From NCBI GenBank assembly GCA_023078555.1, contig CM041198.1:9161836-9225835 (forward strand): a DNA stretch of 64,000 nt, written 5' to 3'. The stretch is from Ulva prolifera. Its lineage: Eukaryota; Chlorophyta; Ulvophyceae; Ulvales; Ulvaceae. Positions 1 to 64,000 of the stretch are shown piece by piece (within the stretch, counting starts at the first letter, position 1; each line of letters begins with the position of its first letter). The position numbers were made by a program, and so were the translations under genes. Under the pieces are notes generated by a model. The model did no database searches, was not told the DNA's origin, and worked only from the letters and a program-made list of their open reading frames with translations.

Positions 1-383
1 CTGCCGGGCCAGCAGAATCACTCACACGCAGACTACCTCAACTGGCAGCCGGCTGCTACACATCGCCGAGCCTGGCGCGGGCTGCAGGCGCCCTGAAGTT
101 CGCATCAAGCATTGCAGTCCAGGCCAAACACAACTCTGTGGCGGTCACTCATCACGACCATCCTCTGACGTCTTGCACGGACAATATGAATGTAGCCTGC
201 GCAGAAACAGCACAGCGGCCAGGGTCGGCCGCGTGGCTGCTGCATGTGCATGCCTGGCGCGGCGCACCGTCACCCGCGCCCACACGCCCCCACAGAGGCC
301 GCCACTGCCAGGGGCGCAGCAGGCTGACACGTCCACGCAGTGCCTCGGTGTATGGTGCGTACACAGCATCGCATGGCGGTTGT

Positions 384-415
<32 letters not shown>

Positions 416-424
416 CCACCACTG
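1..424. other. Region downstream of makorin gene with G31 tract
   Basis: No gene is supported here. The main feature is an uninterrupted run of 31 G at 384-414, only 10 bp beyond the makorin stop codon on the other strand, so it would be a C-run in that 3' UTR. Open frames across the stretch are low-complexity and mutually overlapping. Confidence 0.6.
384..414 (+). repeat. Homopolymer G31
   Basis: Thirty-one consecutive G residues, read directly. The opposite C-run lies in the predicted 3' UTR of the makorin-like gene. Such a tract can form quadruplex structures and is prone to length errors in sequencing. Confidence 0.95.
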
Positions 425-2981
425 TTACCGCTGCCGCAGCCGCCGCCCGATACGCCCACCCTCAAGGAAGCTTGACAGCGTGGGGTCCCGCATCGGCACG
501 ACGCGGCCGTCCGCGCCACTGGCAAAGCGCGTATCCTGCGGCAGCGCAGCCCGGTCCTGCAGGCTGCCGTCGCTGTTTTCGTGGCGGTAGAAGCAAGATG
601 TGCCGAACGGGCATGTGCCGGCGCCGCGCGCAAAGTGCTTGCAGTGAGTGCGGCCGAGCTTGTCCTTGTAGCCATCTATCACCTGCTGCTTTTCCTCCTG
701 CACCACAGGGCCCGGCACAAAGTCACAGCGGGCCGAAACATCCCACACAAGCAGCGCTTATGTTCTGTGATCGGGGCGTGAGTGTGCGAGATCGAGGAGC
801 CACGACGCAAGAAACGTGGAGACGGCCGCCGCGGACGGCACCGCGGCGGCTGCCCGTGAACCACCATCACGGGCAGCTGGTGGTTCACATGGCGCAGCAG
901 CCACGCTACATGGGTCCAATGGGTTGAGGACGGATTAAAAGCTACCCCCTCCGTGTCAGGAGGTCGTGGGTTCGATTCTGCACGCGCTTTGGGGAATCGA
1001 AACGGCCATACGTGACCACCTCGCGTAGCACAGGAGGAGGCCCTGTGAGTTGCGTACGGTCGTCTGAGGGGGGTTTCCAGGTGGTTGACCCCTTCGGCAT
1101 ATGTGGTCCGTTAACTCGGAGTTGTCAATGTCCAATAGGATACGGCTCAGTACATTTAGATTTACTTTACTTTACATTGGCCCGGATCTTTCCTACGCCG
1201 GGGTAAGGCACACCAACAGTGTTGCTCTCGGTGACTTCAGAGGCAACATCCGACCAGCATGACGGTGCTGAGGGAATATGACGGACCGTGGCATGCCGAG
1301 GACGAGCGCTTCGGCTGCTGCAGGGCAGCGGGGGAGGCGTACTGTGGACTGCGGCCAGACGGAGGATGGGGTGATGAAGAAGGTGAGGGTGCGGCAGGTG
1401 GGGCAGGCGCGGGTCGCGCTCTCGTCGGCCTGCGCACTGCCACGCCAGCTGCGGATGCAGCCGAGGCAGAAGCAGTGGTCGCACGCCAGCAGCCCAAACC
1501 GCCGCGCCGCCGGGTCCTCCTTCGCCAGCACCTGCTCCAGGCAGATGCCACACTCCTTCTGCATGTGGAGCTGCCAGGCGTAAGGCACAGCATGGGATTG
1601 GGGGGCGGTGCGCATGCATGGCGCATGCGTGGCGCATGCGTGGCGCATGCGTGGCTGTGACTGCCAGGGGTGCCAAGCAGCGAGCGCATGGTGCCCCCGA
1701 AAGGGAATGCGCCCATTCGACATGGGCATGCGCTCGACGCATGGATGCAGGCAGATACGGCTGTCCGACACGCAAACGGTCACCAGGATGCCCCGCGACA
1801 GGATGCAACTAGGAGAGGCTGAGTTGTAGTAGCAAGAGGAACGAGCAGCTCGGTGTCACAGGCGGCCCCGGGGAATTGAGTTGCATGTGGTCAGGCACAC
1901 ATATACTTCTACAGACTGGTGCGCAGATCACACGTGTAGACGACGGGCCCAGGATTGATGGTTGAGGCTGCAGCAGCTGCCAATGTGCCCGAGACGGGTG
2001 GCGTTGAAGCCTCTGTCCAGGGCGTGACAGGCGCAATTCAACATGCAGGCCAGCGAAGCGGTGACGTACGTGCTTTGACCGTGCATGGGCCTCTGTTTCC
2101 TTGAGCATTTCGGCACAAGCTGCGATGTGCTCCTTGCGAATATCCTCGTCCGTGGGGTGCAGGCAATGTGATCCGCATGTCTCACAGAGCTCGCCATGCA
2201 TGAAAGGGCACTTCTCTCCGTAAGAGCACTCGCCAGTCATGGTATACGTGACGCAGAGGATGTCGGAGTTCTCCACTTGATGCATCTGCGTGCGTTCCGG
2301 GATGAGGTACGTGTTCTGCGACCGGTACCAGGGATCATTGACGTCTTGATTGTCGTCGTAGACGGTCAGCCCCGAGGCCGCAGCTTTTCGGCTCTTACGT
2401 TGATCCCATACGCTTTTCTTTTGGCCGTTGGCGCCCGGTGCAGCTCCTTTCGTGCCGTTCGGGCTGGCCTTCGAGGCAGGCTTGGCCTTGGGAACGCTTT
2501 TGCCTGTGTTCAAGTTGAGCATCTCCTTCTCTAGTGAAGCAATAGCACCTTCGGAGTCTGCTTGCGCCGCTCCGTGGCGGAAGCGGCACTTGTTCCCGAA
2601 CCTGCACTCGCCTGATTTGAAGTACACGCACTCGGTCCGTGGGGGCGCTGAAAGACTGCCTGGCGCTGCGGGATTCTTAGAGGCTTCACTCGTGCCCCAT
2701 GCCTTTCGAGCCGCTGGAAGCTTTGAGGTACTTGTGCTCTCTGACGAGGCCCCTGTCGCGGACGAAGGCGCCAAGTCGGTGGAGGCAGACGTACTCCCAC
2801 CGTTCGAGGGCTGCGACGAATCGCCGACGGGCATACGGTGATCAAATTGACACTTGTCGCCATAGATGCAGGTGCCCTTCAAGAAGTAGGGGCACAGGAA
2901 TGAGTCGGGATGTCCCAGATCGTGCGAAAATGCGCAGTCAGAGCCCTTGTTGCACGTGCCCTGCCTGTAAAAGTGGCACAT
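425..2981 (-). CDS. Makorin-like CCCH zinc-finger / RING E3 ubiquitin ligase
   Basis: Probable makorin-family E3 ubiquitin ligase. My model joins three phase-0 exons on the minus strand (2981-2070, 1558-1343, 697-425; introns 511 and 645 bp, GT-AG) into about 466 residues. In order: three CCCH fingers (C2/C10/C16/H20, C30/C38/C44/H48, C118/C126/C132/H136), a linker, a fourth CCCH finger (C243-H262) with the makorin-type Cys-His segment CETCGSHCLH, the RING beginning CGICLEQ and ending CPTCR, then a last CCCH finger (C395/C405/C411/H415). This order and spacing define makorins, which bind RNA and ubiquitinate substrates. The start is the first Met before finger 1. The frame stays open upstream to 3101, and an acceptor just before 3000 means a further 5' exon is possible. 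The second intron contains a SINE-like sequence. Confidence 0.85.
891..1179 (+). mobile_element. Candidate SINE-like retroelement inside makorin intron 2
   Basis: This intronic sequence, antisense to the host gene, has a Pol III A-box-like match (TGGCGCAGCAG, from 891), a B-box match GTTCGATTC near 972-980, and a 3' end of about 43 bp (1137-1179) with CGGCTCAGTA followed by TTTACTTTACTTTACA. A closely similar 3' end occurs in inverted orientation at 43607-43654, so this tail is dispersed. The A-to-B spacing of about 80 bp is longer than in a tRNA, and the T-stem is poorly paired. Element boundaries and target duplications were not resolved. Confidence 0.4.
1618..1654. repeat. Tandem 11-bp repeat TGGCGCATGCG
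   Basis: About three perfect copies of TGGCGCATGCG in makorin intron 1. The unit contains the palindrome GCATGC; TGCATGCA-type words recur throughout the window's noncoding DNA. Confidence 0.85.
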
Positions 2982-4915
2982 GGGAGGCCTTCCTTTCCTG
3001 CAACAGGTGAGACAGGTTGGAGGAGGTTGCGACGTCTTCCAGCGTGCGCTCACCGCTGCGCAGCCCATCAGTAGGGCGTCTACTGCACAGTGCTCGCGCA
3101 AGTGGGCCAGGTCGCAGCACTCTCACAGCATGTGCGCACACCAGAACAGCGAACAGATCTATAGCAACAGGATGAACTTACTCTCCCATCTTGATGCCTC
3201 GAGGATTGACTATCAATGAGAGCTGCGCTGACTGCTCAACAAATGTCTGTAGCCGCCAAATCGAGTACTGCACTAAATAAATAAGGACCGCCAACGACAA
3301 ACATGTGCGTACATGTTTTCAATCGCGTTGCAGAGCGCATGGCACAGGAGCACACCTGCAATGGCAACCCGCGCGGCGCCGGGATGCTCACGCCGTTGTG
3401 GCTTCAAGGGGCTGGGATGAATGCATTGCCCTCGATGGGCAAGGAGCCTGTGGCACATTCTCTTGAGCAGACAATACGCCCTACATGCCATGCGTGAAGC
3501 ACTAGCGCCCTGAAGCAATTGACCAACAAGCTCCCACGTCACACTGTAGGCCCTTGACTCGAAAGACATATCTCAAAGAGATATGCAGCTGATTCAGCTA
3601 GCTATCAGCAGAAGAACGCATGCGCAGGCCGGGGAAGGCCGGAGTGGATGCACCACCCTCCTTTCCGCACACCTGGAGGGATGTCTGGGGCACTTCCCCT
3701 GACCCCAGGCTGCCCTATGCACATGCAAGCTCCGTCAGCTGACACAGCCGGTCAAGGAGGGGCTGCGGGTTGTTCGAAGGTGGCGTCGAGTGTCCCCGGC
3801 TCAGCGCCGCGTGTGTGTGTGAAACAGCCCGCCTTCGGATGTGAGGCCAGCGCCCTCTGCAGTGAGCCGAGGTGTCTGTCGAAGCTGTTCACTTTGCAAG
3901 GGACGCCTCAGGTCGCAGCGCAGCACAAGCTTCGGCTCGCCCTTGCAGCCGCACAGCCTATATAGATATCCCGAGCGTCCTCCCGGGAGTCCCGGCCGCA
4001 ACCGTAATCAGGGACATTTTATCGGTGATAGGTAACGGTGGGTGGCACACCCCACGAATCGACCAGTACAGAGCATTCTCATGCGTTCATGGCCACACAT
4101 GCTCCGCCAGCCTCTGCCGGACCTCCGGCCCCCGTGTGTCCCCCTGTGCAGACAGACTGCACGGCCGCCCTCCCAGCCCCTGTGATGCATGCAGGCACCC
4201 GCCTCTGCCCTCAGCGCGGCAGCTCAGGCTCAGCCGGGCGTTGGCGGGGCGGCTCTCACCGCTGGCGTCGGTGCCCGCTTCGCCACTGTCCATACTCGTG
4301 CACAGCCGCAGCATGCGCAGCCTGATGGGACAGCCTGTGAGCCAGGGCAGATGCGAGGAGGGCACGGCGCCGACGGCCCCTGAGCTGTCCCTCTGCGATA
4401 TGACCTGGGTGAGCCGGCACTCGAGCTCCAGCTTGCTTGCGCTCGAGGCTCCGTGCAGACCTGGGCGCCGAGTCAAGTTACGATGTCCTTGAACTCTACC
4501 TTTATTTGTTTGTGACGGTTCATACCATGGACCTGGTTGATGGGGTTTCTTCCACGCAATGTCACTCGATGAGACGCTGCAGCGGCGGCCGCTCTGGCGG
4601 CGTGGCAGCAACGGAGCCGTGGCGACAGTGCGGCTGCCGCAGCGTGCACGTGCAGGGGCGTGTATGCGTGAGCATGTGCTGCGCTGGCGTTGACCCGTGT
4701 GCATGTCTGTCGAGGGCTGAGGAGTGGGGTGTGTGTGGCGGTCCTGTGGTGGCCGTGGGCGTGGAGTGTGGCGCCGTCATGCTGTGCATGGGGGCGATGG
4801 ACGGGTCTGACGTATGACGGCACCCGCTGGCGACGGTGGCGTTGCTGTGCTTGCACGGATCCCTGGCGGTGCTACCGATTTTGTCCTTGTAACGTTAACA
4901 CACATGAACATGTGT

Positions 4916-4954
<39 letters not shown>

Positions 4955-5800
4955 CACCGCTGAGGCTGAGGCCTGTGTGGGTATGGCATGGATTGTTCTT
5001 GCATCTTCCATACATGCATGCGCTGTGGTGACGTGGACAGCAATGGGGACTCTGACGAGCTCCCTGTGTTGGCGGGGCGTGCCCTGCGCAAGGGGCATGC
5101 TCTGATGGCGTGTGTGGGGATGCACAGTGCGAGCCTCTCACGGGAGTAGCAGGCGCAGGCTGCGGTGCTTGGTGACGCAACCCTCAGCCCACATGCATGT
5201 GTGCTGCGAAGCCAAAGCCGGGGAAATGGGTAGCATCGCAGAGATCTCACAGCCAGCCGCACACCGCGATCCAAATGCATGTGTGCATGTGCGATCGGGT
5301 CGAGGTGTTTTTGCAGACATGCAACTCTCGAGAGATGATCATGGCATCTTTCCGGTCGACGTCCAAGTACATATGTAACATACACTGTTGGGCTGGGCGT
5401 AATGTTTTCATTCGCTTTTCATGAAGTTGAGCATGTTGTGAATTAAGATTTCTTATGGATCTGGGGCTTGCGTGGTTTCGGGTGCTCTCCATCGTGTGTC
5501 AGCACGTAATGCCTGGTCGAGCGGGGCCCATGCATTGTGCAGCAGCCGCGGCGCTCAGCTTGTGGTCGAGCTGAGCTTGCAGCCGAGCAGACCTGCCAAG
5601 CACTGTGTTACCATGGTCGAAGCATGACAGGTTAACTCAGTCTTCTTGCTTGTCCCATACTCTGCAACAGCCACGTAGAAAGGCAGCTGTTTGGGTTTAT
5701 GTTTTGTATTGCTGCCTTGGCGCAGGCGCATTGTTCAAGTGTTCGTACCGGATACGCTGTTTGTGGCTGGTAGCATCAACCCGGGCTCTTCGCCGCTCCA
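2982..5800. other. Intergenic region between makorin and HCF173 genes
   Basis: No gene recognised. The two genes diverge from here, so both promoters should lie in this 2.8 kb. The stretch contains a C33 homopolymer at 4921-4953 and many TGCATG words. Several open frames of 100-200 codons occur on both strands, but they overlap one another, lack recognisable motifs and look like chance frames in GC-rich DNA. Confidence 0.5.
4921..4953 (+). repeat. Homopolymer C33
   Basis: Thirty-three consecutive C residues, read directly. With G31 at 384 this is the second homopolymer over 30 nt in 5 kb. Confidence 0.95.
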
Positions 5801-8792
5801 ATGCCTCATAATGTGCCTAGCAAAGTGATGTCACAGACAAGATGGTGCCGGGCCAGCCTGCGCGAAGGTGCCTCAGCAGGCCGTCACGTGCGAGCGCTGG
5901 CAAAGCGTCAGAAAGAGCTGATTGAGAAGAATGAAGAAACCCAGCCTACTCTGAATCCTGTAGAACTGGGAAGAAGGTCTCGGCAGGCTATTGAAGACGC
6001 TTGGCAGAATGTCACAAGGATTTCCACTCCGCGTGCCTCGTTCGCTCTAGACGATGACCTCGGTGCTGGCCTAGCCTCCGACCTGGAGTCACCAGAGGCC
6101 CAATTTACTCGGGTCTTAGTTGTCGGGGGGACTGGTCGGGTGGGACGTATCGTTGTGCGCAAGCTGCTCTTGCGTGGGTACAGTGTCCGCGTGATGTGCC
6201 GCGACCTGAGCGATGATGCGGCATCGCTTTTGCCATCAACAGTAGAAATAGTGAGAGGAGATGTAGGGGATCTTGACGCCTGTCAGCGAGCTGTCAATGG
6301 CATGGACAAGGTGTGCTTTGCGTTTCAGGGATCCATTCAAATGGCAACCCCGAGTATGGGTCAGTTTGTGGAGGGGGGCAGGTTTGCTCACGCGACAGTG
6401 TCCGCAGGTCATCTACTGCGCGACATCTACCGTTCAGCTGACAGGCAGTATTGACAAAGTGGATAATGTCGGTGTCACGCACATCAGCCGTAGCTGGATC
6501 CATGCCAAGCATGCTTCCGCGGGCAAAGCGAAGACAGAGACCAAGGCTGTCAAGCGAATGGTCGCCAATTTTTCAAAGGAGAAGTCGCAAGACGAGTGGG
6601 ACTTGATGCAAGTCGGTCCCTTGGTGAAGGAGATCGGGTACGGAGGCCAGGACTTCGCCAACGCCTTGATCGCCGAGGACCAAAATAGATTGTGCTTCCA
6701 AGGTGCTCTTCTGCTCATAATGCGAAACTCGTGGAGTCGTGACTGGTGCCTGCTGTGGTGGAGGTGTCTGCTGCAGCGGTGGGTTTTATCCACAGCCAGT
6801 CAGCAGGTGGTGATACAGGTGCTGCTCTGTGCAGGCCTCACAGGTGCTTCGATGCGCATCTGTGAGGCATCCCGCCAAGTTTAGGTACGATTGCATTGGT
6901 ACTGCGATCGCTCAGAGCGCTGGCTGGTTCACTGCACTCCTTTGTATCGCCAGCCTGCTGTGTGTCTGTCACCAGGCATGTTGCACACTGCTTCCTTGAA
7001 GGCCAGCTCATCAACCTCCGCCCATGCAGGCTCGATCTACTCTCGTTCGGGCATCTGCGAGTGGGGAGGTCCGTCCGGCGATCTCTCTGACTGCGAGTCT
7101 CTCGTTGCCCGCATCCTCAGCGACGGCAAGCCGTACCTCTGCATCCTGCAAGATTCTGAGGGCCACTCGTACAAGCAGCGCTTCTCAACCCGCCTGGGCT
7201 TCGTCACAGCGCTGCTCCCGTTCAACCGCTTCCGTGCAGAGGACCGGGCTTCGCCTCCACTGCGGCCGGGAATGATCACGACCATCAAGTTCCGGTGCGC
7301 CGCGTACACTTACTGACCTCCACCAGCGTGGCAGGCTGCCTGTTGTAAGCCAGACTGGCTCAGACACTGGATGTATGATCTGGGTTGCTGCCACGTGTAC
7401 TGCCCTCCCCTTCACGGTAATCCAATTACTTGCATCGTGATTCTACCCCACAGTTGCTGCCACACGCGTGCCTTGCCCGCCCACTTCAGGCGGTGTGGGG
7501 GGCGCATGCACCGGTGCAGTGCCTACCCACACACCGCCCGACATCGCATGAAGCGATGGTGACTGCGGCGGCTGTCCCGCAGGGTCAGACCTGTCCGCTG
7601 TGTCCTGCGCGCACACGACTGCAGCTTGCACGCCTGCTCCCTGACGCCCCCACCGCACACCAGGGCTAGCCTGTTGGTCCGGCCGCACCACATCGCTGTG
7701 TTTGTGTTGACAGGACTCACATGGCATGTCTGCATCCCTGCTGTGACCGGTGCCTGTGCAAGCCGTTCCAACAGCACACAGCAGCCGCTGCCAACACGCT
7801 GTGCAGCACCTCCCCCCCCCCTTCCCCGGCTGGCTTCGCATGCTGTGTTGCCGGCAGCCGGCACCCTGGGCGCACCCGTCTGCCGCGACAGTCCTCTGCC
7901 TACTCCACACAGCACACGCCGCAACACGGAGCGTGCCGGCCTGCAGGTTTGACAAGAGCCAGCTGCCCACGGGCCTGCCGCTGTCGTCGCCGTCGGCCGA
8001 GACGGAGGAGCGCAACGCGCGCAACTCGTTCAACTTCGAGCTCGCCTACATCAAGGCGCAACCGGTTCGCACAGAGCCGACCGTCATCCTCGTGTCGTGC
8101 GCGGGCGCTGCCGGCACCGACGCCGTCGACGGCGCCGCCGACGCGGACCGCGGCGCGTTTGCGGGCCCGGAGGCAAACGTGCTGGGCGCGGCGGAGGGCG
8201 TGAACGCGCGCCGCGTGGCGCTCAAGCGCCGCGGCGAGGCCGGCCTGCGATCCAGCGGCGTCGGCTACTGCATCGTGCGGCCGTCGAAGCTGCTGCAGGA
8301 GCCCGGCGGCTACAAGGCGCTCGTGTTTGACCAGGGCGACCGCATCCAGCAGGTGCGGCGGCGCGCCATGCTGTGGCGCCTGCAGACACAGACATCTCAG
8401 CATGCATGTGTGTGATGCATTGCCGACTTCACTCCGCCCCATGCACTACGGACACAGATCCCGGGAACGAGTGCGGGCGCGCAGTCAGCCCCTCTGATTC
8501 TCGCACACGGCCCCCGTTTCTTCAGGCGATGCAGTGGAGAACACGGCGACTGTGCGGGGCTGGCAGCCGCTGACGTGGGGGCGTGGTGGTGCAGGGAATC
8601 GGGTACGCTGACGTGGCAGATGTGTGTCTGCGTGCGCTGCACGCGCCGGAGGCCGTCAACAAGACGTTCGAGGTGTGCTACGAGACGTCGGCGGACGGCG
8701 ACGCGCTCGGCTACGAGCTCGTGGCGCACATGCCGGACCGCAGCACCAACATCCTCAAACAGGCTCTCGTCAGTCTCGAGCGCAACACGTAG
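5801..8792 (+). CDS. HCF173: HCF173-like chloroplast psbA translation factor (NmrA/SDR with CIA30 insert)
   Basis: Homologue of plant HCF173, the stromal, thylakoid-associated factor needed for translation initiation of psbA (D1 of photosystem II). Five exons join in phase: 5801-6310, 6408-6702, 7030-7294, 7947-8352, 8595-8792, giving 557 residues. Residues 105-116 (VLVVGGTGRVGR) are the Rossmann dinucleotide-binding loop. IYCATS and the VDNVG segment follow. A CIA30 domain (about 222-385) is inserted, and the SDR fold resumes with SSGVGYCIVRP, EPGGYKALVFDQG, DVADVCLRAL and a terminal ELVAHMPD...LERNT. The split SDR with inserted CIA30 and the near-invariant C-terminus are specific to HCF173. 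The N-terminus is short and not clearly a transit peptide, so a 5' exon may be missing or the start misplaced. A TGTAA lies near 9107. Confidence 0.88.
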
Positions 8793-10017
8793 GCGTGGCG
8801 ATGGTCGCAGGGTCCTCCCTCCCCTGGGAGAGCGATCGCGGCCCGGCTGTGGCGCCTCATGTCACACGGGGCCGCGGCCGGCGAGAGCCGGGGCGCGAGG
8901 GGCTGCAGTTAAGTGGTCGCGGCGCAAGCTCTTTTGGGTCAAACCAGTACCAGGATATGGCTGTATGAGGCGCCGTGCTGCTGCTGCTTCTGTGAGGGGC
9001 GTTGCAGCTGGGGAGGGCGTGTGCGCTTCGGTGGTGATCTGTAGTGTCAGGCGTCGGCGGCGCGGTGTTGTTGCGCTGCCAGAAAATCGCACAGGCGGCA
9101 AGCCTGTAAGTTTCAGCACCTGTGGGTTGTATCCGAGGTGGCGCAGGGCGCTGCGAGTTGGATGTGCATCGCTGTGTCGGCTCCGAGGTGGCGCTGCGGT
9201 GATCTGCACAGTCTGTAGCTGAGCCTTATCTGCATGCCCAGAGATGCCACACACGGCATCCCAGCTTTGAATGCATGCAACATGACTAGGAACCCCAAAT
9301 GTTTCACCACTTGCTTTGATCAGAGGCATGAGGGCACACACGCGGTCGTGTCATGTGACCCTTGCGCACCTGAGGAGCTGGTAGGCATGCTGAGGAACAG
9401 CAGCGGGTCCCCTGTGGCAACTGACTCGAGTAGGCCGCCTGAGGTAGCGAAAGGCAGGTCGGTGCATGCCCTGCTGTGTTGCACGCACCAGGCATTAACC
9501 CAGATCCTTAGCCGGAGCACGCCCAAGATCGGTCCAGAGTGCTGTGGGGATAACACTGAGCATTCGCATGCATGCGTACGGCCTGGCCTGTAGACTCTGA
9601 GCTCTCATCCGAGCACGCACAATACCCGTGTATCCACACAAGAGTCCGGAGCTATGGTTGTCACACTTCACAACTTTATAGTGGGCTGCAAACCTCCCAG
9701 CCAACAGCTCGACCACAAGGCACAAATGAGTAGGGCGCTAAATCAAAATGATCATCGAGCGCAATCATAGTGCACATTGATGCAAGAATTGTGCAGTGTT
9801 CTCCTGATAGTGGCTCGACTTCCTTTCAGCTTTACAAGATGCGGGGACGGCGCACGCGGCGCGTATATCCCGGCACTGCAGTCACGTGTCCCTGCGCCGC
9901 CGCTTCCAGCCATGTATGTACACATGCATCCCGCATGGAATGGTACTGTACATCTCCTGCCGCTCATCCCGAGGGCCCTCACCTGACAACGCCCCCCTGA
10001 TGTGCCTGTCAACCACC
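8793..10017. other. Intergenic, convergent 3' ends of HCF173 and the sulfotransferase fusion
   Basis: No gene recognised. The two flanking genes converge here. A TGTAA poly(A)-like motif on the minus strand (complement of 9832-9836) lies about 180 nt beyond the sulfotransferase stop. Open frames present are short and low-complexity. Confidence 0.5.
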
Positions 10018-12954
10018 TCAGTCCTCCTGAAAGTCCGCCAGCCGCGGGTCACCCTCAAACGCCGCCCTCAGCCGCTCCCACCCCACCACCGCTTCCCGCA
10101 ACTGCGCCCCGGACTGCGGCTGAAACACATTGCGTGGCAACTCACTCGGCGCCGCAACGCCGACGTGGCGGCACACCCCCTGCACGGCCGCGAGGGGATC
10201 ACGGCACACCCCCTCATACGTAAGCCACAGCACCCCCTGCCCCGCTGTCACCTTACGCACGTATGCGTAATACTCATCGTACGTGTCAATGCTCCGCTGC
10301 AGCCCCGCGGGATCGATGACGACCTTCACGTCGTCAAGCGTCTTGTGCGTGAAGGCGCCGGTGACCGCGGCGCGAAGCCGAGACGCGCACACCGCGAGCC
10401 GGTTCTCGCGCACAAGCACCACCTTCTTCACAGCCGGGTCCGCAAGCACCTCTCCAAACAGCTCGTGGCTTGCGGTGGAGCGGCGGATGTGCTCCGGGAA
10501 GAGCTTGAACCCTACAGCGCGGCGGCTGCCGGGGCCGGCGGCCGCGCGCGGCGGCCGCGCGGCCAGAGCACGCAGCAGGAACCGCCGCGGCGCGGCGTCC
10601 CGGGCGTAGACGCTGCACATGTCCGCATCAACGCCACAGTGCGAGAACACGCCTTTCTCATTGAAGAGCTCGTTGTGCATTGCGATGTTGCGCACGCCAT
10701 GCAGCAGCCCACACAGCATGTTGGAGCCGGTGCGCTGCGTCGCGAGCACCACAAACGGCGTCCCGTTTGCGTCAGGGTCCAGCGGCAGTGCCCGGTCAGC
10801 GTACGCGACCTGCGCAGGCATCACGCGGCCCTGCCCACGCACCCACGCTCCCAGCGCGCAGCACAGCACAGCAACCAGCACGCCGCGTGCCCCTGGAAGC
10901 TCAGCAGCCGCGACAGCACAGAACCACAGCAGCAGCTTGAGCAGCAGTGTCACCTGGGTCGCGGCTGCGTGGTCCTCCCGGCCGGCCATCCAGTCAAACT
11001 GCTGCAGCAGCTGCGTCCAGCGACCCCGCAGAATCTTGCTCACCACACGCACCGTGTCCTGCAGCAGCGGCGGCACTGCGGCGAGAAGAGCCACCGCCGC
11101 AGCACGGTGCGCCGGCAGGTCCCGCGGCACCCGTGGAACATACGTCGCCACCGACATCACCACCTCCAGACACACCGCGATCAATGCCCACAGCGGCCGC
11201 TGCAGCAGCAGGCTGGCGAGCGAGAGGATTGGCCAGTTCGGCGGAGCCCAGAACATCATGCTGGGGTTGGTGTCCAGGCACAGCACATCGCCACGTGCCC
11301 ACCCGGCCACCTGCCGCAGCGGGCGGCGCCAGAACGGGTGCTCAACGACAGCGCCAGGCACCGCCACAAATCCGTGACCGACGTCGTGTGCGAGCCGCAG
11401 GCAGAAGTCTACGTCCTCCCCGCCGCCGCTGCGCGGGAACTGGGTGTCAAACCACACGCGGTTGTTTGTCCGAGCCCGCACGCACAGGTTTGCGGTGACC
11501 CCCCACGGCGGCGCCGCCATGCGCGCCGCGACGCCGTAGAAGAAACAGATGTTGCAGGCCACGAGCGCGGCCTGCATCAGCGTCGCCGGCGGCGGCAGCC
11601 GCGTCACGCCGACGAAGCCCGCGGCGTCAGGGTTCCGAGCGATCGCACCCACAAACGCGCGCACGAGCGCCGCGTCCGGCACCACGTCGTCATCCAGCAG
11701 CACCGCGTGGTCGCCGAAACTCTGCGCGAGGCCGGTGTTGCGTGCCATCGACGCCCCGAGGTTCTCGCGCATGACGTGCACGCGCACGACCCGGTTCGTG
11801 GCGTGCGACGCCAGCGCCTCGATCTCTGGAAGCTCTGCAGCATCAGGGCGGTCCACCACGATCAACGTCTGCAGGGACACCACGGCTCCGCCCTTCGTGC
11901 CGAGGTCGGCAAACGCCCGCAGCATCGCAGCATCGCAGCGGAACGTCGGAACAACGATGTCGAGGCACGGCACCCGCGCAGCACGCACAGCATGCGCGCC
12001 GCCACAGCGCGCGTCCGCGGTGAGGAATCGCTCCAGTGCCGCGATCGCATCTGTGAGGATGTCATCGCGCCAGACGAATTCCCCGGCCTTTGCGTAGCGT
12101 GCAGCCGCCGCGCCGCCGACGCGGTTGCGGAGCGCGGCCGGCAGCGGCGCGAAGCGCGACGCGCCCCAGCGCCGGTACACCTCCCACAGGAACGGGTCCC
12201 CGTGCTGGTTCTTGAACTGCCGCGGGAAGACCTCCCCAAACACCTCCAGGTGCAGCCGGTGGAGCACCGGGAACGTCGGGAATGCCGCAAAGCTGTGGTC
12301 CCGCACGGCCACACACGCGCAGCCGAACGGCAGCCCGGTGTCGTCCGCGATCACGGCAAACTCGCCCTCAACTGCGGCCTGCCAGCCCGGCGCATCAAAG
12401 TGGACGTCGTCGCCGATGAGGAGAAACAGATCCGCCGCCGCGAAGTTCACGGCGTCTTGCGCGAGCTTCGCCCAGATCCAGCAGATGTTGCCAGCGTACG
12501 CCGGAGGGAGCCGCTGTAGCCGCATGCGCACATCCCCGGCTGGGGGGGATAGCAGCGCAGCCAGCCGGGCATGGCCGTCATCGGTGTCCAGGAGGGGATC
12601 TTTCATGTCGATGGCTGCGTAGACCGTGGTGTACGGGGCGTGGGAGGGGGAGATGCTGGAGAGGAGCAGCCGGGAGGTTTCGGCAAGCGCATCCCAGAAG
12701 GCCTCGGGGGAGGTGACGCCGCGGGAGGTGATGGGCAGGAGGAGGGCCCAGTGCAGGGGGCCGGAGGGCGGCTCGCGTGGGAGCGCGGGGTCCCCGGCGG
12801 GCGGACCCGCGTCAGAGGGCGGCGGTGTGCCGGGGTCAGGGGTGGTGGTGGGGCTGACACTGGAGTTGTGGGAGGACTGCACTGCCGCGGTGTCCTGACT
12901 TTGGGCGACCCCTACACCTGTGCACGGTGGGAGCTGTCTAATAATATCCGGCAC
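10018..12954 (-). CDS. Glycosyltransferase - sulfotransferase fusion protein, intronless
   Basis: A single uninterrupted frame of 978 codons. Residues 1-60 are Pro/Ser/Thr-rich. Residues about 65-310 resemble a GT-A domain with FLLIGDDV near 181. Residues about 328-570 form a family-2 glycosyltransferase: LDIVVPTF near 332, the acidic LLDDDVV near 421 (nucleotide-sugar/metal binding) and GGEDVDF near 514. Two hydrophobic stretches follow (about 576-601 and 667-705), and residues about 730-978 are a sulfotransferase with the PAPS 5'-phosphosulfate loop VLATQRTGSN near 735 and a 3'-phosphate motif VVLVRENRLAVCAS near 842. The likely role is building and sulfating a glycan in the Golgi or at a membrane; substrate unknown. 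Absence of introns contrasts with its neighbours. ATP sulfurylase is encoded 3 kb away on the same strand. The start is the first Met of the frame. Confidence 0.8.
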   Translation of the reverse strand: MPDIIRQLPPCTGVGVAQSQDTAAVQSSHNSSVSPTTTPDPGTPPPSDAGPPAGDPALPREPPSGPLHWALLLPITSRGVTSPEAFWDALAETSRLLLSSISPSHAPYTTVYAAIDMKDPLLDTDDGHARLAALLSPPAGDVRMRLQRLPPAYAGNICWIWAKLAQDAVNFAAADLFLLIGDDVHFDAPGWQAAVEGEFAVIADDTGLPFGCACVAVRDHSFAAFPTFPVLHRLHLEVFGEVFPRQFKNQHGDPFLWEVYRRWGASRFAPLPAALRNRVGGAAAARYAKAGEFVWRDDILTDAIAALERFLTADARCGGAHAVRAARVPCLDIVVPTFRCDAAMLRAFADLGTKGGAVVSLQTLIVVDRPDAAELPEIEALASHATNRVVRVHVMRENLGASMARNTGLAQSFGDHAVLLDDDVVPDAALVRAFVGAIARNPDAAGFVGVTRLPPPATLMQAALVACNICFFYGVAARMAAPPWGVTANLCVRARTNNRVWFDTQFPRSGGGEDVDFCLRLAHDVGHGFVAVPGAVVEHPFWRRPLRQVAGWARGDVLCLDTNPSMMFWAPPNWPILSLASLLLQRPLWALIAVCLEVVMSVATYVPRVPRDLPAHRAAAVALLAAVPPLLQDTVRVVSKILRGRWTQLLQQFDWMAGREDHAAATQVTLLLKLLLWFCAVAAAELPGARGVLVAVLCCALGAWVRGQGRVMPAQVAYADRALPLDPDANGTPFVVLATQRTGSNMLCGLLHGVRNIAMHNELFNEKGVFSHCGVDADMCSVYARDAAPRRFLLRALAARPPRAAAGPGSRRAVGFKLFPEHIRRSTASHELFGEVLADPAVKKVVLVRENRLAVCASRLRAAVTGAFTHKTLDDVKVVIDPAGLQRSIDTYDEYYAYVRKVTAGQGVLWLTYEGVCRDPLAAVQGVCRHVGVAAPSELPRNVFQPQSGAQLREAVVGWERLRAAFEGDPRLADFQED

Positions 12955-13234
12955 ACTGAATGAGATCGAATGTACTCCGAGTAGCTTTAGGCTAGCCTAG
13001 GGGTAGCTAGCTTGAGGTGCATGCTGCTGTTGTTCAGGAAGCCATCAACTTTCGACTGACTCGGGCGATGCAGGGCACTGCAGTACATGCTTCCTACTAC
13101 ACCTCCTTTAGTTCTACGTGCACATTGATCTGCTTCACCATATAGCAACAGAAGGGCGGCATCCTATTATGCTCACAAGCCAAAGTGTGCAACAGGGCGT
13201 CCACATCTCCCTGTCTAGCTCTGCGGGCAGCACT
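12955..13234. other. Short intergenic region upstream of the fusion gene
   Basis: Presumed promoter side of the sulfotransferase fusion gene. No TATA box was recognised. It contains GCTAGCCTAGGGGTAGCTAGC, an imperfect GCTAGC-ended inverted repeat. Confidence 0.3.
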
Positions 13235-13534
13235 TCACGAGGCAGCAACGATGCACATGGCGATGTTTTCAACCACATTCCGCAAGCCGGAGTATACTCT
13301 GTGCCTCCCAGCCGGGGTGAGCAGCGCACCCGCATTGTACTCCAGCGTCGGCCGCGGGTCTGGCAGCAGCGGCTGCGGGCAGAGGAGGTGCCGGGTGGAC
13401 AGCGCGCCGAGGTGCGGCCGCAGCCACATCGCCAGCCGCGGCGGCAGCGCCTGCAGCAGCAGCTCCCGGGCGTGCGCCAGCCTGAGCCGGGCGGCCTGCT
13501 GCCGGTGTTTGAAGACATCAGCAATCCCCGTCAT
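13235..13534 (-). CDS. Hypothetical small protein, 99 aa
   Basis: Not recognised. The frame encodes a Leu/Ala/Arg-rich, probably helical protein with ARELLLQALPPRLAMWLRPH in the N-terminal half and RNVVENIAMCIVAAS at the end. The codon third-position GC of its first two thirds resembles the real exons nearby and contrasts with the surrounding sequence. Overlapping frames on both strands are also open, so it could be an exon of a larger gene or a chance frame. Confidence 0.3.
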   Translation of the reverse strand: MTGIADVFKHRQQAARLRLAHARELLLQALPPRLAMWLRPHLGALSTRHLLCPQPLLPDPRPTLEYNAGALLTPAGRHRVYSGLRNVVENIAMCIVAAS

Positions 13535-16072
13535 GGCCTGTGAGCCTCGACGACCGGGTCCGTGAAGGCGCTACAAGGCGGATGCTGCGAGCTCAGAGGC
13601 CTTTCAAAGCCAGCAGGGCACGGGGTGTTGGCGGGGGCCGTTGATCGTGTAGGGTCTGCTGCCAATCGGGGAAACGCAATCGTGGAAATAGACACGAGGT
13701 TGTATCTTCAGGATAGAGGGCCTGCAACGATCAGGGCCGACCTCAGTTGCGTTCGAACCTGGCTTTGCCTCTTGATCAGACACTTGCGTTCGATCAGACA
13801 CTGGCAAAGAGTCAGCAGATTTGCAGTCAGTGAAGACGCTTGTGGTCTGCCACTACAGTCCGGGGCAGTTGACATCAACCAAAGTTGTCTAAGCACGAGG
13901 CGGCACACATGTATGGTGTTTTTATCTCTGCAATAGTTCACATGGCGGTGCACCTGCTGATGCGTGCCAACCCACTGGTGCATACCAGGAGGACGTTGCA
14001 ACTCATGAGTGCCTGCCGGCGACGGATTCCAGTCCAGAACATGTTGATGTGGAGTGAAGCCGGCACAGCGATTGCATGGAGGCTCCCAGCTCGGGTGCCC
14101 GGGGCTGGCTGAGCCTGAACTCAGGAGTGCTGTTGGCCGGACTTGTCGATCAAATCCGCATGGGTGCGACTGCAACGACATGCCACCATGCATGCATGAA
14201 AAGGTATCAATGGGGCAGCTGCAACACAGCACTATCGATCATGATGGGGTAGAATGTAGTTCCTCAGACAGAGGCTACGTCTCAGGTGCAGTGCAGAATG
14301 TGAGAAACAAAGGGGGGAGCTCGGGTGTGAGAAACAAAGGGGGGGAGCTCGGGTGCTGTGGTCTATTGACCTTAAGGGGTGGCCTGAGCTGCAGAGGCGC
14401 ACCACGGCCACGTGCTGAATTCTGAAGAGCTTTACAGACAATGAGAAGCTTTCGCAGACATGGCCAGAGACAGTGGACGAGATGGAGGTTCTGAGTTGGG
14501 CCGTCTCAGTGAGTTCATCAGATGCGCCCAACGCTTCAAGCTAGCTGCTGTAAGGGGTTTTACATGGACAAACTCGGAGGGCCCTCGGGTGTGCCTTTCT
14601 CAGTATATATGCTGTCATGGGCTGGGGCAGCGAGACAGAGACATGCTGAGACAAATTAGTTGAAGTCTGCGGAGCCGGCTTTCCTCCAATATCCTGTCTC
14701 CCTCCAATGCTCTGTCTCCCCCTTATCTAGATAACATCCGTGCGGGGTCACGTGCAAGCCTCTCTGGAGACAAAAGCCACCTGGATGCAACTGATATGTT
14801 ATCATCTCTGCCAAACATGCATACAATCGTCAGGACGTGGCATGCATGGCATGTGCACGGCCTGCTGATGCCACGGCCTTGGCTCATTGACTCTGAAACA
14901 TGCAGCAGCGGGAGAGCACCCGAGTTGCCATGAACGACACACACACGGTATGCCTGCACACTGCGCCAACGCCTGTGAAGTAGTCTGCACTCCTTGATGC
15001 TGCACAAGTTGCCCTCTGCTGTGCAAGCTGCCTTTGTATACGTGTGTGTGCTCACAGTATGTGCGCATACACGATCTGAGGGGCTTGGGTCCGGTGAGCC
15101 CATGCGCACTTCAGAGGTGACAAGAAAGTTGCGGGGGATATTCACGTCAAAGAAGCACAGGAGCGCTCATGTGTGGCCCAGACACTGGCCTGAAGGACAA
15201 CCACCGATGCCGCGCAGCACGGCCGGGGCATAGGTACGTTGTGCCACCTACAAAGGTGGCGGTGGTGATCTTGCATGGTGGGGTGTGTGCTCAAAGGCTG
15301 CGAGTGTTTGCCAGCAGTCGTTCAGCTGCCTGACGTGAGGCGAAACGAAACGACTTGATCAATGCACCAGTAACGTTTCCATAGGTAACATCTGGTGTTC
15401 TCAGTCTATGCATTCTCTAGAATCTCGTGTGCTGTCAAGACACATGCATGTCTCTCCCGGTGGAAGGGCGACTCGATCACTCACAACGCTGCCTTACCTC
15501 CTGCCACAAGCACAATGCAGCGCATTGTCAGTGTGCATGGCATCTACAGCGCATTGATAATGTGCATGGCACCTACAGATAAGATGATTGTAATTGGACT
15601 GTCTGAACAGTGTGTGTGTGTGTTCGAGTCGTGACGGCCAGCTGGCCTGGGAGACAAATCCCGCTGGTGTGTCACATCGTCAATCACATTGTGATATCTT
15701 ACACGCAACAAAACTACCCAACAGCAGCGCGGGGACAACACGCAGGTCTCTGAAAGCACAGCAGCTGCGCCAGATAGTGGACCTGGTGCGCTGTGGTCAT
15801 GGGAGATCAGACAGGCATCCAGAATCACTGTGGCACCAAAGGTGCTTGTATGAAGGTGGAGATCTTGCTAGATAGAGACACATTCAGGGCTTCTCTCATG
15901 TTCACCAGCGCCACGTCCGGTACCTCATCAATACCACGGATGCCCGTGCATGCCCTGGTGGCAGGTGCGTTCAAATCTCACATCGGTACACTGCAACGCA
16001 GCCGCCCCGCACCCACAAACTCTCGGTCCTCTCCATTACAAAAATACTGTGCCTAACTCAACTCTCTGCCGC
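13535..16072. other. Intergenic region downstream of ATP sulfurylase
   Basis: No gene recognised. It contains a tandem duplication of a 29-30 bp unit at 14300-14357 and, immediately beyond the ATP sulfurylase stop, a minus-strand TGTAA (complement of 16036-16040). Confidence 0.5.
14300..14357. repeat. Tandem duplication of a 29-30 bp unit
   Basis: Two adjacent copies begin GTGAGAAACAAAGG and run through GAGCTCGGG. They differ by one G in the G-run (6 versus 7). Confidence 0.85.
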
Positions 16073-19000
16073 TTACAGGTCCATCTCGGTGCGGAGCACC
16101 TCGACGACGCTCTTGAACGCAAACCACTCGGGGATGTCATCCCCAGCCCGGAGCATCTCCCTGAACTTTGTGCCCGAGAGCTTCTTGGTTGTCAAGTTCT
16201 CTGCCTCGGCGACGTCCGCGGTGACGTACCCCTTCTCCTCTGTGTACGCGATGTTCAGGGATGGCACGATGTCCATGTTCATCTCGGCGCACTTGGACGC
16301 GGCGAGCTCTTGCGCATCGTATGCGCCGTAGAAGTCATCGCCGGTGATGCTGGACTTGCAGCCAGCCATGTCGCGGCCGATGATGAAGTGTGTGGCGCCG
16401 TAGTTCTTGCGGATGATCATGTGCTGGATGGCCTCGCGGGGCCCAGCCATGTGCATCGAGTACGGCAGGTACGCCCATCGGAGAGCGGGGTTGTCTGCCT
16501 CCTCCTTCAGCTTCTCGTATGTGCTGCAACACAACAAAAACCAGTCAACACACCAATGCACAGCTCCACAATCGAGTGCACTGTTGCTCCACATAGGCCA
16601 CGAAGCAGCACATGCCGTAGTACACCACAAACACACCATCAAACGTCTACAGACTCGGCTACAGAGATCTCTGCCTCATGCACGTGACAGGTTTGACTGT
16701 AACACAAGGGCACGGGCAGCTAGTCCACAGATAGGAAGAACGGGAGGCGCACTGGTATCGGACGATGCCTGGGATGTCATCGTCTTGGGTGGGCCCGCAG
16801 GTGGGGTGCACGAGGCAGACGGCGCCCTCCCCGACATTGTCAGCATGGATCGCGCGGGTGAACAGCTCGTAGTGCGCCTTGTGGATGGGGTTGCGGCACT
16901 GGAAGGCGAGGACGTCCTTGCCCTCGGGCAGGGTTGCCCGCACCTCGGCGGGCGTGGCGCACGCAAACACGCGCGTTGGCTTCTCAAGCCCCTCAACCTG
17001 CACCGCACTGCCCTCCTCAGGCGCCCTGGTGCGACACCACTGCACAGACCGCCCGCGCGCGTGCGGGCGGTGCCCATGCCAGACGCGGCATCCGACAACG
17101 CTGCTGACGGCGCCGCAAGTGGCCATCGCGATGTAGGGGCCGGCGTCATCAGGAGTGCAGGGTGCAAGACGGTCCACACTATCGGCTGAACTGCTAGCAC
17201 TGGCGTCACGCACGTGCCTCTCCCGCACAGCTGCACTCAGTTATGCGGACGGCCAGGCTCATGCATGCGCAGACGCGCCTCATCAGTGCCGCGTGTGGCT
17301 GGCTCATACATGCCATTGCTGCTGCCACCAAACGCCACCACCCGCGCCCTGGCTTCTAGATGTTTGGCGCGGGAGTCACCATCAGGCGCGCGGCTGAGCG
17401 CAGCCAGGCAGCATAGTCCCAGGACGGCAACCACCAACAGTCCACCAATAGTCAACGGAGACACGAGCTCAGGATTGGACTATGGGTGGGGCATGCAAGA
17501 GGGGGGCGGGGGCACCTTGCCGGAGACGTAGTACTTGCCGCGCTCCATGGCCACCATCTGCACGGCGGGGTGCTCCAGCGAGGCGGTGCCGTAGCAGTTG
17601 ACGCACTCTACGGGCTTGTCTGGCGTGTACACGCCATCCACCGCGAGGGTGCCGATGTTCTGGCCTTTGTAGGTCAGCAGCAGCTTGTCGCCGGCGGCGA
17701 TGCCCTCGTCGGCGGTGTCAAACACGATCGGCAGGCCGAAGATGGTGCCGTCCAGCAGCTTCATGTCCTTCACGACCGAGTTGTACTCGTCCTCGGACAT
17801 GAAGCCGTCGACAGGGGAGAAGGCCCTGCAGCAGCGCCCCGTTGGGTGAGTAAGGTGTGAGCACCAGGTGCTGCTGGGGCATGGGTTGTCTCCGCCCGTG
17901 GACTGTGCATATGGAACCTTTAGGCCGTGCGCCAGTAATGTGGCGGGGCGAAGAAGCAATTACAGGTGCTTCGTGGCTGGATGTTCGAACCGGCTGTCAG
18001 GATGACGTACGTGCACATCCTGGGAGGAACGTGCCAGCATGCGAACATTGCAATCCGCGGGAAATGCGCCGGTGCAAATTGGCAAGGAGCTGAAAATAGT
18101 GTCAAAGGTCATGGTGCCGTACATTGTGGCAATTCATCGAAGGCATGTGCTAGGCTGTCGCGAATGAGCCGCTCTACCGGCGGGGCCTGATGTACGTGCA
18201 GGTGTGCAACTGACGAGGAAGGGGGCGAAAGAAAGTATAAAACAACGTGGTCCAGATAAACGCCGAATTTTAAGGTTTACCACTGATTGCAGCAACGCCG
18301 GGAAGGGTCGTGACTCGGGCGACACTCAGCGACGAGGTTAGTGCGCACGACGCTCGCGCCACGGAGAGACGGAGCTAGCATTCAAGATGGATCAACCTCA
18401 TCAAGCCAGTGAAGATCGCGACGCATACGTACGCGGCAGAATAGCAGGGCGGTGCCTCGTGGATCCCTCGGGCACTGCCGCATGCAACGGTCTTCAGCGC
18501 ACATTAACATCAACAAGACACCAGTAACCCAGGACACGGAGAAGCCAATCGGGACAGTGTACAGGTGCACCTTCAACCTGTGCAGGCCTGCGTCTCTGTG
18601 ACACGACGTTGCACAGGCACACGTGGGTGAGCATCATGGTCATAGCTGGAGGGCAAACCCGACGGACAGCAGCTCCACATCGCAAGCCTGGCGATCTGTG
18701 CACTCCACAGTCTTGTTGCAGCTCTCGATGGCGGCGGCATGCTTGTCAGCGGGCAGCTGCAGGTCCTTGAGGTCGCCACCGTGGGGAGTCTGGAGGCCTG
18801 TGGGAGCGGCCGGTGCAGCAGCCCTGCAGCAACGTGTAAACACCATACAGCTTTTACTTCAGCGACAAGTGGAATGTAAGATTCTTGGACATCATTCTGC
18901 ATGCCGGTTGCAAGCAGCGCTGACGCTGAGCTGGGCAGGGGATGCGTGCGGCTGAACCGGAGAGGATCTGGAGTGGACCGCACACCTCATTGACACGGCA

Positions 19001-19101
19001 CGAACTTGTCGGACGCAAGGACGAGTGCTAGGCAGAGCGACGCGAGCCTTGCAGGCCGCGTTCTGTGCAGCGTTGAGAGCGAAGATACCCATGTTGTTCA
19101 C
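16073..19101 (-). CDS. ATP sulfurylase (sulfate adenylyltransferase), plastid-targeted, prokaryote-like
   Basis: Catalyses ATP + sulfate to APS + PPi, the first step of sulfate assimilation. Five exons join in consistent phase on the minus strand (19101-18986, 18659-18823, 17516-17825, 16753-16997, 16073-16523), giving 428 residues. Exon 1 is a plausible chloroplast transit peptide: few acidic residues, rich in Ala/Arg/Ser, ending RQVRAVSM before RAAAPAAP. The PUA-like N-domain starts at PHGGDLKD and includes CDVELLSVG and AFSPVDGFM. The catalytic domain has QCRNPIHKAH (about 230-239; Q-x-RNP-x-H signature), CLVHPTCG, MAGPREA, IIRKNYGATHFIIGRDMAG and SGTKFREML. The pattern follows bacterial and archaeal Sat rather than the plant/animal form, and there is no fused APS kinase. 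A minus-strand TGTAA lies 33 nt past the stop. The second in-frame Met, three codons in, is an alternative start. Confidence 0.9.
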
Positions 19102-22076
19102 ACTGTTTCAAGCTGCACAAGATGCTCAAACCTAGCACAATGTGTCATTTGTCACGCAATCATCAGCCTTTACCTCCTGATCGATCCGTTATGGCGTCGC
19201 GTTTGAGCTCAGTTCGGCTTCGGTGTTTCGCGGACAATGCATTAGCAACGTTGCTCGCTCGACATTTCGCGAGATATCCGAGAGACACCGTTTCGAAGCA
19301 ATTGAAAGCTATTGACAACACAGCATCGATGGAGCGATCAAGATAGTCGCCATGATTGCAGAGCAAAATCCCACCGATATTCTGTAGTCTAGCAGCGATG
19401 CTGTATGTGCTGCTGCACGCGTGCCAATCGTCAGGGCGCTCGTCGGCCACACGCCAGAACTCCATGATCATGACCATGTGCTGTCCAATCCACATTATCA
19501 TCGACATTGTATAATTGTGGTCAGTTAGCTGAATACCATTCCGTGCTGCGTGCGAGTATAGGGATGAAGTCAGGCCTGAGGTCGGAAGCGTTTCAAATCG
19601 TGCCTGTCATGGCATCTGGCGCGGGTCGAATATCATGCTGTCGTGCAATGACCACGCTCTGCATAAGTGCTGGAGTGCAATCTGCATATGTCATAGCTTC
19701 GCGGCTATCTGAAGGGTCGACGTGTTGCTGTCCCACGAGACCGCAGCGCGGACGGCGCAACAGTGCGACGTCGTATGGCAACTGGACTCTATCGTTGCGT
19801 TGCTTAGGCGGGTTTGGACCGTTGGTGTGTACCTACGCCGGGTGGGTTTTCATCTGAGACCAGCACACGCCAGGCCAGTGCAGGATGACCGCGGTACTCG
19901 ACTCAAGGTCGAGCGAATACAGGAAGCTAGCAGGCGGTGCTGCACATTGCATAAGGATTCTTTTGAATAAGAACGCAGTCCACTGTACAGCGTGAACACC
20001 AACTCCTCTGCGATTTTCCGTTTTGCCTCTTCTATGCACCATGTGTACCTGAGATACTGGCTTATGAGTGCTGCAGTGCCACCTTGGCATGGGTGTACCA
20101 AGCAGATACTCCACTCCAGTGTGAAACAGTTCAGGAAGGTCGGCTTTTCGCACAGTGCAGCCTCACGGCATCGTCTTGCGGGAGATGATTGCCAGAAGCA
20201 TGAGCAGCCACTAATGGCACCTGATCCTGCAGTACCCTTGAGTTTGCAAAGCTGCCTCTACAATTCGACTCCACAGATCATGATTGCTCTCGTCTAAGCC
20301 ACAAAGCGCACTAAAAAGGGTGTTCCGAACGCTAACGTTGTCGCTGGGCAACATCTGGATCTTGCCATCATCAAGCCCACACCCCAAGCTGTGCGAACTT
20401 TCAACTCCCTGAAAAGGCATGGTCTCTTGAACCCAAGCGCATGCACCAGCTTTGTGCGTTGTCAGGCTCTTATGGCTTAAAAGTAGCTCTGAACTCGATG
20501 CCACAGTGTACTGTTCCCCACACCGAGCTCATGCTGTACTTGCTACAAGTGCGCACGCGCCCTATGCACAACAGTGTCTTGCCCTGAAGCAGGTGCAGTG
20601 CACAGTCCAGAGCAAGAACATCAGCAACAAGACGCGTCTCTGTGATAATTAGCAGGGATATTTTATGCTACACTGGGCCTAGTCAGCTGCTCCCCGGCCC
20701 TCCACAAACTGGCAGACTTCAAGTCTGACGGTGCAGATGTCCCTGCCCTCGGCAATAAGACCTTATTCACGAGATGATCCTGGTGGCTCTTGGGAACTCT
20801 GGGAGCGAGCTGAGCCAGACCGTCTGACTACTTATGAGAAGTGGGAAAGTCACTCATGCCGTTGCTGACAGCATTTTAATCCTGTGATTCTTCACTGGCA
20901 TGCAGTGACCGATGATTGGGCTCAACAATGTACCGAGGCTGCCTGTAAGTGAGGTAGGCGTCGGTGATGGCTGCCACTTGTGAGTTGGGTGCCATTGCTC
21001 TCGCCTGTGATCGTTTCATCGTGCATGCATGGGTATTTCTTACCCCACAGTGCACTGCGGTGCAGCTGGCTGCTCCAATGCAAACACAAGCAGCAGTTTC
21101 GTCGGCGAGTGGACGTTTGTGCATGCAATGTTCTTTGTAGCATCAGCCATCCACGTTTAGATTGTGTGTATAGACTGTGTGTATTCATCATTGAAGAGCC
21201 ATGTCCAAATTTCGCATTTGGGCAGATGGCTGCACGATAAAGATGTGAGTGAAACACCACTTGTTTATCCTGTGCATTGTGCGCACATCTAGCGGCAGTT
21301 GGGCTGCCTTCGTGAGCACGCTACGCATTGGACCTGACGAGCTGGGGACGAAAAGCACATGCCACATTGGGCGTACAGAAGCCCATGAGTGGAAAGCACG
21401 GCAGCTGAAGTCCAGAATATTGTCGTGGAGACACGTTTGCTGGCAGAGATGGCCGATCAGGCGGGTCAGAGGCCTGTCAGTCCCGCGCGACTGCCGAAAT
21501 CAGCAAAAGCTATGTTCAAGGCTATGGCTGGTCCGATGGTGGCACGTCGAGCATACAGAAGGTAGACACTGCCATGCTCAAATGTTCTCCTGCATGCGTT
21601 TGTTGTACTGTGTGAAACGGCCATATGACCGTGCCCGCAGCGGTGCGCGCTCCGTGGTGTCGGTACGTGCCCGACTTTAGCCCCGAGGGCCACCGGCATA
21701 CAGAACAGTTGCTCCAGCAGACGTGTTACGAACGTGATATGCCGGTGCAAACCTGAAATTGAAAGCAATGCGCCTGATTAATTCATGACGATGGCAGATT
21801 GTGACGTGAAAGAGTCGTGCTTCGCTGGAATTGCACCTGAGCTGACGACGCGGCTGCAGCGTGCCAAGCTGCTGCAGACGCTGCATCTCATTCGCACCAT
21901 GGACGCACACAGCGTTCTTGCATGGAACACCGGCGGTGATCTGCGTGTGCTGTGTTCCTGCGGTGCAAGCATTTCAATATCTGAACTGCCACCTCATTTG
22001 CGTCCCGGTTGCAAGAGGCGTCCCAAGGCGTTGCCCCCCCCCCCCCCGCGCCACCCACATGCATGCGCTGCCGCAG
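19102..22076. other. Intergenic region between ATP sulfurylase and the hydrolase gene
   Basis: No gene is firmly supported. Base composition is less GC-rich than in the flanking exons. The divergent promoters of both flanking genes must lie here. An open frame beginning at 21785/21791 (MTMADCDVKES...) could be the first exon of the downstream hydrolase gene, but I found no convincing phase-2 donor to join it. A C-run occurs near 22035. Confidence 0.4.
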
Positions 22077-25000
22077 GTACCGTGGCACATGGCGGCAGCA
22101 CATCCGTATGGAGAATTCGGGGCCCATCCTCCTCATCGCCCTCATGTGGGGCCTCTACTCCATCGACGTCGGCACCCTGCACCCCTGCGACGGCTCCGCC
22201 CCCGCCGCCGCCAACCCCCCACGGGACGAAGGCCTCAGCATCCGCTTCGTGTGGGCCTACGAGGAGGCTGCCAGCCGCGCCTCCGCCGCCGCCACGGCGC
22301 TCGTGTACCTGCTGCTCTCGTACCTCGTCGTCCGGTACGAGCGGTCGCTGAAGATGCGGTGGTGCACGTGGGCGACGGTCGCCGTCGTCGTGGCGCTGCT
22401 CGCGCTCGCAGTGCAGGCGGTGGTGCAGGACGTGGACGAGGGCAAGAACCTGCAGCTGCGGCAGGAGATCGTGTGGGCGTGGATCGCCCTGCAGACGACG
22501 CTGCTGGCCGTCGCGTTCTTCCGGAAGAAGCTGCTGCCGCGTGCGCGCCCGCCGCTGCCGGCGTGCTGTGCATGCTGCGCTGTGCTCTGGCTGGTCAACT
22601 GATGTAGCCGGAAGCTGCAGCACGCGAGAGTAGCTGCCGCATCTGATGGGGATCACGCCCGTTCCTGTTTTACCCAGACGCACCCGATGCCGCAGCTGTG
22701 CATGTGCCGTTATGCCTAGTCGCTGGGAGCCATCCGCGAACGTGCTGCCTGAAAAAGAGTTTGTATCATCCCACGTTGCAACGCGGTGTTCATGAGGGCG
22801 CGGTGCAGGGCTGAACGCGAGGGGCTACCTCGTGGTGCTGGACCTGCGGGAGCACACCCTCGAGGCCGGCGCCAGCAGCGACCTCCCGGAGATCTGGGAC
22901 CGCTTCCCGCCCTTGCAGCAGTACCTGCAGCGCGAGTACTCCGACAGCCCGGCCGAACTCATCTCCTTCAAAGGTGCTGCTGCTCCAGTCTGTGCCGCCC
23001 CCGGCTGCCGGCACGCGCTCACAGCACCCCTTCAGCCTCCGCCATGCGAGCGTAAGCCGTGCGCAGTCAGGGTTCCGGCTGCGCCGTGCATCACGCGCCT
23101 GCCATGCCTGCTCCTTACCTGTGATGATGTGTCAGTCCCTTTCTTGTTCCGTTGAGTACATCAGGCGAAGCGTCTCCTGGCTGCAGTGGAGGTGCCGCTC
23201 ACGCCGTGCCTGTGGCCACGCAGGCACCTACATTGACAGTGCTACGCACTGGTGCACGGGGGGGAAGGAGCACACCGCCGTCTTCGTCGGCGCCCTCGAT
23301 GGCAATGGCGCCCCGCACGGCGTCGGCGCCTGGTCAGACTCCTTCAAACATGGGGAGTTCCTCGTCGGGTGTGCAACCCCCTGCGGCTGTACGTTGACGG
23401 CAATCGCATGCATGCTATTGTTCTACATAGGCACCTGCACCAGTGGGGAGAGTTGCCGCACTGAGATCGCCCCCACCGCGGGGCCTGCAGCATGCCGACG
23501 CGTGTGTGCAGGCGCTTTGTGCACGGAACGCCGGTGGCCCCGATGCGTGCACACACCAACTCCGGCAGCAGCAGCATTGCGTACCGCGTCGCCGTGCTGT
23601 CGTGCCGCGCCGACGGCACCACGAACCGCGGCAGCTTCGTTGGCGCGATGCCGCGGCAGCCGCTGCGCGCCGGCGTCGCCTCCGTCGAGTGCTGCACCTG
23701 TGGCCTCTTCTACAAGGGCTTCCCGAAGGTCACCTGGATGCAGGTGCGCCACCTCGCGGCCACTGCCTCAAGCGTAGACTTGATGTCTGCACATGCATAT
23801 GAACCACAGCAGGAGGGGCACCCACACTCGACAGCCATGCTCTCGCTTTGATCCGGAGGCCAGAACGCACATCCTCACAAGTGACGTCTTGGAACACACA
23901 CATGCAACAAACACAAATGCTCAGGCACTTGATGGGAGGATCGCGTCGAAGGCCAGCGCTACATGTGCTGTGCAGACCCCAACAGCCATCGCCGCGGCGG
24001 CTGTCAGCAGCCCTCGCGCCAGAAACCATTCTGCTTCCGTGGCGTTTGGGGACACAGAGCGGGGCTTGGGCGCAGCAGGGGGTGCTGGGCCACACCAGCC
24101 GGGGCCCGCGGCGGCGGCGCCGCGGCCCAGCAAGCGAAGCAGGCACGACTTGTGGGGCAGCACGTTAGAGGAGGGCCCCCGGGGGCTGAGCAGCCTGTCT
24201 CCCTGGATCTTCAACGCCTCCAATGCCATCCTCGGTGCGGCTAGCTCAGTTGAACTGGAGGTTATCGGAAACCTCGCCGCACCAAGTCTGCTGACTCGCC
24301 ACCACCCGTCACAGATCTGAGGCAGCAGCTGCCCCAGTCGCTCTGCCTCTCGCATCACGTACAGCCCAATGCACTGACCCCGCTACAGCACCGTTTGTGG
24401 GGATTCTGCAGAATTACAAATGATGAGAGAATGATAGTCTCTACTCACTATCTCTGAGATTGCGTAGAATAATCTCATCGACACGTGCACCCAGCATCCC
24501 TGTCAGCGCAGATATACTATGCACTCAACCTTCCGTGCGTCACGCCCTTGCCCATCTCATGCCCGTCACCACGACACCGCCAGGATGTCCTACAGCCGCA
24601 AGTGCCCCCCAGGGCCACACCTCAGCACCCCGTTTGCACCTAGCCGTCGCAGGGACGCGGCGCACCGGACCCATGCAGCCACCTTGCAGCAATGACCGAG
24701 CAGAGAGTTGCTGCAGTGGGCGGTGTCGAACATGCTGCGCCTGTGTTGCAGGGGAGGACGAGGGCGCCGCCGAGGGCGGGGGCTACGAGGCGCTGCTGTT
24801 CATCCACGGCTTCAACTCCGACGTCGACAGCGTGCTGTGCCTCGTCGGCCAGCTGCTCTCCCTCGGTAGCTTCCCGCCGTCCATCATGGCCACCATCTTT
24901 GCCTGGCCCTGCACTGCCAGCATCTCGTACCCCCTGGTGCCCCCCCACCACCCTGCTGTGATGCAGTCCATCCGGTAGGCTTGCATGCTGAGTGTCCTTC

Positions 25001-26631
25001 GCCAGTTGCTGAGTACTCCACTGTCAGCGGGATCTGGTGAACACAAAGTGCAAGCAGATGAGCACGGTTTACATCCTCCCAAAAGGTGACACTGCTGCGC
25101 GGCTTGCAGGGCTACAAGGTGACCAAGTCAGACTTTGTGCGGCAGAGCTTCCGCGCGGCGCTGGAGTACCTGCGCGCGGACGGATGCAGCAAGGTGCTGC
25201 ACTGCTAGGCTACATGGCAGTGCAATAGTGGACCCGCTTGCGGTCCCCCCTTGCACGCAGTCCCAGACAGTCCGGTGACCACCGCTGCTCCAGCCATTCG
25301 CGCTAGTGTCTAGCGACATGAAGGTGCCTATCAGTAACAATGTCCTTCCAAAACCATGTGCAGGCATCTTGAGACGGGTCCATGCCAGAAGCATGACAGG
25401 GCATCCAGTTCGGAGTGATTCTGTGTCATTTGGCCCACCGCCCACCCCTCTTGCAGCCCACCCTCACACCACCGTGCTGCCGCAGGTGCACATCCTAGCA
25501 CACAGCATGGGCGCGCGGGTGCTGGCCGGCGCCGCGGACACCATCGCTGACGCCTTTGCGCCCCCGGCCGCCGCCGCAGCCGCCACCAACGGCCTCGCCG
25601 GCAGCCGCTCGTTCCACCTCGGCAGCGTCATCCTGCTGAGCCCGGACATGGAGCTCGGCGAGTTTGCCGGGCACACGGGGCCGCTGCTGCGGTCGGTGTG
25701 CGACAACGTCGTCGTGTACGGCGACGAGGCGGACTCGGCACTCAACATCGCGTCAATTAGCGCTGGGCTGCTCTTCAAGGTGTGGCCGGGGCTCGCGATG
25801 CCCGGCCTTGCGGAACACTGGTGCGGCCCCCTCCCTGTGCAGCCTATATGTTTTGCCGGGTACCTCATGGTGGAACTGCACCAACATCTGCAAGGGCACA
25901 GGCTGATGCATGGGAAAAAAAATGGAGCACATTGGTTTCGATGCAGTGGCGGTCTAGCGGTTTCCGTCCGCTTTGCACATGTTGAACTTCCTGTGACAAG
26001 CTGAAGCCAGTGCAAGGTTGGAAACACTGGGATCTATAATCGCAGCATCTAGAGCCTCCGGCACAGGTGATTGTGGAGTGAAGCGTCTGCTTGCATGCTG
26101 GGGCAGCCTCCCGAGCGCTCGCCTCATCGATCGCTGTCACTGATTGCTGCCCACTGCCATGTACCCGTGGCGCTCGCCTGCTGCCCTCGTGGCGCTGCTG
26201 TTGCGCCGCTGGAACATTGCACTGGGTCATCGCAACCTGCACATTGCACTGGGTCATCGCAACCTGCACTGCCGCTGACAGCGCAAACATGCATTGCATC
26301 TGTGCACCATGTGCTGAATGTTGTTGCTGGGGTGTTGTGCAGTGAGCGGCTTGGAATCCCTCTGGGCAGCAGCCTGGGGCGGCACTGCCGGCCGGTCTTT
26401 GGCGAGGGGGGCGCGCTGCTGGACGTGGACGTTGTGGTGACGTCGCATCTGCAGAGCAACCTGCACGGCATGCGCCACAACTTCTTCCACCTCAACAGGG
26501 AAATGGTCTGCGACATCCGCGACGTCGTGGTGCATGGCTCGCGCGCCCGCGACCGCGTCTCGCGCCTCGAGTACGCCGGCCGCAACGTCTTCTCCTTCCT
26601 CGTTGCCCCGCCGTACGTCGTTGCTGCCTAG
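22077..26631 (+). CDS. Membrane protein with MORN-like motif and DUF900-like alpha/beta hydrolase domain
   Basis: Nine exons join in consistent phase: 22077-22540, 22809-22973, 23224-23368, 23512-23743, 23976-24234, 24752-24936, 25110-25193, 25486-25751, 26343-26631, about 695 residues plus any upstream N-terminus. Exon 1 has four hydrophobic segments (ILLIALMWGLYSI, ALVYLLLSYLVV, TVAVVVALLALAVQAVV, WAWIALQTTLLAVAFF). Exon 3 has a MORN-like motif (FVGALDGNGAPHGVGAW). Exons 6-9 form a serine hydrolase fold: ALLFIHGFNSDVDS (oxyanion strand), the nucleophile elbow VHILAHSMGARVLAGA at 25486-25533, VILLSPDM, and DSALNIASERLGIPLG. This matches the DUF900 esterase-like family known mainly from bacteria. 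Exon 1 starts in mid-codon, so either a 5' exon exists or translation begins at ATG 22108. The exon 8 donor (GC|GTCAAT) is the weakest junction. TGTAA at 26991. Substrate unknown. Confidence 0.72.
26214..26267. repeat. Tandem 27-bp duplication in an intron
   Basis: Two perfect adjacent copies of a 27-bp unit beginning ACATTGCACTGGGTCATCGC lie in the last intron of the hydrolase gene, 75 bp before the final acceptor. Confidence 0.95.
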
Positions 26632-27816
26632 CCGGGTGATATGCAGCCGCTGGCGGTGGGACGGGGGGAGGGGGGGGCGCGGTATGAGGGCGCCGGGCTT
26701 CGTTGGGGCGGGTCCAATGCGCAAGCCTCGACTTGGTGTGGGACCCCAGTTGGCACAAGGTCAGCGGCGGTGTCAGGCGTGAGCAGGAGGGCGGCATAGA
26801 AGCTCGATGCTCCAGGAGACTTGCGGGGGGGTGCGCCCCACAGTCGAGGCTCGGGCGGCAGTGCCGGCCGAGTGGTGCAAGTGGCCGCCCACTTGGCCCG
26901 GTTTGCTACAAGCTGAAAGCTTGAGGCCGCTGCAGGTGACCCCGACGTATGTTGCGTGGGTCAGCCCCACGGGGTGGTCGCGCGGTGGTGTGTAAACACG
27001 TGCAAGGCTGAGCGCATGCGGCGGGACGCTCCCTCCGCGGAGGCTGCAGCTCTATGTCTTTGAGATGGATGTGGGCTTGTAGGCGGGTGTTGGGTCGCCT
27101 TGCAGCATTGCTAGGGCTGCCATCCAGAATTAGATCGCAATATTTGGATTCATTCTACGTGATCGGGCCCGAGGACCCAACGCTGGTGTTGACACTGTGT
27201 GCTGGGCGTGGGACCAGACCAGTCATCATGATCATGGGCTGCCTTGTTGAGAGGAGATCTCGAGCCTCCGTCACCTTGAGTCTCTGTCACCCAAGACCTG
27301 CTCCCCAGAAGCTGTTCCTGTGCAGATGCATGCAAGTGTGTGTGTGTATTTAGCTGCAGTGCACGCCTGCAGCTGATGGAACTATAGCATATGCAAATAT
27401 TTGCAGTGCGAATGCGTCACCCTTGCCAGGATTCCCCTCGAGTGAGGCGACGGAGGGACGTCATCGACAGTATCTCCATGTGTGAGATATCTTGAGGTAG
27501 CGGAGGCCGAATACGTATCTCGAGATAATCCGCTTCTGTCTAATCAGTTTGTTTGCGGTGCAGCCGCCGCGGATCAGAAAGGCAGATTCACGTTCATGCA
27601 TTGCGTGTCGGCAGGTGTGCATGCGTCGTGACTTTCAGGCCGCAAAGTTGGCACCCCAGAACGCGTGCGGAGTGTCGGTCGTCGTGGTCCAGGTTCGGAA
27701 TACTCTCTGCAGCGCTAGCACAACCATCACCCTCCCGAGCCGCGCAGTGAATATACCTGACCCTCGACATGCCACATAGCACCAGATACCGCTGAATAGT
27801 CTGCTTGCAGACAGCG
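26632..27816. other. Intergenic region between hydrolase and LRR genes
   Basis: No gene recognised. It holds the hydrolase 3' UTR with a TGTAA at 26991-26995, then about 800 bp of less GC-rich sequence leading to the LRR gene promoter. Confidence 0.5.
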
Positions 27817-27823
27817 TATATAT
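27817..27823 (+). promoter_or_regulatory. Candidate TATA box
   Basis: TATATAT, 103 nt upstream of the ATG of the Skp1/BTB-LRR gene and in the right orientation. Position and sequence fit a core promoter; there is no further evidence. Confidence 0.35.
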
Positions 27824-27925
27824 CCTCATCGCAACCACCCGCACACTCTAACAGAACATTGTGCAAGGTACTAGCTGTGCACCGATTACAGCCTCAGTCG
27901 AAGTTCACTACAGTCTATCTACATC

Positions 27926-30900
27926 ATGTCTGCACTTGACGTTGTGCAGCTGTCTCTCTCTGGCTGCGATGGGGAAATAGCTCTAGGTGACAAGCCAATC
28001 CTGGTTGATCGCAAAACCATCCGCGCAAATACAGTCCTCCTACGTTGTTTGGAGCATTCGTGTGACGAAGATATGTGCACGCTGCGGTTTCCTGCGAATC
28101 TGCATTCCGCTCTCAGAACATGGGTCCTGGCTCAGTCGATGCCCAAGTCCAGCCTGCCCTGTGTCCTTTGGCTGCCAGACATCGTACAGGTGCGCAACAC
28201 TGCAAGCGCCGTAGTTTCATCGTACACACAGCAACGTAGTTTTTGCAACGGAGTCTGCGCGAAGTTGCATGCCATGCAGTATCTGGCCTTGCCGGTGACA
28301 GTACTAGTGATACAAGCCTGATGCGACCATCGAATGCGAAAAACGTTGATCTGACTCAGTCAAGTATAAGCATGCTCCCTTATTTACTTGGTAGCTGGGC
28401 GCTGTGGCCGTCCTGGCGAAGTCAAGGCACTCGCATGGCCTCGCTGTTGCTTCTGACACGTCCCGCTGTGCAGATTTCGGACATGCTGAACGCGCCCGAC
28501 ACCCGCAAGTGGATCGGAGCTCTTAGCAGAGCCTTGCCGCCTCTCATCGCGACTTCTGATCACCAGCTGAGTGAAAAAGCGGCCACCCTCCGCGAAGAGG
28601 AGGCCGACGTTGTCGGTCCTCTCTTGCGGTCCGACAACGCTGTCCCGCGTCACTGCTTGCTAGCATGCGGACAGTCCAGCCTCACTACGGAAGAGGCGAA
28701 GATGGTCGCTGAGGCCGTGAAGCAGCTTCCTTCCCATGTTCAAGATGATTTGCTGAGCGGAGTAGTCCACACGTTAGGAGGAATTCGTGCAGCGCTGGTC
28801 GCTGTTCCAGACAGGGACATGCATCCGCTGCTGCTGAGTGCCTCTCGCGACGAAAACGGATCAAAGTTGTCCCTGGACATCTCGGTCATCCGCACCCACT
28901 CAGCAGACACCCCGGAAGGTCTGCGCCCGCTGGCTTTGCTGTCTCACGTCCAATGCAGCGCCCTCAAGCACCTCGAGCTCTGCGCGCCCCGGCTTCCCTG
29001 CACCCAAATCCCAGGGCAAATTGGCTGCCACGGACCAACGCAAACCGATATCGGTGATGGCATCAATGCGCCCGCCTTTTCCTCGGTCCTGGCGCTCGCC
29101 ACCGGCTTAACGAGCCTCAAGCTGGCACACGTCAACCTCACGGCAGCAACCATCGAAGAGATCGCAGCCACTCCCGCCCTGATGCCCAGCCTCCAGTCCC
29201 TCTCCCTCACTGGCTCGATCCACAACACACGAGCCATCACGGCCGTTGCGGCCATTCTCCAAGCCGCCCCTGCCCTCCAGCGACTCGAGTTCATCAACTT
29301 CGCCCCATGCCAGTCCTTGCACGCCACCCCCGACAGCGAGCAGCAGCGTATCGTTCCGCGCCTGCCGCCGAAGCCAGAGCGACGGGCGCTCTGCGCCGCG
29401 ATGCACACCATGCTGCGCTCCGCGACCCGCCTCACGAGCCTCTCCCTGCGCACCGACTGCGTCCAGCTCCCCACCCAGATCGAGCTGCCTCTCCTCAAGA
29501 AGTTCCAGGCCGACTGCGGGCTCTGCCTGGATGCCCACCATGACGACCCCGTGCCACTCCACCGCGCCCTCGTCTGCCCAGCTGCGGAAACGGTCAGCCT
29601 GCACATGCATGAGTGCCAGTACAGCGACGTCACGCACTTCCGCGACTTCCAGTACTCTGACTTTTACATCGAGGAGGACCCCCCGCTGCTGCACGGTGTC
29701 ACGGCCCCGCCCCCCCAGGACCCCGAGGCGGGGCCCTGCTTCCCGGCCGCGCACACGCTGACCATCGGGCCCTGCCGGAAGATCGGCTGGTGCCGGCTCC
29801 GCCAAGAGATGCACTACGTATCCCTGCACACACCAGGTGAGTCTCCCCGCTGCTGATCTCCGCCGCACCTGCACCCCTGCTCCTGCCCCTGCCTGATTTG
29901 CCAAGACGCCCGTGACTGGGGCGCCTTTGCACGCACAACCTACTCTGTCAACACAGATCAATCCACACCTCGTGTACTCCCTCGGAGCAATTGTTGTTCA
30001 TGCATGACTCCGCCCGCCATCGCACATGCAGTCGCAGCACTGCTGCACTCATTCGGCTGGGCCCTCGGCCGCGGCGCGGCTCAGGCCCTCACAGCTGTGG
30101 TCACATGCAGAGCTGCGTAACTTTGAGCTCAACCACGCCGACGACGTCGGGCTGTTCACCGTGCTGCGCTCCGCAATGCACGCGCGCTGCCGCCCGACCA
30201 TCCGCAACATCTCGCTGATCTGCGGGGTCAGCCAGGGCATCCCCGCATGGGATGTCGCACGCGCCTGCCTCAACCACGCCATCACCTTCCTGCCGCTCTT
30301 CACGGGGCTCGAACAGGTCACGCTGCCGGCCAGCGCCGGCGACGGCCCCCTGCCAACGGGCCGCCTCTCGAGCGTGCTGCGCCGCATGCCAAACTGCGCA
30401 GCCGTCACCATCGCACAGCCGCCCAGGATGCGGGACGCCAAGGGGCTGCTGCCAGAAAAGGCGAGCGGTGGGGACGCGCTGTACCTGCTGTCCGAGCAGG
30501 TCCTCACCGAGGACGGCCGGCTGGCGCCGCTGCCGCACATCAAGCTGCTCGAGCTCCTGGACTTCCGGCTGATCGACACTCCGCTCAACCGGCGGTCGTT
30601 GCACAAGTGCCTTGCACCATTCGTCGGGGTGACCACGCTGCGGTTCCGCTACAGCAACCCTGACATCCCGCCGCCACCAAAAGTCATGTGCACATGGTTC
30701 GTCGTGGCGGCGGCGCACTGGATGCCAAACCTGGAGGCTGTGGTCGTCGTGCGTGCAGTTCCGAACCGTTGCGTACAACGGATTGTGCTGTTCCCGCTGC
30801 CACAGCCTGCCCGCAGCGCTCAGGTCGCCCCCATGGCTGAGGAGCCGTGCCAGCCTGACCTGGCTGGCACCAAGCATGGCCGCTGCTGCGACTGCTGTGG

Positions 30901-30928
30901 GCTCGAGATGCAGTGGGAGTTCTGGTAG
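27926..30928 (+). CDS. Large protein with Skp1/BTB-like N-terminus and degenerate leucine-rich repeats
   Basis: Three exons join in phase: 27926-28189 (88 codons), 28474-29836, 30111-30928, giving 814 residues. Exon 1 resembles a Skp1/BTB fold: VQLSLSGCDGEI, a strand-turn-helix segment, LRCLEHS, then LRFPANLHSALRTW. The body has irregular LRR-like strands, such as LTSLKLAHVNL, LQSLSLTGSI, LQRLEFINF, LTSLSLRTDC, LEQVTLPAS, IKLLELLDFRLI and VTTLRFRYSN, separated by 25-60 residues. The C-terminus is Cys/His-containing (KHGRCCDCCGLEMQ). By analogy with BTB/Skp1-LRR proteins it may be a ubiquitin-ligase adaptor; that is inference. No close family was recognised, and the fold call rests on pattern only. 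A TATA-like motif lies 103 nt upstream of the ATG. Confidence 0.65.
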
Positions 30929-33324
30929 GCGTGGCGGTGCTCACGGTGTGTGGTGGGCGGGCGTGGGTGGGGCAGCCTGTGCGTTGAGGCTGCCGTTGAC
31001 ATCGAGGCCGAGCTTGATCGAACCCAGAGGTTCTGGTGCCGCTGTGGGTGATAGGGTGCACTGAGTTCCACATGAGACTATGTGCTGTAGTGCTGTGTGC
31101 GGCACTTCCCTTGGTCTTCCGTTGTGATTGGGCCAGCAGCTGTGAAGCGCATGGAAGATGTGTGTGGGCGCCCCATTGGGCATTGCTGTGCGCACGCTCC
31201 TGAGCCGCTGTCTCGGGGTGCGGTGTCGGTGCTGCCGACTATGGCGCCTGCCTCCGCGTAATGTAGACAAGTGTTACAAGGAGAAAGGCGGCGAGGCGGG
31301 GTGCCGCAAAACCAGTAATCTGCGCAAGAACACAACCACGAACTTGGTTCAATTCACGCACGTCAGAGTCACAGCCAAAGCATGAAACAATCATACAGCC
31401 CCCCAAAATTGTCACAGACAACCAGACTGCCGCACACGCACGATGCAAACACCCGAAGCGCACCCCGACTCCCTATCCGTGCAAAAACATACACCCTCAG
31501 CAAGTGTGCCTGTATGCGGATCATGCACATGTGTAAGTGCATTCGGCCAGAACCATCTCAGATCTCACGGTCGTCTCATGATCTGGACGTCCAGGTGTCT
31601 GGCGCAAATCGCAGTGTACGGCATTCGTGAGCTCTACCTCGAGCGTGACAATCTTCACAGAGTCATAAGTGCATCACAGCAAGTCATGAAGATGAAACCT
31701 CTATGCATTGGCAAAGACCCGACTCAGCCGATGTATACAAACCCTCCCTTCTGGCCACCGGACTATTGATTGCTGTGGTGCAGCCATTCGTCGGGGAAAC
31801 ACCTCAACACCGCCCCGAATACATTTACGCGAGGTGCTTCCAATCGCGCACTCAGGCAGCAGCTGCGGGCAGCAGCGGGGCCAGTAGCAAGCGCCACCTG
31901 CACCGCGGCGAGGGGCTCCCTGCTGTTGCCAGCAGCGCCGCCCTCCCACAGCTCACCCAGAGCGCCGATGCAGTAACTCCACAGAGTGGCCATGCCACAC
32001 CGCCCAGTGCCGACGCCCCCCCCCCCCCCCAGGGGCCACCACATCAGGTGGGGTCGTCGGCTAGTATCTCCCGCCAGGCTGCTCAACATCGGCCTCCTTG
32101 GTGCCACGGCACGTTCGGCTACAACTACAGGGGCTGCGTGGCGCAGGCCAGGAGGAGCTGGAGGGCATGTGTGCGTCTTGCCGCAGGCAGCAGAGCATGG
32201 TGGCTGGTGCGCGGGGGCGACGAGATGCACAAGAACGGCACGCGGCGTTGCGGCGGTGTGCATCTGACATATGCATTACCGGCATGTATGGTATCGGAGT
32301 GTGCAGGCGCTGCAGTCGCGCCCGATGCGCCAGATGTCAGTGCAGGTCGGGAGCACATGTGAGGACATTGGGGGGTGGTGCTGGTACAATGAATGGCCCT
32401 CCTATGCAAGGTTCAAGCCTGGACCAACCGCTTGAGCCTTCGTGGTGGCCCGGATTTATGACTGATGCGCCGGGAGCAGGGGGCGATTTCCAGTTGAGGA
32501 GCGGCTGGCTTCTGCTGCCACACGTGTGTCAGTGCATGAATGCAGAGGTGAGCTGACCTGGCGGCTGATGTCTGCGATCAAACGCTTGGTGACAACAAAT
32601 GCAATTATTGCTGTACGTGCAAGACGAAAGGATGCTCGTGCAAGAGACGCTGCACGAAGCGCAGCAGCGGACATCGAGTCGGTCATGTAGGCAACGTGCC
32701 CGGCTGCAATGCACCGGCATACTGGCCAGGGCTTTGCTATGACTTGTGCCTGTATGATGACCACAACAATTTGTGCGAATGTGAGTTTTATCATGGGCTG
32801 GCTGGCGGAGCACGCACGCAGAGCAGGCCAGGCATGTAGAGTCAGGCATCCTATGCTGCAGTGGGACGTCAACAGCACATAGCGGTACCATAGGTCAACG
32901 AGATTCACCAGGAAATGGATCACTGGTGTCAAAGTGCCAGCCGTGGCGATCACAGAGGGCATGCTCGCTGAAGCAATGTGCTGCAGCCTTCATTTACGTA
33001 AACGCTATCCGCCTATCAACGCAGGACGGAGACATTGGTATAGTTACAGCGACACTGCACCACGCCGGCCGAGGCTCTACCTTACACAACATACACATAT
33101 AACGATCTCTTCGCGGTCAGCGCCGCGCAGGCGGCTGTCCACAGACTGCAGCTGGCAGTTGGCTCAGCTCCACCACTGGAAGACTCATGATGCGTCGCAT
33201 GTACACGCAAACACATAAAGTAAGAAGAGAATGAGGCCTCATATAGCTGCAGATGCCTGTCTAGACAATTCGCAAGTCTGCCGATATCACGTTCTGCTCA
33301 ACGTTGCCTACGCTCGTGTCCACG
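30929..33324. other. Intergenic region
   Basis: No gene is supported. Frames at 31.7-32.4 kb on both strands are open for over 150 codons but overlap each other and are Ala/Pro/Arg low-complexity, as expected from GC-rich DNA. A C-run occurs near 32018. Confidence 0.45.
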
Positions 33325-33576
33325 TCACGCCTTCTGCGGTACCGCTGCGACTGTCAATTGAGGATACTGACCGTCCTCGTTTGGGAAGATAACGTCATTG
33401 CAGACGGGGCAGCACATTGCGTCCCTGCTGCCGTACGTCCCGAGCGGAATCGCAAACAGCACCGATGCCTTGTGCGCGAGCTTCACCTTGTTCAATTTTC
33501 CGTCACAGCCTGGAACTGGACAGGGCGCAACGTCCTTTTCTACGATCTCCTTGACCTTCTTTTCAAATGCCAACAT
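33325..33576 (-). CDS. Small zinc-ribbon-like protein, 83 aa
   Basis: Not assigned to a family. The intronless frame starts with a charged helix (MLAFEKKVKEIVEKD), followed by two cysteine clusters, CPVPGC and CCPVCNDVIFP, about 30 residues apart. This spacing could bind one zinc ion. Residue composition is balanced rather than GC-driven, which argues for real coding. GAGGACG|GTCAGT near the 3' end could be a splice donor, so the C-terminus may differ. Confidence 0.45.
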   Translation of the reverse strand: MLAFEKKVKEIVEKDVAPCPVPGCDGKLNKVKLAHKASVLFAIPLGTYGSRDAMCCPVCNDVIFPNEDGQYPQLTVAAVPQKA

Positions 33577-36373
33577 GGTTCGCTGTTGGGAGATGGCCTT
33601 TGCTGTGGACTTCTACTGAATGGAGGACTGTTTACGCCAGATGTAGGCCTGGGTGAGTCGGACTAGCTCCTCACGCCTTTCAATACGTAACACCGTGATC
33701 TATCCATTTATGCTCCAGCATTCCACTGCTTGGCACTCGACGCTGCGGATCCCGCATCAACACTGGCCATGCATGTGCGTGGACAGCAGATTGTTTCTTT
33801 CCGGAACACAGCTGCGCCAGTGGAGTCGGCTGCGGACCATGCTCGTCCAGGCTGCAGGGTTGATTTATGAACCAGATCATCGTCCGCAGCACATGGAGCG
33901 AAGTACTTATGCTGTCCGGAGCCGTGCAATGATCGCGCATGCCCCAGTAGCTTCGCGCAACAGACAAACCCGGCTCCACAGGACACTTTCACGCTGTCCT
34001 GTTGTATGATACAGCCATTCGAAAACGTTGCGAAAGCGATTCATCTGCTTTCAGACTGTCTTTGTCGGGCTTTAGAGGTTGCATCAGTGTGACACATGCC
34101 TGCAACCGTACATGCCTGCAACCGCACAAGCGCTTGCAGCATGATTTTCAGACTGCAGTCGTCACAGGAGGTCTACATGTGTTTCAACATGCAGAGGGGC
34201 TGTATTCACTCTTCCAATGTGCGCCATTGGCACATGTTTGGCACGACACTGTGAGGACCTTGACTTCTCGGATTGAGTGTGTATTTGCGGGTGGATGTTC
34301 GGAATGATGCAATGGTCGGCAGAACGCCTTGCAGTTTTGTTGGGTGCTCTGCCCTGAAATGGCCCGAGCTCGAGCTGGTGTTCCTCAGTGTTCCAGGTGG
34401 CATGTGTACGATGAACCTGCAATTCCCATCATCTGCCAGAAAGCTACGGCAGGCATAGACTCGCAGAGCCGTTCTGCATGACAAGCCCTGTGTATGGTAG
34501 CAATTTCGTGCGATGGGTAGGGTGGATTTGATGCTTCTGCAGTACAGAGCGCATTTTCTGGCTTGCGCCCACTCCGATTGGAATCGGGAGAGGCATATGT
34601 GCAGCCTTCGAAGCGTGCTTGAAATTGCTATGGCACGATCTCATCAGATCTTGCAACGGTGTCATATATCACGCGAGCCACTGTCCCAGGTCACGAGGGG
34701 ACAAAGGAACAGGAATCTCACACCAATGCTTGGCTGCGTGTCGCCTGTGTCCCATGAGAATCGTCAATACTGCAGCAGAACAGTGAAGCACACCGCGGCA
34801 GAATGGTGAATGACATCATCGATGGCGGTGACGTGGGGTGGTAGTTTGACTGACCAAGCGGGGATGCACGGCCGCACACAGCCTTTGACTGCGCCCAGCA
34901 TCACCGCTCGCTGTGCATCTGAGGGCACGTGAGCGACCAAGCGCCGGCGGTCACAAGGCACACACCAGCCACGGGATAGCCACAGGGCACAGGCGCTGGT
35001 GTGCTGCCGCACACTGGGCTTTAGCGGAAACAATGATCTCGGCCGGCGGTTGAGCACGTATGCAAGCTGAGCCCGCTGGTGCAGGGGCGCCTGCCGTGTT
35101 TTGCAAAGACACAGTCGAAGAGGCAGGTAGCACTGCAGTGCACTGACCGCAGGAACTGCAGCAACACAGCACAAACAAGCTACCCGGCAGCCGCTGTCTG
35201 ATGCGGACCAACTCCAGAGTACCGCAGCCACTGAAAACAATCCTCAAGGCGACAACCCCATGACCCGGCGCCGCCCCACGCCCCGCACGCACAACCCCCA
35301 CACACCCAACAACCACATACTCGCACATACAAAACTGATGTGTATTCGTGAAGTAGCGGCCGGAGACGCTCTGCAGGAACAGGCCAGATGACCCCGCCGC
35401 AATCCACGTTCAAGAATCGTCCTTCCCGCTGCAATCAATGAGCCACCAGCACATGCTGTGGGACCACACTCGAGCGTCCAGGGCCTTACTGCCAGGTGAG
35501 GGCTGCAGTGCAGGGCAGGTCGGGCCCGTGCAGGAGGATCCGCAGCCAGCTGGGCTGTGGATACCTGGCATACCGACACCAGCACAGTCAACGAGGTTGT
35601 TTGCACAGTGATGCACTTGCCCCACCGTCTAGATAAGCGTGGCTTACGTGGCTTGCTCAGATTGTTGCTTCCGCACTTGCGGTGCACAGCCTTTCAGTTG
35701 CGAGCCTGCAGAGCTCTGGCCAACACAATCCCCCCATCTCGGGCACTGCGCCGACAGCAGCGCCGACTAGGCACATGCATATATGCCACCACCGGCACAC
35801 AAGCACATCATCTGGACAATGAAACATTCTGAGAGTGCCCCACGCCTGTATGTTTGGGCTCAGTTTTCAGGTACAGGTGCACGACATCACGATGATCAAG
35901 AGGGCCATGGCCGGCGTGATTCCAGCTCGCGATGGTACATGCGTATGCTTGGGGGTCGTGGCCACAACTTGTGTCGTAGCCCTGCTCTCGTGATGACTGA
36001 GGCGCTCCCGCTGCACGGCCTGGTCTTCGTGTTCGTGGCCCCGCAGGGCTAGGCGTGTGCACAAGCACATAATTCCAACGGTACTACTCACTCCTGAATA
36101 GACGAATCCAGACATCACGATACGTCCAGGTTCCGGGGCTGAGCTGCACAGATACCGTGTTTGGCTCGGGCCGGCATCGCGTTAAAGCTGTGTGCAGCTT
36201 GACCGGGAGTGCCGGCAAGTATCAACTCCACACAGCTCTCCACACGCAGGTAACATGTGCACTGCAGACGATTGACAGCCATTTTGTGCTCTAGATCTGT
36301 TTCTAGCGTTGGATACTGATCCTGGGCGTACGCACCTGTCGGGTGTTCACTGAATAGTCAATACCACTGAAGC
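33577..36373. other. Intergenic region upstream of the Cys-rich cluster
   Basis: No gene recognised on either strand. Open frames are short and lack motifs. The promoter of the first Cys-rich gene should be at the right edge. Confidence 0.45.
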
Positions 36374-37364
36374 ATGTCGCATCGCCTGGGCTTGGTGTTC
36401 CTGGCTATCGTGGCTCTTACGAGCTTGGCATTTGGTGCGTTTGGCCACAGCGCTCCCTGCGATTTTCCGGAGCGCAGATAGTGCGGCCAATTCCTTTCAC
36501 ATGGCCGTAGCCGTCGCAGCACTGCGACCTGCATAATTGTAGCAAGTGCCCCTTTTTAGCAAACTTCTGCGGCTGATGACTCCGCTGGCTCACTCTGTTG
36601 TACTCTGCACAAGCACATTTCCACTTTCGAAGGAAGCATGCACAATGTTGTGCGATCTTGACAAGACCCACGTTCTGTCCTCAGTTTCAGTTGGCGAGCC
36701 ACCGGCCCATACAGCAACCACAGTGCCAAACCTCAGAATCCATTAGTTTCAAGCAACAAACACGGAATGTGGACGGGGACATGCAGCTGGAGTGCTACTG
36801 CGTTTGATCACATCCCCCCCGGGCACACAGACTCTGCGCCACCAGCTGCTGCCCCCCACACCACAACCTCCACCGTCGGCTACGCTCCTGTAACACACCA
36901 CCTCATCCCTGTCCTTGCCCACATCACAGCAGCCACCGACACTGCGCCACACGTGTGTAGCCTCCGCGCAGCGCGGCTTCGTCTCTGCCCCCATCCGCCT
37001 GGGTCCCAGCCCGCCCTCCAGCACCTGCGGCGCCAACTGCTGCCCCTCCAACCGCATCTGCATCTGCGGCGGCTGCTACGACCCCATCGGCCCCATCCCC
37101 TCCTGCGCCGCCCCGGGCCCCTTCATCGTGTACAGCTGCTGCGACGACCTCGGCACGCCGTGCAACCGCTGCAACCGCCAGTGCTGCCTCGGCGAGGACA
37201 CCTGCTCCTGCAAGGGCACCTGCCTGGCGCCGGGCTCGCCGCAGCCGGCCTGCACCCCTGACGACTTTGGTGTCTTTGGTGAACCGGTGAGGAACTGCTG
37301 CGAGATGCCCGAGACGGGGGAGCGGTGCTCCGGGCCGCCGCTCAAGGCAACAGCGGATTGGTGA
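36374..37364 (+). CDS. Secreted Cys-rich protein A (one module)
   Basis: Two exons. Exon 1 (36374-36434) is a signal peptide, MSHRLGLVFLAIVALTSLAF, ending in phase 1 at a GTGCG donor. Exon 2 (36961-37364) completes ASAQ, a good signal-peptidase site, for 154 residues in total. The mature part is one Cys-rich module of about 100 residues with 20 cysteines: CGANCCPSN, CICGGCYDP, VYSCCDDLG, CNRCNRQCCLGEDTCSCKG, then RNCCEMPETGERCSG. The two halves of the module resemble each other (NCCP..-CxCGGC-..-CC and QCCLG..-CxCxGxC-..-CC). Secretion is predicted from the signal peptide. Function is unknown; wall or matrix, metal-binding or defence roles are possible. It is the smallest of three tandem paralogues. 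Confidence 0.8.
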
Positions 37365-39983
37365 AAGGAGGTGTGAAACGAGGTGTGGGGTGACACGGGT
37401 ATCATGCGCATCGGTGGAGCAGGGCGGGGGGGCCTGTCTGGCTTGACCCAAGCGACGGTGACGGGGCTCTGACGGGTGGGGCGCGGTCGTAGATGGGACT
37501 CTGTAGGTTGCACGCTCGGCGCCTGGACAACACTTAGGCCTGTGTATTTGTACTTATGGCATTCTGGTGCCTTGGCGACTGTGAGGAATGTTGGACAGAG
37601 TCCATTGTTGAGGATTGTATTTGTTTTTGGCGTGCCTTGTGAAGTGGAGGGTGATGTTTTGCTGGAACATGGGAAGGAGTACTCCTTCCTGCGTGTAATG
37701 AGTGACGACCTCATCAGGCGTTTGCATTCTGCGTGCGCTCGATTACCACCAAAAACAAATCCAATCCTTGGTCCACCAAAATTGCACGGCGCCACACACA
37801 TGGCCGAAATGCTGTCCTTCATCCCGTTATCTTGTATCGTTCGGTCTTCTGATTTCCTGATGGATGCCTGTCTCGGACGGCGTCACTCTTGAGCACTGAA
37901 TATAATGAAATTGTGTCGGCATTGAATGCATGGCTTACGTAGAAAGCTGATGAGGCCCTTTCGCAAGGCCGAAACAAGTATCATCGGTCCATGATGCACA
38001 TGTAAGCAGCACCCAGCTGCGAGCGTTCTACCTGTGATAGTACACCACGAGGCTGACCAGGCATGCATGCATGCCAGCGCCTGGTGCAAGAAGCAGGCGG
38101 AGGCGCTGTGGCAGCGGCTGCCGCCGCAGGCCGAGCGCTTGCACTCACTCAGTGCGCTGTGACACTAGAAGTGCATGAGCATGACTGACACGTCAAGTAT
38201 TCTGCTTCGAGGGCCTGCGGTGGCGGTAGCAGTCGCATCGACGGCCCCCTTCTCCGGAAGCGTGGCGTCTCTTCTGGAACTGCGCCACCTGTGTGTCGCG
38301 CTCTGTCCGGCGTGGGGTGCGGCCGCCGGCTGCAAGGCCTGGTGGCGATGTGTCATAACTGCCGAAGTGTTCTCGCTCTGCAGTGCGGGGTTGGAGCGGG
38401 GAGGGCTCCAGGAGCGCGGCCGTGGCCTTGCAGGTGGGAGTGCCGTTTCGGGATGGGAGGCTGGGGCCCGCCTGTGTGCCGAGTGAGCCTGGCGTTGGCC
38501 GGGCGGCCTTGTGTGGAGTGGCCTTGTGTGGAGATGCGTCAGCGGAGTCTGTGACGATGTTGTGTGCGCGGAGTGTTCCTGTGTGCTTTGCTGTGTGCGT
38601 GGGTGTATGCCAGTTGTGATAGCGTCGAGCTGTGTTGATGGTCAATGTCTGCAGTTTCAAGTCTGTGACCTTGTCTTTGTAACACAGATGCCTGTGTCAC
38701 CAGACCCAGTACCAAAGCCGAATTCGCATCCTCGAGGTTCAAGCATTTCCTTGCGACCACGTTGCATTGAATTCAAGGCAGATGTGCTGGACATGCCAGC
38801 TACACCACGACCTGTTTCAAGTGTACCCCAGAGAGCTCTCAGAGAGCTACATCCGTCTCAGATCAGGCATAACCTGGCGCTCTTTAGACTTTATCTGTGA
38901 TATCTGATGCTGGCATTGTCTACATGCGTAATGATAGCGTCTGGGCCCGTGTTTTGCACAAGTGCTGCGGCGTTTGTCACCACGTCCGAGATTGTGGAGC
39001 AAGCCTGGATCCGGCATACGTACTTGGCAATGGGCAGACTTGACTGTCGGAAGGAGCTTGAGGTTCGAGCTCGGTAGCTCGGTCACAAAAAACGCTGCGC
39101 GTAAGACCTGGTGTGTCTCTACCTATTTCCAGGCTGCAGCTGAGCGAATCAGCACGACATTCGAGAGCAGCTCCTTACGACCGTCCAACTTTCCCGTTGT
39201 CGTCGGGTATCTCGAGGTAAGTTCGGCTTAGGCGTGGAGTGGATCCGAAGTCGACCTGCAGCTGGCCAGCGATACATCTGACCGGCACCGCGCGGGCTCA
39301 ATGTCAATGACACATCTGAGAGGCCTGGCTAGTGCAGGAAGACGTCCGTGTGTCAAGTCATGCACCTAATTAGAATGCCAGCTCTGCTGTCGAAATGCGT
39401 GCTATTCTCAAAACTGCAGTGCTCATCACGGGCTTGGTCGACCCAATCGTGTGGCCCTGTAAGATCGATCTCCAGCAGTAGCATACTCTACCAGTGCTAT
39501 TGCAAATCAAGCTTACGCCAGCCTTCGGATCGCGACATGCGAAGTTCATGCCGCATCACAAGATCACTGTAGCGCATTACGCCAAGGCCTTTGGGCCTGG
39601 CTTCATGCACCAGGCTACACGTGGCATTGGAAGGTGACTGAGGAGACGACGAGATACGTTGCGATAGATTCGAGAGCGTCAATCTTTGCCGATGCTTGCG
39701 GAGGCCGCTGTCCTTCGGGTGCATGACCACAGCGCAGCTGCGTTTAAACAAGAGGTGCACGAGCGTGGGGCTGCTAACAGAAGACGCTCGGCAGAGCGCA
39801 ACTACATGAGAGTTTTGAGAGTCTCCTGAACGTCCTCCTGAGCTCTGGCATGAGGACGTTTCCTGTTAGCCGGTGATGGAACACGGATTGCTCGCCTCAC
39901 TGCTCCGCGCAGCTGTCCAGCTGTAGACCGACAACTGCTGATATCAGCATACCTTGACTACATAACGCATCTAGTGATTGAAC
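37365..39983. other. Intergenic region between Cys-rich genes A and B
   Basis: No additional Cys-rich module or other gene was found in 2.6 kb on either strand. Confidence 0.5.
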
Positions 39984-42578
39984 ATGAAGAGCTGCCGCTC
40001 TTTGAGCGCGATGGCGCTGCTGCTGCTGGCGGTTCTGCCAGTGCTCGTGGAAGGTGCGCATGCGCGGCACCGGTGCGGCAGAAATGATGCTGAAACTCTC
40101 GAGCCTCATCAGCACGACTGAGGCAGCGCTGCACAAGCATACTGCCAGCATACCGTAGTTCTGAGTCTCTGGTTTCCGGAGTGACGGCAGGATGCATATC
40201 GCCGCGTGCACAACGCTAGCCCAACGAGTGTTCGCAGCTGTCCGCTCGCTGCTGCCAGGATCTGGCATGACACAGATTGAATCATCGCCGCGAGCTCGAG
40301 TGCGAGGCGCCTCAGCATGCCGCGCGCACATTCCGCTGACAGATGCATACTAGTGTCATACATATGTAAACTCTGTCAGCTGCAGCTGGGCTGTGTTCGA
40401 CGTGCCTGTGGCCGCACGCGCAGCACTAGGTGTTGTGCCTGTGCACAGCTTGGTGCGCACCGGTAGCCACGGACGCAAAGGACACCAAATCGGGCATGGG
40501 CCGGGAAGCATCAACATCAACAGCACGAACGCTGAAGGATCCCACAATGGAAGCCACCCAATCTCACTCATGCACATGGGATATCACTGCGTACATTGAT
40601 GCATGGATATGCAACTGAGCTGGCTGTTCCACGTGGCTAGGTATATATACCTAGCTAGGTGGACATGGTGCGTATACTGCAGTATGGCACCCTACACGCA
40701 GTCCACGCAACACCTGACCGCCAGCTGTGCGCCATATGCAGGCCAGACGAGCGGCCGCGGCTTCCGCGACAGGCTGTGGAAGCGGCGCCCCCGCCCAACA
40801 CCTCCCCCGGAACCCAGCTGCTCCAACTGCTGCCCCTCCAACCTCATCTGCGTCTGCGGCGGCTGCTTCGACCCTGAGGGGCCCCTCCCCTCCTGCCCCC
40901 CGCCTCCCCCAGAGGTCGTCTACACCTGCTGCGACGACGTCGGCGCCGAGTGCAACCGCTGCAACGGCGACTGCTGCCTCGGCGACGACATCTGCCTCTG
41001 CGGTGGCTGCTTTGACCCTAAAGGGCCGCTCCCCGACTGCCCCGAATTCTTCCCGCCTCGCAACGAGTGCTGCAGTGGCAGCGAAGTCGAGGAGCGCTGC
41101 TCCGGGCCCCCCGGCAGCCCGCCTCCCCCCCCACCCCCGCCACCCCCCACCGGCGACTGCGGCAAGGACTGCTGCCCAACGGAACTCTCATGCATCTGCG
41201 GCAGCTGCCTGGACCCAGACGGGCCGCTGCCGGTGTGTGCCGCGCCGCCGCCCGGCACGGTATACACCTGCTGCGACACAGAGGGCGCTGAGTGCAACAA
41301 GTGCAACAGTGACTGCTGCCTCGGCGATGACATTTGCCGCTGCGGCGGCTGCTTTGACCCCAAGGGCCCGCTGCCGCTGTGCCCCGAGACGTTCCCGCCG
41401 GGCAACGAGTGCTGCTCCAACCGCGACGTCGCGGAGCGCTGCTCTGGCCCCCCCAAAGGCCCCCCGCCGCCGCCCCCTCCCCCCCCTCCCCCCCCCTCCC
41501 CCCCCGCCCGGCCCCTGCACTGACGACTGCTGTCCCGTAGACTTCATCTGCACGTGTGGCGGCTGCTTCCCAGAGGAAGGCCCGCTGCCGGGTTGCGTCG
41601 CGCCGGAGCCGGGCGAGATCCGGAGCTGCTGCGCGAACGAGGGCTCCGAGTGTACCCTGTGCAACGCCGACTGCTGCCTCGGCAGCGACGTCTGCTCCTG
41701 CAAGGGCACCTGCCTCGCGCCCGGCGTGCCTCAGCCAGTATGCAATGACGATGAATACTACGAGAATGGAAACCCGCGAGTCAACTGCTGCCAGGGTGCA
41801 GACAGCCGCGAGCGCTGCGCCGGAACGCCCCCCGACGACCCCCCTCCTCCCCCTCCCCCCCCCACCACCGCCGCCGCCGTCAGATGAATGCGGGGACGCG
41901 TGCTGCCCGGTCGGGAAGAACTGTATCTGCGGCAGCTGCTTCGGGCCAAACGAGCCGCTGCCGCCGTGCGCTCCGCCGGGAGAGGGCATAGTGTACAGCT
42001 GCTGCGACGACCCCGGCGCGGAGTGCAACAAGTGCAACAGCGCCTGCTGCCTCGGCGACGACGTCTGCTCATGCAAGGGCTTCTGCATCAGCAAGGACGC
42101 TCGGGGGCCGGCCTGCGGCCCGGACGACTACGATGACCAGGGTTTCCCGAAGCAGACCTGCTGCGAGGAGGAGGGCGTCGGCAAGCGCTGCTCCGGCCCC
42201 CCCGACGGGCCGCCGCCGCCGCCGCCGCCACCCCCTCCTCCCCCCCCGCCGCCGCCAGCTGATGTGAAGTGTGGAACGGACTGCTGCCCGGCGAACCTGC
42301 GGTGCATCTGCGGGAGCTGCTTCGATCCAAACGGGCCACTGCCAGCTTGCGCCGCCCCGGGCCCAGGCATCGTGTACAGCTGCTGCGATGACGAGGACAC
42401 GCCGTGCAACAAGTGCAACGGGGAGTGCTGCCTCGGGGACGACGTGTGCTCGTGTGATGGCCGCTGCGTGAGCACGGACGAGCCGAAGCGGGAGTGTAAG
42501 AAGCGCAGCTTCCTTGAGGATGCAACGCAGTCGTGCTGCGAGAACGACGACGTCTTCAAGCGGTGCTCCGGAAAGTAG
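39984..42578 (+). CDS. Secreted Cys-rich multimodular protein B (five modules, two frame changes)
   Basis: Exon 1 (39984-40053) encodes a signal peptide, MKSCRSLSAMALLLLAVL..., ending in phase 1 at a GTGCG donor. Exon 2 starts at 40742 and runs to 42578. It encodes five modules of about 95-105 residues (from about 40820, 41158, 41515, 41888, 42267), each with the CC / CxCGxC / CNxCNxxCCLGDD / ERCSG pattern, joined mostly by polyproline linkers of 8-18 Pro. The reading frame is not continuous: it shifts by +1 within the C-tract linker at about 41455-41515 and again at about 41830-41870. Removing one base at each would give about 634 residues. Cys spacing is intact in all modules on both sides, so these look like homopolymer indels (assembly error or recent mutation) rather than old decay. 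Proline linkers recall algal hydroxyproline-rich wall glycoproteins. Confidence 0.75.
40636..40655. repeat. Perfect 20-bp palindrome in the intron of Cys-rich gene B
   Basis: GCTAGGTATATATACCTAGC is perfectly self-complementary, about 90 bp before the exon 2 acceptor. Role unknown. Confidence 0.9.
41455..41515 (+). other. Polyproline linker C-tracts with first reading-frame change
   Basis: Runs of 8-9 C separated by T encode the linker between modules 2 and 3 of protein B. The upstream frame runs into a TGA at 41521-41523, while module 3 is read one frame further on. The position inside mononucleotide runs makes slippage or miscounting the simplest cause. Confidence 0.8.
41830..41870 (+). 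other. Polyproline linker C-tracts with second reading-frame change
   Basis: A C9 run near 41855 lies in the linker between modules 3 and 4. The module 3 frame ends at TGA 41885-41887, while modules 4 and 5 are read in the next frame to 42578. It is the same sense of shift as at the previous linker. Confidence 0.8.
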
Positions 42579-45048
42579 ACACATCTAACAAAAAAATTGT
42601 TTTTTTTTTAATTCAACTTTTTCTTTCATTTCAAGAGCTGTTCTTAGCAGGATGCGTTGAGGCTGCAGGATTAGGGCAAGTTCATGCTAGGGCATTGGCG
42701 AGTGAGGTGCGTGTATTGTATAGCTGCAAGGGTCGCCCTGATCCGGCTCTGATTGGCCGCAGTTCGGGCAGGCCGAGGTTTTACAAAGGTTGGGCTCACG
42801 TAGCTGATTGCAGCCAGGTCTGGAGGTGGCTAGGCTGCATGGTACAACAGCTGCGTGGGGCGAGGCAGAGTTGTTGATAGCTGACTGGGTACCACCAACA
42901 TGCACACCATATCTCAGAGATAGATTGGCCAGAGCGGGTGCGGCCGAACGTGCCTATTGATTTGATTCATCCGGCAGCTGGCCATGTCATTTTGGACCTT
43001 GTTTTGCACTCGAATATACGAGACCAATGATACTATACAGTTAATGCAGGGCGGTAATTTTTTTCCACTGAATTGCGCTCGTGTTTTTGAAAGCACCAAA
43101 GGAAAGCCTCTGCAGTCCATTTGCTGTGTTCATGTTTATGAGGCACGTGTGCGGCCTCCCCACGGAGATAGCTGCAGCGGCGGGCCAGCCCCGAAAGTGG
43201 AGCTGATGTAGTGCCGCATCAGTCTGCATTCACTGCAGTCAGTCTCATGTGGTCGCCCACCACACCAGACAGCGGGTCACTTCTGACCTGTAGTGACATT
43301 CGACGGCCAGGCAGGTTGTGCGTGCCCTCAACTCTGCTCCAGCTGCTCCAGAGCCACTTGCGCTCATTCACATGATCCCACCGGAGCAGGTTGACTGCGT
43401 CGCAAGCACAGAGTTGGCTGTGTGATGGGATGGCACCACGGCGTCGAGCGTGTCCCACCAGCCCCACCCTTGCCTCCGTGAACGAGGCTATGACCGGCAT
43501 GGGGAGGCAAGGGTGGGCAGGCGCACACACAGACCCACAGCCATGTCCTGTAGCCCATGCGGAGCCTCCTTCTGGACATCCACGCCGTGGATTCCACGGA
43601 GATTGTCATTGTAAAGTAAAGTAAAGAGTATCCGAACATACTGAGCCGCATCCTGTAGAGGGAATCGATGGATAGGCACCGCAACCATGACTCAATGTCA
43701 CAAGGACAGCGCAGACCTGGGCATGTGGCAATGAGCCACTCACCCAACTCTAGCCGACAGTGCCGCTGGAGCGTGTTGCAATGGTGACACTAACCACACT
43801 CACTGCTGGAGCAGGTTGCGTTGAGCCGGGTTGCTGGTTGGATTCTTGACCTGCTTGCTGCTTCCGCGGTGCTGCCCGCCGCGCCATCTTCATCCTCGTA
43901 ACACTCACTGCTGGAGCAGTCCTTGCTTGCACTATGACATGCGTGACTGCAATGCAGCACGTTGTCCTGGCAAAGCCATCATCCAGCCGACATGATGATG
44001 CTGGCTCAACTGGTGACCTGTGAAGCAGATGATGAATCCAAAGAGAAACACTCAGACACCACGCCTCGCCGAATCCAACTGGTCCACATTCTGCATGTCT
44101 ATCCCAGAAACTCGGTGCCCCGGAGCGGGCCCACACTTGGACAGAAATTCGTAGATGCAATATTGTATGTTTGTCATTGGCACGATTTGTCACGCCGGGA
44201 ACTACCATGGCTGACAACAGTGAATACACTGGTGACCAATGCGCCTGCTCTTCGACTTGGAACACCTGGCCAATGCTTTAGCATTGGCCTCCTACGTGTT
44301 CAATGATAATGATGAGCGCAGGCAACTACAGCGTGCCGTCGCTCACAAGTGGTCGACCTCACAAGTGGTCTGCGTGCGCTTTGCTGGGCTCGCGCTGATA
44401 GGTTCACGTGCCATATCCAGCCAGGCTACGCCCCTGGAGAGTTGCATACTTTGATGTTGTGGCCAGTACGTGGGCGCGTTCCTCACGCATTTCCCCACAC
44501 GTTGCGGCGCGGGCATCGAGTGACGGTGTCAGCGCAACAGCGGACCTGCCTGCTGCTGCCTGCATGCTCCGGTCGCCCAGACCTTGGCTTTCAGTGTGCC
44601 TCAATAGTGAAGCACCTGACGGCGCTCGCGTGCACAAGCGTTGTTTACACGAGAGGCGCGAACCTGTGAAGCCGCTAGACGGGAGCGGAGCCATCTATCT
44701 TCGCATCGGCCAGGGCCGGAGAGGATACGACACGGATGCACGAGCATGGCATCCTCATGGAACAGTTCGCAACAATGCTTCATGTGACATGCCCGACATG
44801 TCCCCGCATTTCTCACCGGACCTGCTCAAGCCAGCACGCTGCTCCGTGACAGCATATAAGCGCAGCAATCTGATCACAGGGCATGAGCTTTCCCGATTCA
44901 AACATCTACACTATCACAGACACTGCAGATCAAATTGCTTGCATAGCTCCTGAAGATCGCAAGACCTATAGGAACGCTTTAGCTTAGGAACGGCCCGGCC
45001 TGGGTACGGCAAAGTATACAACAACACGTTGCACCAAGATACACAGAC
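42579..45048. other. Intergenic region between Cys-rich genes B and C
   Basis: No gene is supported. It contains A7 and T9 runs shortly after the gene B stop (42590-42610) and an inverted copy of the SINE-like 3' tail at 43607-43654. Confidence 0.45.
43607..43654 (-). mobile_element. Second copy of SINE/LINE-like 3' tail
   Basis: On the minus strand this reads AGGATGCGGCTCAGTA, then a variable segment, then TTTACTTTACTTTACAATG. It aligns with 1137-1179 on the plus strand. Similarity upstream of AGGAT was not evident by eye, as expected for two elements sharing only a 3' end or for a heavily 5'-truncated copy. Confidence 0.45.
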
Positions 45049-46575
45049 ATGAATCGCAGTGGACAGAATATCTTGCGTGCTGGCTTGGCCTTGGTACTGG
45101 TCCTTGGTCTAGTCCTGGCGCCAACAGGAGGTGCGAAGCTCGACACGAAGTGCCCGTATATCGAATGGCCCGCGCCAAGCTGTAGCTACTTTGACATGAT
45201 CGGTGGCCGGGTGGTAGCTCTGCACACGTGGAGATGCATACCGCTGGACGCTCTGATGACCCCCATGTATCGCGGGCGGTTCGTTCTGCGGCTCATTCCC
45301 ATGCTGGCCTTACCGGTCATAGACATCCGCACTCCTTTAAAGCAAGCATCGGTGTTCCCCACGTCCTCCTTGTGGCTGCGATGTACCGTATATATACCCC
45401 ACTCCAGAAAACATGGTCTTGTGAGAGCGATCGATCCTTCCAACACTATCTCTATAGAGATACTGCTGTGCGCATAGGGAGGGACTGCATGGTGCCGAGA
45501 GCAACGCGATTTGACCTTGGCGTTGTGCTCAGCAAGACACTTGAAAACCCGTTCAATCAGGCATCACGGCATACGATGTACGCACCTGCCGCAACAACCG
45601 TGGGGACGAACAGCAGCTACCAGGTACCTGTTGCATCAATTGCAGAGGACCTCGATTCAGTGTGTGTCACTCGCCATCTGTGTTCTGCACACCTCCTCCC
45701 GCACAAGGCGCCCGACCCAGGCATCATGACATGTTCCCCGTAATTGCCCTATTGTATGTGACTCCGGTGTGGCTGCAGTTCCTGCAGCCAAGGTCTCAAC
45801 CACCAAGAGGTCCTCCAGCTCCACCACCACCCACGGCAATGCCACCGTCTCATTCACCACGTCCTCCTCAGCCACCGTCAGCCGCACGCCGCCCACCCCC
45901 TCCAGCGACACCTGCTCCGAGTGCTGCCAGGCCGACGAGGTATGTGCATGCGGTGCATGCCACAGCGCCTCGGATCGCGAACCCCGCACCTGCGCGACTG
46001 CCAACGGAGGGCCCCCGCGCAGCTGCTGCGGCAACCAGGACAGCAAGTGCACCCTGTGCAACGCTGACTGCTGCCTCGGTGATGACGTGTGCTCCTGCAA
46101 GGGCACCTGCCTGTCGCCGGGGGATCCGCAGCCGGAGTGCACATCTGCCGATTTCTTTAGCAACGGCAACCCAAAGAAGACGTGCTGTTCTGGCCGCGCC
46201 GCCGAGCGCCGCTGCAACGGGCAGCGGCCACCAGAGCCGCCGAAGCCGCCGGCACCAGAGTGCGAGCGCGACTGCTGCCCCGTCGGGATGTTCTGTTCAG
46301 GGTGCGGGCAGTGCTTCCCGGACGGCGCCATGGCGCCGCTCTGCGGCTTCCCCCCCGGCGTGCAGGTCAGCTGCTGTGATGACGACGACAACCCATGCAC
46401 CCGCTGCAACGCCGACTGCTGCCTGGGGGCGGACCAGTGCTCTTGCAAGGGTACATGCGTGGCGAAGGGCGACCCGATGCCGGAGTGCGGCCCAGAGGAC
46501 TACAACGACGTCAATGGGCTGCCGAGGGTCAACTGCTGCGAGGGGGACGCGGGGGCAGACCGCTGCGCCGTGGTA

Positions 46576-46607
<32 letters not shown>

Positions 46608-47280
46608 GGCCGTGGCGTGCCAGGGCGACTGCTGCCCGGAGGGCTCCTCATGCATTGGCTGCGGGCAGTGCATCCGCGACGGCGACGAGCCGCCGCAGTG
46701 CGACTTTGCCCCTGGCGTGGAGCTCTCCTGCTGCAGGGCCGATGAATTCGACACCGGCGACGAGCGGTGCACCCTGTGCAACGCCGACTGCTGCCTCGGC
46801 ACCGACACCTGCTCATGCAAAGGCGACTGTGTCGCCGCGGGCCAGCCGCTGCCGGAGTGTGGGCCAGACGACTACTACGAGGAGACCGGCTTGCCGAAGC
46901 GGAACTGCTGCAGCGGCGAAGTCGGGCTCGCCCGCTGTGCGGACATCCCCCGGCCAGTCACCTGCAAGAGTGACTGCTGCCCGCGCGGAATGAAGTGCTC
47001 CGGCTGCGGTGAATGCGTGCTTGACAGCGATGACAGCATGTGCGTTGGGTACTTTCCAGGCGCGCAGATCAGCTGCTGCGATGATGTGGGCAACCCGTGC
47101 AGCCGCTGCAACGCCGACTGCTGCCTGGGGACTGATGTGTGCTCGTGCAAGGGCACGTGCGTGGCGGAGGGCGGCCCGATGCCGGAGTGTGGGCCCGAGG
47201 ATTACAACACTATTAATGGGCTGCCGAGGGTGCACTGCTGCGAGGGGGACGCGGGGGCGGAGCGGTGCGCGGTGGTGTGA
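45049..47280 (+). CDS. Secreted Cys-rich multimodular protein C (four modules)
   Basis: Exon 1 (45049-45130) encodes a signal peptide, MNRSGQNILRAGLALVLVLG followed by LVLAPTG, ending in phase 1 at a GTGCG donor. Exon 2 (45779-47280; an acceptor 9 bp later at 45788 is equally possible) completes about 527 residues. A Ser/Thr-rich stretch (likely O-glycosylated) precedes four modules: about 45920-46215, 46257-46572, 46615-46950, 46966-47277. Linkers are short or Pro-rich (11 Pro before module 3). Each module repeats DCCP..., CGQC or CGAC, SCC, CTLCNADCCLG and SCKGTC, then N-CC and a final RC. Modules 2 and 4 share long stretches, including MPECGPEDYN and GLPRV, indicating recent duplication. 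The frame is intact. TGTAA lies at 47494-47498. Function unknown. Confidence 0.82.
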
Positions 47281-48368
47281 CCACAGCATGCCTGACTCGC
47301 CGTGGCGGCCGCTGTGGGCGCTGCGCGGCCGCTGTGTGTATTTTGACTCGTGTAGCTGCAGCCTGCTGCATGCGGCGTTGCAATTGCTGCTGCGGGAGAG
47401 AGGGTGCAAATATGTAGCACGTTGCCCTCAGCAGCAGTGCATCTGTACCATGACAAATTGCAAATAGATGACAATGGCTGATCCTCTGGAAAATGTAAAG
47501 GGTGAAGGCAGCTGCGGCCATTCACCGTGTGTGCATGTGCGTGTACCAATCTCTCACTTTCACTTTAGATGAATCATAGATTACTGGTTACAGATCCCCA
47601 TGCATATGGGCAGCGCATCCACGCTCGGGCGCCCACTGTCGCCACCCTGCCCTGCCGCAGCCTGGTAGAGGCCTCCACAACCTGCAGCAGCCTGTGCTTT
47701 TCCGGGCATGTGCCATCTAGACGCGATGTGCCGCGGGCAGCAGGCAGCCGCTGGGTGCGCGTGGGGCCCGTAGAGCTCTGACGAACTTCATTGTGGGCTG
47801 ATTTCGGCACGTTCGTACGTGCTGGGTGCGGGCCAGAGCTTTAGGCTCAGGGCGCGTCGTGTGATGTGTTTGTGCGTAGCCGGAGCTTCCGTGACCCACA
47901 GTGGTGGCAGGGGGGCTCGGACAGATTCTTCGGGATGCTGGGATGGACCTGAGGATGATCGACCACCTGCGCCGGGGCCAGTGCAGGGCCGAGCACCATG
48001 GCAAACTAAAACGCATTGCCACCGTAAGCATTGATCTATAGATCCACCGATAATGCGCACTTGCTCCAAGGGTCTCATCAGACACACACTGATGACCCAC
48101 ACCATTCCAGGTCGAACATGTGGTCTTCCAAGCTGTGGTGTCACATTCAGGCAGGAACAAGCCGCAGCACATATCCTACTGGTATCTTACACATACGTGG
48201 CAATCCCTGGCTTTGGAAACCATTGACATTGGCCTTCCTTCCGGCCCTACTGGACAAAAGGTGTAATTGCCACTCAGGAACTGCTATGGATAGACCTCCA
48301 TGATCATTCGCTGCAACCTGCACTTGACAGAGCACGAGTTGCGGGACTCAGGCCAAACTGGTCGGAAG
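47281..48368. other. Intergenic, convergent 3' ends of Cys-rich gene C and Hsp110-like gene
   Basis: No gene recognised. TGTAA at 47494 (+) and its complement TTACA at 48187-48191 (-) fit 3' ends of the converging genes. Confidence 0.5.
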
Positions 48369-51300
48369 CTACCGCGAAGATGGCCTGCTCACAGCAACTG
48401 CACCTGAGCCGGTTGCACCTGAGGCAGCATCTTGTGCGTGCCCGCTGGAAGAAGTTTTCGCCGCGAGCTTGGCAAGGTAGAAGTACATGTCCACCACACA
48501 CGCCATCGCCTTGCCGTACCATGCCTGCGATGCACGGTCCAGCGCCGTGTCGTCCAGGGACTGCAGTGCTTGGACCGTCCTGTCACGCTTCCGCCGCAGG
48601 CTGCTGGGGCCTGCCTGCCGAGTGGCCACCTCGCGCCCAGCTGGAGGTGTCGCCGCCGCGTGTGTCACGGCATCGATGTGTGCATGTGGCCGAGGCGGCC
48701 TCCTCTGCCTCGGGCTGTGCAGCAGGTTTTGGTGTTTTTTTTCAGTGGGCGCTTGAACTGCAGCGTCTGAGGTGGCGGCGGCTGCTGTGGGCTTGTTGAG
48801 GTAGCAGGCCACGTACTGGGAGATGCCCTCAGCCACTGCTTCGAGTTCCTCTGGCTGTGCATGGCACACCTGCTCACAAATGCCCCTGGTGCCACCTGCC
48901 AATCCGACTTTGCCCGTGTAACACATGCTCCTGACATCGCACCTGCTTGTCTTGGTATGAATGCGCTGGCAATTACTGCAGTTCCGTATCACAGAAAAGT
49001 GCATAGCTGCGTTTGCATGTTCAACAATTGCGACTTGGGAAAGCATTGTCAGACATTGGACAGTTGACTAGATCTGCAATGGTACAACAAGCAATCCTCT
49101 GCCAGCGCTGGCTGTGAGTCATGGTCAACCAGCTCCACAGTGACGCGCGGAGCAGATTCAGTTACCTTGTGGCAGTCCAGTGGTAGAGCGGTCTTATCAC
49201 TGGACTGCCACACACCTCGGTGTAGAATGGCAGGAACAGCTAAAGCGCCAACAGAGAGAACAGCGGTCAGCAAAACGAGGAGGTCATCGCACATCTTCTG
49301 ATCGCACGTTGGCCGCCTGACCCAGGAGTCATGGCAGACTACCACCGACGCACAACTATTTGTCGGTGTGCTTGCCTGGAGCTATACATATGTGTGTACA
49401 GCGCAACGAGATCTGTCTGTGTAACAGCATCCGCACGATCTTGATGCAAGGCAACACGTATGCAGTTGTAATCAGAGCTAATTCAGCTGCAAGAATGTCT
49501 TGTGCCTGCTCACTGGCATTCTCAAGCAGGCAGAAGAGTCCGCAATTGAAGCCAGGTCAATGCACACATCAACACCGTTCAGTGCAGTCTTGGGGAAGAC
49601 TGCATCTGCACAGCACAGTTATTTGCTGCATGCAGTCGGGTCGCAGGGGGCCCGCACCTCGTTCGAGAGGCACCCATCGCTCATGAGCAGCTGCTCAACG
49701 CCTCTCAGACATGCTCGTGCGCTCTGCTCTAACCTTGTGTTGGTGGCGAGTGCTCTTTCCCAGTCTCCATGCACGGTGCGCTGGGCCATGAGCATGCGCT
49801 CCTCCAGCAAATTACGGTCCCTCTCCTTCTTGTCTTGGATAACGTCTCGCTGTTGCATGCGTTCCTCTACATCATGCCAACGCTGGACCGAAGCGAATGA
49901 AACACGTGTGCTGTGTTTGGTTTGACACTTCCCCTGCACGGTCTGCAGCGCCACAAAGATTTATGAATCAGGCCTAGGGTGCATAGCATCATATACACCA
50001 AGCAGGCCTCCATCAACCAGCAGCAGCTTCCACAGTCCGCAGTGGAGACAAATTCTCCTGGGAAATTGCATGCCACATTGTGTGGCAGCTCTTATAGACT
50101 CTCGGAGGATCCACGGCACTATCACCAGAGCAAACAGAGTTGCATTAATACGCGTATCTTTCGATTTCGGTACGTTTAATACGCGTATTTTATTCCAACG
50201 TACTTTTTCAGCGTATAGTACGCGCGTACGTTTCGGACTTAACGTTTTGAGAGAGCCTAGAGCTCTGCACTGAGGTGCACCTCTAGCCACAAGGCCAAAG
50301 GAGGTTTTTAACATCCCTTGCATTGCATGATGAACCTGAGTAACCTGATAAACTAACTGACTTTTAGTATATTGTACTGTTCTCTGCAATAGTGTGCCTG
50401 AGCATAGATGCATGACAGTGACCGTGGCACTACCCAGTCTGGCCATCACCGGCTTGGCGCCTCAGGCGCGCCAAGCCAGTGATGTAGCCTATACAGCGTA
50501 CTTTTCAACCCCCCAAGATTGGAGCCAACGTACCATACGCGTATTTTTGCTCAACGTACTTTATCACGAAACGTACTAATGCAACTCTGAGAGCAAAGAT
50601 CTCCCATTCAGCCATCACATGAAGCCGGCATGTGTGTATGCGGCCCGACATCAGCGATTTTTTGTGAGGGCAGCTGCGAGCTTGTTGGGAGACTCGTCGA
50701 CCGTTGTAGCTGCCCGTGAAACACATGCATATGAGCTCTCTACATCAGAGGCACACAGCAATTGCAAAGACAACGCCGAATTCTGCCGAGGACAATGCCG
50801 TGTGCAGAACTGCAGACCCATGTGAGGATGCCGAAGCCTCGCACCTCCACCCGCCTGGCTATGCAAAGAGACGTCCATGTGCTGCAAGCCGCATCTGCTT
50901 TAGCTAACGGGATGGTCTTGTCGCAGGCACATACGGCCTCAATTATGGGATCGTCTCTCAGGAGCAGCGGTCGGCAGAAATCGTACCATGACTCTGGAGC
51001 ACCGAAGGGGTACGTGACCGGTACTGGTGTTGAGCACAGATATCTGACAGCTTGGTCATTGATGAAAAGCATCCCATTCCGATCCCTGGTGAACGCGATG
51101 GTCACCTGGTCAATACGCCGGTCGTATCGCATTCCGACTGGCTTTAGGGTGACCACGGCAATCCGGCGCATATTTGGTGGGGCTGGTAATGGCACCTCGC
51201 AGCCCATCCCAAGGGGACAAAGGGACACTTGTGCCTGAACAATGTTCACATTTGCACATTATAGGTGACACGCATAGTGACACTGCTCAGACAGTGGCCG

Positions 51301-54114
51301 TGCTTGCTGGCGCCGCGGCAGCGCAGTAGCCGCACTACTGCAGCATGTGGACGTGTGTGACACGATGATCTGAAAGCAACCACATGATAAGAGTGCTGGA
51401 CTTGCTTCATTTGAGCGAGTTCCATTGGAGACCGTGTCTCACCTGGTACTGCTGATCCAAGGAGTCACCCACGACCCTGAGCTCTGACGAGCAAGGTCTG
51501 TATTGAAGATTGAAGCCCGAATCCAAGGGCAACATGGCTGCTGTGCAGTGCGGCTGACCGTAGACGGTGTACTCGAATATGGTAGGGAAGGGGTAGATAT
51601 CTCGAACCTGCAGTACAGGCCCCCTCCGGGCGCGAGCCATCGCAGCTCTCCACAGCGCACAGCCACGTGCCACACACTCCTTGTGGTTCATCGTACTGCA
51701 TGAACAGCATTTCCTGTGTAGCCACTGCAAGACACTGTCAACAGCAGCGAGCACCAGGTGTGTGACATGGGCCACAAATTTTCCTCACACAATAGTTCGT
51801 GATGCAGCGTCTAGACGCAGATCTGCGCAGCCCCCTCTAGACGCAGATCTGCGCAGCCCCCTATCTCGAACCTGCAGTGCAGTGCCGCTATGCACACGCG
51901 CCTCGGCACAGCTCAGCAGTGGCCATCTGATGACATGCGTGGATGGGCGAAAACATGACAAATGCATGATCAGTTTCCTACGCCGTACGAAGCCAGTATC
52001 GATGGTGATCACGTGGAGGACTTTTGAGCATCTGGTAGCCTTGACAGTGCTCAACATGCGGTGGTCAGCAGCACGGTGCTAGAAGCTTTCTCATGTGACC
52101 TGGCACCACGCACCAATACTGCATGAATCAGATGCCCAACATGCAGACAACCAGTGGCAGAGGAACATGCCTCCTGGGATCCGTGTCCAGCGCAAATGCG
52201 TCCCGTATGGCCCGGACGACGGCCGGCGTGCGAGAGGCTCCCCCCAGCCTCTCAACGGAGCAGATGTGACATGCGCGCAGCCCGGCCTGCTGCAGTGCGC
52301 GTTCGCATACCACCTTGATCTGCTGGATGAGGTCTGAGCACAGGTTGTCGAATAGCTCAATAGAGACTGCAGAGCTGCACAGCACACAGATGGGTTGATC
52401 CAAAAATGGTAGTCCCGGCTGGAGGAATGATTGCCAAGCGATGAGCTCGAGGATGGGATGCACAGACAGTGCTGCTTGAGTGGCAGCTCTCACTTTTGTG
52501 TCACAGGACTGCCGTCAGCACACATCCCCACCAGCACACAAACATGGACACCGCATGCAAGAACACCGATCAAGAAGGATGCCAAATGTCACCTTGCCTG
52601 CAGAGCCATGACACGTTTTGTGCTTTGCCTGAGCTCATCATCGCCACAAAATCAATTTACACTTGCAAAGTGTGTTCTGGGGCTCGACAGGGCAAAGTTT
52701 GCTTGAAAATACGAGTGCCACACCTGAAGTCATTGGCGGCTGTAAGGTTGTCAACGTTGATGTATGACCTCCTGCTGGCTGTCAAGAGTTCACGGCAGCG
52801 TGATACCTTCGACATCAGCTTGACTCGAGCTCTGCTGTTGCCTGCAATGTCGCCGCCAGTCTGTGCCTTGAACTCCGATGCAAAGTGCTCGCAGAGCAGC
52901 CAGTCCATGTTACGCCCACCAACATTCTTGTTCCAGCAGTGAGCCTTGACTGTGATCCAGCTTTTGGTGAAGGCAGCAATGCAGACCTGCATCCACACGG
53001 ACGCTTGTAATGTACAGGTCGTCCCGTTGTGACTGTACTGACGCCTGGGTCAACAGGTCACGCTGCTGGTGACTCTGTGGCACTTCAGGATGCTGGTGCA
53101 ACATGTTGGCCAGCAGAGCATGAAGGCATGAAAGCAAGCCTGATGCCATCATTTGAACGCTTGGAAGATGGACGCATGCAATGCACAGTGGTATACGTAC
53201 ATGCATACGCGCACGGAGCCGCATGGGCCATAGTGATGCATGCTACTAGTAGATCATTGGTGGCTCAGCAGAGCGATCGCATCGACGCTGACTTCCGCCT
53301 CTGGTGCATGGGGCTTCAGCATGAGCTAGGCTCACTCGCAGACAACTCCCCTGCCAGAGGGATGAACAAGCAGATTTTCCTCGGGCAGAGACAAGCAATG
53401 CATGGCTTCAATTCCCTGCCGGTCATTACGTACATCTTCTGACAGAATGCAGGAGATTTGTTCACACGGAGGCAGCCGGCCCACCTGAGTTGCAGAGTGC
53501 CCAACATCAACGAAAGCCACATGCTTGGGGGCACATCCGTCCTCAGGCAGGTCAGCCCTCGAGGCTCCCCACCACACGGCAGCAGCTGTCAGCTCATGCA
53601 CCAGGTACACACTCTCGAGGCCTGCGACCTCTGCAGCAGCAAGCACCGCAGAGCGCTCTGCCTGGCCGTAGAAGCAAGGGATTGACAGGCCGTAGGAATG
53701 CACGCGCGTGCCGGCACCAGCGTCCGCAGTTTCCTTCAGGTTCTTCATCAAGCTCACCATCACCTGCTCAGGTCTGAAGACCACATCCGAGTCATTCTGC
53801 GCCTGGGGCACAGAGATCAGGCATGAACCGCCGTCTACACTCTGCCTCACATCGTAGAGCAGTGCATTCTTGTCCTGCAGAGTGAGGTGCGGCCTGCCGA
53901 TGAGCCTCTTGACTTCAGTGATGGTGCGGTTTGGAGTGGACGCAAGCATGGTGGATGCCTTGTACCCCACGGCTCGCGAGTTCTCCCCGTAGAAGACCAC
54001 GGACGGCGTCTCACGCAGCCCATCAGCGTTGGTGAGTATCGTTGATGTTGCAGCCGCTCCTCGGGCTAGGGCCACACAGGACGTGGCATTTCCGATGTCA
54101 ATGCCGACCGACAT
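48369..54114 (-). CDS. Hsp110/Sse-like Hsp70-superfamily chaperone
   Basis: Probable nucleotide-exchange factor and holdase of the Hsp110 branch. Seven minus-strand exons join in consistent phase: 54114-53485, 52986-52724, 52374-52167, 51724-51476, 51234-51049, 49882-49658, 48869-48369, about 753 residues. N-terminus VGIDIGNATSCVALARG and the segment EVKRLIGRP are typical of the Hsp110 ATPase, as are HVAFVDVGHSATQV, NVGGRNMDWLLCEHFASEFK, VERLGGASRTPAVV and ECVARGCAL. A beta-domain remnant follows (RRIAVVTLKPVG), then a helical segment ERMQQRDVIQDKKERDRNLL typical of the Hsp110 C-terminus. The first three exons are secure; junctions at exons 3/4 and 4/5 and the last exon are less so, and part of the beta domain seems missing. 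It diverges from the Hsp70 gene at 55417. One intron holds a hAT-like MITE. Confidence 0.7.
50135..50589. mobile_element. Non-autonomous hAT-type MITE, 455 bp
   Basis: The ends are inverted repeats: CAGAGTTGCATTAATACG at the left and CGTACTAATGCAACTCTG at the right, 17 of 18 bp matching. Perfect 8-bp direct repeats AGAGCAAA flank the element (50127-50134 and 50590-50597). An 8-bp target duplication with ends starting CAG is the hallmark of hAT transposons. The interior is AT-richer than its surroundings and contains further sub-terminal ACGCGTAT and AACGTAC motifs in both orientations, but no transposase frame. It sits in an intron of the Hsp110-like gene, between exons at 51049 and 49882. 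Confidence 0.85.
51810..51861. repeat. Tandem 26-bp duplication
   Basis: Two perfect adjacent copies of a 26-bp unit beginning TCTAGACGCAGATCTGCGCA lie in an intron of the Hsp110-like gene. The unit contains CGCAGATCTGCG, itself a 12-bp palindrome. Confidence 0.92.
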
Positions 54115-54793
54115 GGGGCACAACAACGATCTACAGCAGGCTGGCTTCAGCTCACTATCGCAGTATGTATACTGCCGCAGCTGTTCAGTGAAGAGGTCAC
54201 AATGCTACAGCACAGTGATGGGTCTTGGGAAGCCTGTCAGCTTCAGAATTTTGTGAGGGTCTGCCAGATCTAGCCTTCGATTGTATGCCCTGCTGCTATG
54301 CCGAGCTCAAGGTAACATGAGAAGCTGTCAGGGCTAGACCTGCGTATTCAACACTGCTGTTGCGTGCCTGGACCTTGAATTTGCTGCTATCAAATCACTG
54401 GAAGAATCACTAGCTCAAAGAGCTGACACTGCTCCCCTGAACCGCAACCGATCAAGCTGATCTGATCAACGTCAGCTGAAATTCTGTGCAGCATATGTTC
54501 AGGCCACACATCGATATATGTTTGCTGTATGTGCCAGAGCCTGAACCTTTGTGGTTAAGATCTGTCTGTTCCAGCAGATACTGCTGTGGGAGACAAAGTG
54601 CACCTGACTGATCAGTCATGAGATCGGATTTTCCTCCCGGGATACCCTTCCAAGTGCTGAAAACCACACCCTACCGTATATGACGAACTGAAGGCAGCAG
54701 GCTTGATGCCCGAACTGTGACTTCGTTCGGCTTTTGTCAATGCTTATCGTGGTGTGCCGGCTGTTGAATGCGCAGAATGTACACGTTCTATAC

Positions 54794-54877
54794 ACGTGTT
54801 GCATGACCCCGAGATTCGGTTTCAGTGTTTGTTTTCTCCCGTTCACTCTTTTGTAAACGTGTTGCATGACCCCGAGT
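54794..54877. repeat. Pair of 20-bp direct repeats bracketing a dispersed repeat
   Basis: ACGTGTTGCATGACCCCGAG occurs twice with a 63-bp period. The sequence between them (54818-54860) is about 85% similar to 61321-61365, so this block is dispersed within the chaperone cluster. Confidence 0.8.
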
Positions 54878-55236
54878 AGACCTCACATAGCTCAGACAGC
54901 TGACGAGGCGACCAGGATAAATTCAAGAAATCAAGCTTGGTATTGCGCCAAACGTAACAGCCTCGTGATGCACCCGCACGGCGCGCATGCGCAGTGCTCA
55001 CACCCGCTTATGTATGTACACCCGCTTATCCATCCGCGCCGGCCAGCGACAGCTGGAGACAAAGTGGATATTACCAAAGTTATTCCCCGCGGCCGACATC
55101 GATGCATGCCACAACGGAGCCAGAGCGTCCAAGGAGACGTCTCGCTTTTTTATTTTTGTACAAATCGGCTGCCACACTGCTGCAGTAGCATCCCATCGCA
55201 CATCTGGCATGTGTGCAGCCCCCGGACGCGATCGTT

Positions 55237-55246
55237 CGAAACTTCG
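55237..55246. promoter_or_regulatory. Candidate heat-shock element (two units)
   Basis: CGAAACTTCG matches nGAAnnTTCn exactly, 171 bp upstream of the Hsp70 ATG. A third unit is only partly matched. HSF trimers normally prefer three or more units, so this is a minimal site. Confidence 0.45.
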
Positions 55247-55256
55247 AATTCGCGCG

Positions 55257-55274
55257 CAATTGCTGCAGCAATTG
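55257..55274. repeat. Perfect 18-bp palindrome upstream of Hsp70
   Basis: CAATTGCTGCAGCAATTG is fully self-complementary and lies 11 bp downstream of the heat-shock element. It could be a binding site for a dimeric regulator or a hairpin in the 5' UTR. Confidence 0.85.
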
Positions 55275-55416
55275 ATGACACTTACAGCCTTGTGCTGGGG
55301 AGGTCCCGTATCGCAAGATACACGTGCCCAGCCGATACATAGAGGTGCCATCTGATATCTGAACTATACACACCCGATCGTGTGACCGCTGTCACGGGCT
55401 TTCAAGCTGATCGCAG

Positions 55417-57724
55417 ATGCCAGCCATTGGCATAGACCTCGGGACCACGCACTGCTGCGTCGGGGTGTGGCAAAACCGCGCTGGCACGGACGAGGACGAG
55501 CGCGTAGAGATCATCATCAATGATGTTGGCGGGCGGGTGACGCCATCGTGGGTCGCTTTCACCGACACCGAGCGCTTGATTGGCGCCCCGGCAAAGGAGC
55601 AGGCGTACAGGAACGCGGAAAACACGTGCGACCTCCTGCACTCGTGCGTGGCCATGCCTGCAATATAAGGCAATTTCGCATGTAGACACGGTCGTCTACT
55701 GTCGCTCTCGATCTTTAGGGTCGACCAGCTTTGAGGCCCTGACAGTGCTTCAAAGCCTTGACAAGCTGACCAAGTAAATCCACATGTGCTGTGTGCTTTA
55801 CATATGCACTTTAAGCGTGTTTGCCATGCATCCGCTCACAGAGGCCGGCCCATGGCCTGACCTGCGTTGCAGGGTATACAATGCGAAGCGCCTGATCGGG
55901 CGTAAGTTCTCCGACGAGGTCGTGCAAGCAGACATTCCGGCCTGGCCGTTTGAGGTCGTCGCAGGCCCGGACGATGCCCCGCAGATCAACGTCATGCACG
56001 GTGGCATCCCCCTGCACCTCGCCCCCGAGCAGATCTCCGCAATGCTGCTCACCAGACTCAAGGCATACGCCGACAGCGTCCTCGAAGAGGAGACCACGCA
56101 GCTGCCGGCGGTCATCACAGTGCCGGCACACTTCTCAGACCGCCAGCGCGCCGCCACGAAGGCTGCCGGTGAGATCGCGGGGCTGCGGGTGCTGCGAATC
56201 ATGAGTGAGCCGATGGCCGCGGCCCTGGCGTGCGAGGTGCAGAGGTCTCGGCCTCACAAGAGCAAGGCTCTGATCTATGACCTGGGTGGCGGGACGTGCG
56301 ACGTCTCGGTGCTGGAGATCGGGGCGGGGGCGACGCGGGCGCTCGCAGTCACAGGCGACTCGCACCTAGGCGGTGAGGACTTTGACCAGCGGCTTGTGGA
56401 CTACCTGCTCGAGGTGGGAGCCCTTGCAGATCCCTAGTTCAGTGCAGCTGCACGCAGGCTACCACGGCCAGCATCGTCGTGAATGAGACGCGGGAAGACG
56501 CTTGTGCGGTATCTGTGGCCGCGCTCCCTTGCTGAAAGCATATCACGCGCCACGCACATCCCAGCGCGACGCCTGCACACTCATATAGTTTCACATAAGC
56601 GTATGGTCTCACGGTATGTTGTCAGCATCGTGAAAAGCAGTACCAGATCGCTCAGACATTCATCCTCGCACTTCACAGTGTGTGGGAGCTGCATACAGCG
56701 CTGCAGTGCGGGCAGATGGTCAATTGCACTTGCCTTGCTCAGCTTGCTGCATGCATCCGCCGCACGCACATGCCAAGCCGCAGCTACTGTCCACCGCAGC
56801 CCCCTCACCTCATTCTCATGAGCTTCACCGCCAGCTCACAGCAGAACCGGAAAGTCGCTCTTTCACCGGGTGCAGGAGATCCAGGAGAAGCACGGCATCG
56901 ACCTCTCGGGCAACCCCCGGGCTCGGAGGCGCCTGCAGGGCAAAGCAGAAACGGCCAAGTGCACCCTGTCCACAAGTGAGACCGCCACCATTGACATCGA
57001 CAGCCTGCTTGGCGGTGACGACTTCCACACGGTGGTCACTCGCGTGCGCTTTGAGCACCTTTGTGCCGACCTCTTCACGCGCTCCATCGCCCTCGTCACC
57101 TCGTGCCTGGAGGACGCCGGGCTGGAAGCTGAGGGCATCGACGAGGTGGTGCTGGTCGGCGGCTCCACCCGCATCCCCAAGGTTCAGGCGCTGCTGCGGC
57201 AGGTGTTCGCCGGGAAGAGGCTGAACAAGCGCATCAACCCGGACGAGGCGGTGGCGTACGGCGCGGCGGTGCAGGCCGCGATGCTGGCGGAGCGCCGGCC
57301 GTGCTCGCTGCAGAAGCTGGCGGTGCAGGACGTGACGCCTCTGTCTCTTGGCATCGGCCTGCATGACGGGACGGTGTCGGTCGTGATCGCCAAAAACACC
57401 CGGACGCCTGCGGTCGTGACACGGCGGAACTTTGCGGTGCCTGCGGGGTGCTCGGGGGTGGTCATTCCGGTGTATGAGGGGGAGGCGAGGCTTGCCCGCA
57501 AGAGCCACTTCCTCGGGGAGTTTGCGCTGGTGGGCCTGCCGAAGTGTAGTGCTAGCTCGCGGCAGGTTGTCGTGACATTTGAGATTGATGCAAACGGGCT
57601 GCTGGCTGTGAGAGCTATGCACAACGGCAGTGGAAGGTGGAGGCAGATCCGAGTTGCTCAAAGGCATGGTGGCCCAACGGAGGAGGAGATGAAGAGGATG
57701 AAGAAGGAAGCAGAGCAGTACTGA
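55417..57724 (+). CDS. Cytosolic-type Hsp70 lacking the C-terminal lid
   Basis: ATP-dependent chaperone of the Hsp70 family. Three exons join in phase: 55417-55625, 55873-56413, 56876-57724, 532 residues (usual length about 640). Landmarks: [15 protein letters not shown] (phosphate loop 1) with an extra stretch RAGTDEDE before RVEIIIND, then [86 protein letters not shown] and the interdomain-linker region [10 protein letters not shown], followed by the beta substrate-binding domain. The protein stops at [14 protein letters not shown], where helix A of the lid would begin, so the helical lid and EEVD tail are absent. No further exon was seen. TGTAA at 57816-57820 supports a real 3' end. A heat-shock element lies upstream. 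Confidence 0.88.
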
Positions 57725-60700
57725 ACAGCTGGTGAGCAGCAAGGGCATGATTCACAGTGGCATGATGAAATCAGCCATACCTTGTGCGGTGCAGTGACGT
57801 AGACCGTCCCATTGTTGTAAGAGTATATGATCTACAATGTGGAAGGTGGATGCATCTCTGTTGCGCATCGATCTATGAAGTGTGAGAGCAGCCAATGGGG
57901 CACCTGCCAGGCAGCTCTGACAGCACTGCCTGGCCACGCATGCCATACTTGATCAGAGACTGACCTACGACGGCTATCAATGACGCACGGGAGTGCTGCA
58001 TGTTTCGTGTGACGCAGCGTGACGGTGTGCCAGCAAGCCCTATCATGACGGTATCTGTTTCAACTAGCATCAAAATGCTACCGCGTGTTTGCTGGTACAA
58101 TGGGAGCTCAAAACAGCTGTGCAGGCACTTCAGGTACTGCGCGCATCAGGATGATTGTATCGTGCTCCTGGAATACGCGTTCTGGCCATCTCCAAGCACG
58201 ATTGCTTGTGCACTCATGCCGATGTTCGAACGTAGATCAACACAGACAAAGCACAATCGATCTCACCGTAGCACAAGCTGATTTGACCAAGGAATTTTTA
58301 TATCCCGACTCTCGGGAGGTACATCTTTGCGTCCCAGAGCCATCTGTCACATGAAGCTTGGTCCTGACTGTGCAACACTGGCCACGATGGGTAGCAGGCA
58401 ACAACGATCGATTTATTGAGACAACTTGGACAGGAACCTTCAAACGTCCCGGATAGCGATGCATCGTGCGCTTACAAGCCTGATACGGGCTGCGAGCTGT
58501 GAAACAGGTCCCGAAGCAGCGGATAGCAGCTACGATCGGCTCGCATGAAACCCTTCGTCATACCAGTACCTAAGGTGCCAGAGGTGATCGAACTATATCA
58601 ACTGAAGCATCTACTTGAGACGCTACCGGCCGCGGACCCCGCCATTTCCATTCCAGCGGTTGTGACCATGATCGATCACGCGGATCAGACTCCGCGGGAT
58701 GATCGCTTGCTTCACTGTCACCCGGGCTTAAACTCAGCTTGGCTCAGGTTTTTGCGTGTGTTTGTGTGCGTGGGTGTGAATGCGTGAAGGGCACGAGATT
58801 GTCTTCATATGATCATGCATGCATGCGGGTGGTTTCTGTGGCTACGGTGCTTTGGCACTATTCTGCGTTGGGAGGCAGCAGTGGTGTTAAAAGGGAAAAA
58901 TCTGAGAAGCAGGTAGCACCGAAGAAATCGAACACCACCTGCACTCACAACCTCCTCCACACACCCATTCCCCGCCCTGAAAATGCGCATCGGCTTGCCC
59001 CCCCTGGGCCCGTCCATGCGCATATGCAGAATGAACTGCCGTTTTGTGGCAGCATAGCTGTGGAGATGCAGGGGGTGATGACTAGGGTGCACCAGCGGTG
59101 CGGTGCTTCTGTCCATCGTATCGGACACGGCAAAGAAGCCCACGGGCCCTGTGGCGGACCTGCATCCGGCATGCATTTGCCGTGTACGCAAAGCGCTGGC
59201 TTGGGGAAGCCCTCTGCCACACCTCAGTGACGAGCCCTGCTCCTGCGCGCAGTCCGCATGCGGACTCGATGGTGCGGACGGGACCCTGCGTCTTCAACTT
59301 GCTGTGGGCACCGTTGTCGCCCGCTCGTGGAGCCGTGGCGCCGCGGCATCGCGACCTGCCGCGGCATCGCTCCGGCGTGGTTCGAACCACGCCTGAGCAG
59401 GCTCCCCGCAAGCCCAGCCGCGGCCTCTAGGATCGCACAGCAGCAGCAGCAGCAGCTTATTTATCACCTGCTCTCCAATTCCTTAACCCTCAGCCATCAA
59501 GGCCCCGGTCACTCCCTCGCCCCTCCATGGCACCCAGACTTCCCGGTAGCATGCTCCGGCGATGCCGCAATGCTCTGCGCTCAGGCTCCCTAAAACTCCC
59601 CAAACGAGCTCCCCACATCAGGAGTTTTGCCAGTCTCCCACGCTGCAGCTCAGTAGCTCAGCTCAGCTCCTCAGCCACAATCGCCGCGGACACGCTCAGC
59701 GTCTCCCGTGGTCAGGGCGGCCAGGCGCCCTCGCAACTCATGATCACATACGTCGCCACTGTGAAGTCTTGTAGAGACGCCACGCCGGACTCCGGCGCGC
59801 CGTCCCCGGGGACGGCGCGGCCCCTGCTGCCCCAGCCTAGTTCCCACCACACCATCTGGGCGGGGACCCCCACACCCACCCGGGTGGGCCCTTAAGCCGC
59901 CCTATAGATGCACTTGGGAGCACATGTACTTTGTGGGCCCTGTGAGTGGGCCAGGCCTTGGGAGGATGTACAGGTCTCAATCTACATAATAGTAGCTGCA
60001 GTGTTGGCTCTAGACACTGTGTCCATTCCAGCTGGAATTACACCCACAGCTGCATAACTCAGCCTCAGCTACTGTGTCCCATGTGTTTGATATACAGTTT
60101 ATAACAAGGCCATGGCCTTGTCAGTTGCAACTAGCCCGCCAGCATGCTCTAGCTTCAATGCAACCGGACCTGCAGGAGCACATGTGCGAAGGATCCTGCC
60201 ATGTCCAACCTTTTTCGGTCCAGCTGCAACTGTCGGTACATGCGCCCACTGGCAGAGCAAGCTCGCCGATGTCTCTGCAGACACAGGGCATGCAGTTGCA
60301 CGCAGACTAGTCAGCTGTGACACAATTGTCTCCCATGGGCATGTATGGAGTGGAGACAAAACTCTTGCCTGCTGTAATTGTCTCACCTGCACCTCATGCA
60401 TCGTTCAAGATAGACCAGGATTCCGGGACTTGGCATTACGGTTCCGTAGTAGTAGTGGCGCATGCCATGTGGGGAGCTGGAGACAATAATGCCAGAACAA
60501 AAGCAGATATCTCCGACCTGCATGAGGCTGTGACTTCGGCCTCGCAGCAACGGCTGCTATTGTCCTCTCACACACAAGTTCACTTGAACATTCTGACGTT
60601 TTTCATTTGCTCTGGATAGCTCTTGACGTGCAGCGCTGCCATACGATTGCCTGTTCACCATCCTTCGAACGATCGATCGCGATTAATATTGCACCTCTAT

Positions 60701-60745
60701 TTCACGGTCGCGCACGTGAATTCGAGCACACGGCTCCGCGAAGAC
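57725..60745. other. Intergenic region between Hsp70 and the Hsp70 fragment
   Basis: No gene is supported in 3 kb. Notable are a 20-bp palindrome at 59374-59393 and a CAG-rich run near 59441-59455. Open frames present are low-complexity or short. Confidence 0.45.
59374..59393. repeat. Perfect 20-bp palindrome containing TTCGAA
   Basis: GGCGTGGTTCGAACCACGCC is fully self-complementary. It mimics a tRNA T-arm B-box, but loop geometry and the surrounding sequence do not give a tRNA. Confidence 0.85.
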
Positions 60746-60859
60746 ATGTCTACCTCCGCGATTGGAATCGACCTGGGAACGACAAACTGCTGTGTGGCAG
60801 TGTGGCAGGGCGATGGAGTGGAGATAATCAGCAACGACGCGTCACTAGGAGAATGGTGA
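60746..60859 (+). pseudogene. Truncated Hsp70 N-terminal fragment
   Basis: The frame begins [20 protein letters not shown] and continues [13 protein letters not shown], matching about the first 33 residues of Hsp70, then runs into LGEW and a stop. The rest of the ATPase domain is absent downstream. It differs from the 55.4-kb gene by lacking the RAGTDEDE insertion and at several residues, so it is not a recent copy of it. The break coincides with CTAGGAGAATGGTGAC, a 16-mer repeated at 62121, pointing to a repeat-associated truncation. A donor-like AACGACGCGTCAC lacks GT at the break, so splicing to a distant exon is unlikely. Confidence 0.7.
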
Positions 60860-61230
60860 CGTGGTGGTGAGGAACTTGCGAGGACGGCTCGCGGAAGAGG
60901 GGCGGATGCGTTGCGGAGCCCCCGGAACGGCGAAAGGACCGTTGGCGGAGCGCCCGGAAGGCAGCCCGGATTGTGGACGGAAGTTCCGCGAGCGTTCCGG
61001 ACGGGGTGTTTCAACGGGCACTCCACGTGGGGGTTCCGCCGGAACGTTTCCGGAGTGATGCCGGAACGTGCGAAGGATCCGCAATGCTTCCAGAGGACTG
61101 TTTGAGGAAGAATGCTTAAAATTTCGGAATGGTTACGGATCCGATAACGTTCCGGCAGAGCCTTGCGGAAGCCTCCCGGAAGCCTGGAAGAACAGGATGG
61201 TTCGTGAGGCGTTACTCTCTGCCCGGATGT
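60845..61230. repeat. Dispersed CGGAA/TTCCG-rich element, copy 1
   Basis: It begins with CTAGGAGAATGGTGAC, shared with 62121-62136, and is dense in CGGAA and TTCCG words in both orientations, quite unlike the neighbouring DNA. CGTCAC and GTGACG form a short inverted repeat at its left edge (60840-60861). Boundaries are approximate, and no protein is supported. Confidence 0.5.
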
Positions 61231-61320
61231 GCTGGAGACAGATTACGTAAGTGGTGAGGTCATCAAGGCCTTCTTTACATGCGTGCCACGTGTAGGTTGC
61301 CGTTGATTCGGATGCAACTC

Positions 61321-61365
61321 GGTCTCAATGTTTGTTCTCTCCCATTCACTCTATTGTAACATGTG
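61321..61365 (+). repeat. Dispersed repeat, second copy of the 54.8-kb block
   Basis: GTTTGTTCTCTCCCATTCAC and flanks align with 54818-54860 at roughly 85% identity by eye. Confidence 0.65.
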
Positions 61366-61731
61366 CACCACGTTTTCGACAGAGAATCGCGATTAGTGCA
61401 CAGGACATACGGTCCTCCGGGAAAGGCAGTTTCGAGTGCATATACAAGCAGCATGTCATCAACTGTACACCGTGATTGCGGAACAAGACAGATTTATTGA
61501 TGTGTTCACACGAGTTCGTAGGCAGGGGTGGTCATGGCTTGTATAGGCATATCATAGACATTGCTTACATTGATATCTCGTCACCTTGGGTGCCCTCATC
61601 ATGTCCATAAGGAACGATGATACTACGATCACATGTAGTGCCACCTCTAACATGTCATATACTCCACTCATACATTTAATCACGATCACCGCATGTGTAC
61701 AGTTTCTTTCCGAGCCCACGTTGGTATACAA
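61366..61731. other. Intergenic, AT-richer stretch
   Basis: No gene or repeat recognised. It lies between the dispersed repeats and the putative minus-strand exon. Confidence 0.4.
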
Positions 61732-61962
61732 CTAATCGACAAACTTCTTCCGGGTAATCTGCAACGCGAGGCCAACCTTCTGGCTCCTCTTATGGGTGGG
61801 ATGCAACGGAGATTCCGCTGTCCCCTCCGTTTTTAGTGCGCCAAGGATGAATTTCTTGAAGTACTCGTAGTCAGCCACATACAGTCCGTCTTCTTGTGCC
61901 CACTGCGCGGCCGGCTTCATCGTGCCCTCGCCGTAAGCAGTCCTCGCTCCGATTCTGGACAA
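61732..61962 (-). CDS. Putative 3'-terminal exon of an unrecognised gene (partial)
   Basis: A canonical acceptor (CATGCAG, ending at 61963) precedes a 77-codon phase-0 exon ending in a stop. It encodes LSRIGARTAYGEG, then KPAAQWAQEDGLYVADYEYF, KKFILGALKTEG and a basic tail with KRSQKVGLALQITRKKFVD. The balanced, lysine-containing composition looks coding. I could not identify upstream exons or the family. Confidence 0.35.
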   Translation of the reverse strand: MSRIGARTAYGEGTMKPAAQWAQEDGLYVADYEYFKKFILGALKTEGTAESPLHPTHKRSQKVGLALQITRKKFVD

Positions 61963-62120
61963 CTGCATGGATAGGTGATGTGTCAGTGGCTTGCGCTCGT
62001 TCACGCGCATTGGTACGTTGTTGCCCAATGTGTTTGTTTTGCAGTAGCACAACATCTACATCAGATGGGTCTGTCAGGGAATGTGGGGCGCGGCGCATGA
62101 GAATGGTTGGAGGGCGTACG

Positions 62121-62210
62121 CTAGGAGAATGGTGACATTCCGGGGCGGAACCGAAGGCGTTCCGCTGACAGAGGAACGTTCCTACGAGGCTCTTGACCTT
62201 CCGCCCGCGT
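62121..62210. repeat. Dispersed CGGAA/TTCCG-rich element, copy 2
   Basis: It starts with the same CTAGGAGAATGGTGAC 16-mer as 60845 and continues with ATTCCGGGGCGGAACCG and further CGGAA/TTCCG words. It is shorter than copy 1, and similarity beyond the 16-mer is in word content rather than clear alignment. Confidence 0.5.
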
Positions 62211-62239
62211 GCGTATGCTTCACAAGGAACGATGGTGGC

Positions 62240-62320
62240 GGAATGTCCTATGGCTTCCTTGGTGGCCGCGGAATGTCCTATGGCTTCCTTGGTGGCTGCG
62301 GAATGTCCTATGGCTTCCTC
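62240..62320. repeat. Tandem 30-bp repeat, about 2.7 units
   Basis: GGAATGTCCTATGGCTTCCT starts at 62240, 62270 and 62300. The 30-bp period keeps frame; read on the minus strand it would encode a ten-residue repeat EAIGHSAATK, but no gene is confirmed there. Confidence 0.9.
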
Positions 62321-62782
62321 GGCAACAGCGCTGACATGATTGTGTGCTCTTCCATAGCGCGAGACAGGCCAATCAGTCTCCGCAGATGAAAAGGACTGGA
62401 AATCCATTGCGTACTGAGGCGAACGCAGCTGCGCACAAATAAAAACATTACAAACGAGCACATGGAAGAAGACAAACATCAAAGAAGCTGCGCCCATGTA
62501 CGTCCAGCAGTCCGACTGCTCAGAGTTTGAGCTGGAACAAGTTTACAAAAGAGTTAACGGAGAAGACATACATGCATGTACACCAAAGGATATTGAAAAG
62601 GATTGAGCACTCATGCCTGCAGATCCGATGCCCACGTAAGACGAGGACGTGCCTGACAAGTTGGTGCTACTCTCCTTTAGGTGATCAAGCATGGACCGCG
62701 TTCAGAGGAGACAAATGGCGTGCTCCTGTCGCTGAGTGGTCAGTGTGGCACCGTCCATTCCGGTCTGAATCGATGCACGTGT

Positions 62783-62880
62783 GCCCAGTCAGCAACATCG
62801 TGGAATGGTCGGTGCCTCACCGACCATTACGGCCCAGTCAGCAACGTCGTGGAATGGTCGGTGCCTCACCGACCATTACG
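62783..62880. repeat. Tandem 49-bp hairpin repeat, two copies
   Basis: Two 49-bp units differ at one base (62783-62831, 62832-62880). Each contains a perfect hairpin with 11-bp arms AATGGTCGGTG / CACCGACCATT and a 3-nt loop CCT (62804-62828 and 62853-62877). A degenerate third copy precedes them at about 62731-62760. Confidence 0.92.
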
Positions 62881-63299
62881 GGGTCGAGTCATGCATGCGC
62901 TAGTCACCACTGCAGTGTCGATGGATAGCCCACGAGCATTGCATCTCGCCATCAACGATCTCTGGAGCGAGTATAGTATCAACGGAGCATCTTCCCACAG
63001 CAATGTAAGCCAATTCATATGAGGTATTATAAGCGTCCGGAGTCTCTCGTCGGCGTCGATATCGTCTCATGATAATGCATTTCTAGTTTATTTGTATCGA
63101 CTCTCTTTGTATTTCTCTGGTACTGTCCTGACGTGCAGGGAGGCTAGCTGAAGGTTGACAGCATGTGGCACGAATAATGCTTGCGATTCATTTGTATAGC
63201 GTGGCATAACATGTCTGGCGTGGGTGGTGAGGGCGCTGCAGCTGTGGCCTGTCTTTAAGGCGATGGTCAGCCTGATCTGGCCTGGCAGCACCCAGACAT
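62881..63299. other. Intergenic spacer before the minisatellite
   Basis: No gene or repeat recognised. Confidence 0.4.
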
Positions 63300-64000
63300 G
63301 AAGGGGGCAGAGGGCATAACAACACAGAAACACCAAGTGCCACTGTGATTCGGCAACGATGGGCAGCATCACTGTCACCCCCGCTGCACTACGTAAGGGG
63401 GCAGAGGGGGTAGCAGCACAGAACCATCAAGTTCCGGTGAGCTGCGGCAACGATGGGCAGCATCACTGTCACCCCCGCTGCACTACGTGGGGGGGCAGAG
63501 GGGGTAGCAGCACAGAACCATCAAGTTCCGGTGAGCTGCGGCAACGATGGGCAGCATCACTGTCACCCCCACTTCACCGTGTGCGGGGGCAGAGGGGGTA
63601 GCAGCACAGAACCATCAAGTGCCGGTGAGCTGCGGCAGTGATGGGCAGCATCACTGTCACCCCCACTTCACCGCGTGCGGGGGCAGAGGGGGTAGCAGCA
63701 CAGAACCATCAAGTGCCGGTGAGCTGCGGCAACGATGGGCAGCATCACTGTCACCCCCACTTCACCGTGTGCGGGGGCAGAGGGGGTAACAGCACAGACA
63801 AACCAGGTGCCATTGTGCTGCGGCAACGATGGGCAGCATCACTGTCACCCCCACTTCACTGCGTGGGGGGGCAGAGGGGGTAACAGCACAGAAACACCAG
63901 GTGCCACTGTGCTGCGGCAACGATGGGCAGCACCACTGTCAACCCCGCTGCACTGCGTGGGGGGGCAGAGGGGGTAACAGCACAGAAACACCAGGTGCCA
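63300..64000. repeat. 94-bp minisatellite array, at least 7 units, continuing past the window
   Basis: ATGGGCAGCATCACTGTCAC (CACC in one unit) recurs every 94 bp from 63359 (63453, 63547, 63641, 63735, 63829, 63923), with partial similarity before 63359 back to about 63300. Units contain GGGGGCAGAGGGGGTA and AACGATGGGCAGC. Since 94 is not a multiple of 3, frames of about 80 codons through it shift each unit and are not genes. Units fall into two subtypes: earlier ones with CCATCAAGT, and later ones with CAGGTGCCA. Confidence 0.95.

Follow-up and report, generated by a model that had tools for sequence, protein, structure and literature searches.

The question raised by this locus of Ulva prolifera is what kind of proteins are encoded by three neighbouring plus-strand genes which carry one, five and four copies, respectively, of a cysteine-rich module behind a signal peptide, how such modules were assembled, and which role they might have. 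The three genes lie in a window of 64 kb (C3:9161836-9225835), by which we mean the whole stretch of DNA that was analysed.

Three genes with a common structure

The features on which the following analysis is based are listed below.

36374..36434, + strand: gene 1, exon 1; signal peptide MSHRLGLVFLAIVALTSLAFA, judged by eye, with its last codon finished by exon 2; phase-1 GTGCGT donor at 36435, in-phase joins having been enumerated
36961..37364, + strand: gene 1, exon 2; single 20-cysteine module (37026-37334) and stop
39984..40053, + strand: gene 2, exon 1; signal peptide, phase-1 GTGCGC donor at 40054
40742..42578, + strand: gene 2, exon 2; five modules and polyproline linkers in three reading frames
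40819-41106, 41158-41448, 41516-41824, 41889-42197, 42270-42572, + strand: modules of gene 2
41449..41515, + strand: gene 2, linker between modules 2 and 3; poly-C tract (C runs of 7, 6, 8, 9 and 8) with a frame shift inside
41825..41888, + strand: gene 2, linker between modules 3 and 4; poly-C tract (C runs of 6, 6 and 9) with the second frame shift
42210..42257, + strand: gene 2, linker of 16 prolines between modules 4 and 5
45049..45130, + strand: gene 3, exon 1; signal peptide, phase-1 GTGCGA donor at 45131
45779..47280, + strand: gene 3, exon 2; Ser/Thr-rich stretch followed by four modules; the acceptor at 45778 was picked among several in-phase candidates
45913-46221, 46261-46572, 46618-46944, 46963-47274, + strand: modules of gene 3
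46576..46608, + strand: gene 3, CCG-repeat linker encoding 11 prolines between modules 2 and 3

In each gene, a short exon encoding the signal peptide is followed by a phase-1 GTGCG...AG intron and by one exon embedding all the modules, and the exons join in phase. The gene models were derived from DNA alone, and the GTGCG donors were picked among several in-phase options because they are common to all three genes. The resulting precursors of gene 1 and gene 3 consist of 154 aa (15.9 kDa) and 527 aa (54 kDa, 80 cysteines), respectively. Hydrophobic N-termini, which we judged by eye to be signal peptides, are present in all three models, and no C-terminal anchor was found by eye in the three gene products. 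Thus, the original prediction of three genes carrying one, five and four copies of a module of about 100 residues and 20 cysteines, each behind a signal peptide, is borne out, with ten modules in total and 200 cysteines out of 200 in place. The five modules that it assigned to gene 2 are indeed all there, but they are spread over three reading frames, one for modules 1 and 2, one for module 3 and one for modules 4 and 5.

We looked by eye for an intron that might bridge the two linkers of gene 2 where the frame changes: the one between modules 2 and 3 has no GT, the GTCAG in the one between modules 3 and 4 is too short, and no usable GT..AG was found. The two frame shifts might be taken to mean that the locus is decaying or partly artefactual, with a true shift of frame in gene 2, which would then yield just two of its modules. 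However, both shifts sit in poly-C tracts with runs of up to nine bases, a usual site of long-read errors; the modules past the shifts retain 60 of 60 cysteines and have a GC3 of 0.81-0.86, and genes 1 and 3 are open. We consider a decaying locus very improbable, and the frame shifts are probably assembly errors. The five module stretches analysed, including those past the frame shifts, exhibit a GC3 of 0.81-0.94 versus 0.52-0.65 at codon positions 1-2.

As for the surrounding DNA, its GC content ranges from 53 to 69% across the window. It also encodes a plastocyanin in two exons (PF00127, joined by eye), 98 of whose 98 residues are identical to PDB 7pcy, the plastocyanin of Enteromorpha prolifera, a species listed in the taxonomy as Ulva prolifera; the host is accordingly this species or a very close sister of it.

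A duplicated 10-cysteine unit

Each of the ten modules, about 100 residues long, contains exactly 20 cysteines. Their alignment has 27 invariant columns out of 111, and 20 of these are cysteines; between module pairs, cysteine positions are 100% identical and all the other positions 37%. Sixteen of the 200 cysteine codons are TGT and the remainder TGC, a mixture showing that silent change takes place at sites whose residue never changes. Cysteine accounts for 18-21% of each module, with four CC pairs and one or two CxC motifs, and conserved G, N, L, D, R and aromatic residues accompany the fixed cysteine spacing. The modules are acidic, with a net charge between -3 and -15. A short motif scan of the six frames of the window returned 11 matches, i.e., the ten modules and one at 26301, which lacks the cysteine frame and was regarded as due to chance.

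The module is, in turn, the tandem duplicate of a unit of about 50 residues and ten cysteines. The original prediction had treated the 20-cysteine module as the basic unit; the count is correct in every copy, but each one is a pair of 10-cysteine units, which had been overlooked. Indeed, all ten modules split into two ten-cysteine halves (A and B) that follow the pattern C-x(2,3)-CC-x5-C-x(1,2)-C-x(2,3)-C-x(8,10)-C-x(9,15)-CC-x(6,11)-C, the typical spacing between consecutive cysteines being 3,0,5,1,2,9,10,0,6 in A-halves and 3,0,5,1,3,9,14,0,8 in B-halves. When the nine gaps were permuted, the best fit was reached by 4 of 362,880 permutations, all of them the observed order, counted four times via ties.

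The comparison of the A-half and B-half profiles with hhalign gave a local E-value of 1.1e-8 and a score of 39.6 over nine of the ten cysteines; all ten were in register in the global run (E 3.6e-7) and in the alignment of the 20 half-units. This score was reached by none of 100 column-permuted controls (maximum 20.3) and by none of 100 controls in which the cysteines were kept fixed (mean 16.7, maximum 35.4), and the reversed control scored 9.2. The B-halves of modules 2.1 and 2.2 carry A-like text, having 40 and 37 of 48 bases, respectively, in common with their own A-half, a pattern that might stem from later conversion. Leaving these two rows out, the score fell to 28.5 (E 5.4e-6), which was reached by none of 100 column-permuted controls and by one of 100 cysteine-fixed ones (mean 16.6, maximum 29.3), so that the case for duplication is weaker without them. 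The control scores indicate that the cysteine frame supplies part of the duplication signal and the other residues the remainder.

The AlphaFold2 model of the half-unit, built on 20 rows, is moderately confident (pLDDT 81.3, pTM 0.55); that of the whole module, built on ten rows (pLDDT 54.1, pTM 0.30), was set aside. Part of the better score of the half-unit may stem from its double number of rows.

A composition of this kind (18-21% cysteine, CC and CxC motifs, acidic residues) also raises the possibility that the proteins are metallothionein-like and, once secreted, act as extracellular ligands of Cu, Zn or Cd. The same genus does have cysteine-rich proteins with CC and CXC motifs, the metallothioneins UcMT1-3 of Ulva compressa, which, according to an excerpt of PMC6981760, raise the accumulation of Cu and Zn in bacteria. 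The same excerpt describes them as holding 24-30% cysteine and 7-9 CXC motifs in 81-139 aa, values outside which all the modules analysed here fall, and the proteins studied here have, in addition, signal peptides and polyproline linkers. Moreover, the fixed spacing, the conserved non-cysteine residues and the internal repeat are, like the signal peptides, those of a folded disulfide domain. Because the Ulva metallothioneins look so different, we regard metal binding as improbable.

Search for relatives

The genome of 88.9 Mb in 44 contigs was searched with modules 2.5, 3.2, 3.1 and 2.1 as whole-module queries (cut-off E 1 for the first two and E 10 for the other two). Each query recovered all ten modules, the weakest at E 0.03, and no other place in the genome gave a value below E 0.05 with any of the four, in searches that copies much below 40% identity could escape. 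A B-half query retrieved all ten B-halves, and an A-half query six of the ten A-halves but none of the four in gene 3. The half-unit queries added four weak matches, at C6:2999446 (E 0.05), C4:3038242 (E 0.08), C2:446561 (E 1.1) and C3:2907828 (E 0.86), contain three to five cysteines each, and none of them has the ten-cysteine frame; the last one has some likeness to the query, limited to a short stretch with PLPSCAPP...CC. One of the whole-module searches also gave five weak matches (E 0.05-0.23), one of them at C6:2999446, and the others were dismissed by score only. The expansion of modules and genes that had been proposed is real but local, with ten modules at one locus.

Nothing credible was found in Pfam for the ten modules, the 20 half-units and five longer pieces, among which the models for granulin, WAP, EGF, hevein, Bowman-Birk, STIG1, VWC and pherophorin (Pfam-A families) matched none; it should be considered that the HMMER filters discard most Pfam matches above E 0.1. 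Three marginal matches, to Kelch_2 (one module, E 0.02), to DUF6094 (one module, E 1.2, and one half-unit, E 0.22) and to Plant_zn_clust (gene 2, at E 0.027, which does not reach the cut-off of that model), were judged to be due to chance. No match was found in NCBIfam for the ten modules, nor among PDB sequences, at E-values up to 10, for the two profiles, the module of gene 1 and the four-module stretch of gene 3. When the half-unit model was compared by Foldseek, the best E-value was 8.9 for the PDB, and for viral models it was 7.3. The original statement that the proteins belong to no recognised family is in agreement with these data, and the strong match to a Pfam domain that would have contradicted it did not appear.

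In bacterial and archaeal genomes, 11 stretches fit the one peptide pattern used, none of which was confirmed. Viral contigs yielded 42 pattern matches and one confirmed candidate (L028, E 1e-5, calculated among candidates only). The latter was rejected as a chance match, the stretch being antisense to an open frame of 404 aa in an apparent phage tail-gene region, with only two cysteines in the translated frame. A description of the family was not found in the open-licence PMC literature among the matches listed. Hence, what we are dealing with is a real domain family at one Ulva locus, undescribed in the libraries and literature covered; on the basis of the lack of matches in the prokaryotic and viral collections and in the PDB, it is perhaps restricted to the Ulva lineage.

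Among secreted tandem proteins with small cysteine-rich modules and CC pairs, granulin and WAP-type proteins are the obvious term of comparison, but the family analysed here has no Pfam match and is based on a 10-cysteine unit with another spacing, doubled to 20. Bowman-Birk, WAP and granulin-type chains provide a precedent for defence modules, and small multi-cysteine tandem modules, signal peptides and local tandem duplication, all found at this locus, are typical of defence families. One might thus envisage disulfide-rich protease inhibitors or antimicrobial modules, with the proline-rich C-x9-C loop as the exposed reactive loop; indeed, the A-halves of the modules in genes 1 and 2 carry a G/E-P-L/I-P loop between two cysteines, which 2.1 and 2.2 have in their B-half as well. 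However, no inhibitor or antimicrobial family of Pfam is matched, the modules are acidic, unlike cationic antimicrobial peptides, and they are joined by long polyproline rods, which are not typical of inhibitors. A defensive role seems to us unlikely, even if less so than metal binding.

Possible role and origin of the family

The signal peptides, the even numbers of cysteines in fixed frames, the absence of a C-terminal anchor, the acidic beads and the rods of up to 16 prolines, taken together, suggest proteins that are secreted, oxidised and composed of beads linked by rods. We give an approximately even chance to the idea that they represent soluble, disulfide-bonded modular glycoproteins of Ulva, similar to chimeric hydroxyproline-rich glycoproteins (HRGPs) and acting as a structural or cross-linking part of the wall, of a surface layer or of a settlement adhesive. 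A matrix or wall function is, by inference, the one that we favour over metal binding or defence. According to this idea, the unit of about 50 residues, presumably closed by five internal disulfides, would have been duplicated to give the 20-cysteine module, which would then have been repeated inside the genes, its copies set like beads on stiff rods of polyproline, and the genes would have been duplicated in tandem. On entering the ER, the cysteines would be oxidised and the prolines probably hydroxylated and glycosylated, and the acidic beads might then serve the ulvan-rich wall, the surface layer or the adhesive as structural elements that cross-link or depend on cations. Disulfide pairing, hydroxylation, wall location and cross-linking are in this scheme predictions from the sequence.

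In green algae, chimeric HRGPs, chimeric extensins and pherophorins share with these proteins the signal peptide, the combination of proline-rich linkers with cysteine domains and a place, here presumed, in the matrix. The family described here differs in having no pherophorin or other Pfam domain, a denser cysteine content and beads of 10+10 cysteines. Of the traits expected of a chimeric HRGP or extensin, a secretory signal peptide is recognizable by eye in the three genes and proline-rich stretches occur in genes 2 and 3 (runs of 8-16), but SPPPP repeats are missing: there is plain polyproline, with a single Ser before one proline run and isolated SPP. The lack of such repeats, the absence from gene 1 of a long proline run (none of at least six), one short linker in gene 3 and the single locus speak against the wall reading; volvocine algae have large families of wall proteins, versus a single locus here. 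As for published data, an excerpt of PMC8307928 calls the matrix glycoproteins of Ulva "essentially uncharacterized", one of PMC10762512 assigns chimeric rather than classical extensins to green algae and mentions AGPs reported from Ulva, and one of PMC9266709 lists three extensin genes in the U. compressa genome and places hydroxyproline-rich glycoproteins in green algal walls.

Two other groups of proteins offer more distant parallels. Cnidarian minicollagens also place polyproline beside cysteine-rich domains and cross-link a wall through disulfides, but the family analysed here has no collagen repeat and another cysteine pattern, so that the likeness is an analogy only. The EsV-1-7/IMMEDIATE UPRIGHT family of brown algae is a cysteine-rich seaweed family with an odd distribution; its cysteine pattern differs from the present one, for which Pfam gave no match.

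A special case of the wall or matrix explanation sees the modules as cross-linked components of the settlement adhesive secreted by Ulva spores, which are known to adhere. A glue that is secreted and can cure would be well served by beads of this kind, acidic, rich in disulfides and set on rods; the adhesive glycoprotein of Ulva, however, is about 110 kDa, larger than the proteins encoded here, and an adhesive protein sequence of Ulva was not found in the open-licence PMC literature among the matches listed. We deem this special case rather doubtful. Returning to the broader matrix explanation, the three genes provide defined, expressible candidates for matrix glycoproteins in a green-tide seaweed; their architecture and likely role are of a known kind, that of chimeric secreted matrix proteins, and the domain itself may be new. 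If its fold were new, it would add one more disulfide-rich scaffold.

Concerning its origin, we tentatively propose, with somewhat less than even confidence, that the 10-cysteine unit is a new disulfide-rich domain born in Ulva or Ulvales, doubled and strung on polyproline rods to form a separate class of wall or adhesive proteins. If this were true, the birth of a domain, the duplication of the unit, the repetition of the module and the duplication of the genes would all be legible at one locus, which is in any case a clean example of a cysteine-rich domain that grows through duplications at the level of the unit, the module and the gene.

The family had also been suggested to evolve fast, which holds only in part. 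The non-cysteine positions do diverge, as their identity of 37% reveals, but the cysteine frame is frozen and the dN/dS ratios, derived from the dN and dS of module pairs and computed for seven of the 45, are 0.21, 0.25, 0.30, 0.32, 0.46, 0.51 and 0.74. There is thus average constraint between paralogous modules, and it is under this constraint that the non-cysteine positions diverge. In the module tree, 2.1 and 2.2 are paired (support 99) and 3.2, 3.3 and 3.4 are grouped (99), while 2.3 falls, with a modest support of 58, into the group of gene 3 (87 when 3.1 is added). The placement of 2.3 suggests that the divergence of some modules may predate the separation of the genes.

Second half-units of modules 2.1 and 2.2

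The first-half-like text CGGCFDPKGPLPxC is also present in the second ten-cysteine half-unit of modules 2.1 and 2.2, the first two of gene 2.

40849-40896 and 40993-41040, + strand, first-half-like text pair, module 2.1
41191-41238 and 41335-41382, + strand, first-half-like text pair, module 2.2

The second half-unit text and the first half have 40/48 bases in common in module 2.1 and 37/48 in module 2.2; these second half-units look as if they had been converted to first-half text.

Other coding regions of the window

1812-3122, - strand, CCCH zinc-finger open frame of 437 aa (four stretches matched)
10021-12996, - strand, 992-aa open frame with domain matches (one of 10 open frames scanned)
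53335-54204, - strand, HSP70 piece, profile positions 2-200
56822-57721, + strand, HSP70 piece, profile positions 233-517

The 992-aa frame has a glycosyltransferase domain of family 2 at residues 347-458 (E 4.7e-8) and, C-terminal to it, a Sulfotransfer_3 match under the curated cut-off (747-948, E 1.6e-4). It is possible that it encodes a glycosyltransferase-sulfotransferase fusion, and this putative fusion is of interest for the synthesis of ulvan. The HSP70 pieces perhaps represent two genes; they lie on opposite strands.
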